Shown: positions 1 through 64,000 of the stretch, piece after piece
Position numbering within the stretch: position 1 is the stretch's first letter
How the letters are laid out: the number at the start of each line of letters is the position of its first letter
Assembly: GCA_009797885.1 (NCBI GenBank)
Contig: WNKP01000003.1
Location: forward strand, 248,001 to 312,000
DNA from: Flavobacteriaceae bacterium GF1
GTDB taxonomy: Bacteria > Bacteroidota > Bacteroidia > Flavobacteriales > Flavobacteriaceae
Length of the DNA stretch: 64,000 bases
Direction of reading: 5' to 3'
Made by a program: the position numbers and the translations under genes
Notes under the pieces: generated by a model
Told to the model about the DNA's origin: nothing
The model's database searches: none
The model's input: only the letters and a program-made list of their open reading frames with translations

Positions 1-675
1 GTTGGCCTTGGCCAACATGAACCAGGAATTGCTCCCCTTTTTGTGCCCTTGTACCTTTATTCTTGCCTGTTTCCCTTTTCCGGTCATTGCCGTGGGCAAT
101 GTCAATCGAAATAGGCCCACTCCATCTTTGTTCAAATCCCTTTTGACCAAAATATATTCCGCCATAGTGCCGTCTTCCTTGTTCAGGATTTTTAGGGTAC
201 CGTCTTCGTTTGCTATAAAGGTCAATGCCAATTGCTTATTGACAAAAACATCATAAGGCTGTCTAAGGTTTAAATCGATATTGGAATAGAAGGCAAAGGT
301 CACTGTTGGTCCGGCATGGGTTTCCGGTACGGCATTGGTCAGGAACTCAAAGTACATGACCCCGGTACTGGCCCGTGAAATCATATGTTGGTTCACTTCG
401 TCCCGAATGGAGGGATATTGGTAATCACCCCCGCCAATCTTGCTGTGGAATCCTTCGATATCATTCTTGCACATCTGATAGAGCTTGTATGCCGTATTGA
501 TCTCGTGAATGTGGTTATGGCCCCCACCTCCATGAAAGAGTACGGCCATTGCGGTTCTTTTTTCATTTTCCAATGTTGTGGGAAACCCGGCCGAATATGC
601 CCAAGGCACCGTGGCAAGAATTACCAGGCCCAACATTACATTTCTTACGCTACTGTTCATCCAATCTGTTTTCAT
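1..675 (-). CDS. Exported protein of unknown function, C-terminus cut off by window edge
   Basis: The minus strand is open from the ATG at 675 to the edge of the window, giving at least 225 residues with no stop. The N-terminus has a hydrophobic stretch (VMLGLVILATVPWAYSAG) that looks like a Sec signal peptide with cleavage after about residue 29. Visible landmarks are a glycine/histidine run (HGGGGHNHIHE) and a beta-rich part after residue 100. I do not recognise the family; a beta-sandwich accessory domain of a larger secreted hydrolase is possible but is only a guess. It is the last visible gene of the minus-strand catabolic operon, 49 bases after the mannonate dehydratase stop, so it probably shares that gene's LacI control. 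Being exported, it may act on the polymer or oligosaccharide that feeds the pathway. Confidence 0.7.
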   Translation of the reverse strand, partial: MKTDWMNSSVRNVMLGLVILATVPWAYSAGFPTTLENEKRTAMAVLFHGGGGHNHIHEINTAYKLYQMCKNDIEGFHSKIGGGDYQYPSIRDEVNQHMISRASTGVMYFEFLTNAVPETHAGPTVTFAFYSNIDLNLRQPYDVFVNKQLALTFIANEDGTLKILNKEDGTMAEYILVKRDLNKDGVGLFRLTLPTAMTGKGKQARIKVQGHKKGSNSWFMLAKAN

Positions 676-724
676 TGCTTCTCAATCTGTTTTTTATCGG
701 TATCTATCTATTAAAATCTTTCGG

Positions 725-1789
725 TCAATCGTCATTTAAATGTGAAATGGCCGCTTTCATATAACCCATGGCATAGGCCATACCGGCATGCCAGGGGGCA
801 TTACAGGTCATTTGTGGGGTATGATCGGGAATCAAGACCCCTTTAAAATTGTTCTTCTTTAAAATCCTTAGGATTCTGAACATGTCCATATCGCCCTCAT
901 CCACAAAAACCTCCCTGTAGCTAGGGACCTTACCCACGATATTCCTAAAGTGGACGTAACTAATTTTTCCTTGCCGGCTATAGGTGTCGGTAGCCTCGTA
1001 CACATCCCCTTCGGTCATTTCGGCTATGGAACCCAAACAGAATTCCAAATTGTTTGACGGGCTAGGGTTCATATCAAGCAATCTTTGATACATATGGGGT
1101 TGGTATACCAATCTTGGGGTTTCCCTCACAAAGGGCATGGGGGGATCATCCGGGTGGGCAGCCATCTGGACACCCGCTTCTTCGGCCACCGGTAGGATTT
1201 CGTTCAAAAAGTACCCTAGCCTTTCCCAGAGTTCGTTGTGGTCAATTTTGGGCAAGATACCTTCCGGAGCACTTTCATCATATACCATATTCCAGACCAT
1301 GCCGTTGGGTATTGGTGTGGTATCCACCCCTTCCATGCCCACGGAAACCGCACCACCCCTGGCATATGGACCCTGCATACGTGAAGACACCCCCGCCAAG
1401 GAAAAGTTGTACCCAAACACGGGGATGCCTGCCTTACCCGCATTGCGGATAAGCTGTTTGAGATTTTCCATTTGGCTTTGTTTTTTGGGACCATCCAAAA
1501 GAATATCGTACCAATGGGCAGGGTCAAAATTCTCGATGCCCTCCAGTTCAAGCCCATGGGAATTGATTTCCTTTTTTAGGGCCTTCAACTCCCCATAGGT
1601 CCATATTTCATTTGGATTTCCCGCTTTGCCCCAACCTTTTTTATCTCCTATGGGCTGATTCGCGTTGTCTTTGTTATGGCCAAAATAATCCACCAAATGA
1701 ATGACCAAATGTGTGGCTCCACATTGCTTGGCAAACTTGTAATGTGCTTCATTGAGCATATGTCTGTATAATCCGAATCCTAATTTCAT
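725..1789 (-). CDS. uxuA: Mannonate dehydratase (UxuA-like)
   Basis: 354 residues, the usual size of the shorter UxuA forms. UxuA dehydrates D-mannonate to 2-keto-3-deoxy-D-gluconate in the cytosol with a divalent metal in a TIM barrel. The metal site can be read off: His212 (AAHPDDPP), Cys251 (EFCLGS), His280 (YVHFRNI) and Asp322 (PDHTPQM). The spacing closely matches the His-Cys-His-Asp site known for the family. The C-terminal APWHAGMAYAMGY is also a family hallmark. It starts 2 bases after the CoA-transferase stop, so the two genes are coupled. Next to a lactonase, an SDR and an aldolase-like protein it would be the dehydration step of an oxidative hexose route. Action on another aldonate cannot be excluded. 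The start is unambiguous, with no in-frame upstream alternative before the preceding stop. Confidence 0.88.
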   Translation of the reverse strand: MKLGFGLYRHMLNEAHYKFAKQCGATHLVIHLVDYFGHNKDNANQPIGDKKGWGKAGNPNEIWTYGELKALKKEINSHGLELEGIENFDPAHWYDILLDGPKKQSQMENLKQLIRNAGKAGIPVFGYNFSLAGVSSRMQGPYARGGAVSVGMEGVDTTPIPNGMVWNMVYDESAPEGILPKIDHNELWERLGYFLNEILPVAEEAGVQMAAHPDDPPMPFVRETPRLVYQPHMYQRLLDMNPSPSNNLEFCLGSIAEMTEGDVYEATDTYSRQGKISYVHFRNIVGKVPSYREVFVDEGDMDMFRILRILKKNNFKGVLIPDHTPQMTCNAPWHAGMAYAMGYMKAAISHLNDD

Positions 1790-1791
1790 TT

Positions 1792-2997
1792 CTATTCCAT
1801 TTCTGTAATGAATTGATTGATTTTATCTTCTGAATAGCCACAAAACTCTTTCAGGATGTCTTTTGCATTTTCGTTCAACAAGGGAGCAGGCTTATAAATC
1901 TTTTGGGGGGTGTCGCTAAACCATACAGGGAAGCCCGTTGTCCTTACCTTTCCTGCTTTTGGGTGGTCTATTTCTATAATCATATTGTTGTGTTTTATTT
2001 GGGGGTCTTTCACCATTTCATCAAACGTGTTTACTTGGGAGCACCAAATATCCCTTTCCAAAAGGATGTCCAACCATTCTTTGGTGGTCCTGGTCCTGAA
2101 CACGGCATCAAAGTCCGAACGGATTTCATCCCTACCTTCCATAATATTGTTGGAGGCATACTCCTCCGAATCGTATTTTTTTGCCCCAATGGCCTGAGCC
2201 AGTTTTTGTACAGGGTTCATACCGATGGCGATATAGCTGTCCTGGGTGTGATAAATTCCATAGGGCGCACCCAACCATGGATTGGGGATACCACTTTCGC
2301 TTCGTTCGGGATTTTCGCCTTTGTGCAAATAGGCCGTAACTTCCTGAATATGGAACCCAACCACCGAATTGAGTAGGTTGGTCTCTATTTTTTGTCCTTT
2401 ACCTGTAGCGCTTCGGGAATGGATGGCCGCCAAAACGGATTGATTAATGAATAAACTAGTCAATAAATCGGCCTGCCCAACAGCTGTAACCATGGGCATG
2501 TCACCTTTTTTACCGTTCAATGCGGCACCCCCTCCCATGGATTGTGCCAATAAATCTTGACCGGGCCTTTGCAGATAGGGGCCGGAACCCCCATAACCTG
2601 AACTTGAGCAATAGATTAAACCAGGGTTAAGCTGTTTCATATCCGCATAGCCCAGCCCCAGTCTTTCCATGACCCCGGGACGGAAGTTTTCAATCAGAAT
2701 ATCTGCTTTAGAAATAATGGCTTTTGCAATGTCATGGCCTCTAGGGTCTTTGAGATTTAAGGCAATACTTCTTTTGTTCCTGTTAAAGCTCAAGAACGAA
2801 ATACTCTCGCCATTCGGATACATATTTCCATACGAATAATGTCGCATCCAATCCCCTTTTTGGGGTTCGATTTTGATGATATCGGCCCCCATATCGCCCA
2901 ACATCTGTGTCGCCCACGGGCCTTGTGCCAGCTGGGTGAAATCGGCTACAACCAATCCTTTTAAGGGGCCATTATTTTCTGTAGTGTTGTTTGCCAT
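1792..2997 (-). CDS. Class III CoA-transferase (CaiB/BaiF family)
   Basis: 401 residues. Family III CoA-transferases move CoA between carboxylic acids through an aspartyl-anhydride intermediate. Visible hallmarks are the opening LVVADFTQLAQGPWATQMLG, GADIIKIEPQKGD, IENFRPGVMERLGLGY, and Asp177 in VGQADLLTS, at the position of the nucleophile (Asp169 in formyl-CoA transferase). Acceptor and donor cannot be read from sequence. A LacI-type operator (3003-3016) ends 6 bases before the ATG, and the gap to the upstream lactonase stop is only 28 bases, so this gene probably has its own repressed start or a roadblock site. Together with the enoyl-CoA hydratase two genes upstream it implies a CoA-activated intermediate in what is otherwise a sugar-acid cluster, which is unusual. 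Confidence 0.88.
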   Translation of the reverse strand: MANNTTENNGPLKGLVVADFTQLAQGPWATQMLGDMGADIIKIEPQKGDWMRHYSYGNMYPNGESISFLSFNRNKRSIALNLKDPRGHDIAKAIISKADILIENFRPGVMERLGLGYADMKQLNPGLIYCSSSGYGGSGPYLQRPGQDLLAQSMGGGAALNGKKGDMPMVTAVGQADLLTSLFINQSVLAAIHSRSATGKGQKIETNLLNSVVGFHIQEVTAYLHKGENPERSESGIPNPWLGAPYGIYHTQDSYIAIGMNPVQKLAQAIGAKKYDSEEYASNNIMEGRDEIRSDFDAVFRTRTTKEWLDILLERDIWCSQVNTFDEMVKDPQIKHNNMIIEIDHPKAGKVRTTGFPVWFSDTPQKIYKPAPLLNENAKDILKEFCGYSEDKINQFITEME

Positions 2998-3002
2998 AGT
3001 TA

Positions 3003-3016
3003 CTAAATCGGTTTAG
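3003..3016. promoter_or_regulatory. LacI-family operator upstream of the CoA-transferase
   Basis: CTAAATCGGTTTAG is a near-perfect 14-bp palindrome with the central CG typical of LacI-family operators. It lies 6 bases before the CoA-transferase ATG. The same sequence recurs exactly at 9977-9990, with variants at 11049 and 11105. Confidence 0.8.
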
Positions 3017-3025
3017 CTAAGTCAT

Positions 3026-4078
3026 TCAGTTTAGAAATGTGATACACACCGGTGATAAAATTTCCTTGGTGCTGTATACCTCATCCAATGTTCCGTCCAG
3101 TAGAATTCGATAGACCACCATATCATGGGAATTTTGATGGCCTACAATGAGCCACCGACCATCTGGAGTGATATTGAATTCACGTATTTCTTCTCCTTGG
3201 GTATACTGATATCCCACACACACCAACCCATTTTCCAAAACCTGAAAAATGGTCAACAGTTCAGCACCCCTATTGGCCGTATACAGGTATTTGCCACCTG
3301 GGTGAAGTCTTATGGCGGAAGCGCTTGGTAGTCCCGTGTAATTATCCGGTAGGGAGTTGTAGGTAGCCATTTCCTGAAAAATACCTTCGTTCTCCTGTAC
3401 TACGGAAACCTTACCGCTTAATTCATTGAGTACATAGCCTAAGCTTCCTTTGGCATTGAATACCATATGTCGAGGTCCACCACCTTTGGAAACCGCAATA
3501 TCTTTGTCGGCATTGGAAACCAGTTGATCTTCCTGTAATCGATAGGCTTTTATGGTATCAATACCGAGGTCGCATACATAAATATCCACTTTATTGGGGT
3601 GTATTATTACCTGATGTGCGTGCGGTCCTTCTTGCCGGGCTTCATTTATACTTGCTCCTTGATGTCGGTATTCTTTCACGGAAGGCAATAGGCTTCCAGA
3701 GGCATCCAGTGGGTATTGAATCACATTGCCCGTGGCATAACAGGCCAGCAAAATGTTGTTTTCATGGACGCTAAGGTGACAGGGATACCCTCCTGAAATG
3801 GACTGTTCATTGCTGAATTCCAATGAAAGATCGGATTTTACTTTGTAGGCCTGTACTTTTGGATGCGCATTTGCATCGAGTTCCGTGAGGCAGTACAGGA
3901 ATCGGTTATCATTCCGTAGCGCCAAATAGCTCGGGTTCCGTACCATTTTGGTATGCAATGTGGTCAACTCCCCTGTATCCGTATTCAACTGCACTGTATA
4001 GATGCCTTTACCGATACCCCCAAATCCGGGAATTGGATATTCCGTATAGCTGCCCACAAAAAACGTTAACTGTCCCAT
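3026..4078 (-). CDS. Seven-bladed beta-propeller lactonase (6-phosphogluconolactonase/YbhE family)
   Basis: 350 residues, standard for the lactonase family (COG2706) represented by E. coli YbhE/Pgl. Family traits are the opening FFVGSYTEYP, repeated propeller strands, GPHAHQVIIHPN near the middle, GGGPRHMVFN, and GLPSASAIRLHPGGKYLYTANRG. Members hydrolyse sugar lactones to aldonates. There is no signal peptide, so it should act in the cytosol. Its start is 1 base from the enoyl-CoA hydratase stop, so it is translated as part of the operon. Beside an SDR and a mannonate dehydratase, the simplest substrate would be a hexono-lactone such as mannonolactone, but the family is broad and the phosphorylation state is unknown. 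Confidence 0.85.
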   Translation of the reverse strand: MGQLTFFVGSYTEYPIPGFGGIGKGIYTVQLNTDTGELTTLHTKMVRNPSYLALRNDNRFLYCLTELDANAHPKVQAYKVKSDLSLEFSNEQSISGGYPCHLSVHENNILLACYATGNVIQYPLDASGSLLPSVKEYRHQGASINEARQEGPHAHQVIIHPNKVDIYVCDLGIDTIKAYRLQEDQLVSNADKDIAVSKGGGPRHMVFNAKGSLGYVLNELSGKVSVVQENEGIFQEMATYNSLPDNYTGLPSASAIRLHPGGKYLYTANRGAELLTIFQVLENGLVCVGYQYTQGEEIREFNITPDGRWLIVGHQNSHDMVVYRILLDGTLDEVYSTKEILSPVCITFLN

Positions 4079-4079
4079 C

Positions 4080-4847
4080 TTATGTTTTATCTATAAAATC
4101 CTGAATAGCTTTTTTGGCTTCAGCCCCGTAAAAGAGGTGGGATACCGTTTTGCCCTCTTCAGTTATTTTCTGGTGAAAGGGTAGGGGCGATAGGCTCAAA
4201 TGGGCCAATCGTTTCAATTCTTTTAAGGCGCCCAATGGCCTGCGGGTCAATTTTTGGGCAAAACGGAGTACCTCGGCATCAAATTCATGGGTTTGGTAAA
4301 CATGGTTGACAATGCCCCATTCGTATAGCACGGATGTCGTATATTGCCCTCCCGTGAACAACATTTCCTTGGCCCTATTGATTCCAATTCTTTGAATCAA
4401 ACGTTGGGTACCTCCACCACCTGGGACCAGACTCAGGAAAACTTCGGGGAGCCCCATTTTTGCTGTTTCCGAAGCCAAAATCATGTCACACGACAGGGCA
4501 ATTTCGAACCCCCCACCTAGGGCGTATCCGTTAACCGCAGCAATCCAGGGCTGTGGTGCGTTTTCGATGGAATCATAGAGTTGTATACCCCTGTCCTGGA
4601 ACGCTTTGAACTGCTCCGGGGTTTGGCTTCCGTATTCTTTGATATCGGCCCCTGCCATAAAAGCCCGTCCCTGGCCCGTGATGATTGCAACATGCACTCG
4701 ATCATCGGCATTGATGGTTTCAATGCCATCAATGATTTCGTCCATCATTTCCCGGTTCATTGCATTGAGCTGTTCCGGTCGATTGAAACGTAAGGTGGCC
4801 ACGTTTTTTGAAATGTCCGTTGTAATATGTGTATAGGTTTTGCCCAT
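4080..4847 (-). CDS. Enoyl-CoA hydratase/isomerase family protein (crotonase fold)
   Basis: 255 residues, normal for a single-domain crotonase. The oxyanion-hole segments (AFMAGADIKEYG and ALGGGFEIALSCD) are present. So are both catalytic glutamates of true hydratases: Glu115 (GGGFEIAL) and Glu135 (GLPEVFLSLVPGGGGTQRL), 20 residues apart as in rat enoyl-CoA hydratase (144/164). Activity as a hydratase or dehydratase on an acyl-CoA is therefore likely. It lies 1 base from the gene on each side, within the LacI-controlled operon. No acyl-CoA dehydrogenase or thiolase is nearby, so it is not part of ordinary beta-oxidation. More likely it handles the CoA ester made by the CoA-transferase at 1792-2997. 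Confidence 0.88.
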   Translation of the reverse strand: MGKTYTHITTDISKNVATLRFNRPEQLNAMNREMMDEIIDGIETINADDRVHVAIITGQGRAFMAGADIKEYGSQTPEQFKAFQDRGIQLYDSIENAPQPWIAAVNGYALGGGFEIALSCDMILASETAKMGLPEVFLSLVPGGGGTQRLIQRIGINRAKEMLFTGGQYTTSVLYEWGIVNHVYQTHEFDAEVLRFAQKLTRRPLGALKELKRLAHLSLSPLPFHQKITEEGKTVSHLFYGAEAKKAIQDFIDKT

Positions 4848-4848
4848 T

Positions 4849-6000
4849 TTAATTTAAGGATTGGTACAATTGATTTAATTCCTTGACGACTTTGGACGAA
4901 TCCATGGTTTCAAGCAGCCCCTTATGTAGTAGGTCCGCCCCTTCTTCTTGAAACAGGTTCCATCCTTTGTGTTGTGGTCGTACATATGCGTTTTCCATGG
5001 TTTTTAGCGTGTTGACAAAAAAATTGTTGCATAATTCATTATTGCCTTTCGCATGCCATGCCACAAGGTTCGCAGGCTGCCCACCATTTGCCGTGAAAAT
5101 TCCCTTCTGGGTTTCTGCCCGGGCTACGTATTCCGTATAGGCCACTGCCTCATCTGCGTATTGGCATTTTGATGAAATGGCCAAACCAACCCCTCCCAAT
5201 ATGGTGGAAACGGAATGCTTCGGATTGGTGGGACTATCACTAAAATGAACCAGATTTTGGGCATAGCCCGTTCTGGAGTAATTGGTATATCCAAAGAGGA
5301 AAGGAACATAAACAATCTCGTCCATTGCCCCCATATGATCTAAAACCTGTATGGGATTCCAGGTCAAGGAATCCGGATGCAGGAAATCCAGGTGGTGCTT
5401 GAGTTCATCCAAAACACGACTTCCCACTTTTTCATCCATTTCCCTATCCTTGATGAAATGACCCCCTGTATCCTGGGCACAAAGGGTCAGGAACGTACAC
5501 CAAAGATCGGTGGCACATAAGGGCCATGCCACTGCATGGCCTTGAGGTATTTTTTTATAAAAATCAAATAGTTCTTTCCTTGTTTGGGGAAGTCCCAATT
5601 GCCATTTGGATAGTAATTCCTTTCGTGACGCCGCAACCAATGCAGCGGCATCAATTGGTAGCGCAAGCAGTGCTTCATTGTGGAAATACGACCTAAAACT
5701 TGGCCCAACCGATTGTTCTTCCAAAGCATTCAAAACAGTTTTGGGCAATCGTTCTTGTAAGGACAGCAACAGTCCATCGGCGAAGGCTTGTCCCATATAG
5801 GGATGGTCGATGGTAATCAAATCATAGGTTTCCATTAGGTCTGCTATGGGCATATCACCAAATTCCTTTAGGGTCCGGACATACCATTCAATTAGGACAT
5901 TGGGGTACAACTCGGCAAATGCCCTTGAGGTGGCCCTAAGGGGGTCATATCCCCTTGGGTGATCCCATGCTATCCCCTTCAATCTAATTATTGCTGACAT
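4849..6000 (-). CDS. Solute-binding-protein fold (ABC sugar SBP-like) without signal peptide
   Basis: 383 residues resembling extracellular solute-binding proteins of carbohydrate ABC transporters: FAELYPNVLIEWYV near the N-terminus, DLITIDHPYMGQAFADG, an alanine-rich LPIDAAALVAAS segment, and a C-terminal AVAYTEYVARAETQKGIF helix pair. It begins directly with the mature-type first strand (IIRLKGIAWDHPRGYDPL). There is no Sec signal, lipobox or room for an upstream start, because an SDR stop lies 13 bases before. No ABC permease or ATPase is in the cluster. It is therefore probably a cytosolic ligand-binding protein, or an enzyme or sensor derived from an SBP. It sits tightly between the enoyl-CoA hydratase and the SDR. 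The exact role is unknown. Confidence 0.72.
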   Translation of the reverse strand: MSAIIRLKGIAWDHPRGYDPLRATSRAFAELYPNVLIEWYVRTLKEFGDMPIADLMETYDLITIDHPYMGQAFADGLLLSLQERLPKTVLNALEEQSVGPSFRSYFHNEALLALPIDAAALVAASRKELLSKWQLGLPQTRKELFDFYKKIPQGHAVAWPLCATDLWCTFLTLCAQDTGGHFIKDREMDEKVGSRVLDELKHHLDFLHPDSLTWNPIQVLDHMGAMDEIVYVPFLFGYTNYSRTGYAQNLVHFSDSPTNPKHSVSTILGGVGLAISSKCQYADEAVAYTEYVARAETQKGIFTANGGQPANLVAWHAKGNNELCNNFFVNTLKTMENAYVRPQHKGWNLFQEEGADLLHKGLLETMDSSKVVKELNQLYQSLN

Positions 6001-6013
6001 TGTGTACCAAGGT

Positions 6014-6814
6014 TCATGCGTTATTTCTTTTAGGTCTGGGGTCGTACTGTACCGTATGGTTCATATAAGCCCCATCTACATAGAGGTCGGCCCCGTTAAC
6101 ATAGCTGGCAAGGTCACTGGCCAGAAAGGCCACCGTATTGGCCACATCCTTTACGTTGCCAATTCTACCCTGGGGAATCCATTTTTCAAACTTATGTTTG
6201 CCGAATTTGGCTATTTCGGACCGGTTCATGTTCGTTTCTATTGCTCCAGGTGCCACCGAAACTACCCGAATGTTCATATCGGCCAGTTCCAACGACAGGC
6301 ATTTGGAGAACATTTTCAGACCCGCCTTGGCCGAACAATAGTGGATAAGCCCCTTTCTGGGTATGGCGTCGTGAATGGAAGATATGTTAATGATGACTCC
6401 ACCTCCATTTTTTTCCATTCGTCTGCCCGCCTGTTGGGAACAGAGGAAAGGACCCTTTAAGTTAACCTGGACCACCCTGTCCCATTCCGTTTCTTCCATA
6501 TCCAACACATGGACCACACTTTCACTACCTGCATTATTGATCAAAATGTTGGGACTCCCAATCGCAGTGTCCATTTCAAGAAACATAGCCTCCACTTCCT
6601 TTGCATCGCCCACATTGGCACCTCCACAGGCAACATTCACTCCATATTCACTGCGTATTTCTTCTGCCAGTGCCTCTGCTTTATCCCTATTGCTATAATA
6701 GTTAATGAACACATTTGCGCCGCAGGCCGCCATTGTTCTACAGATTTCGGCACCTATTCCCTGGCTTCCTCCTGTAACCAGGACATTTTGCTTGGATAAA
6801 TCTATTTTCATCAT
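6014..6814 (-). CDS. SDR-family NAD(P)-dependent oxidoreductase
   Basis: 266 residues, a classical short-chain dehydrogenase. It has the cofactor motif TGGSQGIG (14-21), NNAG (93-96), catalytic Ser145/146 (INISSI), Tyr159 and Lys163 (HYCSAKAG), and the PGAIETNM loop. The N-terminus is cytosolic. Sugar 1-dehydrogenases and FabG-like reductases share this layout, so the substrate cannot be told from motifs. In this cluster (lactonase, mannonate dehydratase, aldolase-like gene) oxidation of an aldose to its lactone is the most economical role. Oxidation of a hydroxyacyl-CoA made by the hydratase is an alternative. The ATG overlaps the stop of the upstream cupin gene by 4 bases. Confidence 0.87.
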   Translation of the reverse strand: MMKIDLSKQNVLVTGGSQGIGAEICRTMAACGANVFINYYSNRDKAEALAEEIRSEYGVNVACGGANVGDAKEVEAMFLEMDTAIGSPNILINNAGSESVVHVLDMEETEWDRVVQVNLKGPFLCSQQAGRRMEKNGGGVIINISSIHDAIPRKGLIHYCSAKAGLKMFSKCLSLELADMNIRVVSVAPGAIETNMNRSEIAKFGKHKFEKWIPQGRIGNVKDVANTVAFLASDLASYVNGADLYVDGAYMNHTVQYDPRPKRNNA

Positions 6815-7245
6815 TTCACCAATGGTTTTTGACCGGCCAAATCAAATAGTGCATTGACCTTGTTCTTTAATTCCATTCGTTTGTGCTGCGTAAGTTGGTA
6901 AAACTCAAAGTCGGAAAGATGGGTATCCGCTTTTTCGGCAATAAGCACCTGACTCCCTTCCCTCATGGCAATGTTGTGCCAGGTATTTTTAGGGACATTA
7001 TAGAGTTTGTTATGTTCCATCAGCTCCAATTCAAACTCAGGTTCACCGTTTACCAATATGGCTGCAATCAAGACCGCATCCCCCTCCAAGGCTACAAAAA
7101 CCTCATCGGTTTTTAAATGGACATCCAGTTTGGCAATACGATCAATATGCTGCTCTTCCATAAAGTTCAGTTGGGCCAACTGCCATCCTTCCCGTATCAA
7201 AAAAGGGTGGTATCCCTTTTCCATAATGTTAAATGTTTCAATCAT
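6811..7245 (-). CDS. Small cupin-like protein (paralogue of the 9469-9885 gene)
   Basis: 144 residues with a single beta-barrel-like pattern: LDVHLKTDEVFVALEGDAVLIAA, then NVPKNTWHNIAM and a short acidic end. This is the two-motif pattern of small cupins, with some metal-binding positions (His in KLDVHLKTDE and NTWHNI) kept. It shares HPFLIR..WQ..(L/K)LN at its N-terminus with the other cupin in the operon, so the two are duplicated or divergent partners. A sugar-acid isomerase, epimerase or lactone-handling role is possible but unproven. Its 3' end overlaps the SDR by 4 bases and its start overlaps the MFS gene by 8 bases, so it is certainly part of the operon. Confidence 0.75.
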   Translation of the reverse strand: MIETFNIMEKGYHPFLIREGWQLAQLNFMEEQHIDRIAKLDVHLKTDEVFVALEGDAVLIAAILVNGEPEFELELMEHNKLYNVPKNTWHNIAMREGSQVLIAEKADTHLSDFEFYQLTQHKRMELKNKVNALFDLAGQKPLVK

Positions 7246-8734
7246 TTATGCTCGGATTTTGACCTTTAAAAACGTTTTCACCATTGGTTGTGCTTACTTT
7301 TCCACGCCAATATTTTTCTATTTCCTCCAGGGTCCTGCCCTTGGTCTCCGGAACAAATTTCCATATGAACCCAATGGCCGGAAGTGTCAGAAGGGCATAA
7401 ATGAAGAATGTGCCGGATGCTTCCACGGTCTCAATCAAAATCGGATTGGTCAAGGTGATGACAAACCCGGTGACCATCAATGACAGGCTACCCAAGGAAA
7501 CGGCCAACCCCCGTATACGGGTTGGAAAAATTTCACTAATGATTACCCATACAATAGGACCGAACGAGAAGGCAAAACTGGCTACATACAGCAGCAGGGG
7601 AATGATCACAAATTGTGAACCCAGGGCAAATAATACGCCTACACCAAACAATGAAATGAACGCTCCGGTGACCCCTATCAACAGGAGCTTTCTTCTACCA
7701 AACTTTTCAATGTTCGCTATGGCCACAAAAGTAAAGGCGCTATTTACGACACCGACGAGGACGGCTCCCAAAAAAGCACTTTCAACACTTTGTATGGATT
7801 CGTTGATAATGTTGGGGGCAAAATACATAATGGCGGCAATACCACTCAAGTGTGAGAACATTGGAAGTAGGACACCGATCAAAAGGGGTATGCGTAAAAA
7901 CGGTTTGAAAAGTTCTTTGAATCCCGCGTTGTCTTCCTTGACCATATCCTTTATTTCGGCCAGTTTTGATGTTGCGTACGCCACTCCATTGATTTTTGCC
8001 ATGATTGCTTCGGCTTCTTCATACCTTCCTTTGGTGATAAGCCATCTTGGGGTTTCCGGTACCGTAAACAATAGTGTAAGGAACAATAGGGCTATGGGAA
8101 TCTCCGTACCAAACATGCCCCGCCATAGCTCGTCTACAAATAACCAGTTCCACAGGCCGGAGGATTCGTCCGATATGACACCTGCGGCCTCCCCAGCTTG
8201 ATTGAGCACCAACCAATCGACCAAAAAGGCCAAAAGGATACCCAGGGTTATGGAGAGTTGGTACAAAGAGACCATTTTGCCCCGATTTTCCGGTAGTGCG
8301 AGTTCCGCTATATAAATGGGTGCTACCACAGAGGTTATTCCTACGCCAATACCCCCAACAATACGTACCCCAACCAATACATTAAAAGCAAAGTTGGCAT
8401 CCGCAGTGAACCAGACCGCATTCTCCAAATCACCCAAAAATTGTGGGGGCAACATGGAACCCAGTGCTGATATGGTGAGACAGGTAGCGGCAAGGATGAG
8501 CGCTTTTTTTCTTCCTAATGCATCGGTAATGGTCCCGGCAACAATGCACCCAAAAATGGTCCCCAATAATGCCGATGAAACCACCCAGCCGAGTGTTGTG
8601 GCCGATAATTCAAAGTGCTGTTGCAAAAAGGTGTTGCAGCCCGAAATAATTGCAGTATCATATCCAAAAAGGAATCCCCCAATGGTGGAGACAAAACTGA
8701 TGACCAGTAAATAATTCGATTTTTTAGATTTCAT
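7238..8734 (-). CDS. Sugar porter family MFS transporter (XylE-like)
   Basis: 498 residues and about 12 membrane segments. Sugar-porter signatures are GYDTAIISG in helix 1, GRKKALILAA after helix 2, PETPRWLI at the end of the first half, and PETKGRTLEEIE after helix 12. These proteins bring monosaccharides across the inner membrane by proton symport. It is the only importer in the LacI operon and presumably delivers the sugar oxidised by the SDR/lactonase/dehydratase set. An insertion of about 35 residues between helices 5 and 6 (WLVLNQAGEAAGVISDESSG) is longer than in E. coli XylE but is seen in Bacteroidota members. Confidence 0.92.
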   Translation of the reverse strand: MKSKKSNYLLVISFVSTIGGFLFGYDTAIISGCNTFLQQHFELSATTLGWVVSSALLGTIFGCIVAGTITDALGRKKALILAATCLTISALGSMLPPQFLGDLENAVWFTADANFAFNVLVGVRIVGGIGVGITSVVAPIYIAELALPENRGKMVSLYQLSITLGILLAFLVDWLVLNQAGEAAGVISDESSGLWNWLFVDELWRGMFGTEIPIALLFLTLLFTVPETPRWLITKGRYEEAEAIMAKINGVAYATSKLAEIKDMVKEDNAGFKELFKPFLRIPLLIGVLLPMFSHLSGIAAIMYFAPNIINESIQSVESAFLGAVLVGVVNSAFTFVAIANIEKFGRRKLLLIGVTGAFISLFGVGVLFALGSQFVIIPLLLYVASFAFSFGPIVWVIISEIFPTRIRGLAVSLGSLSLMVTGFVITLTNPILIETVEASGTFFIYALLTLPAIGFIWKFVPETKGRTLEEIEKYWRGKVSTTNGENVFKGQNPSIND

Positions 8735-8767
8735 AATTACTATTCCAAAAACGATATCCGGATTCGG

Positions 8768-9472
8768 TTACATAATGCCGAATTTTTCAAAAGCTTCAAC
8801 CGTGCTCATGCCATTTTCCAGGGCTTTTTTGACCAATTGTTCCCCTCTTGCCTTTTCTATGGCCCCACTAAAGGCTTTGGTTTCCACTTCTTTGGGGACC
8901 ACAAGAACACCATCCCGATCGCCATAAATAATGTCTCCAGGATGTATTCTTGTGCCTTCAATTTCAATGGGAACCCGATAGTCGATCACTTTTCCCCTGG
9001 GGCCCTGGTCCTGGGCATAACCCCCATACGAAAAGGTAGGGAACCCGAGCTTCAGTATTTCCTGTGTATCCCTGGACCATCCATGAAGTACTGCGCCCGT
9101 AGCTTCCAGTTTTATGGCCCTGGTACTCATTAATCCTCCCCAAAGTGCATAGTTGGGTGACGCTCCGGTACAGATGTATACTTCATTTTTCCTGAGACTG
9201 TCCAATGCTTCGAACATGAGTCCAAAAGGTTTCTCCATAAGGGGATTTTTGGTGTCTTTTGAAACCTCGGTAAATACATCGGCCTCTAAAACGGTCATGG
9301 CCCTGCCTATTACTACAAAATCATCATTCAAAGGTTTTATGCTTGGGGGCAGGAATTGGTGTTCGTATCCGAGCTTGTCCAAAATATCCCCCACCAAAGC
9401 CACAAATAGCTCTGTTTTGGCAATTTTGAAAAGTTCATCGTCGTTTTTCCACAAGGATTTACTAGTGCTCAT
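8768..9472 (-). CDS. RraA-like protein (HMG/CHA aldolase family)
   Basis: 234 residues. The RraA fold is visible in LVGDILDKLGYEHQFLPP, VIGRAMTVLEAD, GAVLHGWSRDTQEILKLGFP (Arg-Asp of the active site) and the signature PGDIIYGDRDGVLVVPKE. Although named for the RNase E regulator, this family in catabolic operons usually consists of class II retro-aldolases or decarboxylases that release pyruvate from 4-hydroxy-2-keto acids. Its place in a sugar-acid operon makes cleavage of a 2-keto acid more likely than RNase regulation. It is the second gene of the operon, and its ATG overlaps the stop of the upstream cupin by 4 bases. Confidence 0.85.
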   Translation of the reverse strand: MSTSKSLWKNDDELFKIAKTELFVALVGDILDKLGYEHQFLPPSIKPLNDDFVVIGRAMTVLEADVFTEVSKDTKNPLMEKPFGLMFEALDSLRKNEVYICTGASPNYALWGGLMSTRAIKLEATGAVLHGWSRDTQEILKLGFPTFSYGGYAQDQGPRGKVIDYRVPIEIEGTRIHPGDIIYGDRDGVLVVPKEVETKAFSGAIEKARGEQLVKKALENGMSTVEAFEKFGIM

Positions 9473-9885
9473 GACCGATCTTTTAGTGCTTGATAAATAT
9501 GTTCTTGTATTGTTTTTACCTGTTCTTTGTCCAAATACTGGTGTGTGGTATCGTCGGTATGCGTATTGGGCCTTTCTACGCTAAACAGTTCACCACCTTT
9601 TTGCATGACAATGGCATAGCCATGGTTCTTGGGAACATTGTAGGCCGTTCCGCGCTCCATCACCATAATATGGTAGTTGTTATTATCGCCAACTGTGATC
9701 AACACGCCCTTACCTTTGAGCAATGACAATGCCCTATCCGTATGGTGATGTATGGTAAGGCGACTCAGATTATTGATATGGTGCTCCGCAACGTTATAGT
9801 TCAACTTGCCCACTTGCCAGCTATCCCTTATCAAGAAAGGATGAAAACCGGCTTCTTCTATGCGATATCGCTCCAATAAATCCAT
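9469..9885 (-). CDS. Small cupin-like protein, first gene of the catabolic operon
   Basis: 138 residues, paralogous to the product of 6811-7245: same opening (GFHPFLIRDSWQVGKLNY), then LTIHHHTDRALSLLKGKGVL and NVPKNHGYAIVM. It keeps a His-rich first motif (IHHHTD) but lacks the second-motif His found in its partner (NTWHNI versus NHGYAI), so metal binding may differ. It is the first gene after the operator at 9977-9990 and overlaps the RraA-like gene by 4 bases. Function is unknown; the pair may form a heteromeric enzyme or supply two related isomerisation steps. Confidence 0.75.
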   Translation of the reverse strand: MDLLERYRIEEAGFHPFLIRDSWQVGKLNYNVAEHHINNLSRLTIHHHTDRALSLLKGKGVLITVGDNNNYHIMVMERGTAYNVPKNHGYAIVMQKGGELFSVERPNTHTDDTTHQYLDKEQVKTIQEHIYQALKDRS

Positions 9886-9976
9886 ATCAAGAGTGGTTTT
9901 TAAACATGCTTAAATCGTTGGACATGTTATGCTGAAATAATAAAATTGCTTCTTCCATTTGGTTTATTGTTTGTAA

Positions 9977-9990
9977 CTAAATCGGTTTAG
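9977..9990. promoter_or_regulatory. LacI-family operator controlling the catabolic operon
   Basis: CTAAATCGGTTTAG, identical to the site at 3003-3016, lies 92 bases upstream of the first operon gene (ATG at 9885) and 23 bases downstream of the lacI stop. The flanks extend the symmetry (AACTAAATCGGTTTAGTTAA), which makes this the most extended of the copies. Confidence 0.82.
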
Positions 9991-10012
9991 TTAATATGTC
10001 TAAAATGTCTTC

Positions 10013-11035
10013 CTAAACCGATCCACACGATCTGCGTATGGCCAGTTCAATATTCAGTACCCTACCCATTTGTGTTAAGGGAGCATCCCCTTTAATTTTA
10101 TCCATCAAAATATCGACGGCCACATTCCCGATATCCGCGGCGGGTTGGGTCACAGCCGTAATGGCTGGATCGGTAAGGTCAAAGGCCTCCAATTCATCAA
10201 AACTTACAATGGCCACTTCCTGGGGCACCTTGATATTAAGGCGTTTCAATTCCCTTAGTCCCGCAGCGGTCAAATAGTGTGTTGCAAAAACTAGGGCATC
10301 AACAGCATTGGGAAACTGAACCAGTTGCTTTATCCCATTTACCGTCTCTTCTTCGTAATTTTCACGACTTACCTCATGGATCAGTTCGTCAATAGGTTCA
10401 ATCCCAAAAATTTCTAGGGCCTTTTGATACCCCAATAAGCGTTGCCGAATGACTTCCAGACCTGGTTTTAGGGTTACAAAACCTATTTTTCGCCTCCCCA
10501 ATGACAGCAGATGTGCCGTTGCTTTTTTGGTTCCTTCAAAATTGTCGACAATGACATAATCGGTCTCGTTATCGGGATAGTGCCGATCGATAAGGACAAA
10601 GGGGAAGTCGTTCGCCTTCAAGGACTGAATCTCTTCCCGGTTTTGCTGCGTAGAGGCGATGATTAAACCATCTACTTGGCGATTGAGCATGGATTGTATG
10701 AGTTCCCCCTCCTTTTTTGGATCTTCATAAGAGCTACTGAAAATAACCGTGTATCCAAGTTTTTTGGCTTTTCTTTCGATAAAACCTGCAATTCTGGCGT
10801 AAAAAATATCCGAAATGTTGGGAATCACCAGGCCTATGGTCTCACTTTTCCCCCGACTGAGGCCTCGTGCAAGTTGATTGGGTACATAGCTATGCTCCTT
10901 GGCATAGGCGATTATTTTTTGCTGGGTATCCTGACTAATTTTGTTCTCGTCCCCTTTGTTGTTAAGCACAAGGGAAACGGTTGTTTTTGAAACATTCAAG
11001 TCTTTGGCGATATCTTTTAAGAATACCCTCTTCAT
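10013..11035 (-). CDS. LacI-family transcriptional regulator
   Basis: 340 residues. The N-terminal helix-turn-helix (KDIAKDLNVSKTTVSLVLN, residues 6-24) and hinge helix (YVPNQLARGLSRGKSETIG) are followed by a periplasmic-binding-protein-type sensor domain (about 60-335, with DGLIIAST, DNFEGTKKATAHLLSLG and VAIVSFDELEAFDLTDP). It should repress in the absence of a sugar ligand. Two copies of the 14-bp operator lie just upstream of its own ATG, and others lie before the downstream operon, so it almost certainly autoregulates and controls the adjacent genes. The weak site before 13355 suggests it may also govern the mannosidase operon. Confidence 0.95.
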   Translation of the reverse strand: MKRVFLKDIAKDLNVSKTTVSLVLNNKGDENKISQDTQQKIIAYAKEHSYVPNQLARGLSRGKSETIGLVIPNISDIFYARIAGFIERKAKKLGYTVIFSSSYEDPKKEGELIQSMLNRQVDGLIIASTQQNREEIQSLKANDFPFVLIDRHYPDNETDYVIVDNFEGTKKATAHLLSLGRRKIGFVTLKPGLEVIRQRLLGYQKALEIFGIEPIDELIHEVSRENYEEETVNGIKQLVQFPNAVDALVFATHYLTAAGLRELKRLNIKVPQEVAIVSFDELEAFDLTDPAITAVTQPAADIGNVAVDILMDKIKGDAPLTQMGRVLNIELAIRRSCGSV

Positions 11036-11048
11036 ATCAACAATTTGA

Positions 11049-11062
11049 CTAAACCGGTTTAG
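11049..11062. promoter_or_regulatory. LacI-family operator, perfect palindrome, at lacI start
   Basis: CTAAACCGGTTTAG is a perfect 14-bp palindrome, 13 bases before the lacI ATG. It is the best match to a symmetric LacI half-site pair in the window and implies autorepression. It forms a pair with the site at 11105, centre-to-centre 56 bp. Confidence 0.85.
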
Positions 11063-11104
11063 TTGCTTATGAAATAAAAAAGCCCTATTAAGCTATCAAT
11101 AAAA

Positions 11105-11118
11105 CTAAAGCGGTTTAG
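11105..11118. promoter_or_regulatory. Second LacI-family operator upstream of lacI
   Basis: CTAAAGCGGTTTAG, one central base away from full symmetry. Together with 11049-11062 it could allow cooperative binding or looping. The rest of the 273-base gap 11036-11308 holds AT-rich sequence that probably contains the lacI promoter; I see no gene there. Confidence 0.75.
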
Positions 11119-11308
11119 GAATGCCCAAACTTAGGAAAAAAAATGGAATTCATTGTTTTTTTAACAAAAAAATGCGTCTTTCTTAAAAATAGGGGGCATT
11201 GGAGGGTAAATCTTTAAATGAAGGAATTGGCCGTGTCCTGAAAGAATGGTGTGTTTGGTTGAGGACGTTATTTTTATGGTTTGGTAATAGGTCCATCTTT
11301 AAAGGGGT

Positions 11309-12046
11309 TCAGCGTTGGTCATCACTTTGGAATGTGGTATCGTTTAAGATACGGCCCTTTACATCACTGAGGTAACTTCTTCCAATGGTATATCGAATCC
11401 CATCAACACTCAAGCTATTGCCTTCAATGGCTTCAATTTTATCAATGGCAATGGTATACGACCGGTGTATTCGTATGAATTTGTCCGCAGGTAATTCATC
11501 GGTAAAACTGCCCAATGTCCTGTGGATGATATATTTTGCCGAGGTGGTCTTTATTCGTATGTAATCTTTTAAGCTTTCAATGACCACAATTTCATCGATA
11601 TAGATTTTTTGGAGTTTTTTCTTATCCACTTTCACAAAAATGCTGGGCCTTTCCATATAGGAGGGCGTACCAAATTTGGCGGTGTTCTGGTACAAATTTG
11701 TGATACGGTTTATGGTTTTTAAAAACCGCGGAAAGGGTATGGGTTTCACCAAATAGTCTATGGCTTCCAGTTCAAAACTTTTAAGGGCGTACTCCTCGTG
11801 TGCAGTGGTGATCACCACCATTGGGGAAACGTGCAGGGCCTCCATAAAATTCAGGCCGTCCAAAATGGGCATGTTGATATCCAGGAAAATGATGTCCACT
11901 TCATTTTCCTGTAAAAAGGAAGTAGCATCAATGGCATTGGAAAAGGTGTTGACCAATTGCAGTTGTTTGACCTGTTCAACATAGTTTTTCAACACATTTA
12001 TGGCCAAGGGCTCATCATCAATAATTATTACTTTTAGCACCATCAC
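11309..12046 (-). CDS. LytTR-family response regulator
   Basis: 245 residues. The N-terminal receiver domain has the acidic pocket IIDDEP (8-13), the phosphoacceptor Asp56 (IIFLDINMPILDG) and the conserved Lys of YLVKPIP. The C-terminal LytTR DNA-binding domain (about 140-240) shows IYIDEIVVIESLKDYIRI and RIHRSYTIAIDKIEAIEG. It overlaps the kinase stop by 4 bases, so the pair is a two-component system. It lies between the lacI cluster and the glycan locus, transcribed away from the glycan genes. Local targets cannot be identified by eye. Confidence 0.95.
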   Translation of the reverse strand: MMVLKVIIIDDEPLAINVLKNYVEQVKQLQLVNTFSNAIDATSFLQENEVDIIFLDINMPILDGLNFMEALHVSPMVVITTAHEEYALKSFELEAIDYLVKPIPFPRFLKTINRITNLYQNTAKFGTPSYMERPSIFVKVDKKKLQKIYIDEIVVIESLKDYIRIKTTSAKYIIHRTLGSFTDELPADKFIRIHRSYTIAIDKIEAIEGNSLSVDGIRYTIGRSYLSDVKGRILNDTTFQSDDQR

Positions 12047-13128
12047 ACCTTTAATTTTAGCATTACATTGAACGTATTGTCCTTTTCAAAAATGGCAAGA
12101 TCATAATCTTTGGAATCATATCCCAATTCCAACCGCTTTTTTACATTGGATAATCCAATACCCCCACTTCGAGTGGCCATCTTACTATCGGAGCTGTTTT
12201 TTGGAATGGTATTGGATACGTTAAAATACAAAAAACCATTGGATACGTTAATATCTATCGCAATGCACATTTTATCAATACTTTTTCTTGCTCCATGTTT
12301 GAAGCAATTTTCAATTAGGGGAATGAGCAGCATGGGCGAAATAACCTTGTTATCCAAATTTCCGGAAATTCCAATGTCAATTTGTAGGAGATCATTGAAC
12401 CGTATCCGTTCCAAATCAATATAGTTTTGTATACACTCTATTTCACTTCTAAGATCTTGTTTGTGTTTTCGGGTGGCGTATAAAAGATAGCGCATCAATT
12501 CGGAAAGCTTAAGGATGACCTGTGGGGCCTTGTCCGACTTTTCCAAAGTAAGGGAATAAATATTGTTTAAGGTATTGAAGAAAAAATGGGGGGAAACCTG
12601 GGACCGCAAAAATTTTAATTCCGTGGCCAATTGTCGCTTTTCAACGTGATGTAGCTTATCGTGTTCCCTAAGCCAGTCGATCGTAATCTTTATTGCGGTG
12701 GCAAAGGCGACCACATAGAGTTCCCCAAACATTGTGGTGATGGCATAATTCAACGTAATGTGGTCGGTATAGCCCGGGCTTTCGGGCATTACGTTGGTGT
12801 CCACAAAGTAGTAGGTAAGGTTGAATTTCACCACCAACATTACAAATAGGGATAGAATCGTTATCACAGCGTATATGATATACTTCCTTTCGTACAAAAA
12901 TTTGGGCATAAGGAAATAAATATTGAAGTACGATAGGGCAATGTGTATGGGAAAGCCTATGATATTTGTTTTTAGCGAATATTCAAAATCACTATGGAGA
13001 CTACCCCATCTCAATGTGTTGAGAATGAAATAGGTAGCCCAAAAAATGATATGGTGCTTATAAGTGATATTGTATTTTGGGGAAGTCGTTTCCTTTAAAA
13101 GGTCTTCCAGTTTATCATTGATGTACAT
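12043..13128 (-). CDS. LytS-type membrane sensor histidine kinase
   Basis: About 361 residues from the ATG at 13128 (MYINDKLEDLL). A longer frame reaches an ATG at 13215, but its first 29 residues are very basic and not family-like. The N-terminal half has four predicted membrane segments (IIFWATYFILNTLRWG, IGFPIHIALSYFNIYF, IYAVITILSLFVMLVV, MFGELYVVAFATAIKI). The His_kinase domain follows, with phosphoacceptor His181 in QVSPHFFFNTLNN, and a HATPase with N-box LIPLIENCFKHG and GIGLSNVKKRLEL. No extracellular sensor domain is present, so the signal is probably sensed by the membrane part. It is paired with the LytTR regulator downstream. Confidence 0.92.
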   Translation of the reverse strand: MYINDKLEDLLKETTSPKYNITYKHHIIFWATYFILNTLRWGSLHSDFEYSLKTNIIGFPIHIALSYFNIYFLMPKFLYERKYIIYAVITILSLFVMLVVKFNLTYYFVDTNVMPESPGYTDHITLNYAITTMFGELYVVAFATAIKITIDWLREHDKLHHVEKRQLATELKFLRSQVSPHFFFNTLNNIYSLTLEKSDKAPQVILKLSELMRYLLYATRKHKQDLRSEIECIQNYIDLERIRFNDLLQIDIGISGNLDNKVISPMLLIPLIENCFKHGARKSIDKMCIAIDINVSNGFLYFNVSNTIPKNSSDSKMATRSGGIGLSNVKKRLELGYDSKDYDLAIFEKDNTFNVMLKLKV

Positions 13129-13289
13129 GACTCGATTTATATATTTTTTTGTACGGTTTTTCTGCTGTTTAGCTTTTAGGGCTGGTTGTTGGTCTAATTT
13201 TATTCTATCACCCAATAAAATTATGAATATTTAGTAACGTGGTTTTAAGGCCAGTTGTACCGCTCAGGACGAACTTGTTCTTTCTGCTG

Positions 13290-13303
13290 ACAAAGCGGTT
13301 TAA
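13290..13303. promoter_or_regulatory. Possible weak LacI operator upstream of the mannosidase operon
   Basis: ACAAAGCGGTTTAA keeps the 11-base core AAAGCGGTTTA of the operator at 11105 but has different outer bases. It is 51 bases before the GH92 ATG at 13355 in the 226-base divergent gap. It is the only hint of shared control between the two gene groups. Confidence 0.45.
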
Positions 13304-13354
13304 GGTTGGGCAAAACCATTAAATGATTGTAAAACAACCAACCCTAATCAGATT

Positions 13355-15598
13355 TTGATGACCAAGGTCTATTCATTCTTTTTTATAATACTCTTTTTAA
13401 ACCTTTCCTGCACAGAAGAAAAACAAAAAGTCGACGAAAAACGGGTCGATCATGTAAACCCTTTTATCGGAACAGGGGGACATGGGCATACTTTTCCGGG
13501 GGCCACTGCGCCATTTGGGATGGTGCAACCAAGTCCTGACAATGGTACGGAAGGATGGGATTGGTGTTCGGGTTATCACATCTCGGATTCCATAATTTCC
13601 GGCTTTGCCCAATTGCATTTAAGTGGAACCGGAATAGGGGATTTAGCGGATGTATTGCTCATGCCCACCCATAAAAAAGTGGATGTCACCCTGTTCGGTA
13701 CAAGTAGGGACAGCCTGCCCTACATTTCCCGTTTTTCCCATTCCAATGAAGTTGCTTCACCGGGATATTACAGGGTCACCTTGGATGATTCCAACGTTAC
13801 GGTAGCGCTTACCGCGAATTCCCATGTTGCTTTTCATCAGTACACCTACGGAGAAGGGGATATGCCATCCTTTATCGTGGATTTGGGCTATGCCGTGAAT
13901 TGGGATGACCCCACGGAAAGTTACCTCCGTTTGGAGAACGACCATCTTCTGACCGGGTATCGATATAGTACAGGTTGGGCAAAAAATCAAAAAGTGTTTT
14001 TTGCAATCGAATCTTCAATGCCCATGGCCAGTGCACAGTTTACCGCAGACCAAAAAGCAGTGGATGCGGGGAATTCGGCAAAAGGGGTGAAAACGGGGGG
14101 GCAATTCTTTTTTGATATGGATACCCTAAAAACGGTGGAGTTAAAAGTTGCCGTGTCCTCGGTGAGTATGGCCAATGCCAAGGAAAATTTAAGCTTGCAC
14201 GGAACACCCAATACTTTTGACACTGTTAAGAATGCGACAAACGACCAATGGGAGGAGGTCCTGTCCAAAATTACGGTAGAAACCCCTCAGGATTCCTTAA
14301 AGACCATTTTTTATACGGCACTGTACCATACGCAATTGGCTCCGGTCCTTTTTAATGATACCAATGGGGAATTCCGTTTGCAAAATGACAGTATTGCGCG
14401 GACCAATAATTGGGAAGCCTATTCCACTTTATCCCTTTGGGATACCTTTAGGGCGCAAAATCCCCTACTCAATATCATACAACCGCAAAAAGTAAATGAC
14501 ATTATCCAGTCGATGTTGGCGTATTACGATGAACAGGGTACCTTACCGGTATGGACGCTTTATGCCAATGAGACCAATACCATGACTGGCAATCACGGCG
14601 TATCCGTTATTGCGGAGGCTTATTTGAAAGGACTAAGGGGGTACGACGTGGATAAGGCTTACCAGGCGGTCCGGAATACCATGATGGGGAACGCACGTGG
14701 ATTGGAACCGTATAAGGAGTATGGATTTATTCCCTATGACCTATTGGATGAATCTGTTACCATTAGTTTGGAATTTGCCTATAACGATTGGTGTGTTGCA
14801 CAAATGGCCAACGATTTGGGGCATGGGGAAGATTATGCCTATTTCAATGGGCGCTCCAATGCCTATGCCCATCTTTTTGATGCTGCCACAGCGTTTATGC
14901 GGGGAAAGTCCTCTGATGGAAAAACCTGGAATTCACCCTTTGACCCCAAATTTTCCAACCATAGGGAAAATACCGATTATACGGAAGGTAACGCGTGGCA
15001 GCACAGTTGGTTTGTACCCCATGACGTATTGGGACTTATCCAACTTCATGGAGGCAATGCGGCCTTTACGGGCAAATTGGAACAACTCTTCACGGAAAGT
15101 TCAGAAATCGTAGGTGATAATATTTCTGTGGATATAAGCGGTTTGATCGGACAATACGCCCATGGAAACGAACCCAGTCATCATATTGCTTATATGTTCA
15201 ACAAGGCGGGACAACCATGGCGCACCCAATATTGGGTAAGGCAAATCTTGGATACACAGTATTCAACCAAACCTGACGGTTTGAGCGGTAATGAGGATTG
15301 CGGCCAAATGTCCGCCTGGTATGTATTTAGTTCCTTGGGACTGTATCCCATGAATCCTGCTTCGAGCGAATATGAGCTTGGAAGCCCTATTTTTGAAAGG
15401 GCGACAATATCCCTCCCGGATTCTCTTGAATTTGTGATTTTAGCAAAGAATACTTCATCAATCAACAAATACATTCAATCGGTTAAACTCAACGGGAAAC
15501 CGTTGCAACGTACGTATATCACCCATAGTGAACTAATGACCGGGGGTACGTTGGAATTTGAAATGGGCCCAGACCCGAATAAAAATTGGGGAATATAA
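13355..15598 (+). CDS. GH92 alpha-mannosidase lipoprotein (first of four)
   Basis: 747 residues. A lipoprotein signal (FFFIILFLNLSC, lipobox LNLSC) suggests anchoring to the outer membrane or periplasmic face. GH92 hallmarks are VNPFIGTGGHGHTFPGA, SPDNGTEGWDWCSGYH, GFAQLHLSGTG, the N-domain/catalytic junction LWDTFRAQNP, TEGNAWQHSW, AHGNEPSHH and the C-terminal GNEDCGQMSAWYVFSSLGLYP. The family removes alpha-mannose with calcium and inversion. The HGNEPSHH and GNEDCG versions match those of the paralogue at 20707, so these two may share linkage preference. It heads an operon of nine closely spaced plus-strand genes ending at 29444, and a weak LacI-type site lies 51 bases upstream. The second ATG (codon 2) could be the true start. 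Confidence 0.93.
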   Translation: MMTKVYSFFFIILFLNLSCTEEKQKVDEKRVDHVNPFIGTGGHGHTFPGATAPFGMVQPSPDNGTEGWDWCSGYHISDSIISGFAQLHLSGTGIGDLADVLLMPTHKKVDVTLFGTSRDSLPYISRFSHSNEVASPGYYRVTLDDSNVTVALTANSHVAFHQYTYGEGDMPSFIVDLGYAVNWDDPTESYLRLENDHLLTGYRYSTGWAKNQKVFFAIESSMPMASAQFTADQKAVDAGNSAKGVKTGGQFFFDMDTLKTVELKVAVSSVSMANAKENLSLHGTPNTFDTVKNATNDQWEEVLSKITVETPQDSLKTIFYTALYHTQLAPVLFNDTNGEFRLQNDSIARTNNWEAYSTLSLWDTFRAQNPLLNIIQPQKVNDIIQSMLAYYDEQGTLPVWTLYANETNTMTGNHGVSVIAEAYLKGLRGYDVDKAYQAVRNTMMGNARGLEPYKEYGFIPYDLLDESVTISLEFAYNDWCVAQMANDLGHGEDYAYFNGRSNAYAHLFDAATAFMRGKSSDGKTWNSPFDPKFSNHRENTDYTEGNAWQHSWFVPHDVLGLIQLHGGNAAFTGKLEQLFTESSEIVGDNISVDISGLIGQYAHGNEPSHHIAYMFNKAGQPWRTQYWVRQILDTQYSTKPDGLSGNEDCGQMSAWYVFSSLGLYPMNPASSEYELGSPIFERATISLPDSLEFVILAKNTSSINKYIQSVKLNGKPLQRTYITHSELMTGGTLEFEMGPDPNKNWGI

Positions 15599-15616
15599 AA
15601 AGACTGCGGTTAAGAT

Positions 15617-17494
15617 ATGGATGTAATAGATAGCTCAATTATAGTAATCTATGTTTTGCTGACCCTTCTCGTTGGAATTTGGGTATCCAAAAAGGCTTCC
15701 AAAGGGCTCGATTCCTATTTTTTGGGAGGGAAGAATATTAAGTGGTACTATCTCGGTCTTAGTAATGGATCGGGAATGTTCGATGTTTCGGGAACCACTT
15801 GGATGGTGGGGATGTTGTTCCTGTATGGAGCCAAAAGCTTTATGCATATGTGGTTATGGCCCGTGTTCAATCAAGTTTTTCTCATGATGTTTTTGGCCGT
15901 TTGGATCAGGCGTTCCAATATCATGACCGGATCGGAATGGATCTTAACCCGGTTTGGGGACGGAAAGGCCGGTAGGGCATCGCATAGTATCATTGCCATC
16001 TTCGCTGTCATATCCGCCGTAGGGTTTATAGCGTATTTCTTTGAAGGGGTGGGCAAGTTTTTGATGATCATACTGCCTTGGAACATTCCTTTGGAACTGG
16101 GGGATGTGCTTTTATTGACCTCTGAACAGTCCTATGCCCTGATCATTATAGCGCTGACCACGATTTATACGGTAAAAGGAGGGATGTTTTCGGTGGTAGC
16201 CACAGAAGTTTTGCAATACATTATCATGGTCATTGCCGGTGTTCTCATCGCGGGATACGCTTTTTTTGCCATTAGTGATGTAGAGATCAATGCCGTAATC
16301 TCAGAAGAATGGCGGACCATTTTTTTCGGTTCGGAATTGGGTACACATTGGGACGCAAAATTTAAGGCCTTTGATGATTTGATCGATACCCAAGGGTATA
16401 AGATGTTTGGGGCATTTGTCGGCATGTCACTTTTAAAGGGGTTTTTCGCCAGCATTGCGGGACCAGTGCCCAGTTTTGACTTTCAGCGGATTTTGTCCAC
16501 AAGAACCGTTAAGGAAGCCGCCTATATGAGTGGGTTTACCAATTTGGTACTTTATATCCCCCGATACCTTTTAATATCGGGAATTGTTGTGATTGCCCTG
16601 GTAGTATTGGCACCGGAAATAGGTACGGCCTCTAGCTTGTCCAGTGACGATTTGGAAGTGATATTGCCCAAAATAGTGAACAACCATATTCCTGTTGGAA
16701 TCAAAGGTTTGTTACTGGCAGGGCTTTTGGCCGCCTTTATGTCCACGTTTTCTGCTTTTGTCAATGCCAGTTCGGCCTACATCGTTAATGATATTTATAA
16801 AAAATATTTTAAACCCAAAGCCTCCAACAAGCATTATGTAAAAACTAGTCACATTGCCTCATTTGCAGTCGTGGCTTTGGGGGTATTCATGGGCTTTTTT
16901 GCAGAATCCATCAATTCATTGACGTTATGGATAACCAGTGCATTGTTTGGAGGATATGTCGCGGCTAATTTTTTAAAATGGGTTTGGTGGCGATTTAATG
17001 GGTGGGGCTACTTTTGGGGGATGTTGGCAGGCCTTTTTATCGCTACGACCTTGTTTTTTCTAGACCAAAACAAAACTTATTATGTGGAAGGTTCCGTGTT
17101 GTATCAAATAGCACACACACAGGCCATTTACCTTTTTCCGCTCATTTTTGGTTTTTCCCTTTTGGGGTGTTATTTAGGTACTTATTTTACAAAACCTACC
17201 GATATCAATGTTTTAAAATCCTTTTATGGAAGCGTCAAACCCTGGGGATGGTGGAAACCGGTCTATACCCTATTGAAGGCAGAAGACAGTTCCTTTGAAA
17301 AGAATACTGATTTTTGGCTGGATATGATAAACTGCGTTATAGGAATTGTGTGGCAATCCAGTATGATCCTACTGCCCATTTATCTGTTGATTAGGGACTA
17401 TCCCAAAACCCTAATCGCTTTGATTGTGTTTTTGGCAACCTCCTTGATTTTAAAATACACCTGGTTGGACCGGGTTAAAAAAATACCCAATTGA
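15617..17494 (+). CDS. Sodium:solute symporter (SSS family)
   Basis: 625 residues with about 14 membrane segments. SSS traits are IVIYVLLTLLVGIWVSKKASKGLDSYFLGG at the N-terminus (first helix and the following loop), the unwound-helix region GLSNGSGMFDVSGTTW, and IKGLLLAGLLAAFMSTFSAFVNASSAYIVNDIY in helix 8/9. These are the hallmark segments of SGLT-like sodium-coupled sugar transporters. It is 18 bases after the first GH92 gene and 45 before the GH130 gene. The likely job is uptake of mannose or of the Man-GlcNAc disaccharide that the cytosolic GH130 enzyme needs. Confidence 0.9.
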   Translation: MDVIDSSIIVIYVLLTLLVGIWVSKKASKGLDSYFLGGKNIKWYYLGLSNGSGMFDVSGTTWMVGMLFLYGAKSFMHMWLWPVFNQVFLMMFLAVWIRRSNIMTGSEWILTRFGDGKAGRASHSIIAIFAVISAVGFIAYFFEGVGKFLMIILPWNIPLELGDVLLLTSEQSYALIIIALTTIYTVKGGMFSVVATEVLQYIIMVIAGVLIAGYAFFAISDVEINAVISEEWRTIFFGSELGTHWDAKFKAFDDLIDTQGYKMFGAFVGMSLLKGFFASIAGPVPSFDFQRILSTRTVKEAAYMSGFTNLVLYIPRYLLISGIVVIALVVLAPEIGTASSLSSDDLEVILPKIVNNHIPVGIKGLLLAGLLAAFMSTFSAFVNASSAYIVNDIYKKYFKPKASNKHYVKTSHIASFAVVALGVFMGFFAESINSLTLWITSALFGGYVAANFLKWVWWRFNGWGYFWGMLAGLFIATTLFFLDQNKTYYVEGSVLYQIAHTQAIYLFPLIFGFSLLGCYLGTYFTKPTDINVLKSFYGSVKPWGWWKPVYTLLKAEDSSFEKNTDFWLDMINCVIGIVWQSSMILLPIYLLIRDYPKTLIALIVFLATSLILKYTWLDRVKKIPN

Positions 17495-17539
17495 CCTTTT
17501 GGTTCAAGAATGGGGATGAATCTCTAAACCTGATGAACA

Positions 17540-18505
17540 ATGAATAAAATACCCTGGCAGGAAAGACCCTTAGGAGTTACGGATGTGATGTGGCGTTACA
17601 GTGAAAACCCCGTGGTGCAAAGAGATGCAATACCCACATCAAACAGCATATTCAATAGTGCGGTGGTTGCCTTTAAAGGAGGTTATGCAGGGGTCTTCAG
17701 ATGTGATAATAAGGCGGTGCAGATGAATATTTTTGCCGGATTCAGTAAAGATGGGATCCATTGGGACATAGAACACGATCCCATTGATTTTGAAGAAGGG
17801 AATACGGCAATGATTGCATCGGATTATAAATATGATCCCAGGGTAGTATTTATTGAGGATAGGTATTGGATTACCTGGTGCAATGGGTACCATGGACCAA
17901 CCATAGGGATAGGGTATACCTTTGACTTCAAAGCATTTTTCCAGTGTGAAAACGCCTTCCTGCCTTTTAATAGGAATGGGGTACTGTTTCCTGAAAAAAT
18001 TAATGGCAAATATGCCATGTTGAGCAGGCCCAGTGATAATGGCCATACCGCTTTTGGTGATATTTATCTAAGCTATAGTCCGGATATGAAATATTGGGGG
18101 GAACACCGCTGTGTAATGAAAGTGGCCCCGTTTGAGGATAGTGCCTGGCAATGCACAAAAATTGGTGCGGGTCCGGTCCCTATTTTAGTGGATGAAGGAT
18201 GGTTGTTGTTTTATCATGGGGTTATTAGAACTTGCAATGGTTTCCGGTATTCCATGGGGGCCGCAATATTGGATAGGGAGCGTCCGGATCAGGTGAAGTA
18301 TCGTACCCAGCCGTACTTATTATCGCCACAAACACCTTACGAGTGTGTTGGTGATGTCCCCAATGTAGTTTTTCCCTGTGCAGCCTTGCATTCCATTAAA
18401 GAGGATAAAGTAGCCGTTTATTATGGAGCAGCGGACACCGTTACAGGTTTGGCCTTTGGCCATTTGTCGGAGGTAGTGGCATTTACCAAGGCTAACAGTT
18501 TGTGA
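17540..18505 (+). CDS. GH130 beta-mannoside phosphorylase
   Basis: 321 residues with no signal peptide, so cytosolic. GH130 five-bladed propeller motifs are visible: [29 protein letters not shown], the catalytic Asp99 in [37 protein letters not shown] and GWLLFYHGV. Most GH130 enzymes phosphorolyse beta-1,4-mannosides. In N-glycan loci the usual reaction is Man-beta-1,4-GlcNAc plus phosphate to mannose-1-phosphate and GlcNAc, and the GH85 and GH92 neighbours make that the best assignment here. A subset of GH130 enzymes are hydrolases, which I cannot rule out. Its stop overlaps a possible GTG start of the next gene. Confidence 0.9.
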
Positions 18506-18507
18506 CC

Positions 18508-19596
18508 ATGCCGGTCAATGGGCGACATATAAAATCTGTTATTGGCTATGGATGCCTTTTTGTGCTTGTGGGATGCGTTATTGGATATGGACAAAAGCCA
18601 CCCAAAACCTATATTGCCCATACCAATGTGGATGCCATAACCATTGATGGAAAAGCGGATGAGGTATCATGGTCAAAGGCACAATGGTCAGACCCTTTCA
18701 TTGATATAAAGGGCGAAAAAAGAGCACGGTATGATACTCGAATGAAAATGGTTTGGGACCAAACCCATATCTATTTTTTTGCCCAGTTGGAGGAGCCCCA
18801 TGTATGGGCAACCCTAAAACAGCGTGATACCATTATATTTTATAACAACGATTTTGAGATCTTCATTGATCCGGACGGGGATACCCACAATTACTATGAA
18901 TTTGAAGTGAACGCGTTGAATACGGTCTGGGATTTGTTTCTTTCCAAACCCTATCGTAATCATGGAAAGGTTTTGGGGGCATGGGATGCCAAGGGGATGC
19001 AAACGGCAGTCCATGTAGAGGGGACCCTTAATGATGCCTCGGATATCGATAAAGGCTGGTCCTTGGAAATAGCCATACCCTGGTCTTTTTTTACCGACCC
19101 TGGGAGAACGGATAAGGTTCCCGAGAATGAATTCTGGAGGTTGAATTTCTCCAGGGTCAATTGGGATTTTGATTTGGTCAACGATACGTATTCCAGAAAG
19201 AAGGACAAGGAAACCGGACAATTTCTTCACGAACATAACTGGGTTTGGTCCCCTCAGGAAGTAATCAACATGCACGAACCTGAGCGCTGGGGATATGTTT
19301 ATTTTTCCAATCAAAGTGTGGGGGATAGCGACACCTTTACCGTTCCCAATGACGAACATATTAAGTGGTACCTCTATGAGCTTTATCGGGATTATAGGGC
19401 CGTGGACAAACAGAAAAAACACTGGCTATTGGATGGGGATAACGCCTTTGTAAAACCAAAGGATATCCTGGGTAAATCGATAACCCCCATTCTGGAAACC
19501 CATAGAACGGGATTTAACCTGTGGGTCAAAAGCCCATTCACGAACATGATTTTGAATATTGATGAAGATGGAAAATACACGAATAGTAAACCGTAA
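18508..19596 (+). CDS. Secreted carbohydrate-binding family 9-like protein
   Basis: About 362 residues from the ATG at 18508; a GTG at 18502 overlapping the GH130 stop is an alternative start. A Sec signal with a possible lipobox (FVLVGCVIGYGQ) leads into a CBM9-like beta-sandwich: ITIDGKADEVSWSKAQWSDPF, MKMVWDQTHIYFFAQLEEPHVWATL, IFIDPDGDTHNYYEFEVNA, GWSLEIAIPWSFF and WRLNFSRVNWD. This domain is common in Bacteroidota polysaccharide loci as a glycan-binding or sensing accessory. A C-terminal extension (about 290-362) is not part of CBM9 and is of unknown function. It probably holds N-glycan or its fragments near the periplasmic enzymes. Confidence 0.85.
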   Translation: MPVNGRHIKSVIGYGCLFVLVGCVIGYGQKPPKTYIAHTNVDAITIDGKADEVSWSKAQWSDPFIDIKGEKRARYDTRMKMVWDQTHIYFFAQLEEPHVWATLKQRDTIIFYNNDFEIFIDPDGDTHNYYEFEVNALNTVWDLFLSKPYRNHGKVLGAWDAKGMQTAVHVEGTLNDASDIDKGWSLEIAIPWSFFTDPGRTDKVPENEFWRLNFSRVNWDFDLVNDTYSRKKDKETGQFLHEHNWVWSPQEVINMHEPERWGYVYFSNQSVGDSDTFTVPNDEHIKWYLYELYRDYRAVDKQKKHWLLDGDNAFVKPKDILGKSITPILETHRTGFNLWVKSPFTNMILNIDEDGKYTNSKP

Positions 19597-20710
19597 AAGC
19601 CCTTTATTGACCTGCATTTTACCAATATTTTGGGCAATCATTTCAATGGTTTCATGCCAATCCAAACAGGAATCGGAACAGAATGACACCATCTCAACCA
19701 CAAAGGAATTTAAATTCTGGACATGGATTACAGCAGATAGTAGTAGGACCAATAATTCGTATACCGAGGAATTTGCCAAGTATAAAAAATCTGGCATCGA
19801 TGCCGTTTTGATCAACACCAACGCGAATCCTGTATTATTGGAAAGATTGGTTCCCTTGGCTCAGGAAGCAGATCTTGAAGTGCATGCCTGGATGTTTACG
19901 ATGAATAGGCCTGGTGATCCCATAGCCTTACAACACCCTGATTGGTATATGGTTAGTAGAAGTGGAAAATCGTGTTTCGATAATCGTCCCTATGTGGACT
20001 ACTATCAGTGGTTATCACCGAGCCATCCCGAGGCACGCCAACATATTTGGAATTTAGTGGAAAACTTGGCAAAAGTAGAGGGAGTTGCCAGTGTTCACTT
20101 GGATTATATAAGATATCCTGACGTGTTTTTACCAATAGGTCTATTACCTAAATACGATTTGGTTCAGAATGAAGAATTACCGGATTTCGACTTTGACTAT
20201 TCTGAAGTGGCGGTGGAAAAGTTCAAAAAACTGCACGGAAAAGATATTAGGGAAGCGGAAGTTCCGGCAATAGATATGGAGTGGAAACAATTTAGGTTAA
20301 ACCAAATAAAAGTGGTGGTAGACGGTGCTCAAGAAATAGCGCATAAACACGGTAAAATACTCACGGCAGCTGTATTTCCCTATCCGGAAATGGCCGATCA
20401 TATGGTAAGACAACGATGGGATAAATGGAACATTGATGTGGTATTACCTATGGCGTACAACAATTTTTACAATGAGGAAACCGATTGGATCGGTTATGTT
20501 ACCGGACAGGGCGTTAAAGACCTAAAGGGGAAAAATGTGGAACTTCATACGGGATTGTTCGTCCCAACCATGTCCGTTGCCGAACTCGCAAAGGCCATGG
20601 AACTCGCCTATGAAAATGGCGCTAAAGGTGTCTCCTTTTTTGATGGTCCGGCCATAACGGACCAACAACTGATGGCTATTAAAAAGTTTAAGGAAAACCT
20701 GATACAATGA
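19562..20710 (+). CDS. Family 10-like glycosylhydrolase lipoprotein (GHL10/DUF187-like)
   Basis: About 382 residues. The start lies inside the previous gene (overlap of 35 bases). Lipoprotein signal LPIFWAIISMVSC. TIM-barrel features of the GHL10 group are FWTWITADSS, GIDAVLINTNANP, LEVHAWMFTMNRPGDP, the strand-end VASVHLDYIRYPDVFLP, KILTAAVFPYPEM, DVVLPMAYNNFY, and GAKGVSFFDGPA. The HLDYIRYP segment is the active-site-like part of the family. Substrate is unproven; in a glycan locus it may be a glycosidase for an unusual decoration or a peptidoglycan/glycoprotein-associated linkage. It overlaps the next GH92 by 4 bases. Confidence 0.8.
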   Translation: MKMENTRIVNRKSPLLTCILPIFWAIISMVSCQSKQESEQNDTISTTKEFKFWTWITADSSRTNNSYTEEFAKYKKSGIDAVLINTNANPVLLERLVPLAQEADLEVHAWMFTMNRPGDPIALQHPDWYMVSRSGKSCFDNRPYVDYYQWLSPSHPEARQHIWNLVENLAKVEGVASVHLDYIRYPDVFLPIGLLPKYDLVQNEELPDFDFDYSEVAVEKFKKLHGKDIREAEVPAIDMEWKQFRLNQIKVVVDGAQEIAHKHGKILTAAVFPYPEMADHMVRQRWDKWNIDVVLPMAYNNFYNEETDWIGYVTGQGVKDLKGKNVELHTGLFVPTMSVAELAKAMELAYENGAKGVSFFDGPAITDQQLMAIKKFKENLIQ

Positions 20711-22980
20711 GGTTTAAAGGGTATTGTGGCTTGGTGTTGCTTGGGGCCCTTGGTTGCGTTCCGCAACAAAAGACGGAAGTTGATGAAGGGCGACTTGTAC
20801 AATGGGTCAATCCATTTGTAGGTACCGATGGTCCGGGAAATACCTATCCCGGGGCAACGGTGCCTTTTGGCATGGTACAATTGAGTCCTGATATTGGCAT
20901 TCCGGGCTGGGATCGGATTGCAGGCTATTACTATCAGGATTCCATTATTACGGGTTTCTCCCATACCCATCTCTCCGGAACAGGGGCAGGGGACCTCTAT
21001 GATATTTTGGTCATGCCCACCAATAATGGATTTTCCCAAAGGATACCGGAAAATAACTTCAAACCCTTTTCACATTTCAGCCACAACCGTGAAGGGGCTT
21101 CCCCAGGATATTATTGGGTCGATCTCCTAGATTATGGTATCAAGGCCGAAATGACCGCTACAAAGCGGGTAGGGGTACATCGCTATACCTTTCCAAAGGC
21201 GGATAGCACACAAATTCATATTGACTTAGGCTATGCCATTAACTGGGACAAGCCCACCGATACTTTTTTGAAAGTGGTAAACGATTCCACCATTCAAGGG
21301 CATCGTATGTCCACGGGATGGGCAAGGAACCAACGCCTGTTTTTTGAAATGCGTTTTTCAAAACCCTTTACATCGCATCGTTTTAACAATGGCCCAATAG
21401 AAGGTGCTTCCTCTTTTAGAGGCACGACCGACACCAAAATAATATTGGAGTACGCTATGGAAGATGGGGAACAATTGGTGCTAAGGACAGGATTGTCATC
21501 GGTGAGTGCCGAAGCAGCAGGAAAGGCCATTGATACGGAAGCCCATACCAATTTTGATGCCATTAGAAGGGAAGCGGAAAACCATTGGGAAAAGGAACTT
21601 CAGAAAGTAAAGGTCATTACCCAGGATACGGTTTCCAAAGGTATATTTTACACCATGTGCTACCAGTCCATGTTGGCCCCAACACTATACAGTGATAGCA
21701 ACGGGGCCTACAAAGCTGCCAATGATGCAGAAGGAAAGTACCTAAAGGGAATGGATACGGTCGCCAAAGCCATAGGTTTTGACCGGTATGATACCTTTTC
21801 CCTGTGGGATACCTTTAGGGCGGCGCATCCCCTATATACCATCCTTCATCCGGAACGGGTGCCCCACATGGTCAAATCTTTATTGGCCCATTATAAGGAA
21901 ACGGGACTTTTGCCTGTTTGGTCCATGCAGGGCAGTGAGACCAACATGATGATCGGATACCATGCCGTGCCCGTAATCGTGGATGCCCATTTTAAAGGGT
22001 TCGATTTTGACCGGGAACTGGCCTTTGAGGCCTGTAAATCAAGTGCCATGGCCAACGGGCGCCAAATAGACATCTACAGGGAAAAAGGGTTCATACCTGT
22101 GGATGGACATCATGAAAACTGGTCGGTTTCAAAAACACTGGAATACGCTTATGACGATTGGTGCATTGCCATGTTTGCCAAAGATTTGGGTAAGATGGAG
22201 GACCATGATTATTTTTTGGCCCGATCAAAAAACTGGCGCAACCTCTACAATGAAAAAAACTCTTGGCTACAGCCTAAAGATGGAAAAGGTAATTTTATCT
22301 ATCCCTTTGTTCCCAAGGCATACACCCCCTATTTCTGTGAGAGCAATGCTTGGCACTACTATTGGTCGGTCATGCAGGACATACCAGGTTTGATCCAGAA
22401 AACGGGGGGATTGGAGCGATTTGAACAAAAGTTGGACTCTATGTTTACATATGCCCCCTCACCGGAAGACAAGCTTCCCATTTTCAGTACGGGGATGATC
22501 GGTCAATACGCCCATGGCAATGAACCCAGCCATCATGTGGCCTATCTGTACAATTATGTGCAAAAGCCCGAGAAAACCCGGAAATTGATCCAACGGATTG
22601 TACGGGAACAGTATAAAAATGAACCCAATGGCCATTGTGGAAATGAGGATTGCGGGCAAATGTCTTCCTGGCTACTGTTCAGCGCAATGGGATTCTATCC
22701 CGTAAATCCGGCACAGGGTGTCTATGATTTGGGGATTCCCCTGTTCGAAGAATTGGAGATTAATATGGGTAAAAAAAAGTTTACCATCCGAAAAGAAGGG
22801 CACTATACCAGCGGGAGCGATGTCGAGGCCGTTTTTTTGAATGGGAAAAAACTGGATAGGACCTATATTACCCATAGAGAGATAACCAGGGGTGGGGAAT
22901 TGGTATTTAAAATGACCGACGGATTTTCCTCGACCGTTAAAAGTAAATTAAAAACTCCCGAAGTGAATAAAATCTATTGA
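20707..22980 (+). CDS. GH92 alpha-mannosidase lipoprotein (second of four)
   Basis: 757 residues. Lipobox LLGALGC. It is the closest relative in the window of the enzyme at 13355: NPFVGTDGPGNTYPGATVPFG, FSHTHLSGTGAGDLYD, LWDTFRAAHPLYT, ESNAWHYYWSVMQDIPGL, AHGNEPSHHVAYLYN and GNEDCGQMSSWLLFSAMGFYP. The EGNAW-type motif reads ESNAW here. Both the HGNEPSHH and GNEDCG segments are kept, so it should be an active exo-alpha-mannosidase of the same general type. It is translationally coupled to the GHL10-like gene (ATGA overlap) and is 1 base before the next GH92. Confidence 0.93.
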   Translation: MRFKGYCGLVLLGALGCVPQQKTEVDEGRLVQWVNPFVGTDGPGNTYPGATVPFGMVQLSPDIGIPGWDRIAGYYYQDSIITGFSHTHLSGTGAGDLYDILVMPTNNGFSQRIPENNFKPFSHFSHNREGASPGYYWVDLLDYGIKAEMTATKRVGVHRYTFPKADSTQIHIDLGYAINWDKPTDTFLKVVNDSTIQGHRMSTGWARNQRLFFEMRFSKPFTSHRFNNGPIEGASSFRGTTDTKIILEYAMEDGEQLVLRTGLSSVSAEAAGKAIDTEAHTNFDAIRREAENHWEKELQKVKVITQDTVSKGIFYTMCYQSMLAPTLYSDSNGAYKAANDAEGKYLKGMDTVAKAIGFDRYDTFSLWDTFRAAHPLYTILHPERVPHMVKSLLAHYKETGLLPVWSMQGSETNMMIGYHAVPVIVDAHFKGFDFDRELAFEACKSSAMANGRQIDIYREKGFIPVDGHHENWSVSKTLEYAYDDWCIAMFAKDLGKMEDHDYFLARSKNWRNLYNEKNSWLQPKDGKGNFIYPFVPKAYTPYFCESNAWHYYWSVMQDIPGLIQKTGGLERFEQKLDSMFTYAPSPEDKLPIFSTGMIGQYAHGNEPSHHVAYLYNYVQKPEKTRKLIQRIVREQYKNEPNGHCGNEDCGQMSSWLLFSAMGFYPVNPAQGVYDLGIPLFEELEINMGKKKFTIRKEGHYTSGSDVEAVFLNGKKLDRTYITHREITRGGELVFKMTDGFSSTVKSKLKTPEVNKIY

Positions 22981-22981
22981 T

Positions 22982-25303
22982 ATGAAAAAAGTAACCATAA
23001 GCAACAGCGTAAAAATATACTTGCTTTTGATTCTGCTGTTATTGGCACTATCATGTAAAGAGCAACCAAAGGAACAGGAAACCATCCAGGACTTTGTACA
23101 TTACGTGAATCCGCTCATGGGAACGGATTCCTCCTTTGATCTCTCCAATGGTAACACCTATCCTGCGATAGCCATGCCCTGGGGAATGAATTTTTGGACT
23201 CCCATGACCTCCAAAATGGGGGATGGATGGACCTACAAATACGATGAGCATAAAATACGGGGTATTAAACAGACCCATCAGCCTAGCCCTTGGATCAATG
23301 ACTATGCGGCTTTTTCGCTCATGGCCGTTACCGGTGACCTAAAGTTTCAGGAAGAGGAGAGGGGCTCCTGGTTTTCGCACAAAGCGGAAACGGTTAGGCC
23401 GGATTACTACAGTGTTTATTTGGCAGACTATGATGTAGTGGCAGAAGTGGCCCCTACGGAAAGGGCGGCCCATTTTAAATTCACCTTTCCAGAGACCGAT
23501 AATGCCTATATCCTGTTGGATGCCTTTTTTAAGGGTTCTATGGTAAAAATCTTGCCGGAACAACGAAAAGTTATTGGGTATTGCCGTAATAATAGTGGGG
23601 GTGTCCCGGATAATTTCCACAACTATTTTGTAGCGGAATTCGATACGGATTTTGAGCTTACCCATACATGGGAGGATAACTGGCAGCTCCATGAGGGCAG
23701 TACGGAAAGTGAAGGGGAACATGTAGGGGCTATTTTGGGATTTGCTACCGAAAGGGGCCAAACGATTCACGTAAAAGTGGCCTCTTCCTTTATATCCCCG
23801 GAACAGGCCCAATTAAATTTGGATAGGGAACTGGGGGATGCTTCGTTTCAGGAAACACAGGAAAAGGCCAATGAAGCGTGGCAAAAGGAGTTGGGCAGGA
23901 TAGAAGTGTTCTCTGGGAATCAAGATCATTTAAAGACCTTTTATTCCTGTCTCTATCGGGTATTGCTCTTTCCCAGAAAGTTTTACGAAATCAATGCCCA
24001 GGATCAGGTGGTGCATTACAGTCCATACAATGGGGAGGTGCTTCCGGGATATATGTTTACCGACAATGGGTTTTGGGATACGTTCAGGGCCGTCTTTCCT
24101 TTCTTTAATATGATGTATCCGGAATTGAATGCCCAGATCATGGAAGGGTTGGTCAATACGTACAAAGAATCGGGATGGTTACCGGAATGGGCAAGTCCGG
24201 GACATCGTGACAGTATGATCGGCTCCAATTCCGCATCCATTATTGCCGATGCCCATTTAAGTGGGGTGGAGGGGTTTGATGTGGAAGTGCTCTTGGAGGC
24301 CATGTTAAAAAATGCTACCGTGGCCCATGGAAGACCTACAAACAGTGTGGGCAGAGCCGGACTGGAATACTATAATAGCTTGGGGTATGTACCCTATGAC
24401 GTTGGTGTTCATGAAAATGCAGCCAGAACCTTGGAATATGCCTATGCCGATTTTACCATTGCACAGCTCGCAAAATCCTTGGGGAAGGAGGATTTGGCCC
24501 AACAGTACTATGCCAAGTCGTTGAACTATAAAAAGTTATTCGATCCTTCCACCAAACTGATGCGGGGCAAAAATAAGGATGGTCAGTTCCAAACACCCTT
24601 TAATCCGCTTAAATGGGGAGATGCCTTTACTGAAGGCAATAGCCTTCACTACACTTGGTCCGTATTTCATGATGTACAGGGTTTGATCGATTTAATGGGC
24701 GGGGAGGATGAATTTGTAAGCATGTTGGATGGTGTGTTTGAAATGCCCCCTAAATACGACGACTCTTACTATGGATTTACCATTCATGAAATCAGGGAAA
24801 TGCAGATTGTGAACATGGGCAATTATGCCCATGGAAACCAACCCATCCAACACATGATCTATCTCTATAACTATGCACGACAGCCATGGAAAGCCCAACA
24901 AAGGATAAGGGAAGTATTGACCAAATTATACACCCCCGCACCGGATGGTTACTGTGGTGACGAGGACAACGGACAGACTTCGGCATGGTATGTGTTCAGT
25001 GCCTTGGGCTTTTATCCCGTTGCACCGGCTACCAACGAGTATGTTATGGGTAGTCCCCTTTTTGACAGGGCCAAACTGCATTTGCAAAATGGGAACACGT
25101 TTACCATAACTGCGGAAGGTAATGGGAAAAATAGTCCGTTTATCCAAAATGCAAGCCTAAATGGGGAACCTATGGACCAAACCTGGATTGCTACGGAAAC
25201 CGTTCAAAATGGAGGGGAGCTTACATTTCGGATGGGCGCGGAACCGAACAAAAATTGGGGCATTTCCAAAAAGGGCGTACCCTATTCCCTAAGCAAAAAA
25301 TAG
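22982..25303 (+). CDS. GH92 alpha-mannosidase lipoprotein (third of four, divergent active-site motifs)
   Basis: 773 residues. Lipobox LLALSC. GH92 layout with NPLMGTDSSFDLSNGNTYPAI, GIKQTHQPSPWINDYA, DNGFWDTFRAVFPFFNMMYP, TEGNSLHYTWSVFHDVQGL and GYCGDEDNGQTSAWYVFSALG. Key segments differ from the two previous paralogues: HGNQPIQH replaces HGNEPSHH, GDEDNG replaces GNEDCG, and the lid reads KQTHQPSPW instead of a FSH.HLSGTG type. A different mannosidic linkage (for example alpha-1,3 or alpha-1,6 instead of alpha-1,2) is a reasonable inference. It starts 1 base after the previous stop. Confidence 0.92.
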   Translation: MKKVTISNSVKIYLLLILLLLALSCKEQPKEQETIQDFVHYVNPLMGTDSSFDLSNGNTYPAIAMPWGMNFWTPMTSKMGDGWTYKYDEHKIRGIKQTHQPSPWINDYAAFSLMAVTGDLKFQEEERGSWFSHKAETVRPDYYSVYLADYDVVAEVAPTERAAHFKFTFPETDNAYILLDAFFKGSMVKILPEQRKVIGYCRNNSGGVPDNFHNYFVAEFDTDFELTHTWEDNWQLHEGSTESEGEHVGAILGFATERGQTIHVKVASSFISPEQAQLNLDRELGDASFQETQEKANEAWQKELGRIEVFSGNQDHLKTFYSCLYRVLLFPRKFYEINAQDQVVHYSPYNGEVLPGYMFTDNGFWDTFRAVFPFFNMMYPELNAQIMEGLVNTYKESGWLPEWASPGHRDSMIGSNSASIIADAHLSGVEGFDVEVLLEAMLKNATVAHGRPTNSVGRAGLEYYNSLGYVPYDVGVHENAARTLEYAYADFTIAQLAKSLGKEDLAQQYYAKSLNYKKLFDPSTKLMRGKNKDGQFQTPFNPLKWGDAFTEGNSLHYTWSVFHDVQGLIDLMGGEDEFVSMLDGVFEMPPKYDDSYYGFTIHEIREMQIVNMGNYAHGNQPIQHMIYLYNYARQPWKAQQRIREVLTKLYTPAPDGYCGDEDNGQTSAWYVFSALGFYPVAPATNEYVMGSPLFDRAKLHLQNGNTFTITAEGNGKNSPFIQNASLNGEPMDQTWIATETVQNGGELTFRMGAEPNKNWGISKKGVPYSLSKK

Positions 25304-25311
25304 TTCGGGCC

Positions 25312-27210
25312 ATGAAAACCAAAATAATGTACGTACTACTGCTTTCCATTGTTTTTGGAGGATGGGCCCAAACAACGGATTATGGAGACAATCAACCCTA
25401 TGCCTCCTATTGGTTTGTGGAGGATTTATTGCAATGGTCTCCCAAAAAGGATAGGAATTCTAGGTTTAATATCAGTTATGTACCCTTGGGCGAGCGATTT
25501 TCGGATAGTACCACGCAATTGCGAAAAGAGTTGTCCACCGCTCCCGGAATCATATCCCTGGTGGCACCGCATCCTACAAGCAAACATCCGGCACAGGGTT
25601 TTCCCTCTGTGAAACAATACGCCTTTCCGTATTGGCAGTATATCGACTATTTTGTCCAGTGGGGAGGTTCCGCAGCAGAAGGAATCATTGTTCCACCACT
25701 GGCCACATGGACGGATGCGGCACATAGAAATGGGGTAAGGTCCATAGGAACCGTTTTCTTTCCGCCAAATGTGTACGGTGGAAAAGAAGAGTGGGTCTAT
25801 CAATTTTTACAGCAACGGGAAGACGGTAGTTTTCCGGTTGCGGACAAACTCATAGAAGTGGCCAGGACCTATGGGTTCGATGGGTGGTTCATTAACCAGG
25901 AGACTTACAATCTCAAGCGTGATGCGGCAGAGCTCATGGTGGCTTTTATTGCCTACTATAGAACAAGGGCATCATTGAAATTGGTGTGGTACGATGCCAT
26001 GATCGATGATGGAAGGGTCATTTGGCAAGACGAGCTAAACGACCATAACCAGGTTTTCTTTCAGAAAGGTACCCGGAGTATGTCCGATGTGTTTTTTATC
26101 AATTTTAGGTACAGTGCTACCAATCTGGAAGATTCAAAGGCGATGGCCGGGACATTGGGACGTAGTGAATGGGACTTATTTGCCGGCATTGACGTACAGG
26201 CCAAAAGTTATAAAACACTCGCCAAGTGGGATGCCCTATATCAAAACGGGCGTCCCAGCAATACCTCAATAGGACTGTATTGGCCCAATTCCACTTTTGA
26301 TATTTCAAAAACCAAGGAACCGGAAGAGGTCTATGCCAATGAGCAAAAGTTTTGGAATGGTGGGCCATCCGTGGAAACACGTTTTGGGGAAACCAAATGG
26401 GAGGGATTTGCCCCTTATTTCCCTGCCCGTAGTGTGCTCCAAAAACTCCCTTTTAAAACCAATTTCAATTACGGACTTGGGAGGTTTTATAACGAAAAGG
26501 GAAAGACGATTGCCAATAGGGAATGGCATAATCTAAGTATACAGGATGTGCTCCCCACCTGGCAATGGCAATCGGATAGTACAAAAGTAAAGCCTACATT
26601 CAGTTTTTCTGAAAGTTATGAAGGGGGCAGTAGCTTGCTTTTTGAAACCTATGACGATGCCGAAATTTCGTTGTACAAAACAAACATTGCCCTGGATAAG
26701 TCGGTAACCTTTGAAGTAGTGGCCAAATCGGACACTTCGGTACGTTTGCAATTTTATTGCCAGTTGTCCAATGGGGAAGTACTGAGCTTTCCGTTGAAAC
26801 CGTCCGGTTCTTGGAAAAAGACCGTTTTTAGGGTAGCTGCCAAAACGAATACTGCAATAGTGAGTACAGGGCTGCAGACCATGGGCAAGGGCAATGCCCA
26901 TTTAGGGGAGATTTCCACATTTTATAAAAAGGAAAAAAAGCTACCAGCTCCAGAATTTAGTATTGAGGTATTTCCAAAAGGGGATAAAGCGGAGGTATAC
27001 CTGCATTTTGAAGATACCAATGCGGCCTTCCATAACATCTATTCCGTTTCCGGAAATAACAAAGTATGGTTGGGGAAAACACCGTCCAAGGATTATTATG
27101 TGGCGAATGCCCCCCTCTCCAATGGATTTTTGCACCTAATGGTGGAACCGATATCCGTTGGGGGAAACAAGGGCAAAGCCGCTTATCAAAAAATAAGGAT
27201 TGAAAAATGA
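25312..27210 (+). CDS. GH85 endo-beta-N-acetylglucosaminidase
   Basis: 632 residues from the ATG at 25312; a longer frame would run back into the GH92 gene, and the signal peptide (MYVLLLSIVFGGWAQ) fixes this start. GH85 motifs are QPYASYWFVEDLLQW, YFVQWGG, WTDAAHRNGVRSIGTVFFP, and the catalytic Asn195/Glu197 pair in YGFDGWFINQETYN, two residues apart as in Endo-A and Endo-D. The family uses substrate-assisted catalysis to cut between the two core GlcNAc residues of N-glycans. The C-terminal part (about 400-630) has beta-sandwich segments likely to be carbohydrate-binding. It is 8 bases after the third GH92 and overlaps the fourth by 4 bases. This gene is what identifies the operon target as N-linked glycan. 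Confidence 0.9.
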   Translation: MKTKIMYVLLLSIVFGGWAQTTDYGDNQPYASYWFVEDLLQWSPKKDRNSRFNISYVPLGERFSDSTTQLRKELSTAPGIISLVAPHPTSKHPAQGFPSVKQYAFPYWQYIDYFVQWGGSAAEGIIVPPLATWTDAAHRNGVRSIGTVFFPPNVYGGKEEWVYQFLQQREDGSFPVADKLIEVARTYGFDGWFINQETYNLKRDAAELMVAFIAYYRTRASLKLVWYDAMIDDGRVIWQDELNDHNQVFFQKGTRSMSDVFFINFRYSATNLEDSKAMAGTLGRSEWDLFAGIDVQAKSYKTLAKWDALYQNGRPSNTSIGLYWPNSTFDISKTKEPEEVYANEQKFWNGGPSVETRFGETKWEGFAPYFPARSVLQKLPFKTNFNYGLGRFYNEKGKTIANREWHNLSIQDVLPTWQWQSDSTKVKPTFSFSESYEGGSSLLFETYDDAEISLYKTNIALDKSVTFEVVAKSDTSVRLQFYCQLSNGEVLSFPLKPSGSWKKTVFRVAAKTNTAIVSTGLQTMGKGNAHLGEISTFYKKEKKLPAPEFSIEVFPKGDKAEVYLHFEDTNAAFHNIYSVSGNNKVWLGKTPSKDYYVANAPLSNGFLHLMVEPISVGGNKGKAAYQKIRIEK

Positions 27211-29444
27211 GGGATATTGGAAAGTATACTTTGGTGCTATTTGTATTGGTGGCCTATGAGGTGGTTTCGCAGTCCGGGCTTGTGGACCATGTAAACCCAA
27301 TGATAGGCACCTCCAATTTTGGAACTACAAATCCGGGACCCATAGCCGTTAGGGGAATGGCCAATGTCTCCCCCTTTAATGTGGCAGGTGAACAGAATCT
27401 CCCATTGGAAAAGGACAGTCGTTGGCTTTCCACTCCATACGTGCATGAGAATACCTTCCTTACCGGTTTTAGTCACGTAAACCTTAGCGGTGTAGGCTGT
27501 CCGGAATTGGGGGTGATTCTGGCAATGCCCACTACAGGATTACTTCAGACCGATCATCTGGAATACGGCACAACCTATTCCGATGAAGTTTCAAAGGCAG
27601 GGTATTACACCAATACATTGGACAAATACGGCATTAAGGTGGAAGCCACTGCCACTACCAGGGTCGGTGTAAGCAGATATACCTTCCCTGCGGGCAAAGC
27701 CAATATCTTGTTAAACCTGGGCCTGGGCCTGACCAATGAACAGGGAGGGCAGCTACGAATGGTCGCCCCTGATGAAATTGAGGGGATACGATCCGTGGGC
27801 TCGTTTTGTTACTATAAACCCGAAGAGGCTTATCCTGTTTATTTTGTGGCCCGACTTTCCCGACCGGTGGATGAATTCGGGCTATGGAAAAAGCCTGCCA
27901 AATATGTGGGGGCAGAAGCGGAATGGATGGGATACAATGGCAAGACCCGATTGATGAAAGGGTATACCCAAGAGGTGGTGGGAGACAGTATTGGGGCCTA
28001 TGTGCGATATAATTTCAACACGCCAACACAAGTCGAGCTACGGGTAGGGGTGTCCTATGTGAGCATTGAAAATGCCAGGGAAAATCTTGAAAAGGAAACC
28101 AGGGACAAGTCGTTTGAACAGATTTTGGCCACTACCAGGGAAGAATGGGATCAATACCTCTCCAGAATAACAGTGGAAGGGGGAACCAAGGACGATAAGA
28201 CCATTTTCTACACAGCATTGTACCACGCCCTGATTCATCCGAGTACCTTAAACGACCACAATGGGGACTATCCCAAAATGGGGACGCGGGAGACTTTGCG
28301 TACCAAGGATACCCGCTTTACGGTTTTTTCCCTTTGGGATACGTATAGGAACCTGCACCAATTGATGAGTTTGGTATATCCCAAACAGCAATCGGATATG
28401 GTGAAGAGTATGTTGCAGGTTTATGATGAATCGGGTTGGTTGCCCAAATGGGAATTGAATGCCACGGAAACCACCACAATGGTAGGTGATCCAGCAGGAA
28501 TTGTCATTGCGGATACCTATTTAAAGGGCATACGGGATTTTGATGTGGAAAAGGCCTATACGGCCATGTGTAAAAGTGCCGATCAATTGGAAAACAACCC
28601 GTTAAGACCGGGAATAAAGGATTATCTGGAAAAGGGATATCTGACTACCAAGACCACCAATAGCGGCTCGGTGTCAACCACGCAAGAATACAATATTACA
28701 GACTTTTCCCTATCACAGTTGGCAAAGGAATTGGGCAAGACAGCGGATTACAAGCGGTTTAAAAAACGATCTCTGAGTTACCGGCAACTGTTCGATAAGG
28801 AATTTAAACTGTTGAGGCCTAAAAATGACGACGGCAGTTGGTTAACACCATACAATCCGGAGACCGGAGCCAATTTTGTAAAAAACCTGGGGTTCATTGA
28901 AGGCAATGCCTGGCAGTATACCTTTATGGTAACCCATGATATTAAGGGACTGGAAAAGTTGATGGGAGGGCGGAAAAGCTTTGTAGACCAATTGCAAAAG
29001 GTATTTGACAACAATCAATTTGATATGGCCAATGAGCCCGACATCGCTTACCCGTATCTCTTCAATTATATGAAGGGGGAGGAATGGCGTACCCGGAAAA
29101 AAGTTTCTGAATTGCTGGAAACCTATTTCAAAAATGCGCCGGATGGCCTCCCGGGCAATGACGATACAGGGACCATGAGCGCCTGGGCCGTATTTTCCAT
29201 GATGGGCCTTTATCCTGTGGTACCGGCCGAACCCGTTTATGCTTTGGTGACCCCTACTTTTGATGCAATTACCCTTCATTTGGACGAACGGTATTATACC
29301 AACCAAAAAGTACGTATTGAAAAAAAAGAGACCAAGGACGGCAACGCAAAAACGTGGGAGGTTTTAGTGGACGGCAAACCGCATAAGGGGTACTTTATTT
29401 CACATGATAAGTTGGTAAATGCGCGGAGCATATCCTTCAGATAG
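27207..29444 (+). CDS. GH92-family protein, most divergent of the four
   Basis: 745 residues with a Sec signal (LVLFVLVAYEVVSQ) and no lipobox, unlike the other three, so it is probably soluble in the periplasm or secreted. GH92 framework: DHVNPMIGTSNFGTTNPGP, FSHVNLSGVGCPELGV, LWDTYRNLHQLMSLVYP, EGNAWQYTFMVTHDIKGL and GNDDTGTMSAWAVFSMMGLYP. The HGNEPSHH segment is replaced by ANEPDIAYPYLFNY, and the N-terminal loop contains an extra segment (LPLEKDSRWLSTPYVHENT). This pattern suggests a different substrate, perhaps a substituted or differently linked mannoside. It closes the nine-gene run that began at 13355. No terminator is obvious before the repeat array. Confidence 0.9.
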   Translation: MRDIGKYTLVLFVLVAYEVVSQSGLVDHVNPMIGTSNFGTTNPGPIAVRGMANVSPFNVAGEQNLPLEKDSRWLSTPYVHENTFLTGFSHVNLSGVGCPELGVILAMPTTGLLQTDHLEYGTTYSDEVSKAGYYTNTLDKYGIKVEATATTRVGVSRYTFPAGKANILLNLGLGLTNEQGGQLRMVAPDEIEGIRSVGSFCYYKPEEAYPVYFVARLSRPVDEFGLWKKPAKYVGAEAEWMGYNGKTRLMKGYTQEVVGDSIGAYVRYNFNTPTQVELRVGVSYVSIENARENLEKETRDKSFEQILATTREEWDQYLSRITVEGGTKDDKTIFYTALYHALIHPSTLNDHNGDYPKMGTRETLRTKDTRFTVFSLWDTYRNLHQLMSLVYPKQQSDMVKSMLQVYDESGWLPKWELNATETTTMVGDPAGIVIADTYLKGIRDFDVEKAYTAMCKSADQLENNPLRPGIKDYLEKGYLTTKTTNSGSVSTTQEYNITDFSLSQLAKELGKTADYKRFKKRSLSYRQLFDKEFKLLRPKNDDGSWLTPYNPETGANFVKNLGFIEGNAWQYTFMVTHDIKGLEKLMGGRKSFVDQLQKVFDNNQFDMANEPDIAYPYLFNYMKGEEWRTRKKVSELLETYFKNAPDGLPGNDDTGTMSAWAVFSMMGLYPVVPAEPVYALVTPTFDAITLHLDERYYTNQKVRIEKKETKDGNAKTWEVLVDGKPHKGYFISHDKLVNARSISFR

Positions 29445-29520
29445 GGATTGTACAACCCCCTTAGTATTCATACGTTCTGAACTGCACGCTTTACAAAGCT
29501 GATTTATTTACTGTTTCTAT

Positions 29521-30163
29521 CATTCCGCACTTGATGCGGAATCCACTGTATTTCCTGTGCGAATGGATTCCCGCTTACGCAGGAATGACAACTTATGGTA
29601 GTTTATAAGGAATTTCTAGGGATCAATTGGATTATCCCGTTAAAGGTCCATAACCTTCAATTTCATCGCAGGTACTTTGGTTTCCATACGGCTTTTTCAA
29701 ACAGTGCTGTCATTCCGCACCCGATGCGGAATCCACAGTAATTCCTGTGCGAATGGATTCCCGCTTACGCAGGAATGACAACTTATGGTAGTTTATAAGG
29801 AATTTCTAGGGATCAATTGGATTATCCCGTTAAAGGTCCATAACCTTCAATTTCATCGCAGGTACTTTGGTTTCCATACGGCTTTTTCAAACAGTGCTGT
29901 CATTCCGCACCTGATGCGGAATCCACAGTAATTCCTGTGCGAATGGATTCCCGCTTACGCAGGAATGACAACTTATGGTAGTTTATAAGGAATTTCTAGG
30001 GATCAATTGGATTATCCCGTTAAAGGTCCATAACCTTCAATTTCATCGCAGGTACTTTGGTTTCCATACGGCTTTTTCAAACAGTGCTGTCATTCCGCAC
30101 CTGATGCGGAATCCACAGTAATTCCTGTTCGAATGGATTCCCGCTTACGCAAGAATGACAACG
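29521..30163. repeat. 190-bp tandem repeat array with internal hairpins
   Basis: Three full units of exactly 190 bp start at 29521, 29711 and 29901, and a fourth partial unit runs from 30091 to about 30163. Units two and three differ at only one or two bases. Each begins with a perfect hairpin (ATTCCGCA, 5-base loop, TGCGGAAT) and about 50 bases later has a second hairpin (ATTCCCGC..GCAGGAATGAC), so the first 70 bases form a small element with TCATTCC...GGAATGA ends. The other 120 bases are AT-rich filler. The array fills most of the 938-base gap 29445-30382, in which I see no gene. It may act as a transcript-ending or stabilising structure after the mannosidase operon. Confidence 0.92.
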
Positions 30164-30258
30164 TAGTGGTGTTAAGGGAATTTCCCTGTTCTACTCAAAA
30201 CCATGAAGTTCAAATCCTGCACCAAAAGTAAAAATGGAGAAAAGCCCTTTACATCCGT

Positions 30259-30315
30259 TTCAAACGTTTTCTCTGTTGTGTTTTTTAGCGCCTCTAGAGG
30301 GTTGTTGGTTGAATT
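30259..30315. promoter_or_regulatory. Shared upstream block before the small secreted protein
   Basis: TTTCAAACGTTTTC at 30259-30272, then GTTGTTGGTTGAA 43 bases after the start of the first motif. The same two motifs with the same spacing occur before susC (31046). The AAACGTTT core is palindromic and resembles MalR-type LacI-family operators. Probably a shared regulatory region. Confidence 0.5.
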
Positions 30316-30382
30316 AGCCTTATAAAATATAAGTAAAATACTACATTTAAATAGTTCGATAACCCTATAAAACAACGAAAAG

Positions 30383-30772
30383 ATGAAAAGAGTAATCCCA
30401 CTACTCCTAATGCTGGTTGCTACCGGCATTTTTGCGCAACAACCCCAGAATGAAAAATTGTTGAACACTACTGATCTGTACACATCAGAGATGGAATCCC
30501 AAGAAATGGCTAGCCCGAATTTCTCGTATACCTCTACTACAGAAGATGTATCATCATTGCAATTAACGGTTTACGGTCCAGGCCCCTATGGTCAGGTAGA
30601 CGGTCGCGCCCAAGGGGGAACCTTACCTTACCAATGGTTCCAAAATGGGAACTTGGTAGCCTCGGGAACCTTATCCGTTCTCTTGCAATATCCATGCAGC
30701 GGCGGCACTTTAATGGTAAAAGATGCAACCGGAGCTTCACAAATTGAGATTATCACCCAATGGTGTAGGTAA
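30383..30772 (+). CDS. Small secreted protein with one SprB-like beta repeat
   Basis: 129 residues with a clear signal peptide (LLLMLVATGIFAQ). After a linker of about 45 residues, a single module LQLTVYGPGPYGQVDGRAQGGTLPYQWFQNG..VASG resembles the short GG.LPY.W repeats found in secreted Bacteroidota adhesins such as SprB, but only one copy is present. Two cysteines (CSGG and QWCR) could form a disulphide. It precedes susC and shares an upstream regulatory block with it, so co-expression with the glycan importer is likely. A surface or periplasmic accessory role is inferred; no enzymatic motif is visible. A strong terminator follows at 30791. Confidence 0.7.
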   Translation: MKRVIPLLLMLVATGIFAQQPQNEKLLNTTDLYTSEMESQEMASPNFSYTSTTEDVSSLQLTVYGPGPYGQVDGRAQGGTLPYQWFQNGNLVASGTLSVLLQYPCSGGTLMVKDATGASQIEIITQWCR

Positions 30773-30790
30773 ACGTCCAATGCTTTGTTC

Positions 30791-30826
30791 AAGGTCTGTT
30801 ACATGATCGTAACAGGCCTTTTTTAT
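30791..30826 (+). terminator. Rho-independent terminator after the small secreted protein
   Basis: Stem AAGGTCTGTTAC / GTAACAGGCCTT (one mismatch) with loop ATGATC, followed by a run of T. It separates the small gene from susC, so susC needs its own promoter. The rest of the 441-base gap 30773-31213 holds the shared upstream block and an AT-rich leader. Confidence 0.88.
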
Positions 30827-31045
30827 CATGGAATCTCCCAAAACTTTACTTCTGTTATAGCATTAAGGTAGTACAACACGGGACCAAAATTCAGGATAAC
30901 AAGTGTCCTGTTTCTTGGGCCTTGTAGTGCAGCGGTCTTGATTCCGATAATTCGTGCGTTGTGCATTGGCAATAGGCACGGATTTATACCACTTTCCATC
31001 CTTCCCCAAAACCTAAAAATAGAGGACAATCCCGTTAAAAACGTA

Positions 31046-31102
31046 TTTCAAACGTTTTCGTTTCCATGTCCTTTAGCTTTTCAGCTCGGTTATTAGTCGA
31101 AA
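31046..31102. promoter_or_regulatory. Shared upstream block before susC
   Basis: TTTCAAACGTTTTC at 31046-31059, and GTTATTAGTCGAA 43 bases after its start, repeat the layout seen at 30259. A GGTTGA/TCAACC inverted repeat (31141-31162) and an AT-rich leader follow before the susC ATG at 31214. Confidence 0.5.
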
Positions 31103-31213
31103 AGATTATCATAATGTACTGTTAAATTTTAATTTGAATCGGTTGAAATAATTTTCTCAACCAGTATTTGACAACTAATTAGCTAATTAATTAACTAACT
31201 AAACTAAACGAGC

Positions 31214-34200
31214 ATGAGTAAAAAGATTCGTTATGTATTGATTTTTGCCATAACATTTTGTGTTCACGGTGTTTTTGCACAAAACGTTACGGTTTCTGGA
31301 ACGGTTATCGATTTTACGGGGACACCCATCCCGGGGGTCAACGTGATTGAAAAGGGGACCATTAACGGAACTTCCACGGATTTTGATGGAAACTATTCTT
31401 TGAGTGTATCCAACAATGCCACCCTGTCCTTTTCCTACATTGGATATCAGACCCAGGAGATTGTGGTGGGCAATCAGACCGTGATCAATGTCACTCTTGA
31501 GGAGGATACCCAACTTTTGGATGAAGTTGTGGTCACTGCCTTGGGAATCAAAAAAGAGAAAAAAGCTTTGAGTTATGCCGTACAGGAGGTTTCTTCCCAG
31601 GATTTGGGAAGGGCATCAGACGGTAACATCAATACCGCACTGCAAAGTAAGGTGGCTGGTGTTAACATTACCACTTCTGGAGGAGTTACAGGTAATGCGA
31701 GAATTGAAATCAGGGGGCCAAGTTCCCTAGGGGGTGCCGACAGAGTGCCCCTTTGGGTAATAGATGGTGTGCCTTTTTCCGCCAACGAAGCTACGGACGC
31801 TACAGATTTATTCGGTGGTATTTCCAATGGTGGGGGGCTCTTGGACATCAACCCTGATGACATTGAATCCATTTCCGTATTAAAAGGTGGTCAAGCTGCA
31901 GCACTCTATGGAACACGTGGTGCAAACGGGGTGATTTTGGTCACCACCAAAAGTGGTCAGGATTCTAAAGGATTGGGTATTAGTTATTCCACTTCCACTA
32001 CGTTTTCCGAAGCAGCTTTTTTTCTTGATCTTCAAAAAGAATATGGACAGGGGATTAATGGTGAATTTGATCCCAGATCCCGGTCTTCCTGGGGGGGGCG
32101 ATTGGATGGTACTGTACGACAAGCATGGACGGGAGAGCAATTGCCCTATGCGGCCGAAGAGAATTTGATTGAGGATTTTGTCCGAACAGCCGTCAATACT
32201 AGGCATGCCATCTCTTTTTCAAATAGTAACGATCAGGGTCATTTTCGGGCGTCCATCCTTTCCGATAAGAATGAAGGGGTTTTTGAAAACAATCAACTTA
32301 GAAAGTTGAATTTTGATGTGAGGGCCAGTTATGACATCAACCCCTGGTTAAATTTGGACACTAAGATTTCCTGGATAAGAAATAGAGGGCAACAACGGCC
32401 AGATATTGGGTTCTACAGTTTTATTTCCCAATTGAATGGTATTCCACCAAATATTAGGACTGAGGATTTAGCTGCGGGATCAATTGTAAGAAATGAGGAG
32501 AATTTTGAATTTCTATTTGGACCCAATCTTGAAGATTTAACGGCAAACCCCAATGCCAACAATAGAAATCCCTATTTTATTCAACAGCAGATTGTGAATA
32601 GTGATCAGCGGAACAGGATGTTTGGGTATCTGGCAGCTAACATCAAATTGATGGATGATTTGACTTTGATGCTGAAATATGGGATAGATTTTTATAGATA
32701 TGAAACCCTGGCTGGATTTAGGTTCCGGGACAACGTGGATATCACTAGGCCCAATCTTACTACTACGGAAACTTTTTTCAAGGAAGACAATTTAGAATTC
32801 TTGTTACGGTATAACAAAGACTTTGGGAATGATTTTAACTTTGGATTAAATGTTGGGGGAAACCAAATGCGGAATGATTCCGAGACTTTGGAGGCTAGAT
32901 CCGGACGATTGACCTCACAAAACGACTTTTTCCTTAATGCGGGTACAAATAGAACCACTTTTGAAAGGTTTTCTGCCAGGGAAATACAGTCCATATATGG
33001 TTCCCTGGACGTATCCTATAAGGATTATTTGTTCTTCACCGCGACTGCAAGAAACGATTGGTCTTCAGCTTTGCTACCAGACAATAACTCTTTCTTCTAT
33101 CCGTCCTTTGGTTTGAGTGGCCTCATTTCGGAAATGATTGAATTGCCCGACTGGATTTCCTACCTAAAAGTGCGGGCAAATTGGGCGCAATTGGGTAAGG
33201 ATACTGTTTTTGGTGATGCCAATCCGGTCTTTATATTGGAGAACGCCGACTTCAACCTATTGCGATCGGAAACCCCCAATTTATCCGTAAGTCCTGATTT
33301 GAAGCCCGAAATATCATCCACAGCGGATATAGGGCTCGATCTTAGGATGTTCAACAACAGGTTTGATTTGAACATAACATACTATGACGAACGAACGGAT
33401 AACCAAATTCTTAGGATTCCATTTCCACAGTCTTCCGGGTTTACTGAACGCACGATAAATGCAGGATTGATCACAAACAGGGGGATAGAGTTGATCGCTA
33501 CCGTAGTTCCTATTAGAACCCAAGATTTTAACTTAGGATTGACTTTTAACTTTGCCCGAAATAGAAGTGTTTTGGAAGAGTATATAACTCCGGAGGATGA
33601 CAACGAGTTCCACCCATTTTTCCAGAGTAACACCATTCCGGAAGAAGTTAGGGCAGAGGAAGGTGAGTTGATGGGCGATATTTACGGTTTTGCTTATGAA
33701 AGGGATGACAATGGAAACATTATTGTTGGTGAGGACGGTCTCCCGGTAAGAACACAAGAAATAGTCAAACTTGGTAATATTCAAGCTGATTTTACAGGTT
33801 CCATAGCTATAAACGCCAATTATAAAAACTTTTCTCTAAGCGCGTTGTTTGGTATGCAACAAGGGGGTGATATTTATTCCCTAACGGAAGCAAGTGCCAC
33901 GGGAGGTGGAAATTCCCTAAAAAGTACAAGTCTGGGCAGGCAGCCCTTCTTTGTGGATGGCATTCGTGCAGACGGAGGCCCCAACCTTCAAATTGTGGAA
34001 CCGCAAGCCTATTGGGGCAGGGTTTCGGGTATTACCGAAGAATTTATATACGATGCCTCCTTTATGAAACTCAATGAACTGTCTTTAAGTTATAGTATGC
34101 CTTCAAGTCTGCTTAATAGATTTGGAAATGGTTTTATAAGCAATGTTCGACTGTCGTTAATAGCCAGAAACTTGTTTTATCTTTATAGGGATACTCCAGG

Positions 34201-34312
34201 TACAGTGCCAGATGCTGCGGTCTTCAATACCCAGTTTGGGGCACAGGCATTTGATTTTTCACCAGTTCCCCTAACAAGGTCCCTTGGATTTGCTTTAAAC
34301 CTGAATTTTTAA
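31214..34312 (+). CDS. SusC/RagA-family TonB-linked outer membrane transporter
   Basis: 1032 residues. Signal peptide (YVLIFAITFCVHGVFAQ), then a CarboxypepD_reg-like domain (about 25-100: VSGTVIDFTGTPIPGVNVIE, GTSTDFDGNYSLSV), a TonB-box region with the SusC signature LLDEVVVTALGIKKEKKALSYAV, a plug (VAGVNITTSG, GASSLGGADRVPLWVIDGVP-like, ISVLKGGQAAALYGTRGANG) and a 22-strand barrel ending in an aromatic C-terminus (LTRSLGFALNLNF). It lacks the N-terminal STN domain, so it is not wired to an anti-sigma factor. With SusD it imports oligosaccharides across the outer membrane by a pedal-bin mechanism. The adjacent mannosidase operon suggests N-glycan pieces as cargo. SusD starts within 13 bases. 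Confidence 0.95.
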   Translation: MSKKIRYVLIFAITFCVHGVFAQNVTVSGTVIDFTGTPIPGVNVIEKGTINGTSTDFDGNYSLSVSNNATLSFSYIGYQTQEIVVGNQTVINVTLEEDTQLLDEVVVTALGIKKEKKALSYAVQEVSSQDLGRASDGNINTALQSKVAGVNITTSGGVTGNARIEIRGPSSLGGADRVPLWVIDGVPFSANEATDATDLFGGISNGGGLLDINPDDIESISVLKGGQAAALYGTRGANGVILVTTKSGQDSKGLGISYSTSTTFSEAAFFLDLQKEYGQGINGEFDPRSRSSWGGRLDGTVRQAWTGEQLPYAAEENLIEDFVRTAVNTRHAISFSNSNDQGHFRASILSDKNEGVFENNQLRKLNFDVRASYDINPWLNLDTKISWIRNRGQQRPDIGFYSFISQLNGIPPNIRTEDLAAGSIVRNEENFEFLFGPNLEDLTANPNANNRNPYFIQQQIVNSDQRNRMFGYLAANIKLMDDLTLMLKYGIDFYRYETLAGFRFRDNVDITRPNLTTTETFFKEDNLEFLLRYNKDFGNDFNFGLNVGGNQMRNDSETLEARSGRLTSQNDFFLNAGTNRTTFERFSAREIQSIYGSLDVSYKDYLFFTATARNDWSSALLPDNNSFFYPSFGLSGLISEMIELPDWISYLKVRANWAQLGKDTVFGDANPVFILENADFNLLRSETPNLSVSPDLKPEISSTADIGLDLRMFNNRFDLNITYYDERTDNQILRIPFPQSSGFTERTINAGLITNRGIELIATVVPIRTQDFNLGLTFNFARNRSVLEEYITPEDDNEFHPFFQSNTIPEEVRAEEGELMGDIYGFAYERDDNGNIIVGEDGLPVRTQEIVKLGNIQADFTGSIAINANYKNFSLSALFGMQQGGDIYSLTEASATGGGNSLKSTSLGRQPFFVDGIRADGGPNLQIVEPQAYWGRVSGITEEFIYDASFMKLNELSLSYSMPSSLLNRFGNGFISNVRLSLIARNLFYLYRDTPGTVPDAAVFNTQFGAQAFDFSPVPLTRSLGFALNLNF

Positions 34313-34324
34313 AAAATGATTGAT

Positions 34325-35857
34325 ATGAAAAGAACAATTTTATTACTACTAACAATGGTGCTGGCAATCGTAACGGTTGGCTGTACCGACGACTTTGAAG
34401 AAATTAATACCCCGCGTGATGCGGTAAACATAGTGAGTCCAGATATCATGTTTCTCCCTATGTTACAGAATCCAATGCGCAACTATCAGCGTAACGTTAA
34501 TTTGTATTCTGATTTTTATGCACAATACTGGGCAAATACCGTAAGCGGTTTTGAGTCGCCCAGATATGAATATGTAGATGGTTGGATAGGAAACAGATGG
34601 CGGGAATTTTATACGCAAACCCTTGCTGAATCCATTACCCTGAAAGATTGGTATGGAGAGGACCCCACATATACCAATGTGTTGGCACAGGTGGAAATAT
34701 GGATATGTGCCGAATGGGCCCGCATACTCCAGATCTATGGGGACATGCCCTATTTTGGTGCAGGATTGGGAGAATTTGTGTCTTACAATACGGAGCAGGA
34801 AATCTACTATGATTTATTTGATCGTTTGGCCAATGCGGTGGATGCCATTGACCCTGGGGATTCTTCCCAGTACGCCTTTACATCCGATACGGATTTGTTT
34901 TTTAGGGGGGATTTGGAGAAATGGAAACGATTTGGAAATTCGATACGGTTGCGTTTGGCCATGCGTTTGGCCAATGTAGACCCAAACAAGGCCCAGGCGG
35001 AAGCGGCAGCTGCTGTAAATGCGGGTGTCATGGTAAGTAATGATGATAGTGCATTACTGCCTATATGGACGGAAGGTTTCAGTGATTACCTCCACCAAAT
35101 GGGATCAAATTGGGATAATATTCGTATCTCCAGCACCTTCACTGATTTTTTGTACAATCAATCCGGTTCTGAAGACCCAAGGGCCAGTTTCTGGCTTGCC
35201 TATGAAGAGGGTTCCCCTCTAGCCGACAGTGGTGTGTTCACTGGGGTCGCGAACGGCTATGATCTTGTACCTGAGTCAGCTAACGACAATGCCACCATCA
35301 ATCTCGTTGACGGATATTCGGGCTTTAGTCCTAATGGCAATGTTTTGATCAATTTGCCGATCATGTTTTATTCCGAAGTGGTCTTCTTACGTGCGGAAGC
35401 TGCTTTGAGAGGATGGGTAGGAGGTAATGCCAATGCCCTGTATTTGGAAGGGGTTCAAGCCTCTATGGATTTAGTAGGGGTGGATGCCGTTGCGGCTGCG
35501 GATTACATAGCGGCCATACCAACACTTTCCGGTTCCAACGAAGAACAACTTAAACAGTTGATTACCCAAAAATGGATTGCCAACTTCCCCAATGGTGAAG
35601 AAGGTTGGGCAGATTTTAGAAGAACGGATTATCCGGACATCACCCTACCCATCGATGGGGTAAGCAGTAATTCCACTGTGGCACCCGATACTTGGGTAAA
35701 ACGGGTGAGATACCCCGATAATGCCCATGAACTTGAATCTGAATTTATGCCGGCGTCCCGAAATACTATTCCTGCAGATAGAATGGATATTCGTCTGTGG
35801 TGGGATACCGCCGATACCAAAACAAAGTCAGGCGGCTTGATGAGTAGTAACTTCTAA
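34325..35857 (+). CDS. SusD/RagB-family nutrient-binding outer membrane lipoprotein
   Basis: About 510 residues from the ATG at 34325 (an ATG three codons earlier is also possible). Lipobox IVTVGC is followed by TDDFEEINTPRDAVN. The all-alpha SusD fold is indicated by AQYWANTVSGFESPRYEY, AEWARILQIYGDMPYFGAG, the TPR-like AEAAAAVNAGVMVSNDD, and a C-terminal ITQKWIANFPNGEEGWADFRRTDYP, RVRYP segment, which places it in the SusD-like_2 subgroup. It sits on the cell surface as the lid of the SusC barrel and binds glycan. It is coupled to susC and 15 bases before the LamG lipoprotein. Confidence 0.94.
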   Translation: MKRTILLLLTMVLAIVTVGCTDDFEEINTPRDAVNIVSPDIMFLPMLQNPMRNYQRNVNLYSDFYAQYWANTVSGFESPRYEYVDGWIGNRWREFYTQTLAESITLKDWYGEDPTYTNVLAQVEIWICAEWARILQIYGDMPYFGAGLGEFVSYNTEQEIYYDLFDRLANAVDAIDPGDSSQYAFTSDTDLFFRGDLEKWKRFGNSIRLRLAMRLANVDPNKAQAEAAAAVNAGVMVSNDDSALLPIWTEGFSDYLHQMGSNWDNIRISSTFTDFLYNQSGSEDPRASFWLAYEEGSPLADSGVFTGVANGYDLVPESANDNATINLVDGYSGFSPNGNVLINLPIMFYSEVVFLRAEAALRGWVGGNANALYLEGVQASMDLVGVDAVAAADYIAAIPTLSGSNEEQLKQLITQKWIANFPNGEEGWADFRRTDYPDITLPIDGVSSNSTVAPDTWVKRVRYPDNAHELESEFMPASRNTIPADRMDIRLWWDTADTKTKSGGLMSSNF

Positions 35858-35872
35858 CCAAAAAAAAGCAAA

Positions 35873-37747
35873 ATGAAAAACAAAATAGTTAAAATAGGAA
35901 GATGGTTTTTGCCAGTGTTCGCTTTCCTTTTATTTACCATTTCCTGCGATGACGATGACGATTCCGGCTCTGGAGGAAACTTTGACCTGGCTACCCTTCA
36001 AGCAACCATAGATCAGGCAGAATCCTTGATTGATAACAGTGTGGAAGGGATAAACGCAGGAGATTTCCAACCAGGGGCCAAGGATGATCTGCAGGATGTC
36101 CTCAATTGGATTTACGGACGTATCGAAACATCGGATAGCCAAGAGGATATCAATGATGCAGTTTTAAAGCTAAATGCCGCCATAGACACCTTTTTGGCAA
36201 GTACGGTGGCCACCGCATTTCTTTATGTGAATCATGGTGTAGGCTCGGGAATAGAATTATCTGATAATGTGAAAATAGCTTTGTACCAAGCTTCAACCAT
36301 TGAAATGGAGATTTATATCGCTGATTTAAATCAATTTGGTTTTTCAAATAATCTATTCAGTACGGAAGATGAGCCATCCAGAGGTCTCGCCGCTAGATAC
36401 TTTGGTACAGGGGAAATTCAAGTGGTTGCCGGAACTGTGGATGGATGGCCCGAATCTCCCAGAAGTCCAGTTGGGACCATGGTATCCGGAGAGTGGATGA
36501 ACGTAGCGTACACAAATTCCGGAACAGAACAAAATTTGTATATCAATGGAGATTTGGTTGCCACGGTGGCTGGAGAGCCCGAGTTCACCGATGTGCCTTT
36601 TGTACTTGGAAACAGTCCAACTTTTAATAATCGTTCATGTAACACCGTATACCGGGAGTTTAAGGTTTGGAACTCTGTCTTGGACCAAAGTACCATACAA
36701 GGAAATATTGGTCAAACTGTTGAGGGAACTGAGGCTGGTTTGGTTGTCTATTTCCCGTTTGGATCCAATTTAGGGGATTCCTTTGAAGATGTTGTTGGAA
36801 ACTCTACGGCAACATTACAAGGGAATACACAATGGGAAGAAGAGCTTCCAGTGATTATAAAGGATTTTTCCGCCTTACAGGCTGCTATTACGGCATTAAC
36901 GGATTATAGGGATAATACCGTATCGGAAGGAACCAATGATGGAGATCATCCAGTGGGCACATTGGATTATATTAATGGGCTTTTAACGGAGGCTGAAGGC
37001 TTACTGACCTCAGACCCGGCACAGGGAACCATAGATGACACTGCACAAAGTTTGTTGGATACCATTGATTTTTATAATGATAATTTAGTGGCTGATGCCG
37101 GTGGGGTCATCAAGACCGAAAATACGGAAGGTTCTGATTTATTTAGGATTACCCCGGCGTATACACCTTCCGGGGATTATACCATAGAATTTGAGATGCA
37201 GTTTGGATCATTACTGGGTTACTCAGAAACAGATATTTATACGAACAACCACTACTTGATGAGGGTAACCGGTGTTGCCGACCCATCAGACGAGTCGTCC
37301 ATTTTTAATGCAGGCCGTATTCAAGCCTATTCCTATGCGGGTGATGGGGAAGGTCTGGGTTGGAAATTGGCTGAGTCGCCACCAGCTACCGTTGTTCCAT
37401 CCGATGAGTGGAACCATATAGCCGTAGTGTACGATGCCACGGAGGATGTCGCTCGTTTGTACGTGAACCAGGAATTGGTTGCAGAACAAAGTGAGTATGG
37501 GCTGCCTAACGGATGGCCAGCTCCTGAAATCGATTTCTTTAGGGGACAGGATTTACTTGGAGCCTTGAGAAATATTAGGTTCTGGGATACCACTAGGAAT
37601 GTTGCCGACTTAAATGCAGAGATAACAGGTAGCGAGTCAGATTTGCAAATGTATTTTCCACTTGACCGTGTTGGCGGTATCCAGGTTATGGATGAAACAG
37701 GAGTTTACACCGGAACCTTATTTGGTGGGGTAGAGTGGAACAAATAA
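35873..37747 (+). CDS. Surface lipoprotein with duplicated FIVAR-like and LamG domains (glycan-binding candidate)
   Basis: 624 residues. Lipobox FLLFTISC and an acidic export-like stretch (DDDDDSGSGG) point to the cell surface. The protein is an internal duplication: a helical FIVAR-like module (about 35-105, LATLQATIDQAESLIDN), a LamG/concanavalin sandwich (about 115-315, with WMNVAYTNSGTEQNLYING and EFKVWNSVL), a second FIVAR-like module (about 320-395, ALQAAITALTDYRDNTV) and a second LamG (about 400-620, EWNHIAVVYDATEDVARLYVN and NIRFWDTTRNV). It occupies the position of SusE/SusF-type surface glycan-binding proteins after SusD. Binding of mannose-rich glycan is inferred. A terminator follows. 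Confidence 0.85.
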   Translation: MKNKIVKIGRWFLPVFAFLLFTISCDDDDDSGSGGNFDLATLQATIDQAESLIDNSVEGINAGDFQPGAKDDLQDVLNWIYGRIETSDSQEDINDAVLKLNAAIDTFLASTVATAFLYVNHGVGSGIELSDNVKIALYQASTIEMEIYIADLNQFGFSNNLFSTEDEPSRGLAARYFGTGEIQVVAGTVDGWPESPRSPVGTMVSGEWMNVAYTNSGTEQNLYINGDLVATVAGEPEFTDVPFVLGNSPTFNNRSCNTVYREFKVWNSVLDQSTIQGNIGQTVEGTEAGLVVYFPFGSNLGDSFEDVVGNSTATLQGNTQWEEELPVIIKDFSALQAAITALTDYRDNTVSEGTNDGDHPVGTLDYINGLLTEAEGLLTSDPAQGTIDDTAQSLLDTIDFYNDNLVADAGGVIKTENTEGSDLFRITPAYTPSGDYTIEFEMQFGSLLGYSETDIYTNNHYLMRVTGVADPSDESSIFNAGRIQAYSYAGDGEGLGWKLAESPPATVVPSDEWNHIAVVYDATEDVARLYVNQELVAEQSEYGLPNGWPAPEIDFFRGQDLLGALRNIRFWDTTRNVADLNAEITGSESDLQMYFPLDRVGGIQVMDETGVYTGTLFGGVEWNK

Positions 37748-37797
37748 TATTTTGATTTAGCGTAGTTTTCAGTTAGAGTTAGTTTAATTGAGTGATG

Positions 37798-37826
37798 AAA
37801 GGACAGGTTTACCTGTCCTTTCTTTT
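37798..37826 (+). terminator. Rho-independent terminator of the susCD operon
   Basis: Perfect stem AAAGGACAGGT / ACCTGTCCTTT with a 2-base loop, followed by CTTTTTAATT. It ends the susC-susD-lipoprotein unit. Confidence 0.92.
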
Positions 37827-38137
37827 TAATTAAACAATACTGATGGCGTTTAAAAAGCTTTACTTGTATAGGTTTGCCTTAATCGAGTACGTAGGTTATT
37901 TGAATTTTCTTTCCGGTTCAAAAGCTTAAAACTTTCTTCGTAGGGCCTAGTAAATGACCAATACCAGTGAGAAACAATTGAATGGGGATGAAGAGATGGG
38001 TCATGGAAAGCCCTATTACCATTGCATTTATGTTTTCATGTATGGGTTTATTAAACTAACATGAGTTTGACATAATTTTTTTATCAACCAAAATCCATCA
38101 AATTGAGTGGTTTTTCGTAATGAAATGAAGAAAAATC

Positions 38138-38225
38138 GTATCGAAATTAGGATTTTGCAAGAAAATTACTTGCCTGCCTTGCCGATCAGGCAGGTTTTTC
38201 GATACATTTTTGCTATCGCAAAAAC
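38138..38225. repeat. Composite palindromic repeat in the gap 37748-38492
   Basis: Outer arms GTATCGAAA (38138) and TTTCGATAC (38197) enclose an inner hairpin CCTGCCT/AGGCAGG (38173-38194), and next to it lies a third hairpin TTTTTGC/GCAAAAA (38208-38225). A nearby ATATCGAACTCACTTC (about 38250) resembles short dispersed repeats of flavobacteria. No gene is visible in the remaining part of this 745-base gap between the convergent susCD and haloperoxidase genes. Confidence 0.65.
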
Positions 38226-38492
38226 ACTCAAAATGAAGTAATTTTTTATATCGAACTCACTTCAAAGTAAGGAACTATTAACCCATTCCTCACTAAAAAG
38301 GAGCTACGTAAACACTTGAATATGATTGTATTAGTGCTTCCTGTCCGTGTTTCAGGTCTTATGGAAAAGGGGCGCGATTATGGAATGCCCCGTATACTCT
38401 GATTTTTTAATACCGATGATAACACGCTGGAAATGGAAATCAACTGCAAAGTTTTATCGTTTGCTTTAACGGCATTCACTTCCGTAACCAAA

Positions 38493-41400
38493 TCACCTGG
38501 ATTTCACCAAAATTCGCCTTGCCTTGTTATTGTTAATGCGAAGCAGGTACATCCCTGTAGAAATGAAATCACTTAAACTCAGACGAGAGGTCCGATTGTT
38601 TTCGTTATACTCTACATTTTTAATGGCAATTTGTGACCCGTTCAGGTCAAACAAGTAGAATTTATCACCGTCCTTGGTATTTGCCACATATAATTCACCA
38701 GTATCATTCGGAATAGGATAAACAATATGGTTTGTTGATTCTGGAGGTGCTGGAGGAAGATTGACCTCAAAATAGGAAGTTGCAAAGTTAAAGGCATCAA
38801 TCCCAATTTTTTCACCGACCAATCTGCCGGGAATATCATCTGCCGGAGGGTGAATACCTCCCCATATGCGGGAAAGGCTGCATTGGTCCGATGCATCCCT
38901 ATAAGAAGCCCACTGCAATTTTATATCTACCGATGGCCCTTCTTCAAACACAAGAAATTCATTTTGCTTTGCCACAAATTCCCCTAAACCACCGGGAAAA
39001 TATTGACTTCCCGTTAGTAAGGTCAGTACCTCTGCGGCAGCCCTTGAATAGGTTGAATGGCCAGAAACGTAACCTGCAAAAGGTGGCGTCACAAAACTGG
39101 GGCGTTGATAGGGCCACCATTCGTCCGCCAAAATCCAATCGACTCCGGCAGTATCGGTGTCCGTGTCACCAATATAACGATGGCCTTTCCAGGCAAAAAG
39201 TTTTATTTTTCCAATGTTTTCGCCTTCCCTGCCGGCCAAAGGGTCATTTACATCAACCAATTCAACATAATTGGTTAACAGGGGTATTCCATTTTCATTG
39301 TAGCTGGGAAGATTTGGGTCTGAACTTTGTCCTTGATCCACCATGTATCGAATAGCGGAAATAGGTCTAACATAATCGTACCAACCTTTGATGCTCCATG
39401 CCGAAATAGCGGCATCATGCATAGCTCCCCCAAGGGCAAAATAAGTCTTAATGTCCCATTCCAAGGGGGATAATAGCGGGCCTTCGCCATTTAAGCGTTT
39501 TTCCAATGATGGGTGGTCATTAACATAGTTCAATATGGTAAACCAATGTCCTGGAGGGGTTTCGGAATCGGGACCATCGGCCCAAAACTCTGCCAAGACC
39601 CTTGCATAATCACCTCGTGGCACCATTTGGGAATCATAGGCCATGCCTGTAACGGGGTTTGTGGAATAGCCCGGTCCTATATCACCACCTTCCAACAACT
39701 TATAAAAGTTGGGATAATCAGAATAGTCGGTTGGAAAGCTTTGTATGTCCAAATTACCAATAGATCTTGGTGATATGTCCCAGAGTACCCCATCGGCGGG
39801 ATCGAGATGGGCACTCCATACCGAAACCAAAGAGAACCCCCATTTGTAGGCTTCGGATAATCGTGGGTTCGACGAATTGATATAGGGTGGTGTCTCTGGA
39901 TCGTTGTATACTTTATAGTCATTGCCATTTCTGGTGTATGTGGTGACCATATCATTGGTCATGGCAAAAGGCGACACATTGCCCCATTCTGGACTCAAGA
40001 AGTCTATTGTCTCCCCTTCAATTAGATTTCCGCTTTGATCTATAAAAGTATCCAAACTTAAAGATTGCCAACGGTCGGGGTCTGATATATCGGGATTTCC
40101 GGGCAGAATAGGGGCCAAAGGACGATTAACCGGTTCGTAATGGGCATTGTCATAACCCGTTTGTTCCCTTGATCCATCCTGATTGCCATAGTTGATATAC
40201 GTCTCTGCAATAAAATTTCCCAAGGCTGCAGGGTTTCCCGCAATATAATTGACGCTTACCATGCTTCTATCATGGCCCAATTGATCCATTAAAAGATTGA
40301 ATTTTGCCAAGGTCGACTGGGCACTGGGGGAGTTTCTAAAACGATGTGACAAGATTCGATAAGCGACATAGCTGATAACGGTATTAAGGTTCTGCTCAAG
40401 GTTATCGGAATTTGGTTCGAATCCCGCAAATTGGTTTCTGAAACCGTGGACCTCATTACCGATCAAATACGTTTTTGTGTTGTTTAAAATGGCCCAGGCA
40501 TCATACATGGCCGCACTGGTATGAAACAGATTTCTGGCATGAATGGTAGGTCTGGCAAAATCCCCCCTAATGGCATCCAGTAGCGCCTCGTTCCATACCC
40601 TGGCAATTGATTTGTCTGATGAGATTTCTGAAGCACTAAGGGTTACATTCAATATGATTTCTTCGGACGAGCATAAAGGACCACTGATTACAGCAATTAC
40701 TTCACCAGCGCTTTCAAAACTCCACTCAACTTCTATAGTATCGGTATTTTGACCCGATGTAATTTCACCTCCAGTGACTTTCCAAACAATCGACTGGCCG
40801 GATTGTAAGGAAATGCCATAGGTTTCCTCTGCAAAAAAACCTGTACTTTGTCTGCCTTCAATGGTATTGGTTATGGATAGGTACTCACAAGTGCCATCAT
40901 CCATAATGGCGTTAGGGTTATAATTGCAGGAACTCGGGTCGGTACAGCCAAAAATCAATGAAGCGGTATTGTTGTCCAACACCTCAAACCCATTGTTTTC
41001 GATTGCACGGATATGGGTGTTTGCCTCAATATTTTGGTGGGTTTCCTCAATACCCGACGGCCAGGTAATTTTCACCGAATTAACGGCTTCCCCACTGGGT
41101 ACCCCAAAATGGACCGGCTTAAGGTTTTGCCCTAAAAACCCAACCCCGGTATAGTATCTTTTTCGAACGGATTGGTCCGTGGTCAGCTCTATAGTAGTGC
41201 CGATAGCATTCCTGTTGGATATCGTTCCTACCAAAGAGATTTTTAGCCATTGAAAATCAGGGTTTTCAGTGGAACCAAGGGTAGTGTTTCGGTACAAATG
41301 GGAATTTCTGTCCGAATTGGTAACTAAAAGATCCAAATCACCATCATTGTCATAGTCAAAATCAACAGCTTCCACGCTTATTGCAAAATCCTCAAGCCCA

Positions 41401-42536
41401 ACTGGTTGAATGGTAAAATCATTTTCGCCTTGGGCGTGGTTGTTTTCATAATAAATGTTGGTACCGGCTCCCCATCCAGGAAAGTCATATCCATTGACCA
41501 CAAATAAATCCTCATCCCCATCCAGATCAAAATCACCAAATTTGGTGCCCCAGGCCCATCCGGAATCCCCAACGGCCTTATCCCGGGCATCTTCTGTAAA
41601 CGTAGTATCACCATCATTGGTCAACAAAAAGTTCCTTTGAATGGCTGTAATAAAAAAATCAAAATGACCGTCATTATTGTAATCTGATACCGCAATGCCC
41701 ATATCATCGGCCTTGGTATCAACCCCATAGCTTATGGCTTGCTCTGTAAAAGAGTTTCCATTGTTATTGATGAAAAGTTGGTTGGCCTTCCTCAGGTCAT
41801 TGGTAAGGTATAGGTCCATATAACCATCTTGATTAAAATCGTACGGAAAGGGATTAAAACTGGGCAGTTCTTCGTTTTCGACAATATTGATAAGGTCAGA
41901 GACATCGGTAAAAGTGCCGTCGCCGTTATTTCGATACATGATGTTGAAACTGCAACTTTTCCATGTAGGAATATAGATGTCCAAAAAACTGTCATTATTG
42001 TAATCAAACCATATGGCCGAAGTGTTTTCACAGTCATTGACGGATTGAAAGCCTGCTTGGTTGGTCACTTCCAAGAACCTGCCGCCGCCCTGGTTTCTAA
42101 ACAGCTGGATTTTCTTTCGATGTGTGAATAAAATATCTGGACGTCCATCATTGTCATAATCGCCCCAGAAAGCGCCGTATTTGTGTCCGGCAAGTGCCCT
42201 AAAATCCTCAAGTTCCTCCTCAGTGCCGTCCAAAGGGAATAAATTGACCAGGCCCGATTCCTGGGTTACATCGGTAAACGTACCGTCATTATTGTTCCGG
42301 TATAGTTTACTATGGGTCAATTCGTTGTTTTCCACATCTTTTGCGATGGCAACAACAAAGAAGTCAAGATCTAAATCGCCATCATAGTCGGCAATGGCAA
42401 CACCATTGTTCTGGGCGAAAAAGTCAAGTCCGGCCAAATGCTCAACTTTCTCGAAAATTTGTCCAAAAGTTGAATTATGGACAATAAATAAACTAAATAG
42501 TAATAGTCTCTTTATCCACATGGTTTTCATTTTCAA
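38493..42536 (-). CDS. Giant secreted fusion: FG-GAP/UnbV repeats + vanadium haloperoxidase + T9SS tail
   Basis: 1347 residues with a signal peptide (RLLLFSLFIVHNSTFGQ). Residues about 30-425 are FG-GAP/VCBS-type propeller repeats with calcium-binding DYDGDLDLDFF, DYDNDGRPDILF and DFDLDGDEDLFVVN. An ASPIC/UnbV module follows (about 429-505, GFLGQNLKPVHFGVPSG) and a cysteine motif GCTDPSSCNYNPNA (about 530). The C-terminal half (about 645-1260) is a vanadium-dependent chloroperoxidase-type domain with the whole vanadate site: Lys1050 and Arg1057 (KGWYDYVRP), Ser1158-Gly-His1160 (SGHSTYSR), Arg1223 and His1229 (RIWGGIHPPADD). The K-7-R and R-6-H spacings equal those of the fungal enzyme. A type IX secretion sorting domain closes the protein (from about 1275, VYPIPNDTGELYV). 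It probably works outside the cell on halide or phosphate-like substrates. Confidence 0.9.
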   Translation of the reverse strand: MKMKTMWIKRLLLFSLFIVHNSTFGQIFEKVEHLAGLDFFAQNNGVAIADYDGDLDLDFFVVAIAKDVENNELTHSKLYRNNNDGTFTDVTQESGLVNLFPLDGTEEELEDFRALAGHKYGAFWGDYDNDGRPDILFTHRKKIQLFRNQGGGRFLEVTNQAGFQSVNDCENTSAIWFDYNNDSFLDIYIPTWKSCSFNIMYRNNGDGTFTDVSDLINIVENEELPSFNPFPYDFNQDGYMDLYLTNDLRKANQLFINNNGNSFTEQAISYGVDTKADDMGIAVSDYNNDGHFDFFITAIQRNFLLTNDGDTTFTEDARDKAVGDSGWAWGTKFGDFDLDGDEDLFVVNGYDFPGWGAGTNIYYENNHAQGENDFTIQPVGLEDFAISVEAVDFDYDNDGDLDLLVTNSDRNSHLYRNTTLGSTENPDFQWLKISLVGTISNRNAIGTTIELTTDQSVRKRYYTGVGFLGQNLKPVHFGVPSGEAVNSVKITWPSGIEETHQNIEANTHIRAIENNGFEVLDNNTASLIFGCTDPSSCNYNPNAIMDDGTCEYLSITNTIEGRQSTGFFAEETYGISLQSGQSIVWKVTGGEITSGQNTDTIEVEWSFESAGEVIAVISGPLCSSEEIILNVTLSASEISSDKSIARVWNEALLDAIRGDFARPTIHARNLFHTSAAMYDAWAILNNTKTYLIGNEVHGFRNQFAGFEPNSDNLEQNLNTVISYVAYRILSHRFRNSPSAQSTLAKFNLLMDQLGHDRSMVSVNYIAGNPAALGNFIAETYINYGNQDGSREQTGYDNAHYEPVNRPLAPILPGNPDISDPDRWQSLSLDTFIDQSGNLIEGETIDFLSPEWGNVSPFAMTNDMVTTYTRNGNDYKVYNDPETPPYINSSNPRLSEAYKWGFSLVSVWSAHLDPADGVLWDISPRSIGNLDIQSFPTDYSDYPNFYKLLEGGDIGPGYSTNPVTGMAYDSQMVPRGDYARVLAEFWADGPDSETPPGHWFTILNYVNDHPSLEKRLNGEGPLLSPLEWDIKTYFALGGAMHDAAISAWSIKGWYDYVRPISAIRYMVDQGQSSDPNLPSYNENGIPLLTNYVELVDVNDPLAGREGENIGKIKLFAWKGHRYIGDTDTDTAGVDWILADEWWPYQRPSFVTPPFAGYVSGHSTYSRAAAEVLTLLTGSQYFPGGLGEFVAKQNEFLVFEEGPSVDIKLQWASYRDASDQCSLSRIWGGIHPPADDIPGRLVGEKIGIDAFNFATSYFEVNLPPAPPESTNHIVYPIPNDTGELYVANTKDGDKFYLFDLNGSQIAIKNVEYNENNRTSRLSLSDFISTGMYLLRINNNKARRILVKSR

Positions 42537-42893
42537 AGCATGGTTGCACCTATGGGGTTTACAACAAATGAAACCAGCTCAGGTGAAAGCTATCTTTCAA
42601 GATAGGAATTTATGGCGTTCCAGCTTTATTTGTTCGACGGACGGTTGACCAACGTAGCTTAATGCGTCCTGTACGAATGTGTTCGCCGTATCAATCATTT
42701 ACTTGAAATACAAAAACGAATGAAACAAAGGGTGATCAATACTATTCAAAAGAATCGCAATGCAGCGAAAAGCGGTCTTGATTGTAAAAAAATGATTACA
42801 TGGAATTCTATTGGATCGAGTGTACCCATTTGACTTTCTTTTTCTATTTTTGTCCGGCGAAAACCGAACAGGTAGTTTCGCTTAATGACATAA

Positions 42894-42967
42894 GGTCGCG
42901 TAGCTCAGCTGGATAGAGCATCTGCCTTCTAAGCAGACGGTCGAAGGTTCGAATCCTTCCGCGATCA
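42894..42967 (+). tRNA. tRNA-Arg (anticodon TCT)
   Basis: A 74-base cloverleaf without encoded CCA. Acceptor stem GGTCGCG/CGCGATC has one G-T pair. The D arm is GCTC-AGCTGGATA-GAGC, the anticodon arm TCTGC-CTTCTAA-GCAGA has TCT at its centre, and the T arm is GAAGG-TTCGAAT-CCTTC. It lies in the gap between the haloperoxidase gene (transcribed the other way) and the VOC gene. The 357 bases before it (42537-42893) hold no gene that I can support and must contain the promoters of both the tRNA and the haloperoxidase. Its 3' end is duplicated at 43123. Confidence 0.97.
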
Positions 42968-42977
42968 CGACACTCAA

Positions 42978-43006
42978 AAAACCACACAAGAATTGTGTGG
43001 TTTTGT
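42978..43006 (+). terminator. Terminator after tRNA-Arg
   Basis: Stem AAACCACACAA / TTGTGTGGTTT, loop GAA, followed by T-rich sequence, 10 bases after the tRNA. Confidence 0.85.
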
Positions 43007-43122
43007 GTTTTGCGCAGCGTTGAAGGCCACTGCTTTCATAAGCGAAGGAAAACGCAAAAACCCGGCACGGGGCGTCGTGGTTTTTTATTTGCTACATCGA
43101 GCGCATAAGGAAGGAAGTAGTC

Positions 43123-43141
43123 AATCTTTCCGCGATCACGA
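43123..43141 (+). repeat. Duplicate of the tRNA-Arg 3' end (relic or attachment-like site)
   Basis: AATCTTTCCGCGATCACGA matches the tRNA 3' end plus 3 flanking bases (42952-42970) at 18 of 19 positions. No 5' two-thirds of a tRNA precede it. The 150 bases between hold one terminator and one terminator-like hairpin (about 43055-43090) but no gene. It is either a decayed second tRNA or an attachment site left by an excised element. Confidence 0.75.
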
Positions 43142-43147
43142 ATAAGA

Positions 43148-43207
43148 AGAAACCTTGGATTTTTGTAACAAGCTTGTTTGATTATGGGAATCCAAGGTTT
43201 CTTTTTT
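43148..43207 (+). terminator. Terminator after the tRNA relic
   Basis: Stem AGAAACCTTGGAT / ATCCAAGGTTTCT with a 29-base loop and a T run. Its placement right after the relic copies the tRNA-terminator arrangement upstream. Sequence 43208-43434 holds nothing that I can identify. Confidence 0.75.
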
Positions 43208-43434
43208 CAATGCTCCTATTTTTTGGGAACCCTTATAGTGTCTAAGGGAAAGTGTAAAAATCCGCCCTAATTCCAGTAAGCAATAAACGCATCAAATAGG
43301 CCTTTGGTATTGCCAAATCAGGACTGCCGTATGATGAAAGTATAGAAGTAAATTAACCCAGAATAAGGTTGTTTTTTTGCTCAGTGCTTTTTTGTTCAAA
43401 TGGTTTTTTTATCCCCTTGAATTCATAATCCACT

Positions 43435-43824
43435 TTAAAATTCGAACCCCTCAATAGGTGATGAAACATCCACTAAAGTTCCATTTGGGTCTTTAAGCAA
43501 TAACCGTCTTTGTCCGTAAAAAGTATCCGTTGGTTCGCTTATAATCTCAAATTTTTCTGCTTCTGCAATCTGAAATATTTCGTCAGCATTATCAACTACG
43601 AATGTTACGTAAAATCCTTGTGGATTGTTTTGAAAATCCTTTGGTACTATTTCATTGGTTCTGTCTATTATTCCCAATTCGAGTTTTTTGTCCTTTGAGA
43701 TCAAGTGTACGAACCAATCGCTATCATACTCTACGCCAAAATCGAACAGTTTGGTATAAAAATTTCGACTTTCCACTAAATTCTCCGAACAGATGTTCGT
43801 CATTATCCGGTTTATCTCTTTCAT
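43435..43824 (-). CDS. Glyoxalase/VOC-superfamily protein
   Basis: 129 residues from the ATG at 43824 (MKEINRIMTNI); an ATG at 43854 would add ten residues that lie in a hairpin region and look untranslated. The vicinal-oxygen-chelate pattern is visible: IMTNICSENLVESRNFYTKLFDF, then VTFVVDNADEIFQIAEAEKFEIISEP and QRRLLLKDPNGTLVDV. The usual metal ligands are only partly kept, so it may be a resistance-type binding protein rather than an enzyme. It has its own short hairpin upstream (43850-43922) like a mobile gene cassette, and no functional link to neighbours. Confidence 0.82.
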   Translation of the reverse strand: MKEINRIMTNICSENLVESRNFYTKLFDFGVEYDSDWFVHLISKDKKLELGIIDRTNEIVPKDFQNNPQGFYVTFVVDNADEIFQIAEAEKFEIISEPTDTFYGQRRLLLKDPNGTLVDVSSPIEGFEF

Positions 43825-43849
43825 TTCAAATTTTGGATGTTTAGTCAAA

Positions 43850-43922
43850 TGCACTGCAACGATTGGTATATGAAGCGTCGTGGGAACCGAGCTATGCTTT
43901 CAGATACCTTGTTATGAAGTGC
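43850..43922. repeat. attC-like imperfect hairpin before the VOC gene
   Basis: Arms GCACT...GGTAT and ATACC...AGTGC are separated by about 30 bases, with AAC and GTTATG near the ends. The structure resembles cassette recombination sites of the kind found in Bacteroidota accessory regions. No integrase is in the window. Confidence 0.4.
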
Positions 43923-44996
43923 TTATTCCAATTTGGCAACTAGACCCCATCCATTTGCCTTATCTATAACTACACAGTGAATTTTATTTGTCCCTTTTTC
44001 AAGTTCAAGGTACAATTTGTTGGCGTTAATATCAATATGCCCCATATGCTGAATTCCTTTGGCCCTAAAAGCGTTATTGCCTTTGAAAATGACTTTGCCA
44101 TTTAGGTATACCATTATTTTGTCACTATAATCAAATGAAAAAAGGCGGGTTTCCTTTTTCTCTGAATGGATTGTTTTGGTTGCAACTACATAATCTTCCT
44201 TGTTTTGTTCAAACCTACCTCCGGAAGACTTTTTAACGTACTTTGATATGGGCACTAGGCCTGACTCTTCAGTTGATACGGTGGTATACTTTTCTTTGGA
44301 AAAACCCTCAAAGCTGAGTTTGTCCTCCTCATAAGGGAAGGCCGTGGTAATGTCCCAACTTGTAATGATATTAGGATCTACCTCTACCACTTCGGCCAAG
44401 TTGGATTTTTCATCCATGTCGCTATGCGAGACCTTAAAGTTTGAAAACCGATTTCCAAACAAAGCCCAGAGTCCAATCCCACCCTCATCTTGATTTGTTT
44501 TCAACTTGGGCACACTCATTACTTTCATGTTATTTACAAAGACTTCGGCACTTTGGTTATGCACATCAATTCGTAAGGTGTTCCATCCAGTATCCTTGAA
44601 GGATACTTTTGCTTGGTGTTCCCTATACAATTGCCAATTTGACTCATTGTTAAAAATGGGAGTGTATTGAACGGCATCTACCTGATTTGATTTATGCATT
44701 CGCATATACACCTCTTCCTGATGGTCGTTGTGTTCTCTGAAATTGATGCCGGCAAAGCTTCTGATGGGGTTGGCATATACATCTACCTCGATGGTCCCAT
44801 TTGTAAAATCAAGGTTTTTGACCGTAGCCCTCCCGCTTTTCAGCACAAGGGTTTCCCTATTGTCAAATTTTTCAAAAAGAGCATCATTGGGAACATCCCA
44901 TTTAGAGGGAATCATGTCAATCTTTGATGGTGAATTTTGTCCAAAAGCTAGTTGAAGACTAAACAATGAAATGATGGAAAACAGGGTTTTTGTCAT
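43923..44996 (-). CDS. Secreted DUF1080-like (LamG/concanavalin-fold) protein
   Basis: 357 residues with a signal peptide (LFSIISLFSLQLAFGQ). Residues about 30-195 form a jelly-roll domain of the DUF1080/3-keto-disaccharide hydrolase-like kind: SGRATVKNLDFTNGTIEVDV, SFAGINFREHNDHQEEVYMRM, WNTLRIDVHNQSAEVFVNN, GGIGLWALFGNRFSNFKV. The second half (about 215-357) contains another beta-sandwich (KIMVYLNGKVIFKGNNAFR, NKLYLELEKGTNKIHCVVIDKANGWGLVAKLE). It may bind or hydrolyse a carbohydrate, but no catalytic residues are obvious. The AraC gene 50 bases upstream on the same strand may regulate it. Confidence 0.75.
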   Translation of the reverse strand: MTKTLFSIISLFSLQLAFGQNSPSKIDMIPSKWDVPNDALFEKFDNRETLVLKSGRATVKNLDFTNGTIEVDVYANPIRSFAGINFREHNDHQEEVYMRMHKSNQVDAVQYTPIFNNESNWQLYREHQAKVSFKDTGWNTLRIDVHNQSAEVFVNNMKVMSVPKLKTNQDEGGIGLWALFGNRFSNFKVSHSDMDEKSNLAEVVEVDPNIITSWDITTAFPYEEDKLSFEGFSKEKYTTVSTEESGLVPISKYVKKSSGGRFEQNKEDYVVATKTIHSEKKETRLFSFDYSDKIMVYLNGKVIFKGNNAFRAKGIQHMGHIDINANKLYLELEKGTNKIHCVVIDKANGWGLVAKLE

Positions 44997-45046
44997 GATT
45001 TCTTTTTGCGAATATCAACGATACTGAACGTTGCTGCCATATCATT

Positions 45047-45922
45047 TTAATGATAAAAACTATCATTTTGAGCACTCTTTCTATAGGTGATAGGGCTGAC
45101 ACCTTCCATCTTTCTAAAAAATCTGGTCAAATTGTTGGGCTCGCTAAAATTTAGATCGTATGCTATTTCCGCGATGGTTTTGGTAGAATAGCGAAGTTCC
45201 ATTTTTACTTCCTGCAATAGTCTGTTGTTGATCATTTCTTTGGAAGAGTGTCCGGTTTGTGCTCTTGCCAGCCTGTTTAATTTATAGCGGTTTACCTCCA
45301 GCATATCACAATAGTCGTTGACCGAATGTGCTTTTCGGATATTCAACTCGAGCAGTTCTTTGAATTTGTGGATTTTGTTATCGGATTGTGTGTCAGGTGA
45401 GATGTTGTAAAACGTTGAATACAGCCTATTAAGCTTTGATAGGGAGAAATATAAAAGTGAACGTATAATATGGGAACTATCATTTTGATAATTGTTTATT
45501 TCGGCTATTATTTCATTTAAAGCAAACCGAATGATGTCATAATCCGTATTTTTCAGCAGTAAGTATTGCGGTTGTTGGGAGTTATAAAAGTATTGTAATC
45601 GATAAGCAAACAGTTTGTCATCAAAAAAATTGGCCAGGAAGTTATTTTGAAATACCAGATGAAAACCTTTGACATCCTCAAGGGGAATTTTACAGGACTT
45701 TTTTTGAAAGGGGCAGATAAAAAATAAGCTGTTCCCAGAAACTTCCAGTACCTGTCCGTTCAAATCCATTGTTCCTGAAGCTTTTTCGAAAATCATAATC
45801 TCAAAAAAGTCGCAGGTATGGGGATTGGGCTCAAAGAAAGCATTGGGATTGTTCTCAAATGTGTGTAAATCCATCAGCAACTCAAAGCCATATTTTCTTT
45901 TTTCAAAAAGGAATTTTCGCAA
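45047..45922 (-). CDS. AraC-family transcriptional regulator
   Basis: 291 residues. The N-terminal half has a cupin-like sensor domain (TCDFFEIMIFEKASGTMDLNG, NSLFFICPFQKKSCKI). The C-terminal pair of helix-turn-helices is clear: HSVNDYCDMLEVNRYKLNRLARAQTG and KTIAEIAYDLNFSEPNNLTRFFRKMEGVSPITYRK. It lies directly upstream of the DUF1080-like gene on the same strand, which is its most likely target. The ligand is unknown. Confidence 0.92.
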   Translation of the reverse strand: MRKFLFEKRKYGFELLMDLHTFENNPNAFFEPNPHTCDFFEIMIFEKASGTMDLNGQVLEVSGNSLFFICPFQKKSCKIPLEDVKGFHLVFQNNFLANFFDDKLFAYRLQYFYNSQQPQYLLLKNTDYDIIRFALNEIIAEINNYQNDSSHIIRSLLYFSLSKLNRLYSTFYNISPDTQSDNKIHKFKELLELNIRKAHSVNDYCDMLEVNRYKLNRLARAQTGHSSKEMINNRLLQEVKMELRYSTKTIAEIAYDLNFSEPNNLTRFFRKMEGVSPITYRKSAQNDSFYH

Positions 45923-45952
45923 AGTATACTAGTGTTTTAGTTTCTTAAATGT

Positions 45953-46090
45953 TTTACAACGGTCAAGTGTATGCGTAGCAGCGGATTCCTACTCACGAAC
46001 CCTTCGGTTTTGCACTGACCTTTGTTTTATGTTTATTCCTTCGTTTTATCATTTAAACCGCTATTACTTGTACACCTTGTTAGCTGTAGA
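45953..46090. repeat. attC-like long imperfect hairpin upstream of the AraC gene
   Basis: The left arm AACGGTCAAGTGTATGCGTA..AGCGG pairs imperfectly with the right arm CCGCT..TTACTTGTACACCTTGTTAGC. The loop contains TTCGGTTTTGCACTGACCTT, which recurs almost exactly at 61879-61896 inside another such structure. The rest of the gap 45923-46508 holds the dispersed element at 46220 but no supported gene. Confidence 0.45.
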
Positions 46091-46219
46091 GCTTTATTTT
46101 TTGAATACCTAACAAATGATTGGATAAAACCTGCCAATAAAATAAGGCTAAATATTTTTTGAATCAATTCCAGTACTTCGGTAGCTTTTGTTCCTAATCC
46201 ATTTAGAAAAAACGTATTT

Positions 46220-46330
46220 CCCGCTTCGCAGTATCCGCCGAAGGCAGATAGGGTTGTACTGTCACGGCATAACCGGTTCCAAAGTTTTGGGAATGATAGG
46301 GTGAAGCAGCCGAGCTACATCGCAGCGGGT
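46220..46330 (+). repeat. Dispersed ~105-bp element, copy 1
   Basis: Matches elements at 48086 and 61193 over about 100 bases. Read in one frame it gives SQYPPKADRVVLSRHNRF then QSFGNDRVKQPSYIAAG, like the other copies. The frame is open from about 46163 to a TAA at 46338 but has no ATG. Ends CCCGCT and AGCGGG are complementary. Confidence 0.8.
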
Positions 46331-46508
46331 GCCGTATAAATACGGTTACCTTTAATAGTCGCTCTCCTTGAAGATTAAACATTCCTTAGTCTCCAGTTCT
46401 TCAATCTACCCCTTGATCGATTCTTAAAAATTAAAAATGAAATCATTCAAATTTAGACCTACGGCTTACCGTAAGGTGTTTTTAATCATTCACAATATGT
46501 TTGGGCAC

Positions 46509-47294
46509 ATGAATAAACTTATTCCGATCGGGTTGTTACTTTTTATGTTCATGTCGTGCGGTGAAGCAAAACCACAAACACGACAGCAAAAAAGAGAAGC
46601 TGAGAAGTTGAGAAATAGAGAAAATTTGGAGCAATACTATCTAGCAGCGCTAAAGATGTGTGAGGGTACTGATTATGAGTCCTATTTTGGTACATACAGA
46701 GAAATGAACTCTTGGACTACAGAAGGTAATTGCTGTACAGCTCTTTTTCCTCAACCCTATATCGACCCTTATGAATATTATATAGAACTAACAGGAGAGG
46801 AAAAGGCCATTATGCTTAATCATGGCGACCCTTTTGAACTCAAGAGGATTCGCGAAAAGATGAAAGGAGAAAGAGATAATGTTCGAGTAAGAGCCTTGAA
46901 AATGGATACGAACAACTTAGTCTATAACACCAGTGGACTATTTGTCAAATATGATTTGAACAAAGAGGAAATTAAGCTCAATTTATCAAGTAATTTATCG
47001 TTTACCGCTGGGCCATTTGCCGGAAGAATTAAAGGTGTCCACATGACCAACCTTCCAAGTGAGTTTGGCTTACCTCTAAAATCCGATGAAGCCAAAAAAC
47101 TCTTTGAGTATTATCAAAAAAACTCCCCTTTGAAACAATTGATGCAAATGTCGCCCATGAATATCCGCCTTATCTATAGATTAAGATTTCCAGAGCGGAA
47201 CAATAAAAATTCAAAGTTTGACGGTGTGCTAAAGACCATTGAGGTTTATCCCGCGGACAACTGGACGTATAAAATTGGCGAAATCACTTTTTAA
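46509..47294 (+). CDS. Lipoprotein of unknown function
   Basis: About 261 residues from the ATG at 46509 (MNKLIPIGLLLFMFMSC); the frame extends upstream to an ATG at 46437, but the lipoprotein signal with lipobox FMSC fixes the later start. After a basic coiled segment (TRQQKREAEKLRNRENLEQYY) come two cysteines (GNCC) and an alternating helix-strand pattern, ending in VLKTIEVYPADNWTYKIGEI. I do not recognise the family. It is 24 bases before another lipoprotein gene, with which it may form an operon. Confidence 0.7.
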   Translation: MNKLIPIGLLLFMFMSCGEAKPQTRQQKREAEKLRNRENLEQYYLAALKMCEGTDYESYFGTYREMNSWTTEGNCCTALFPQPYIDPYEYYIELTGEEKAIMLNHGDPFELKRIREKMKGERDNVRVRALKMDTNNLVYNTSGLFVKYDLNKEEIKLNLSSNLSFTAGPFAGRIKGVHMTNLPSEFGLPLKSDEAKKLFEYYQKNSPLKQLMQMSPMNIRLIYRLRFPERNNKNSKFDGVLKTIEVYPADNWTYKIGEITF

Positions 47295-47318
47295 AATAAA
47301 CCCTTTAAACTATGTAGA

Positions 47319-47909
47319 ATGAGAGGATATACTCTTAACACAAAACGTCTAATGGCACTATTTTTACTTGTCCAATGTTTTTCATGTTCCGATGAAGGCG
47401 GTAATGAAGACGAGAACGGACAAGACACAGCATTTGAACCAATTGAAATAACCTTTACCGAGAATTTCTTGATAGAATGTAATGAGATTAGAACAATAGA
47501 GGGTGTCAATCTAAGCCTACAGGCCTATACGCAGCAGGATTTAGGAGAAGGATTTGCGGAAGAATTGATAGGAACATGCAATTTGGGCGCATCCAGTTTT
47601 TTCACTGAAAATCGGGAGGGTCATCCCTTTGAGGGGCAGGTTGCCTTCTTCTTCTTCGGGGGAGTATTTGAAATAGATTTTGCCACATTTGAGGGCGTAT
47701 CTCGAATTACCCTCGATATTGAGGACAACTGTGGTTCAGGATGTAGCGTGGCTAAGTTGTACAATGGAGACACAATAACGGCGGAAGCGGCCAACACGGT
47801 TTCCAATCCCAATCAGGAAGCATTGGTATTTGACAACATTTCCAATGAGGCGACCAGAGTACGCATGTTTACTGGAGAAGGAGCTATTTATCGAATTAGA
47901 TTGGAATAG
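47319..47909 (+). CDS. Lipoprotein of unknown function
   Basis: 196 residues. Signal LMALFLLVQCFSC with lipobox CFSC, followed by an acidic stretch (DEGGNEDENGQD) of the type that exports lipoproteins to the surface in Bacteroidota. The mature part looks like a beta-sandwich (INLSLQAYTQQDLGEG, VFEIDFATFEGVSRITLDIED) with two close cysteines (CGSGC) and a strand-rich end (EATRVRMFTGEGAIYRIRLE). A carbohydrate-binding-like fold is possible; no family is recognised. A terminator follows 28 bases later. Confidence 0.68.
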   Translation: MRGYTLNTKRLMALFLLVQCFSCSDEGGNEDENGQDTAFEPIEITFTENFLIECNEIRTIEGVNLSLQAYTQQDLGEGFAEELIGTCNLGASSFFTENREGHPFEGQVAFFFFGGVFEIDFATFEGVSRITLDIEDNCGSGCSVAKLYNGDTITAEAANTVSNPNQEALVFDNISNEATRVRMFTGEGAIYRIRLE

Positions 47910-47937
47910 CATTTAAGGGAACAGCAAAATGACCTGG

Positions 47938-47966
47938 ATAAAACGCCCTTTTTAGGGGCGTTTTTC
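47938..47966 (+). terminator. Rho-independent terminator after the two lipoprotein genes
   Basis: Stem AAACGCCC / GGGCGTTT with a short T-rich loop, followed by TTTTT. Confidence 0.88.
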
Positions 47967-48085
47967 TATTCGAAATCATCTGCTGGTGATGGGGTTCTGC
48001 CCTTATCTACATCCTTTTCCAAATTGAGTTTGATGTCCTGTCCATGGATAATTTCTTTCTCTTTCCCCGGTTCATTAAAAACCTC

Positions 48086-48196
48086 TCCGTTCAGCAGTAT
48101 TCTCCGAAGGCGGACAGGGGTATACTGCCGCGGCATAACCGGTTTATAAGTTTTGGGAATGATAGGGCGAAACAGCCAAGCTACTTCGCAGTCGGT
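48086..48196 (+). repeat. Dispersed ~105-bp element, copy 2
   Basis: Aligns without gaps to copy 1 (46220) over about 100 bases. In the same frame it reads QQYSPKADRGILPRHNRF then ISFGNDRAKQPSYFAVG. The frame continues in both directions (48044-48295) with an ATG and a hydrophobic C-terminus, but I do not consider this proof of a gene. The rest of gap 47910-48318 shows only the terminator at 47938. Confidence 0.8.
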
Positions 48197-48318
48197 TTTT
48201 CGAATGCCTTCAACTCAGGTAAAATTTCAGGGGTCAATGTTGTGATTGCCCTTGTATTGGGCGTTATCATCGAATTATTTTTCAATTATATTTAGCGTAG
48301 GAATAGAAACTTACTTCA

Positions 48319-49308
48319 GTGAAATACTTTTCTACAAATCTCTATCTAAAGATGCTTAATTGTGCCTTAGCTGAAGGTATGTCCAGAAGTGATTTTGCGA
48401 ATTGGCCCACTTCAATGCAAGAAGCCGAAAAATTGGAGGTCATTTCTGCAGAGGAATTTTTAACTGCACACGAAGTACTTGACGATAAACTTGGCCCTGG
48501 GTTTGGAGTTCGGGTAGGCCAACAAATGATCATTGAGGATTATGGTGTCCTGGGACTTTCTTGGCGAACGTGTTCCAGGGTTGGTGAGATTTTTGAACGG
48601 AGTGAGCGCTATTTCAAATTATTGTCCAACACCTTTGTATGGCAAATCCAAAACGAGGGAAATATTTCGCGGGTCCTCCTCAACAGGGAAGCCCATAGAA
48701 GGGGAATGGAATTATCCACAGAGGCGAGTTTGTCCGCAACAGTCGTAGTGCTGCAAGCGATGTCCGAAAAAGATATTTTACCACTGGAAGTTAGCTTCAA
48801 GCACAAGCCACCCAAGGATTTGACCAGCTTTAAGGTTGCTTTTCAGTGCCCCATACTATTTAACCAACCGGACTATGCCATTAGCTATAAAACGGAAGAC
48901 TTAAATCTAAGAACAGCCAAAGCGGACGCCAGTATCAACAGCTATCTATTACAGCAGGTCGATGAAAAGACCAAGGGCATTAAAATTCCTGGGAGTAAAT
49001 TTGTGCGCGATGTTGAAGCACTGATAACAGATGCGCTACCTACCGGTATTCCCAGTATTCACCATATTAGTGAGCTTACGGCTATGAGTAACCGAACATT
49101 GACAAGAAGGCTTTCCGAGGCCGGAGTGAGCTATAGGGACCTCATTAAAAAAACCCAGGAACAGATGGCCAAGGATATGCTAAAAGATGAATCCAAAAGC
49201 ATAGGCGATATTGCATTCCTTACAGGTTTTTCGGAACAAAGTGCATTTAACCGGGCTTTTAAAAAATGGTCTGGTCTTACCCCTTCGGAATATAGAAAAA
49301 ACGGTTAG
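48319..49308 (+). CDS. AraC-family transcriptional regulator (OruR/ArgR-like, with N-terminal ligand domain)
   Basis: 329 residues from a GTG; an ATG at 48352 is an alternative. Residues 1-190 resemble the Arabinose_bd-type sensor domain of OruR/ArgR-like regulators (GPGFGVRVGQQMIIEDYGVLG, SRVGEIFERSERYFKLLSN). The C-terminal AraC domain has IHHISELTAMSNRTLTRRLSEAG and KSIGDIAFLTGFSEQSAFNRAFKKWSGLTPSEYRK. It lies 22 bases upstream of a repeated promoter block that recurs before 50544, so it probably drives the heme-protein, DUF1772 and NmrA-like genes that follow. Confidence 0.92.
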   Translation: MKYFSTNLYLKMLNCALAEGMSRSDFANWPTSMQEAEKLEVISAEEFLTAHEVLDDKLGPGFGVRVGQQMIIEDYGVLGLSWRTCSRVGEIFERSERYFKLLSNTFVWQIQNEGNISRVLLNREAHRRGMELSTEASLSATVVVLQAMSEKDILPLEVSFKHKPPKDLTSFKVAFQCPILFNQPDYAISYKTEDLNLRTAKADASINSYLLQQVDEKTKGIKIPGSKFVRDVEALITDALPTGIPSIHHISELTAMSNRTLTRRLSEAGVSYRDLIKKTQEQMAKDMLKDESKSIGDIAFLTGFSEQSAFNRAFKKWSGLTPSEYRKNG

Positions 49309-49329
49309 CAGTTTCGTTTTGGCATAAAA

Positions 49330-49400
49330 TGTCAAAAGGTTGTCCTTAAGGGTCAAAAAACGCCTTGGAGCACTTCCCACCTTTGTATCGTCAACTAAAA
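49330..49400 (+). promoter_or_regulatory. Promoter/AraC-target block, copy A
   Basis: TGTCAAAAGGTTG..CTTAAGGGTCAAAAAA contains two direct GTCAAAA repeats 22 bases apart, followed by a GAGCACTTCCCACCTTTGTATC stretch (a CCTTTG -7-like element). It aligns gap-free with 50437-50507. Tandem direct sites are typical of AraC-family activators. Confidence 0.72.
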
Positions 49401-49412
49401 ACACCTTTTACA

Positions 49413-49781
49413 ATGATTACATTGGTAAAACTCATAGTTACTATTTCATTTTCGTATCTCGCCAACTCTAGTAGTATCGCTGCACCGCTCGCTGAAAGCA
49501 AGGTTCGAAATTCTGAATATGTTTCAATTGCCCTAGCCGAGCGTTCCAAGGAAAGGGCTTTTCAAATCCTTGAAAACAAGTGCAATGTCTGCCACGAAAG
49601 GCGCAATAGACGTCGTGTTTTTACCATGGGGAACATGGATTCGTGGGCGGAAAAGGTGTACAAGCAGGTCTTTGTTAAAAAGCGTATGCCCAAAGGCAAG
49701 AATATCAAACTGACCTCAAACGAGTATCAAGATCTATTAACCTGGATATCATCCTCTAAAACCAACAATTATGGAAATTAA
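49413..49781 (+). CDS. Exported mono-heme cytochrome c-like protein
   Basis: 122 residues from the ATG at 49413, chosen because the upstream frame overlaps the promoter block. A weak signal peptide (VKLIVTISFSYLANSSSIAAP) is followed by a heme-attachment motif Cys57-Asn-Val-Cys60-His61 and a candidate axial Met92 in KKRMPKGKNIKL, then an EYQDLLTWI helix typical of class I cytochromes. The core is shorter than usual, so heme binding is likely but electron-transfer function is inferred. It overlaps the DUF1772 gene by 11 bases. Confidence 0.78.
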   Translation: MITLVKLIVTISFSYLANSSSIAAPLAESKVRNSEYVSIALAERSKERAFQILENKCNVCHERRNRRRVFTMGNMDSWAEKVYKQVFVKKRMPKGKNIKLTSNEYQDLLTWISSSKTNNYGN

Positions 49782-50262
49782 AATTAAATTGATCGTCTTA
49801 CTGATCGGAATCCTATTTACCGGATTGACCGCTGGCTTATGTTTTACATGGTTTAATGCGGTAACCCCGGGAATAGGTCGTTTGGATGATTTGAGTTTCT
49901 TGAAGGCTTTTCAAGCCATGAACAGGGCCATTATCAATAGAACCTTCTTAGTCGTGTTCTTTGGTCCGGCTGTATTACTCTTCATAAACGCTTATTTATT
50001 CAAGAATGATGGTATTGGTTTTTGGCTTTTTCTTGGCGCTGCTTTGCTCTTCTTTTTTGGGTTGGGACTGGTAACCATCTTTGGAAACGTGCCCTTAAAC
50101 GAAATACTTGACAAATCCAATCTGGAAGCATTGAGCGGCGCTGAATTGAAAACACTCCGTACCCGGTTTGAAAACCCATGGAATCAATGGCATACGATAC
50201 GGACGATCAGTACATTCTTATCCTTCATTTTATTATTGGTGGGATTTATATACACTAAATAA
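49771..50262 (+). CDS. DUF1772 family membrane protein
   Basis: 163 residues with four membrane segments (LIVLLIGILFTGLTAGLCF, FLVVFFGPAVLLFINAYLF, GFWLFLGAALLFFFGLGLV, IRTISTFLSFILLLVGFIY). The DUF1772 pattern is clear: AMNRAIINR after helix 1, FGNVPLNEILD after helix 3, and RFENPWNQWHTIRT before helix 4. Some fungal relatives are anthrone oxygenases, but the bacterial function is unknown. Coupled by overlap to the heme protein; together with the NmrA-like gene it suggests a small redox or detoxification module. Confidence 0.87.
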   Translation: MEIKIKLIVLLIGILFTGLTAGLCFTWFNAVTPGIGRLDDLSFLKAFQAMNRAIINRTFLVVFFGPAVLLFINAYLFKNDGIGFWLFLGAALLFFFGLGLVTIFGNVPLNEILDKSNLEALSGAELKTLRTRFENPWNQWHTIRTISTFLSFILLLVGFIYTK

Positions 50263-50436
50263 AAACAGGAAAATATGGAGCGGTTCTTTCCCTTGTGCAC
50301 CGGTTTTACCTTGGTTGGAACCCTTTTGTTATCTAGAGAAGTAACCGGTCAATAAAAGAAGGAAGTGTCCAATGGATAAAAGATGACTTCGGGTCATCTT
50401 TTGTATTTGAGGTAAGAAATTAAGCATGGCCTAAAG

Positions 50437-50507
50437 TGTCAAAAGGTTGGCATTAAGTGTCAAAAATCTCCCTCGGGCACTTCGCACCTTTGTATCATCA
50501 AGAACAA
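50437..50507 (+). promoter_or_regulatory. Promoter/AraC-target block, copy B
   Basis: TGTCAAAAGGTTGG..TTAAGTGTCAAAAA and GGGCACTTCGCACCTTTGTATC repeat the block at 49330 with the same spacing. It lies 37 bases before the ATG of the NmrA-like gene. The sequence 50263-50436 before it shows no gene. Confidence 0.72.
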
Positions 50508-50543
50508 AAAAAGAATACGTACAAAACTTTAAAATTTAAAAAC

Positions 50544-51389
50544 ATGAAAACAGAAAACATTTTAATCATCGGAGGAACTGGTAAAACCGGTCGCCTGGTA
50601 GCAGAAAACTTGGAGCAAATGGGACACAACGTAAGGGTTGTGGGTAGAAAAACGAATCCATCCTTTGATTGGGACAACCCAGAAACCTATGACGCCGCGT
50701 TGGAGCATATGGATAGGGCTTATGTTGTGTACTATCCCGACTTGGCCGTTCCAGGAGCCAGGGATGCTATTGCTACCCTTACCGAAAAAGCGTTAAAAGC
50801 AGGATTGGATAAAATGGTATTACTCTCAGGAAAGGGAGAAACCGAAGCTGAGGCCTGCGAGGAAATCGTAGCCAATTCCGGATTGAATTACACTACGGTA
50901 AGGGCATCTTGGTTCAATCAGAACTTTAATGAGGGGGCATTTAAGGATTACGTATTGGCAGGTCATATGGCCTTGCCCATGCCAGAAGCGAGAATTCCCT
51001 ATACGGATACCAAAGACATCGCTGATGTGGTCACAAAGGTTCTTCTTGACGATGGATTCAATGGTGAAATTGTTACCGTGACAGGCCCTAAAAAATTGAC
51101 TTTCGATGAGGTTGCTGCTATCATTAGTGAAAAGTTGGGTCGAAAAATTCAGTATCAACCCATTTCAATGGAAGAGTTCAAGGCTGGACTTAAAGAAGCA
51201 GGACTTCCAGAACCGGTTATTTGGTTATTGAGCTACCTGTTCACCGAAGTACTGGGGCACTCTGAAAATCAGACGATTTCGGATGATGTCGAAACAATAC
51301 TTGGTCGTAAACCGATTACATTTGAGGAATATGTGGAGGCTACCGTAGCCTCAGGAGTGTGGAACCAGGAAGTATCCCAAACTTTTTAA
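50544..51389 (+). CDS. NmrA-like NAD(P)-binding oxidoreductase (atypical SDR)
   Basis: 281 residues from the ATG at 50544; the upstream extension of the frame overlaps the promoter block. N-terminal Rossmann motif ILIIGGTGKTGRLVAENL, then VVGRKTNPSFDW, and a YYPDLAVPGARDAI segment. NmrA/NAD(P)H-azoreductase-like family traits are KMVLLSGKGE, YTTVRASWFNQNF, IPYTDTKDIADVV and EIVTVTGPKKLTFDEVA. The classical Tyr-Lys pair is missing, as in NmrA proteins, which often act as redox sensors or quinone-type reductases. It appears to be co-regulated with the heme protein by the AraC regulator at 48319. Confidence 0.88.
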   Translation: MKTENILIIGGTGKTGRLVAENLEQMGHNVRVVGRKTNPSFDWDNPETYDAALEHMDRAYVVYYPDLAVPGARDAIATLTEKALKAGLDKMVLLSGKGETEAEACEEIVANSGLNYTTVRASWFNQNFNEGAFKDYVLAGHMALPMPEARIPYTDTKDIADVVTKVLLDDGFNGEIVTVTGPKKLTFDEVAAIISEKLGRKIQYQPISMEEFKAGLKEAGLPEPVIWLLSYLFTEVLGHSENQTISDDVETILGRKPITFEEYVEATVASGVWNQEVSQTF

Positions 51390-51496
51390 TGAATTGCATA
51401 GGGTTCCGGGAACCTGGGCAGGTTTTCGGAATCCTTCATCTTTTTGCTTTGAAAAAATCCTTCATTTATCCAAGAACAGCTATCCGGATTAGGAGG

Positions 51497-53593
51497 TCAT
51501 CTTGACAGGATAAACCTATCATACAATGTATTGATGGATTTAGGTTCCCCAACAATGGTAACCACATCATGCTCTCGTAGCACGGTATTGCCCTTAGGGG
51601 CGAATGAGGTGTTTTCCCTATCAACAAAAATTACCAGAACATCCGGGGGCAGACTAACTTCCATAAGCTTTTTGTCAATGAGTGAATTGGTGGGATCATT
51701 TTTAGATAGGGCAAAAGATATAAATCGCTTGTCGTGCAAAAGAAACTCAATGACTTCCTTTGAAGATCTCAACGAAAAGATGTCTTTGGTAAAGTGGTCG
51801 CGTTCCACAATGTTCAATAGGCTTGCCAGCATGCGGAGCTGTTGTTTTGGGTCGTTCGCATCGTTTACGAGGAAGAAGAATATCTTTATGTTCTCCGTGT
51901 TCGAAACCCCTTTTTCTTCAAATGGCTTTTCAATACCATCCTTACACAATACCATATGGAGCACAGGGTGGGGGATATCTGGTTTTTTCGCATAAAGCAG
52001 GGAAACCTCGGGAATGACCAAGGCAGGGTCTATGGGTGTTGTTCTTAGGAATTCCTCCTTCAAGGCATTTCTGTCCGCATTCAATTCCACAGCCATGGAA
52101 TTCGCCACCTCCTGCACCAAATCCTCAAATAGCGCCTTTTTGACCCTATGTATTTGCGAGCGAACGATGGTCTGGTTGAGCACATCATCCTGGCGTAGCC
52201 CTTTCTCCCGCAAAATCATCATGAACTCATTTTCCAGTTCGTCATGCCGGTGTTTGCCCAATAAGGCGAACCAGTGGTATATGGCCCCTTCCCTTTTTAC
52301 TTTTGAGCTTACGAAAAATAGATACCACAAATAGGCAAGAAGGATGGTGGTCAAGGTGAATGCCAGGGCGCCCCATCCCATATAAAACATCAGGGCGAGG
52401 GAGGAAACAATACCGAAAAGTTGCATCCAGGGATATAGCGGTGAATGATAGCCGGGGTCATAAGAGGCTATTTTGCTGTTTCGGAAAACGATGACCGAAA
52501 AGTTTATGGCCATGAATATGAACAGCTGAAAAGTACTCGCCAATTTTACAATGCCCTCTTCGGTAAGCACCAAAATAAAGAGGACGATCAATCCCGCTGT
52601 GAGCAGAATTGCGGGAATAGGGGTCCCCCAACGGCTGATTTTACTGAATTTTTCTGAAAACAACCTGTCCCTTCCCATGGCCAGCGGATAGCGTGAAGTG
52701 GCAAGCATCCCTGCATTTCCGGTCGAAGCAAAAGCAAATAAAGCGGCGACGACAATAATGTACAGCCCAGTTTTGGCAGGCAACCAGTTGAACAATCGTT
52801 CCACCGCGGTAGCTGCGGGCGAAAGATCTCCGGAAAGCGCTTCATTACCGATTACACTGACCATCACAAAGACCCCGAGCACATAAATCAGTCCAGTGAC
52901 CAACAAGGACAATCCCATCCCCAAAGGGATGTTGCGTTCCGGGTTCTTAATTTCCTCGGCAACACTGGCTATTTGCGTGAGTCCCAAATAAGAGACAAAA
53001 ACAAAACCGGTCGTAAAAACAAGACCGTCAAGTCCTTGGGTAAAAAAAGGATAATACGCATTGGTGTCAAAACCGATGGAAGGGTTTCCAGAAAAAATAT
53101 TCCAAAAGCCATCGGCAATAAACGCGCCCAATACCACCAACAACCCAATAACGAATATTTTTTGGACACCCGAGGACTTTCGCGCCCCAAAAATGTTCAG
53201 GATGGCAAAAACCACTGCAAAGACCACGGCGGTCTCCTTAATCGGGATAGCCCAAAATAGGGCACCATAGGCACCAATACCAACAAGGGCAAAGGCCGTT
53301 TTTAAAAGAAGGGCGATATACGTGCCAATACCGCCAATGGTTCCCATCATGGGACCCAAGCTTCGGTCAAGAAAGAAATAGGCGCCTCCTGACCGCGGTA
53401 GGGCGGTCGAGATTTCGGCCACACTGAACATGGAGGGCATAATAAGGACACCGGCCAGCAAGTAAGCCAAAATCACAGACGGACCTGTATATTGGGCGGC
53501 CAATCCGGGTAACAGAAAAAAGCCCGAACTGAACATGGCCCCCGTGCTCACCGCAAAAACATCGAACAATCCCAATTCCTTTTTTAGCTTCAT
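51497..53593 (-). CDS. APC-family amino acid permease with cytosolic EIIA-like/TrkA-C regulatory tail
   Basis: 698 residues. Residues 1-430 are an APC transporter with about 12 membrane segments: ELGLFDVFAVSTGAMFSSGFF, LPRSGGAYFFLDRSLGPMMG, and SVAEEIKNPERNIPLGMG are typical. The C-terminal 260 residues are soluble: a region like PTS EIIA type 2 (ELNADRNALKEEFLRTTPIDPALVIPEV, HPVLHMVLCKDG, IKIFFFLVNDANDPKQQLRMLASLLNI) and a final TrkA-C-like module (LPPDVLVIFVDRENTSFAPKGNTVLREHDVVTIVG). Such tails suggest gating by a small ligand. Substrate is not clear. The 412 bases upstream (53594-54005) contain no gene that I can support. Confidence 0.88.
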   Translation of the reverse strand: MKLKKELGLFDVFAVSTGAMFSSGFFLLPGLAAQYTGPSVILAYLLAGVLIMPSMFSVAEISTALPRSGGAYFFLDRSLGPMMGTIGGIGTYIALLLKTAFALVGIGAYGALFWAIPIKETAVVFAVVFAILNIFGARKSSGVQKIFVIGLLVVLGAFIADGFWNIFSGNPSIGFDTNAYYPFFTQGLDGLVFTTGFVFVSYLGLTQIASVAEEIKNPERNIPLGMGLSLLVTGLIYVLGVFVMVSVIGNEALSGDLSPAATAVERLFNWLPAKTGLYIIVVAALFAFASTGNAGMLATSRYPLAMGRDRLFSEKFSKISRWGTPIPAILLTAGLIVLFILVLTEEGIVKLASTFQLFIFMAINFSVIVFRNSKIASYDPGYHSPLYPWMQLFGIVSSLALMFYMGWGALAFTLTTILLAYLWYLFFVSSKVKREGAIYHWFALLGKHRHDELENEFMMILREKGLRQDDVLNQTIVRSQIHRVKKALFEDLVQEVANSMAVELNADRNALKEEFLRTTPIDPALVIPEVSLLYAKKPDIPHPVLHMVLCKDGIEKPFEEKGVSNTENIKIFFFLVNDANDPKQQLRMLASLLNIVERDHFTKDIFSLRSSKEVIEFLLHDKRFISFALSKNDPTNSLIDKKLMEVSLPPDVLVIFVDRENTSFAPKGNTVLREHDVVTIVGEPKSINTLYDRFILSR

Positions 53594-54005
53594 AATCCTT
53601 GCTTTACAGTATTTGGTTCAGTGGAATTGGTAAGCCCTTAAAAGGTGATATAATTCTTTCTGCAATTAACCTTTCCCATCGGAACGGAAAATAGGACTTG
53701 GAGCATGGATATACCATGATATTGGTCAGTAGTGGGTATGGAAAGGGAGTCCATGGATTGTCTTCTTTTTTAACATACAAGGTAAGATTTTTCGAGGATT
53801 TGGCTTTGCTTGACAAAGGCCAATCGCATAAAAAATTCCAATTCGATCAACAAAAGTGTGTTTAAGATTGCCGTGGATTTACAGTCGTAACATCAGGACT
53901 TTATGGTTTCCAAAAATGGAAACTGACCTTCAAAACAACGTACGGATTGCAATACTTTATTTTAGGGAAACGGTCTGTTTGGGAAGGATTTAAAATCTTG
54001 CCATC

Positions 54006-55547
54006 TTATACACGTTCCCCATGGATTTGGGAAATCAGGTGTTTTAACATGTTTTCCACAGGGGGTTTTTCATAAACACCGTCCATACCGGATTTTTTGG
54101 AAAGTGTTTGCACTTCTTCATTGATAAGTCCGGTCAATCCAAAAATAGGAAAGTCAAGCCCCATATTGCGTATCCGTTTTACCAGATCATAGCCGTTCAT
54201 CCCAGGCATGTTGATATCGGTAAAGACCAGATCGGGGTCTATGGCCTCTACCTGGTCAAGAAGCGAAGCACCATCCTCCAACATGGTAATGTTACCTCCA
54301 ATTTTATTGAATACCAACTCAGAAAGTGTTCGCATTAAAACATCATCGTCCACCACCACTATATTCAGTTTTTCGTTATCCAGTGAAACCTCTTGATCTG
54401 TTTTACATTGCGTAGCTTCGGTCGACGCATCTAGGGTTTTGATAGGCAGCGTTATGGTAAAGCAGGAACCAACCCCAACTTTACTGGTGACCGATATTTG
54501 GGCGTTGTGGGCATCCACAATTTTCTTTACAATCATGAGTCCAAGCCCCGTACTTTTTTCCCCTGCGGTCGATTTTACTGAGGTTTTGGTAAATGGGTTG
54601 AACAACAGGCCCATTTCACTTTCCGGTATACCTTGCCCCTGATCACTCAAGGACAGTATCAACTGGTCTCCTTTTTGTTGTGCCTCCAGGCATACGGTGG
54701 TGCCTTTATGTGAAAACTTTAGGGCATTGGAAATTAAGTTATTGAGTACCTGGCTCATTTTGTTCTTATCGAAAGCGGTCCTCAGGTTGGCTATCCGGAT
54801 GTTTCCTTTTAGATGAATGTTCTTTTTATCCGCAAAAACTTGATTGAATTTTAGGTTGGTTTCCAAAAAGGTATCAACCGTTATCATTTCTTCCTTTAGT
54901 TCAATATGCCCGGATTCCATCTTGCTAATATCCAAAAAGTCATTGACCAGATTTTGGGCAAACTTGGTAGAAATGACAATGTTCTCCAACTCCTGGATTT
55001 TTGGTGAATCCTTCAACACAGGTTTTAATTCAGTAAGTAATGATTTTGAATAGAACTCAATAATCGCCAAAGGATTCCTGATATCATGGGCAGCCATTCC
55101 CAAAAACCTGTTCTTTAGTTTGTTCAGGGCGTCCAATTCTTGATTTTGATGTTCCAATGCCCTTTTTTGATTATAAAGGGTTACAAAAATGTCGACTTTG
55201 GCGGATACAATATTTGGGTCCAAGGGTTTGTATAAATAGTCAACGGCGCCTTCGGAATATCCTTTTATGACATATTTTTTCTCTTTGTTAATAGCGGTGG
55301 CAAAAATGACGGGGACCTGTTTGTTTACTTTTTTGCTCCTAAAAATCTCTATGAACTCAAAGCCATTCATTTCGGGCATTTGAACATCGGTAATGATCAA
55401 AGCAAATTCATGGGTCCTGGCCAACTTTAGGGCTTCGTTTCCACTGGTTGCCGTAATGATTTCCCGGTCTTCCTTTTCAATGATCTGTTCCAGGGAATAC
55501 AGATTCTCCACAAGGTCATCAACAATAAGGATTTTGGCTTTGTCCAT
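54006..55547 (-). CDS. Hybrid sensor kinase: receiver - histidine kinase - receiver
   Basis: 513 residues, soluble. N-terminal receiver with Asp54 (IITDVQMPEMNG) and LYKPLD; histidine kinase domain with phosphoacceptor His154 (GMAAHDIRNPLAI), N box VLNNLISNALKFS, and G boxes LSDQGQGIPE and STGLGLMIVKKI; a second receiver from about 393 with FTDINMPGMNG and CVYEKPP-like end. A kinase fused to its own input receiver is typical for Bacteroidota phosphorelays. It is the last gene of the four-gene signalling operon, 2 bases after the CheB gene. Confidence 0.93.
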   Translation of the reverse strand: MDKAKILIVDDLVENLYSLEQIIEKEDREIITATSGNEALKLARTHEFALIITDVQMPEMNGFEFIEIFRSKKVNKQVPVIFATAINKEKKYVIKGYSEGAVDYLYKPLDPNIVSAKVDIFVTLYNQKRALEHQNQELDALNKLKNRFLGMAAHDIRNPLAIIEFYSKSLLTELKPVLKDSPKIQELENIVISTKFAQNLVNDFLDISKMESGHIELKEEMITVDTFLETNLKFNQVFADKKNIHLKGNIRIANLRTAFDKNKMSQVLNNLISNALKFSHKGTTVCLEAQQKGDQLILSLSDQGQGIPESEMGLLFNPFTKTSVKSTAGEKSTGLGLMIVKKIVDAHNAQISVTSKVGVGSCFTITLPIKTLDASTEATQCKTDQEVSLDNEKLNIVVVDDDVLMRTLSELVFNKIGGNITMLEDGASLLDQVEAIDPDLVFTDINMPGMNGYDLVKRIRNMGLDFPIFGLTGLINEEVQTLSKKSGMDGVYEKPPVENMLKHLISQIHGERV

Positions 55548-55549
55548 CT

Positions 55550-56152
55550 TTAAAGATATTTGGTAACTATAGTATTAATTTCACGGGAAGGCACAATATG
55601 ATCAACTGCCGCAATCGCTTCAATGGCCGCAGAGGGCATGGGCTTGGCAAAAGCTTCTGAAGGATCTTGTACAATGACCTTCCCTTTTCTTTTTTTTACC
55701 CATTTTACCCCATTTGCCCCGTCGGAATTTGCCCCACTGACAATTACGGCGATCAATCTATCCTTTAGGTGATAGGAAAACGATTCCAGGGAGACATCGG
55801 CCGAAGGCCTTGAAAACATGACTTTTTCGCTGAGATCCAGACTTAAGCTCATATCTTTCTCCAAAATGCAGTGATAACCGGCAGGAACCATAAAGAGGGT
55901 TCCTTGTTCCAGAGGTGTTCCATGTTCTATGGTCTTTACAGTTACCTTTGCCTTTTTGTCCAGGTATTTGGCCAAATGACCCTGCAGATCGATTTTTCTA
56001 TGCAGCACCACTACAATTGCGGCCTTCACCTTTGGCTTTAAATGCAATAAAAAATCCTCCAAAACGGCAATAGCTCCGGACGAACCGCAGAACAACACTA
56101 CTTTAAAGTGTTCCGGACTATCTTTTTTTTCTGTAAATCCTGAGTTTGCCAT
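55550..56152 (-). CDS. cheB: CheB-type methylesterase, stand-alone catalytic domain
   Basis: 200 residues, only the C-terminal catalytic domain of CheB. The catalytic triad is visible: Ser24/25 in FCGSSGAIAVL, His51 in VVVLHRKIDLQGH, and Asp in SGANSDGANGV, plus the GTPLEQGTLFMVPAGYHC segment. No receiver domain is attached and no chemotaxis receptor is in the operon. In non-motile Bacteroidota such CheB-CheR pairs next to big kinases are thought to tune stress signalling rather than motility. It overlaps the CheR gene by 35 bases. Confidence 0.92.
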   Translation of the reverse strand: MANSGFTEKKDSPEHFKVVLFCGSSGAIAVLEDFLLHLKPKVKAAIVVVLHRKIDLQGHLAKYLDKKAKVTVKTIEHGTPLEQGTLFMVPAGYHCILEKDMSLSLDLSEKVMFSRPSADVSLESFSYHLKDRLIAVIVSGANSDGANGVKWVKKRKGKVIVQDPSEAFAKPMPSAAIEAIAAVDHIVPSREINTIVTKYL

Positions 56153-56945
56153 TAATGATTTCCAATTCGTTCAAAACCGGTGAAAACATAGCACTTTCCT
56201 TAATTCCCAAAACCAGATAGCCCCGGGGGGTCAAACTGTCCAAGAACAAGCGTAGCGTTCTGTCCTGTTGTTCCTTGGTAAGGTAAATGAATACGTTACG
56301 GCACATGATCATGTGCATTTGATTGAAAGAAGTGCCATTTACCAAATTATGTTTGGTGAATACCATATTCTTGCTGAGGTCATTGTTCATTTTTACCTTA
56401 CCGTAATGGGCCACATAATAATCCGAAAGGGATGATGCACCGCCGGAGTTGATGTAATTTGTGGAGTATTCCTTTATTTCCTTTAGACCGTAAATCCCTT
56501 TTTTTGCCATCTCCAGGACCTCGGAATTGATATCCGTACAATACTGGACCGATCTTTTCAATAGCCCTTGTTCCTTTAGCAAAATGGCAAGACTTATGGG
56601 TTCTTCGCCAGTAGAACATCCGGCATGCCAAATATTGATTCTAGGATAGGTCTCCAACACCTCAAATACCTGGTCCTTTAAAAATTTGAACACTTCAAAA
56701 TCACGGAACATTTCTGTGGTATTTACCGTAATCTCATTTAAGAGTTCATCGTTGGTTAGACTATGGTTGGCCAATACGTATTTGAACGTGGCAAAGGAAT
56801 CACAGGCCCTGATTTTCATGAGTCGCAACACCCTTCTTCTCAAGGATTCCTGTGCGTATCCAGAGAAATCCAGACCATATAGGTTATCGGCTATCTGAAC
56901 AAAATCTGCCAGTTCATCTTCTGATATTTCCAGTAGTGTTTCCAT
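56118..56945 (-). CDS. cheR: CheR-type protein-glutamate methyltransferase
   Basis: 275 residues. N-terminal CheR helical domain (GLDFSGYAQESLRRRVLRLMKI), the substrate-binding EITVNTTEMFRD, the SAM site INIWHAGCSTGEEPISLAI, CTDINSEVLEMAKKGIYG, and the late MIMCRNVFIYLTKEQQ motif are all present. There is no C-terminal TPR or PAS extension. The start overlaps the stop of the large hybrid kinase by 1 base and its end overlaps cheB by 35 bases, so the proteins are made in fixed ratio. The target could be a glutamate in the coiled coil of the kinase at 56945. Confidence 0.93.
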   Translation of the reverse strand: METLLEISEDELADFVQIADNLYGLDFSGYAQESLRRRVLRLMKIRACDSFATFKYVLANHSLTNDELLNEITVNTTEMFRDFEVFKFLKDQVFEVLETYPRINIWHAGCSTGEEPISLAILLKEQGLLKRSVQYCTDINSEVLEMAKKGIYGLKEIKEYSTNYINSGGASSLSDYYVAHYGKVKMNNDLSKNMVFTKHNLVNGTSFNQMHMIMCRNVFIYLTKEQQDRTLRLFLDSLTPRGYLVLGIKESAMFSPVLNELEIINGKLRIYRKKR

Positions 56946-59900
56946 TAGTTATAGAGCCAAACCTTTAATAGGGATAGTAGTTTTTCAACATCCAGGGGTT
57001 TGGACATATAGTCACTTACCCCGGCTTCAAGGCATTTTTCGCGATCCCCTTTCATGGCCTTTGCGGTCAGTGCGATGATCGGAAGTTTTCGATGCCCCAT
57101 GTCCCTAATCTTTTTCGTGGCCTCATAACCATCCATCACAGGCATCATGATATCCATCAAAACAGCATCAAATTCACCATTTTTGATCTCTTCCACTGCC
57201 TCAGCGCCATTGGTGGCAACAGTGACCTGAACCTGTTCCGCGTCCAGGACGGTTTCCAATGCGTAAATGTTTCGCATATCATCGTCAACAACAAGAATCC
57301 GTTTTCCCTTGATGATATCCTCGGAATGGAATTCCTTGGGTGGCAATACCGGGAATTCTGTTTGGGTGGAATTGAGCATGTTCAGAAAGAGTTCGGTTTC
57401 CTCGGAAAGACGATCATAGGATTTGCTCGTTTTTAACACTACCGAGGTGTCCTTGTGCCGTTCTATTTGTTTTAATTCCTTTTTGCTCAATTCGCGGCCC
57501 GTAAATACGATTACGGGAATCTCTTTTTTCTCCGCCTTTAATTCGCCCAATAACTCAATACCATCAATGTCGGGCAGCCCCAGGTCCAAAACCACCAGAT
57601 CCGGAAGTTCATTTTTGAATAGTTTTCGCGCATCTTTGGCATTTTTTGCGGCTAAGGCTTCCAAGCGCTTACTTTTGACCATTTCCTGCAAGGCCTGGTT
57701 ATTGGATTCGTCATCTTCAATGATCAGTACCTTTTTTACATCGGTACCGGAAATGTTTTTTGAAATATTTGAAAACGTTTGTTCGAGTGTATCGAGGGCG
57801 ATTGGCTTTATCAGATACTCCACCGCTCCCAGTTCCAATCCCAGGGCCGCTCTATCCATTCCGGACATGATATGCACGGGAATGTGGGCATGTCTTTTAT
57901 CGGCCTTTAGTTTTTTGAGTACTGTCCAACCGTCCATTACAGGCAGTTGCATGTCCAAAATGATTGCTTTTGGATGATAAACTTCTACATGTTCAAGGGC
58001 TTTGTCCCCTTGATCGGTAACCACGACCTTAAAACCATTTTCCCTGGCTTGGTCCAAGAGCACTTTGGCAAATTTAAGGTCGTCTTCAACCACAAGAAGC
58101 ACGGAATCCGTATCCTGCAATTGCTCCCGATCATCGGCAATCACTGCTTCCAGTTTTTCGCCTGGAGCTTTCTCGCCGCTTTTTGATGCGTTGGCTCCTA
58201 CAACTTCCTCCTTGGGCGGACCACTACGTTCGACCACGGGAGACTTGGTTTTGTCAATGTCCTTTTCTGGATGGGACTGTTGTTGGGCATTCCGGTTTTC
58301 AAAAGGAAGGAACAGGGAAAAAGTGGACCCTTTCCCCAGTTCACTTTCCACACGTATTTCCCCACCAAGGAGTTTTATCAATTCCTTGGAAATGCTTAAT
58401 CCCAGACCGGTTCCACCATATTTTCTTTGGGTGGTCCCATCTTCCTGCACAAAGGCTTCAAATATGGAGGTGAGTTTATCGGGTGCAATACCGATACCGG
58501 TATCGGTCACTGCGATTTTAAGGACGCGTTCGTGTTGTAAGAGCGCAGTAGTTGAAAATGCAGTAGGCGCCTTGGTATTTCTGAATTCCAGTGTCACCGT
58601 TCCATTCCGGTCCGTAAATTTAAAGGCGTTGCTCAACAGGTTTTTGATTACCTGATTCAATCGTTGTTTGTCGGTAGCAAAGGTTTCCGGTAAGGAACCA
58701 TCAATATCCAGGACAAAGTTCACGTTCTTGTCCTCTGCTATGGCCACGAATGTCTTTTGGCATTCCTCGGCATAGGCACGGATATCCTGGGAGGCAATTT
58801 CCAACTCCATTTTTCCCGATTCCACTTTGGCCAGGTCAAGTACTTCATTGATCAAACTGAGCAGGTCTTCTCCTGATTTATTGATGATCTGCGCAAATTC
58901 TATTTGCTTTTCCGTGAGGTTGTTGGATTTGTTGTCTTCCAATAATTTGGAAAGGATGATCACACTATTGAGTGGCGTTCGAAGTTCATGGGACATATTG
59001 GCCAAAAATTCCGATTTGTACCTTCCACTTTTCTCAAGTTCTTCGGTCTTAAGGACCAAAGCTTCTTGGGCCTGTTTCAAATTGGCGTTTTTTTCCGCCA
59101 TGCTCAAGTGCTGTTCCTCAAGTTTTTGGGCCCGCTCTTCCAAAAGGGAATTGGCCTTCTCCAATTCTTCCTGTTGTTGGCGCAATTCCTCTTCGGAGGC
59201 TTGCAATTGGTGGGCCTGTTTGACCAACTCTTCATTGGAAACCCGTAATTCTTCTTCTTGGGCCTCCACAATTTCTTTTTGTTTTTGGATTTCGAGCTGT
59301 ATTTCCTTTTGTGCCGTGATATCCATGGCAATTTTAAGAACCTTGTACGGTTGCCCCTCGGCATTATATATGGGATTGTACAGGCCTTGTATCCAAACCG
59401 ATTTTTTGTCCTTTCGCCTCCTTTTAAACTCACCCTGTCTAAACTCCCCGTTTTTGAGCTCCCTCCAAAACTCTTTATACTCGGTCGATTGGGCATAGTC
59501 TTTTTCAACAAACATGATGTGGTGCTTGCCCTTGATTTCTTCCAGGGTATATCCCATTAGGTCCAGAAAAAGGTCATTGGCAGAGAGCACATGCCCATCA
59601 AGGTCAAATTCAATGGATGCATTAAACCGGTTAATGGCTGCAATTTGGTTATTGACCTCCGTGGAGAGTCCTTCGGTTTTGGCCCTTTCAACTACGCCTT
59701 TAATGATAATTCCGATGGAGGAGGCTATTTCTTCAACGAATTCCTGTTGAGCGGCATTGAAGCTATGGAGTGTCCCAAATTCCATTATTCCAATGATTTC
59801 CTTATGGTGTGTAATGGGAATTATGGAGATTTCCCTGGGTGGGGCCTTACCAGCACTGGAATTGATTTCCAAATAGTTATCGGGTAGTTCTTTGAGGAAT

Positions 59901-60823
59901 ATGGGTTTCCCTTCCAATGCACATTGACCGATCAAACCTTCCCCAAACTTGAAACTTTTCGGTATCCCCTGTGTGTTTTTAAAAGCATAACTCCCATAAA
60001 GCCTTAATTCATCCGATTGGGCGTCGAACAAACGCTGATTTAGGTAAAAAGTACCTACCGATGCTTTTAAGAGTTTGCTTATCACCCCACTTAATAGCGT
60101 TGTAAGGGCATCGATATCCTGTACGCCCTTGGTGGTCCCATATACCTGGGAGATGGCCGTTTTGATCCAATTCTGTTTTTCTATTTCCTGGGTTCTTAGC
60201 GCAATTTCCTCTTGTTGCCTTTCCTCATCGGTAAGGTCCCGCAGTATTCCGGTAAGGATTTTGGTACCGTTAAGGGCAACTTCGGTTAGGGACAAATGGA
60301 CGGGAAACAACTTTCCATCTTTTCTTCTTCCCAGTACTTTCCGATCCTTTTCGACACGGTGGATATGTTCTGATACGATAAAATCCCCAGCCCCGTCTTG
60401 TTTTTTGGCCAATAGCACATTAATGTGCTTACCTACTACTTCTTTTGCCTTGTAGTGGAACAACTGTTCGGCGGCCCTATTGAAATCTTGAATGTTTCCC
60501 TCTTCATCCAGGGTGACAAGGCCATTGGCGGCATTGGCGATGATGGCCTTGCTTCTTCTTTCATTATGGACAAGAAACTCCATATCACGAAAAAACCTTT
60601 TAAGGTTTCTATACACAAAGACCACTGATACCAGTAATATGGCCATCATACCGGAGATTACTAGCCACTGCCATGGGTTGGTCCCCGGATTGGATACTTT
60701 TTGGGCCAACCAAAAAATGAAAACGGGACAAAGCAACAGGGATAACAAAGCCGGTGCTATTTTCCATAAGAATGGACGATTTCTTCTATGGGTTATTGGA
60801 GTTTCTTTGGGGATGGAATACAT
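56945..60823 (-). CDS. Large hybrid histidine kinase: 2 TM - PAS - GAF - PAS - coiled coil - kinase - 3 receivers
   Basis: 1292 residues. Two adjacent N-terminal membrane helices (about 22-80) with almost no outside loop are followed by a PAS domain (about 90-200, AIIANAANGLVTLDEEGNIQ), a GAF domain (about 225-385), a second PAS (about 395-520, FDLDGHVLSANDLFLDLMGY, PIYNAEGQPYKVL), and a long glutamate-rich coiled coil (about 520-630). The HisKA motif is FLANMSHELRTPLNS, the ATPase boxes are VIKNLLSNAFKFT and GGTGLGLSISKELI. Three receivers follow (LDMQLPVMDG, LDLGLPDIDG, MDIMMPVMDG). The layout matches stress-type kinases linked to CheB/CheR. It is the first gene of the operon. Confidence 0.94.
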   Translation of the reverse strand: MYSIPKETPITHRRNRPFLWKIAPALLSLLLCPVFIFWLAQKVSNPGTNPWQWLVISGMMAILLVSVVFVYRNLKRFFRDMEFLVHNERRSKAIIANAANGLVTLDEEGNIQDFNRAAEQLFHYKAKEVVGKHINVLLAKKQDGAGDFIVSEHIHRVEKDRKVLGRRKDGKLFPVHLSLTEVALNGTKILTGILRDLTDEERQQEEIALRTQEIEKQNWIKTAISQVYGTTKGVQDIDALTTLLSGVISKLLKASVGTFYLNQRLFDAQSDELRLYGSYAFKNTQGIPKSFKFGEGLIGQCALEGKPIFLKELPDNYLEINSSAGKAPPREISIIPITHHKEIIGIMEFGTLHSFNAAQQEFVEEIASSIGIIIKGVVERAKTEGLSTEVNNQIAAINRFNASIEFDLDGHVLSANDLFLDLMGYTLEEIKGKHHIMFVEKDYAQSTEYKEFWRELKNGEFRQGEFKRRRKDKKSVWIQGLYNPIYNAEGQPYKVLKIAMDITAQKEIQLEIQKQKEIVEAQEEELRVSNEELVKQAHQLQASEEELRQQQEELEKANSLLEERAQKLEEQHLSMAEKNANLKQAQEALVLKTEELEKSGRYKSEFLANMSHELRTPLNSVIILSKLLEDNKSNNLTEKQIEFAQIINKSGEDLLSLINEVLDLAKVESGKMELEIASQDIRAYAEECQKTFVAIAEDKNVNFVLDIDGSLPETFATDKQRLNQVIKNLLSNAFKFTDRNGTVTLEFRNTKAPTAFSTTALLQHERVLKIAVTDTGIGIAPDKLTSIFEAFVQEDGTTQRKYGGTGLGLSISKELIKLLGGEIRVESELGKGSTFSLFLPFENRNAQQQSHPEKDIDKTKSPVVERSGPPKEEVVGANASKSGEKAPGEKLEAVIADDREQLQDTDSVLLVVEDDLKFAKVLLDQARENGFKVVVTDQGDKALEHVEVYHPKAIILDMQLPVMDGWTVLKKLKADKRHAHIPVHIMSGMDRAALGLELGAVEYLIKPIALDTLEQTFSNISKNISGTDVKKVLIIEDDESNNQALQEMVKSKRLEALAAKNAKDARKLFKNELPDLVVLDLGLPDIDGIELLGELKAEKKEIPVIVFTGRELSKKELKQIERHKDTSVVLKTSKSYDRLSEETELFLNMLNSTQTEFPVLPPKEFHSEDIIKGKRILVVDDDMRNIYALETVLDAEQVQVTVATNGAEAVEEIKNGEFDAVLMDIMMPVMDGYEATKKIRDMGHRKLPIIALTAKAMKGDREKCLEAGVSDYMSKPLDVEKLLSLLKVWLYN

Positions 60824-61192
60824 ATTTGTTTTTATTCGGATTTCTATTGGCCTTCAGGGTTTCCTAAACGAAAATGGGCCTGTGGCGCTAGCTACATCGT
60901 TTCTTGGTTCCATGAAACACCTTTAATGTAGGTTTTTACCTACAACGTAAAATTTATGTGATTTGTATGTCCATAGGTCAGGGATTTGGGACTTTTCCAC
61001 ATCCTATGATCAACAATTGGGCTTTTAAAAACACTTTTTCCAGGGTCCGCTACCCTTGGGAAATGGGATTAAATGCTTCTTGCATCCAATGGTTGAATAT
61101 CCCGGAATTCCTGTTGATTCGTAAGGGGTGGGGTAGGGGTAAAACAATTTGATGAGGTTATGGACAACTGTAAGTGTAAGTGTCCCTAAAAA

Positions 61193-61300
61193 CCGCTCCG
61201 CAGTACCCGCCTAAGGAGGATAGGGAACTGGGGAGGCATAACCGTTTTAAATGTTTTGCTGTTGATGGGGCAAAGCAGCCAAGCTACTTCGCAGCGGGAG
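61193..61300 (+). repeat. Dispersed ~105-bp element, copy 3
   Basis: Homologous to 46220 and 48086 but with a 3-base deletion. In the same frame it reads PQYPPKEDRELGRHNRF then KCFAVDGAKQPSYFAAG. It lies just after the 3' end of the DinB pseudogene. The gap 60824-61192 upstream shows no gene. Confidence 0.75.
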
Positions 61301-61307
61301 TCGTTTT

Positions 61308-61804
61308 TCATTCCATTTCATATTCCGTTACCGAAACCCATTTAGGAGAGTCGTTAATTTCTTGTCTAAGTAGTAAATTCAATTGTGCTGCGTGATGTTG
61401 AACGTGTCTCATATTGTAAAGTAAAATTTCAAGAACTGGGTAGTCCTTGTAGTCGTTTTTCCAACGTGAAGTGGCAATCTTGTCTGTCATATTAGATATT
61501 AAATCTTTACACTTATTCCTATTTATACTGCAGATAAGAAACTAATTCCTCTTTTGAATATACTCGATTTGGCATTACACCATTGGGGTCAAATTCAGAA
61601 AGAGTATATGGCTTTGGTGGCTCAAATTTCGTAGGGTCCAGTGTTAGGTAATAATCTAACCAAAAAAGGGAATGATACACTATATACCAGAATTTTTTTT
61701 TCAGTATTCCAAAATTCAGAAGGACATTATTTTATAGCATTTTCAAGCATATCAATACTTGCTCCAAATTGCCGCCATATTATTTTTTTAGTAGGTTTAT
61801 TCAT
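61308..61804 (-). pseudogene. Degraded DinB-superfamily gene
   Basis: The minus strand from the ATG at 61804 encodes, piecewise, a DinB_2-type protein: IIWRQFGASIDMLENAIK, then SEFWNTEK, FWYIVYHSLFWLDYYLTL, FEPPKPYTLSEFDPNGVMP, VYSKEELVSYLQY, RNKCKDLISNMTDK, and LLYNMRHVQHHAAQLNLL. Three lesions break it: an in-frame TAA at 61727-61729 (likely from CAA), a frameshift at a nine-T homopolymer (61693-61701), and a second frameshift near 61522. Only the last 60 residues remain as one open frame. The intact protein would have been about 165 residues, a metal-binding four-helix bundle related to bacillithiol or mycothiol transferases. Confidence 0.85.
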
Positions 61805-61834
61805 TCCGATTTCCAGTTTTTCTAAATGACTGCC

Positions 61835-61905
61835 TATGGTCTCGTATAACCATCAGTTAAGGGTTTTAAGTTATCGTTTTTCGGTTTAGCACTGACCTTA
61901 GCAAT
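61835..61905. repeat. attC-like hairpin between the DinB relic and the TM protein
   Basis: On the minus strand this reads GTTATACGAGACCATAGGCAG near one end and GGTCAGTGCTAAACCGAA near the other, with short inverted pieces (TATGGT/ACCAT). The segment TTCGGTTTAGCACTGACCTT (61879) is shared with the structure at 45953. Position and size suit a cassette boundary. Confidence 0.4.
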
Positions 61906-61908
61906 TAC

Positions 61909-62823
61909 TTAGTGGAGTCGTACGTAGTCGAATCCGCTGTAATTGCGTTTAAACATTGTTAGCGAATGTTTTAATTTAGTTATTGAATTCAACAATTCTT
62001 GCTGATCGGTGCTAGGAGCAAAGTACTTCACAATTGGTATTTCGCTATCGTCCAACCTACGTTTGTTTTTTCCTATTTTATAAATCCAAGATTCAGCTTT
62101 TAATTTGTTTGGTTTAAGTAACCTACCTGCAGGTAATACTCCACCATTTACAACTTTAGAAATCTCAATAATTTTGTTTTGTTCGGTCAAATATTTCCAA
62201 TTTTCATATTGCTGCCTTTTAGGCGCTATCAATTTTCCAGATGGTAATTTTTCATTTTTTTTAGTCAAAGCATATACAACTTCACCACCATTTACCCTGT
62301 TAGGGTTGTTTACGATGATCTTTTTCGTTTCAATAATATCATTGACAACAGTCGAATCTACGTATCGTGAAAGCTCAGTTATTAATTCTACAAGGGTCCA
62401 CTTTTCGTATTGTGTGAAGAATGGTCTTAAGTGATAATATCGCAACGACAATTTCTTATCATCTCTGATGGTACTCCCCCAAAACGCAATTAGTACATTC
62501 TTACTTTTGAATTCTGGGATTGTATCCTTTAAACTTTCAATGACTGATAGTCTAACTATAGTTTCTTCAGAGAGTCTAGTAAAAATTCTAAAATCTTCTT
62601 GTTCTTGTCTTTGTTGCTGGATTTTTTCATCCTGTTTTTCTTTCCAAGTTGTATAGCATTTTGATATTCCACCAATAAAAACAGTTGTTAGAAGAAATAA
62701 ACCAAAATTTGAATTTAGAAATGTCCAAACAGCTGAATTCTTATTCTTTCGTTTTTCCTCAAAGTCGTTTCTGGCCTCAAGCCTAGCTAATTCCTCGTGA
62801 TATTTTTCATTTTTTGGATTCAT
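61909..62823 (-). CDS. Unknown protein with one membrane segment, cassette-type gene
   Basis: 304 residues from the ATG at 62823; the frame begins 21 bases earlier at a TTG. A charged N-terminus (NPKNEKYHEELARLEARNDFEEK) is followed by a single membrane helix (NSNFGLFLLTTVFIGGIS, about 35-55), a glutamine-rich coiled stretch (EKIQQQRQEQEDF), and a cytosolic or periplasmic mixed domain. A small repeat is visible: NGGEVVYALTKKNEKLPSGKL and NGGVLPAGRLLKPNKLKAE share a pattern. I do not recognise a family. It is flanked on both sides by hairpin structures and is AT-rich, in keeping with a laterally acquired cassette. Defence or stress roles are common for such genes but unproven. Confidence 0.65.
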   Translation of the reverse strand: MNPKNEKYHEELARLEARNDFEEKRKNKNSAVWTFLNSNFGLFLLTTVFIGGISKCYTTWKEKQDEKIQQQRQEQEDFRIFTRLSEETIVRLSVIESLKDTIPEFKSKNVLIAFWGSTIRDDKKLSLRYYHLRPFFTQYEKWTLVELITELSRYVDSTVVNDIIETKKIIVNNPNRVNGGEVVYALTKKNEKLPSGKLIAPKRQQYENWKYLTEQNKIIEISKVVNGGVLPAGRLLKPNKLKAESWIYKIGKNKRRLDDSEIPIVKYFAPSTDQQELLNSITKLKHSLTMFKRNYSGFDYVRLH

Positions 62824-62844
62824 TATTTCTTTAGATTTTAGCAA

Positions 62845-62984
62845 TATTCGCTAACGGTCTCGGCTATGATTTCGTTGTGGAATCATCAGCAGGATTATTC
62901 CGCTTAGAAATCAGCCATTGATTAATACTTTTATTTTGGTGTCGCATAAAACCACAATGAATTATAGCCATTGTTGGCAACAGT
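62845..62984. repeat. attC-like long hairpin between two cassette-type genes
   Basis: CGCTAACGGTCTCGGCTAT at one end and ATAGCCATTGTTGGCAACAG at the other form GGCTAT/ATAGCC arms, with TTGTGG/CCACAA inside. The spacing between the two genes is almost exactly this structure, which fits a cassette recombination site of Bacteroidota type. Confidence 0.55.
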
Positions 62985-62987
62985 TTT

Positions 62988-63605
62988 TTATCCGGGATTG
63001 TACTTTTCCGATAACTTTTTCAATCGATGTTTTTCATATTCTACTAAATGCTCAATCATAAAGAATCTCTCTCTATCAAAAACTACATTGCGCATATCGA
63101 AATATACCTTAATTGTTCGAGAGGAAATATCTTGTATTATGTCCTCAATAAGTTTAATAACTTCTTTGGTATCTTCAAAGGAAGGTGACACATCTGGATC
63201 TATGTCAATTTTATCGGTATGACTGTAGACTTTATCTCTTAGTAAAAGAATTTTGGATGTAGTCTCATAAAGATTTTCTAATTTAAAACTCCAATCTCTT
63301 AATACCTTTTCTTCAATTTGAAAATTGCCATAATATTTTCCCTTTCCAAATTTACTTATGAAGTTGTGTATGTTATACTTATGGCTATTTTTTGATTTAG
63401 AAAGTAATTTTGATAGTTCAATTGCAGCGTTTCTCCATAACACATGTCTTATAAATTGAAGATGTTGGCTTTTATTTATATAATCAGCTTCTTCCTGCGA
63501 ATTAGGTCTATGGAAATAATATGAGAATTCAATACATTCTCTGGACATGTGAAGAATGCCCCATATTTTGTTCAGGTTTTCATTTATTTCCTGCTTTTTA
63601 GTCAT
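62988..63605 (-). CDS. HEPN/AbiU2-like protein
   Basis: 205 residues, helical. The HEPN-type motif R-x5-H is present as Arg123..His129 in LLRDKVYSHTDKIDID, and the layout (FIRHVLWRNAAIELSKLLSKSKNSHKYNIHNFI before it) resembles the AbiU2-type HEPN family. HEPN proteins are often metal-independent RNases in abortive infection and toxin systems. No partner antitoxin is next to it. It is in the cassette-like run on the minus strand, with a recombination-site-like hairpin 4 bases after its stop. The assignment is by motif and overall pattern only. Confidence 0.68.
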   Translation of the reverse strand: MTKKQEINENLNKIWGILHMSRECIEFSYYFHRPNSQEEADYINKSQHLQFIRHVLWRNAAIELSKLLSKSKNSHKYNIHNFISKFGKGKYYGNFQIEEKVLRDWSFKLENLYETTSKILLLRDKVYSHTDKIDIDPDVSPSFEDTKEVIKLIEDIIQDISSRTIKVYFDMRNVVFDRERFFMIEHLVEYEKHRLKKLSEKYNPG

Positions 63606-63813
63606 CCAGAGAATTGTTGCAAACTCGTGTATAAGTATGTATCTACAAGTATTTCCTTAAAGATAAAAAACATCAAGGATAACCGTAAAAATGCAGTATT
63701 ATACAAAATGGGGATACAGGCATTAGGGATATCCCAAATGAAGGTATACCTGAATTTAATTTTACTGTCCAAAACCGTTAGATCAACTTGGTTACCCCTG
63801 TGGCCCAAAACCT

Positions 63814-64000
63814 AAGTTAAACGCTCCAAAACTTTAAGTTCATCTTTCCAAGACATTAAGTTCATCTCTCCAAGACATTAAGTTCATCTTTTCAAGACTT
63901 TAAGCTAAACTCTCGAAGACTTTAGGTTAAACTTTTCAAGACTTTAGGTTAAACTTTTCAAGACTTTAGGTTAAACTTTTCAGGACTTTAAGTTCATCCC
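63814..64000. repeat. 22-bp tandem repeat array, running off the window
   Basis: At least eight full 22-base units start at 63814, 63836, 63858, 63880, 63902, 63924, 63946 and 63968, and a ninth starts at 63990 and leaves the window. Two types occur: AAGTTCATCTNTCCAAGACATT and AGGTTAAACTTTTCAAGACTTT. There are no spacers, so it is not CRISPR, and 22 is not a multiple of three, so it is not a protein repeat. It belongs to the gap 63606-64000, which has no supported gene. Confidence 0.93.

Follow-up and report, generated by a model that had tools for sequence, protein, structure and literature searches.

Several described systems come close to the locus reported here. The hexuronate branch of the Entner-Doudoroff pathway (UxaC-UxuB-UxuA-KdgK-Eda) shares with it the steps from mannonate to 2-keto-3-deoxygluconate (KDG) and on to KDPG. 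The oxidative pathways for L-rhamnose and L-fucose use a dehydrogenase, a lactonase, a dehydratase, a 4-dehydrogenase and a FAH-type hydrolase, and in the carnitine system a class III CoA-transferase (CaiB) and a crotonase (CaiD) hydrate or dehydrate a hydroxy acid as its CoA thioester. For mannose, an oxidative cascade of AldT, ManD and KDGA from Thermoplasma acidophilum functions in vitro in a cell-free system, and that 2019 report still calls a mannose-specific oxidative pathway undiscovered (PMC6901390). Titles and abstracts of open-licence papers on mannose oxidation, or on CoA-transferases with sugar acids or rhamnose, described neither such a pathway nor the CoA module presented below, and a search of open-licence papers for aldonyl-CoA names returned none.

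We analysed a 64,000-nucleotide stretch of the Flavobacteriaceae bacterium GF1 genome (the window). The relatives of GF1 come mostly from the sea. An earlier note on this DNA had described a LacI-controlled operon at 725-9885 and read it as a mannose oxidation pathway; the observation was confirmed in part, and its interpretation is partly supported. Ten contiguous minus-strand open reading frames, separated by -8 to 33 nt, are accompanied by the LacI gene at 10013-11035, and Pfam and NCBIfam searches confirmed their families (UxuA, class III CoA-transferase, propeller lactonase, enoyl-CoA hydratase, SDR, sugar porter and RraA-like), SDR, MFS and cupin being broad categories. All genes named earlier were found, but three operon genes, an SBP-fold protein and two cupins, had gone unnamed. 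What the analysis shows is gene content and order, operator sites, co-occurrences, predicted folds and catalytic motifs. The features are as follows.

1-675, minus strand: 5' part of a GH38-type gene of 1204 codons, the rest of which lies outside the window
725-1789, minus strand: divergent UxuA-like protein, candidate mannonate dehydratase, with metal-site residues (Pfam 183.2 bits)
1792-2997, minus strand: class III CoA-transferase CaiB1 (Pfam 369.4 bits), catalytic Asp in RPGQD
3002-3017, no strand: internal LacI operator between the lactonase and CaiB genes, directly preceding CaiB-UxuA
3026-4078, minus strand: seven-bladed propeller lactonase (Pfam 293.7 bits; PDB 3fgb, 177 bits)
4080-4847, minus strand: crotonase/enoyl-CoA hydratase with both catalytic Glu residues, Glu115 and Glu135
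4849-6000, minus strand: SBP-fold protein, apparently without signal peptide (Pfam SBP_bac_8; AF2 pLDDT 95.1)
6014-6814, minus strand: SDR, candidate mannose 1-dehydrogenase (NNAG, INISS and YxxxK motifs)
6811-7245, minus strand: cupin with a predicted fold (pLDDT 91.5) matching 3d0j, a protein of unknown function (Foldseek TM 0.89)
7238-8734, minus strand: MFS sugar porter, XylE type (Sugar_tr 361 bits; TIGR00879 338 bits, cut-off 237.8)
8768-9472, minus strand: RraA-like protein, class II pyruvate-aldolase fold (Pfam 108.6 bits; G-x20-R-D at residue 113)
9469-9885, minus strand: cupin paralogue of 138 aa, clustering with the other operon cupin
9976-9991, no strand: LacI operator preceding the first operon gene; the same type of site precedes the first genes of relatives
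10013-11035, minus strand: LacI-family repressor (Pfam LacI and Peripla_BP), two operators immediately upstream
11048-11063, no strand: LacI operator, perfect palindrome ACTAAACCGGTTTAGT
11104-11119, no strand: LacI operator, the distal of two before lacI, one of four genome sites at up to one mismatch
13355-29444, plus strand: N-glycan locus with four GH92 genes, SSF symporter, GH130, CBM9, GHL10 and GH85

The reading we favour, with somewhat better than even confidence, is that the operon, under its own LacI repressor, degrades D-mannose oxidatively in the manner of the Entner-Doudoroff pathway, the sugar being freed from N-glycans or alpha-mannans. After import by the MFS porter, mannose would be oxidised at C1 by the SDR; the propeller lactonase would open the resulting mannonolactone to D-mannonate, and the UxuA-like enzyme would dehydrate D-mannonate to KDG. 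A KDG-kinase-like protein and a KDPG aldolase encoded further along the gene run could then yield pyruvate and glyceraldehyde 3-phosphate, and RraA might cleave KDG directly without phosphorylation. The families needed for such a pathway (dehydrogenase, lactonase, dehydratase, KDG kinase and KDPG aldolase) are encoded together, and the order from mannose through lactone and mannonate to KDG proposed earlier is well supported by comparative genomics, with predicted substrates. The substrates and reactions of all operon enzymes are inferred. The SDR passes the threshold of the "glucose 1-dehydrogenase" subfamily by the narrowest of margins (215.1 against 215 bits) and its nearest solved relatives are FabG proteins; its subfamily is unspecific and mannose specificity is putative. 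The G-x20-R-D pattern occurs in 51 of 58 RraA sequences, including that of the operon, which falls below the cut-offs for all curated aldolase equivalogs; it is a possible KDG aldolase. Neither operon cupin matched Pfam, nor did the 138-aa cupin match NCBIfam; after 3d0j, the Foldseek matches of the cupin at 6811-7245 were more distant cupins.

LacI control, also proposed earlier, is supported by the four operators, the total found in the 5.28 Mb genome at up to one mismatch, all of them at this operon. The internal operator is kept before CaiB in six relative loci (L008, L011, L013, L018, L028 and L029) and stands before UxuA in another (L019). The four neighbouring GH92 genes noted before all lie in the window, at 13355, 20707, 22982 and 27207. 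The N-glycan locus was rejected as a member of this LacI regulon because no operator of the operon's LacI was found at 13355-29444.

Past the window edge the run continues on the same strand with GH38, a second porter (MFS2), SDR2, CaiB2, two GH3-type genes (one of them Pfam-scanned), GH92, a PfkB kinase and a KDPG aldolase (NF005499, 368.5 bits, cut-off 275). The kinase is called KDG-kinase-like from its PfkB family and its pairing, and scores below every curated KDG-kinase cut-off. The earlier statement that the cluster has no KDG kinase therefore holds within the window, but a KDG-kinase-like gene lies just outside in the same run. The kinase-aldolase pair also occurs in 7 of 80 relative loci. 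These loci are the top 80 of 270 when ranked by similarity to the UxuA-like protein, and related species among them are not independent. Because both genes share the run, the mannose route is probably semi-phosphorylative, and the non-phosphorylative route suggested before is probably not the main one. Since RraA accompanies this pair, either one KDG route is redundant or RraA acts otherwise, a point against the favoured reading.

CaiB, the crotonase and the SBP-fold protein form a separable, nearly all-or-none, widespread and undescribed accessory module: all three genes were present in 25 of 59 loci, two in one and none in 33. In 26 of 29 loci no more than 49 nt separate CaiB from UxuA, and in one locus (L008) lactonase and crotonase are joined in a single 607-aa open frame. 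The CaiB Asp motif pattern matched 84 of 86 sequences, and the two misses (RPGQD and KPGLD) still have the Asp. The two CoA_transf_3 matches in the genome both fall within the operon's gene run, and the retention of Glu115 and Glu135 bears out the description of the crotonase as hydratase-competent. A plain replacement of UxuA by the module was rejected in this operon type, as UxuA and all three genes coexist in 25 of the 59 loci. Our tentative suggestion, put at well below even odds, is that sugar acids are dehydrated by the module in the form of CoA thioesters: CaiB would load CoA onto an aldonic acid, which could be mannonate itself, an epimer of it or a mannonate with an O-substituent, the crotonase would eliminate the C3 substituent from the aldonyl thioester, and the SBP-fold protein would bind or deliver the sugar acid in the cytoplasm. 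The earlier note had left a choice between a branch through a sugar-acid CoA ester and a substrate other than a plain hexose; we favour the former because the module is separable and recurs in other sugar-oxidation loci, and retain the latter as a rival.

The SBP-fold model resembles MalE3 and SmoF (Foldseek TM about 0.83-0.84; VIA-align Z about 39), and a PDB sequence search gave weak matches only. Its first strand comprises residues 5-12, and its alignment to mature MalE3 starts at model residue 4 and MalE3 chain residue 19. For N-terminal hydropathy, the 28 window-type SBPs stay at or below 1.51 and 19 others at or below 1.44, whereas 12 true ABC SBPs span 1.59-2.56; by this proxy, which has a narrow margin, and by the predicted structure, the protein apparently lacks a signal peptide. 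A role in an ABC importer of this operon was rejected because none of the ten operon genes encodes a permease or ATPase. There is perhaps a three-in-ten chance, put loosely, that it is a cytoplasmic sensor or sugar-binding subunit outside catalysis and that CaiB was recruited for another purpose, as its sugar-SBP fold and the relatives near sugar genes without CaiB (L113, L131 and L048) would allow. However, in window-type loci the SBP, CaiB and crotonase genes nearly always occur all together or not at all, and among 41 stretches of 17-21 kb around SBP relatives in other bacteria (L088-L090, L092, L109-L144 and L048, with L091 and the short stretches L093-L108 left out, and with some near-duplicates from Sinorhizobium), CaiB, counted anywhere in the stretch, was present in 38 and a hydratase in 33. 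CaiB does not adjoin the SBP in L132 and L133.

Somewhat less probable is that the module acts on a separate acid, either a hydroxy acid or a C3 compound formed by the pathway, and has only its regulation in common with mannose use; it would then resemble ordinary CaiB/crotonase acid catabolism. The top-scoring CaiB models, formyl-CoA and succinate-glutarate CoA-transferase, fit this idea although far under cut-off, as do the NCBIfam matches of the crotonase, which are short-chain hydratases, and TRAP transporters in two relative loci, one beside C4 acid-sugar kinase genes. On the other hand, the ten operon genes include no thiolase, acyl-CoA dehydrogenase or acyl-CoA ligase, and markers for sugar oxidation, mutarotase or RhaT are present in 37 of the 41 stretches; the labels are broad and derive from the annotated genes of the same stretches, with IlvD/EDD not among them.

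The dehydration step assigned to the UxuA-like protein invites a comparable doubt. The protein belongs to a divergent UxuA subfamily: it passes the Pfam gathering score (183.2 against 23.7 bits), falls below NF003027 (151.4 against 191 bits) and TIGR00695 (123.8 against 199.55 bits), and is 28% identical to the canonical UxuA of the genome. Where canonical UxuA has the segment EANHLEGD, the window-type protein reads EVFVDEGD, without the His, and AP_endonuc_2 also matches (45.8 bits). The missed cut-offs, the absent His and this match would suit another xylose-isomerase-like TIM-barrel enzyme acting, for example, on a keto-sugar or an RraA product, which we regard as improbable to about the same degree as the separate acid. 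A precedent is another UxuA-annotated protein, encoded next to an RraA-family aldolase gene, that a 2025 paper proposes from expression data as an alkene hydratase in lignin breakdown (PMC12673573). Against it, the metal-site residues claimed earlier (His212, Cys251, His280 and Asp322) are all in place and align with mannonate dehydratases in the PDB, and KDG-processing genes follow in the GF1 run and the seven relatives. Moreover, UxaC (588 bits, cut-off 387) occurs in 8 of the best 80 of 270 loci, and in six of these (L040, L055, L056, L061, L063 and L071) the order is UxaC, SDR, an Nramp-like gene and the UxuA-like gene, with no canonical UxuA within the stretch, so that in 6 of the 80 loci the UxuA-like protein stands next to uronate isomerase in the place of UxuA. 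Five UxaC-locus genomes were searched: one (G298, completeness not given) had no canonical UxuA match, and four have canonical UxuA elsewhere, which counts against the favoured reading. We class the protein as working like a mannonate dehydratase rather than as a member, its activity being predicted.

The link to mannose was counted in those 59 of the best 80 of 270 loci that extend 8.5 kb or more upstream, with cluster families named from one Pfam-scanned representative apiece and SusC, SusD and some others read from sequence. GH38, GH92, GH76, GH85 or MGH1-like genes accompany 42 of 43 core loci (SDR plus RraA) and 2 of 16 others. A substituted or other glycan sugar, such as an O-methyl mannose or a sugar from the two GH3-type enzymes, is a rather unlikely substrate in place of plain D-mannose. 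It would call for the module because UxuA cannot eliminate a blocked C3 group, and it draws on the optional presence of the module in core loci (all three genes in 25, two in one, none in 17), on the second porter-SDR-CaiB set with two GH3-type genes in the run, and on the methylated mannose that algal N-glycans can bear. Nevertheless, core loci without CaiB are tied to mannosidases as closely as those with it (18/18 against 24/25), and the core pathway therefore fits ordinary mannose. A Maribacter proteome study reports a mannonate dehydratase expressed on arabinogalactan, a hint at sugar-acid metabolism that we count against the mannose reading (PMC11036162). Chance clustering is ruled out because gene order is kept across many relatives; a Microvirga plasmid carries equivalent kinds of enzymes but another lactonase and transporter.

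The operon is a concrete candidate for the mannose-specific oxidative pathway, and culturable Bacteroidota relatives bear mannosidase and N-glycan genes next to it. As a wider and speculative proposal, CaiB, a hydratase of the crotonase or MaoC type and a cytoplasmic SBP-fold protein may constitute an undescribed system that dehydrates the CoA thioesters of aldonic acids and is called mobile from its presence and absence and its taxonomic spread. It would work alongside UxuA, enolase-superfamily and IlvD/EDD dehydratases or instead of them, in Bacteroidota, Pseudomonadota and Actinomycetota. Its sugars would include mannose as well as rhamnose/fucose-like and pentose-like ones, and the SBP fold would have been recruited to carry the substrate in the cytosol. 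If the module does act on sugar acids, a new means of sugar activation and dehydration has escaped notice because the genes carry the labels of transporter components and enzymes of fatty-acid metabolism, and the solute-binding fold would gain a second, intracellular role.

Compared with the carnitine system, the GF1 module adds an SBP-fold protein and sits in sugar-oxidation loci, and its CaiB scores 134.5 bits against the carnitine CaiB model (cut-off 413). Five stretches (L111, L112, L116, L117 and L119) resemble the rhamnose and fucose routes in their amidohydrolase-type lactonase, SDR and FAH-family genes; they have no MR_MLE or UxuA match (IlvD/EDD was not among the labels) and, unlike those routes, hold a CaiB pair, an SBP pair (one SBP in L119) and MaoC. 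Like the hexuronate branch, the GF1 run has a UxuA-family protein, a KDG-kinase-like protein and a KDPG aldolase, but its UxuA-like protein belongs to a divergent subfamily and its mannonate would derive from mannose oxidation by SDR and lactonase instead of from fructuronate. The oxidative mannose pathway hypothesised for T. acidophilum (AldT, ManD and KDGA) likewise has a dehydrogenase gene beside a mannonate dehydratase gene, whereas in GF1 the genes form one regulated bacterial operon with a lactonase, mannosidases and a CoA module.

The candidate D-mannose oxidation operon consists of ten minus-strand open reading frames in an unbroken run downstream of a LacI gene, with intergenic gaps of -8 to 33 nt:

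10013-11035: LacI gene, preceding the ten-frame run
725-9885, minus strand: ten frames, in transcription order cupin, RraA-like protein, MFS sugar porter, cupin, SDR, solute-binding-protein-fold (SBP-fold) protein, crotonase, propeller lactonase, class III CoA-transferase (CaiB1) and UxuA-like protein (a divergent candidate mannonate dehydratase)

Seven of the ten were named in the earlier note, which gave no name to the SBP-fold protein or to either cupin. The first cupin has no match in either Pfam or NCBIfam and was named from its clustering with the second. The paralogous cupin genes (6811-7245 and 9469-9885) flank those of RraA and the porter, and the fold of one cupin resembles 3d0j, whose function is unassigned. 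By analogy with comparable loci elsewhere, which carry a mutarotase or aldose epimerase there, it is conceivable that the cupins serve as sugar anomerases.

Relatives of the operon were fetched from named genomes with the UxuA-like protein as the query (80 loci, the best 80 of 270); their open reading frames were clustered, and each cluster was named by Pfam on one representative. Among these best 80, the main GH38 cluster occurs in 44 loci and two further GH38 clusters in 6 each, the other glycosidases being GH76 (17 loci), GH92 (8 and 3), GH85 (4) and MGH1-like enzymes (5). All of these are alpha-mannose or N-glycan families. At least 8.5 kb of upstream sequence is available for 59 of the 80 loci, 43 of which contain the core of SDR and RraA beside the UxuA-like gene. 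A glycosidase of the listed families accompanies 42 of the 43 core loci, compared with 2 of the 16 non-core loci. Eight of the best 80 loci contain the uronate isomerase UxaC, six of them in the order UxaC-SDR-Nramp-UxuA-like, a gene order that puts the UxuA-like protein in the place of UxuA. When canonical UxuA was searched for in five of these six genomes, four also had one elsewhere; genome G298 (completeness not given) contains just two weak-type UxuA copies resembling that of the window and no canonical one. RraA is found in 57 of the best 80 loci, on the mannose side and in four of the six uronate-type loci, and a pair of KDG-kinase-like protein and KDPG aldolase in 7 of the 80. Mannonate and 2-keto-3-deoxygluconate (KDG) are the predicted nodes common to the mannose-side and uronate-type loci.

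The palindrome ACTAAACCGGTTTAGT occurs in the window at 11048 (perfect), 11104, 9976 and 3002, that is, twice upstream of lacI, once before the first operon gene and once in the 28-nt gap between the lactonase and CaiB1 genes. With at most three mismatches, 4 such operators were found in the window against 0.25 expected, and 0 of 100 shuffles gave 4. Genome-wide, four sites have at most one mismatch in the 14-base core, all at this operon, against 15 sites for the reversed pattern used as a control. In the best 80 of 270 relatives (1.38 Mb), the core occurs 30 times in 19 loci versus 0 for its reverse, and all 30 occurrences lie within 200 nt upstream of a gene start, versus 18% of random positions. 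They stand before lacI, GH38, cupin, RraA and SusC-like genes (the last labelled from the sequence, with no profile scan), and before one unassigned gene in L024. An operator precedes CaiB in L008, L011, L013, L018, L028 and L029; in L019, which has no CaiB, it precedes UxuA instead. CaiB ends at most 49 nt from UxuA in 26 of the 29 CaiB-bearing loci. Because of this operator placement before CaiB, or before UxuA where CaiB is missing, the two genes look like a separately controlled pair. No operator was found in the 19.9-kb downstream stretch searched, nor by the window search at the N-glycan locus at 13 kb. Farther along the window, 38493-42536 encodes a 1347-aa protein with FG-GAP, ASPIC/UnbV and secretion-tail domains and a weak match (30.4 bits) to the second domain of vanadium chloroperoxidase, and tRNA-Arg (TCT) at 42894-42968 is the sole tRNA detected in the window.

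CaiB, the SBP-fold protein and crotonase form a module, with all three present in 25 of the 59 loci and none in 33; the one exception, L019, has SBP and crotonase without CaiB. Among culturable relatives, Arenibacter palladensis DSM 17539 (L008) carries every gene of the module, and Maribacter polysiphoniae DSM 23514 (L009) has the core alone. The CaiB-SBP association gives a Fisher p of 9e-16 over these 59 loci, which come from related species and so are not independent. The catalytic Asp of CaiB1 and the two catalytic Glu residues of the crotonase are conserved. In L008 of Arenibacter palladensis (6896-8719), crotonase and lactonase share one 607-codon open frame with no stop, while they are separate in eight other loci, -23 to 11 nt apart, and farther apart in L021. 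If real, this single fusion, for which a sequencing error is possible, would link the lactone step with the CoA module. The predicted model of the SBP-fold protein (pLDDT 95.1, pTM 0.92) resembles the periplasmic sugar-binding proteins MalE3 and sulfoquinovose-binding SmoF (TM 0.83-0.84, Z about 39). In the module SBPs, the first strand begins almost at the N terminus, with a signature like GITWDHPRGY, and no permease or ATPase was found in the operon. Peak hydropathy over the first 40 residues, a proxy for a signal peptide with a narrow margin, unlike a dedicated predictor, does not exceed 1.51 among 28 SBPs of the window type (including those of L045 and L048, which lack CaiB) or 1.44 among 19 others, compared with 1.59-2.56 in 12 true ABC SBPs of plasmid loci.

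The gene run of the operon goes on outside the window in this 5.28-Mb genome. A GH38-type gene of 1204 codons, the first 675 bases of which lie inside the window, starts 49 nt past the UxuA-like gene. After a further 196 nt follow MFS2, SDR2, CaiB2, two GH3-type genes, a GH92 gene with PA14, a PfkB kinase and a KDPG aldolase, the remaining gaps being at most 74 nt, and a ROK kinase lies 277 nt after the aldolase. The GH38 and GH92 assignments come from 86% identity to clustered relatives. The aldolase scores above its curated cut-off (368.5 versus 275 bits). The PfkB kinase falls under the curated KDG-kinase cut-offs and reaches 491 bits against an aldolase-kinase fusion model with a cut-off of 700; we labelled it KDG-kinase-like because of its PfkB membership, its similarity to the fusion and its aldolase neighbour. 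The absence of a KDG kinase from the cluster, as asserted in the earlier note, was therefore an artefact of the window edge, beyond which this gene sits in the same run. Since further kinase and aldolase copies are present elsewhere in the genome, KDG use does not depend on the downstream pair alone. Both CoA_transf_3 matches of the genome lie within the run, and the second MFS-SDR-CaiB set points to a possible second sugar.

Several points weaken the mannose reading. The UxuA-like protein shares 28% identity with the canonical UxuA of the same genome, lacks the His of the canonical EANHLEGD segment and falls under the NCBIfam UxuA cut-offs; its metal-site residues are retained. The SDR could accept several sugars. 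An M24-peptidase-like gene found in 7 of the best 80 of 270 loci (L041, L042, L066 and L072-L075, one being a 3.6-kb fragment) never occurs together with the propeller lactonase, and some loci lack both; judged by this distribution, its product may be an overlooked lactonase. RraA would be redundant beside the kinase/aldolase pair if both act on KDG. For Maribacter, a mannonate dehydratase is reported from an arabinogalactan proteome (PMC11036162), which would weigh here if it is of the window type.

The genome has another RraA and UxuA-like pair, of another subfamily, behind UxaC-like and SDR genes (L155, G000:C33:432153-442735); the pairing therefore recurs. A third divergent UxuA-like protein, adjoining an MGH1-like glycosidase (L157, G000:C44:236913-240193), has the metal-site Asp aligned to Gly. 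On a plasmid of Microvirga ossetica, L131 carries an SDR, an SMP-30 lactonase, two UxuA-family proteins likewise under the NCBIfam cut-offs, RraA, an aldose epimerase and a sugar ABC importer, together with an SBP-fold protein but no CaiB, and the annotated genes of this stretch include no mannosidase. By its gene content, this cluster appears to follow the same logic, differently assembled.

In the phylum, 16 of 296 sampled genomes encode the SBP, the window's own among them, and the other 15 SBPs are 35-41% identical to it; plasmid relatives amount to 145 records, 90 from Sinorhizobium. Of 41 stretches examined, 38 contain CaiB (the exceptions being L113, L131 and L048) and 33 contain crotonase or MaoC as a hydratase; 30 carry the label of a sugar oxidoreductase and 19 that of a lactonase, and 37 of the 41 have any sugar-oxidation, mutarotase or RhaT marker.

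Typical gene sets around the module in other bacteria
Bacteroidota: SBP-CaiB-CaiB-SBP-Gfo/Idh-MaoC; some with amidohydrolase lactonase, FAH-family enzyme and SDRs
Alphaproteobacteria: rhamnose mutarotase, amidohydrolase, CaiB, SBP, MaoC; Gfo/Idh in most, missing from one stretch
Further set: aldose epimerase, SDR, CaiB, SBP, crotonase; with or without a FAH-family gene
Streptomyces: SBP, FAH, CaiB, MaoC, ALDH
Azospirillum: SDR, CaiB, SBP, crotonase, FAH, ALDH

In L090 (Methylobacterium nodulans pMNOD02), a MaoC-CoA transferase-SBP-AMP-binding set stands shortly after PdxA-like and four-carbon acid sugar kinase genes. The SBP-fold relative without CaiB in L113 (genome G286) adjoins an apparent L-rhamnose isomerase/kinase/aldolase cluster, read from translations; no RhaA-family match was found in that genome. 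RhaA, a family that does not cover every rhamnose isomerase, is matched in none of the 15 module-bearing genomes.

One idea is that the module replaces known aldonate dehydratases. No MR_MLE or UxuA match was obtained in 23 of the 25 stretches with CaiB, hydratase and sugar oxidoreductase, IlvD/EDD being outside the label set. In a genome survey that covered MR_MLE and IlvD/EDD among the dehydratase families, MR_MLE matches occur in all 15 module-bearing genomes, none above 108.5 bits in G025 and G170. Each of these two has one IlvD/EDD gene, presumably the biosynthetic IlvD, and carries the module within a Gfo/Idh-lactonase-SDR locus (L110, L111); G202 and G222 resemble them but have a second IlvD/EDD gene. 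Points against replacement are MR_MLE or UxuA matches in 9 of the 41 stretches and the window operon itself, where the UxuA-like gene stands alongside the module.

Our tentative proposal for the window operon is that the module would act on an acid not taken by the UxuA-like enzyme. The role of the SBP-fold protein would be to bind the sugar acid, and the aldonate would be carried as a CoA thioester, which on chemical grounds raises the acidity of the C2 hydrogen. From the aldonyl thioester, a crotonase or MaoC hydratase could next eliminate the hydroxyl (or methoxyl) at C3 to yield the enol of a 2-keto-3-deoxy acyl-CoA, a proposed reaction comparable to that of CaiB and CaiD with carnitine. 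In the open-licence literature, searched mostly by title and abstract, no report was found of such an operon in Bacteroidota or of the CoA module. According to a 2019 paper, no mannose-specific oxidative pathway had so far been discovered; the same paper proposes one for Thermoplasma from a cell-free cascade (PMC6901390). As a whole, we regard the system as a form of oxidative Entner-Doudoroff sugar use, a known kind, and its CoA module could prove categorically new.
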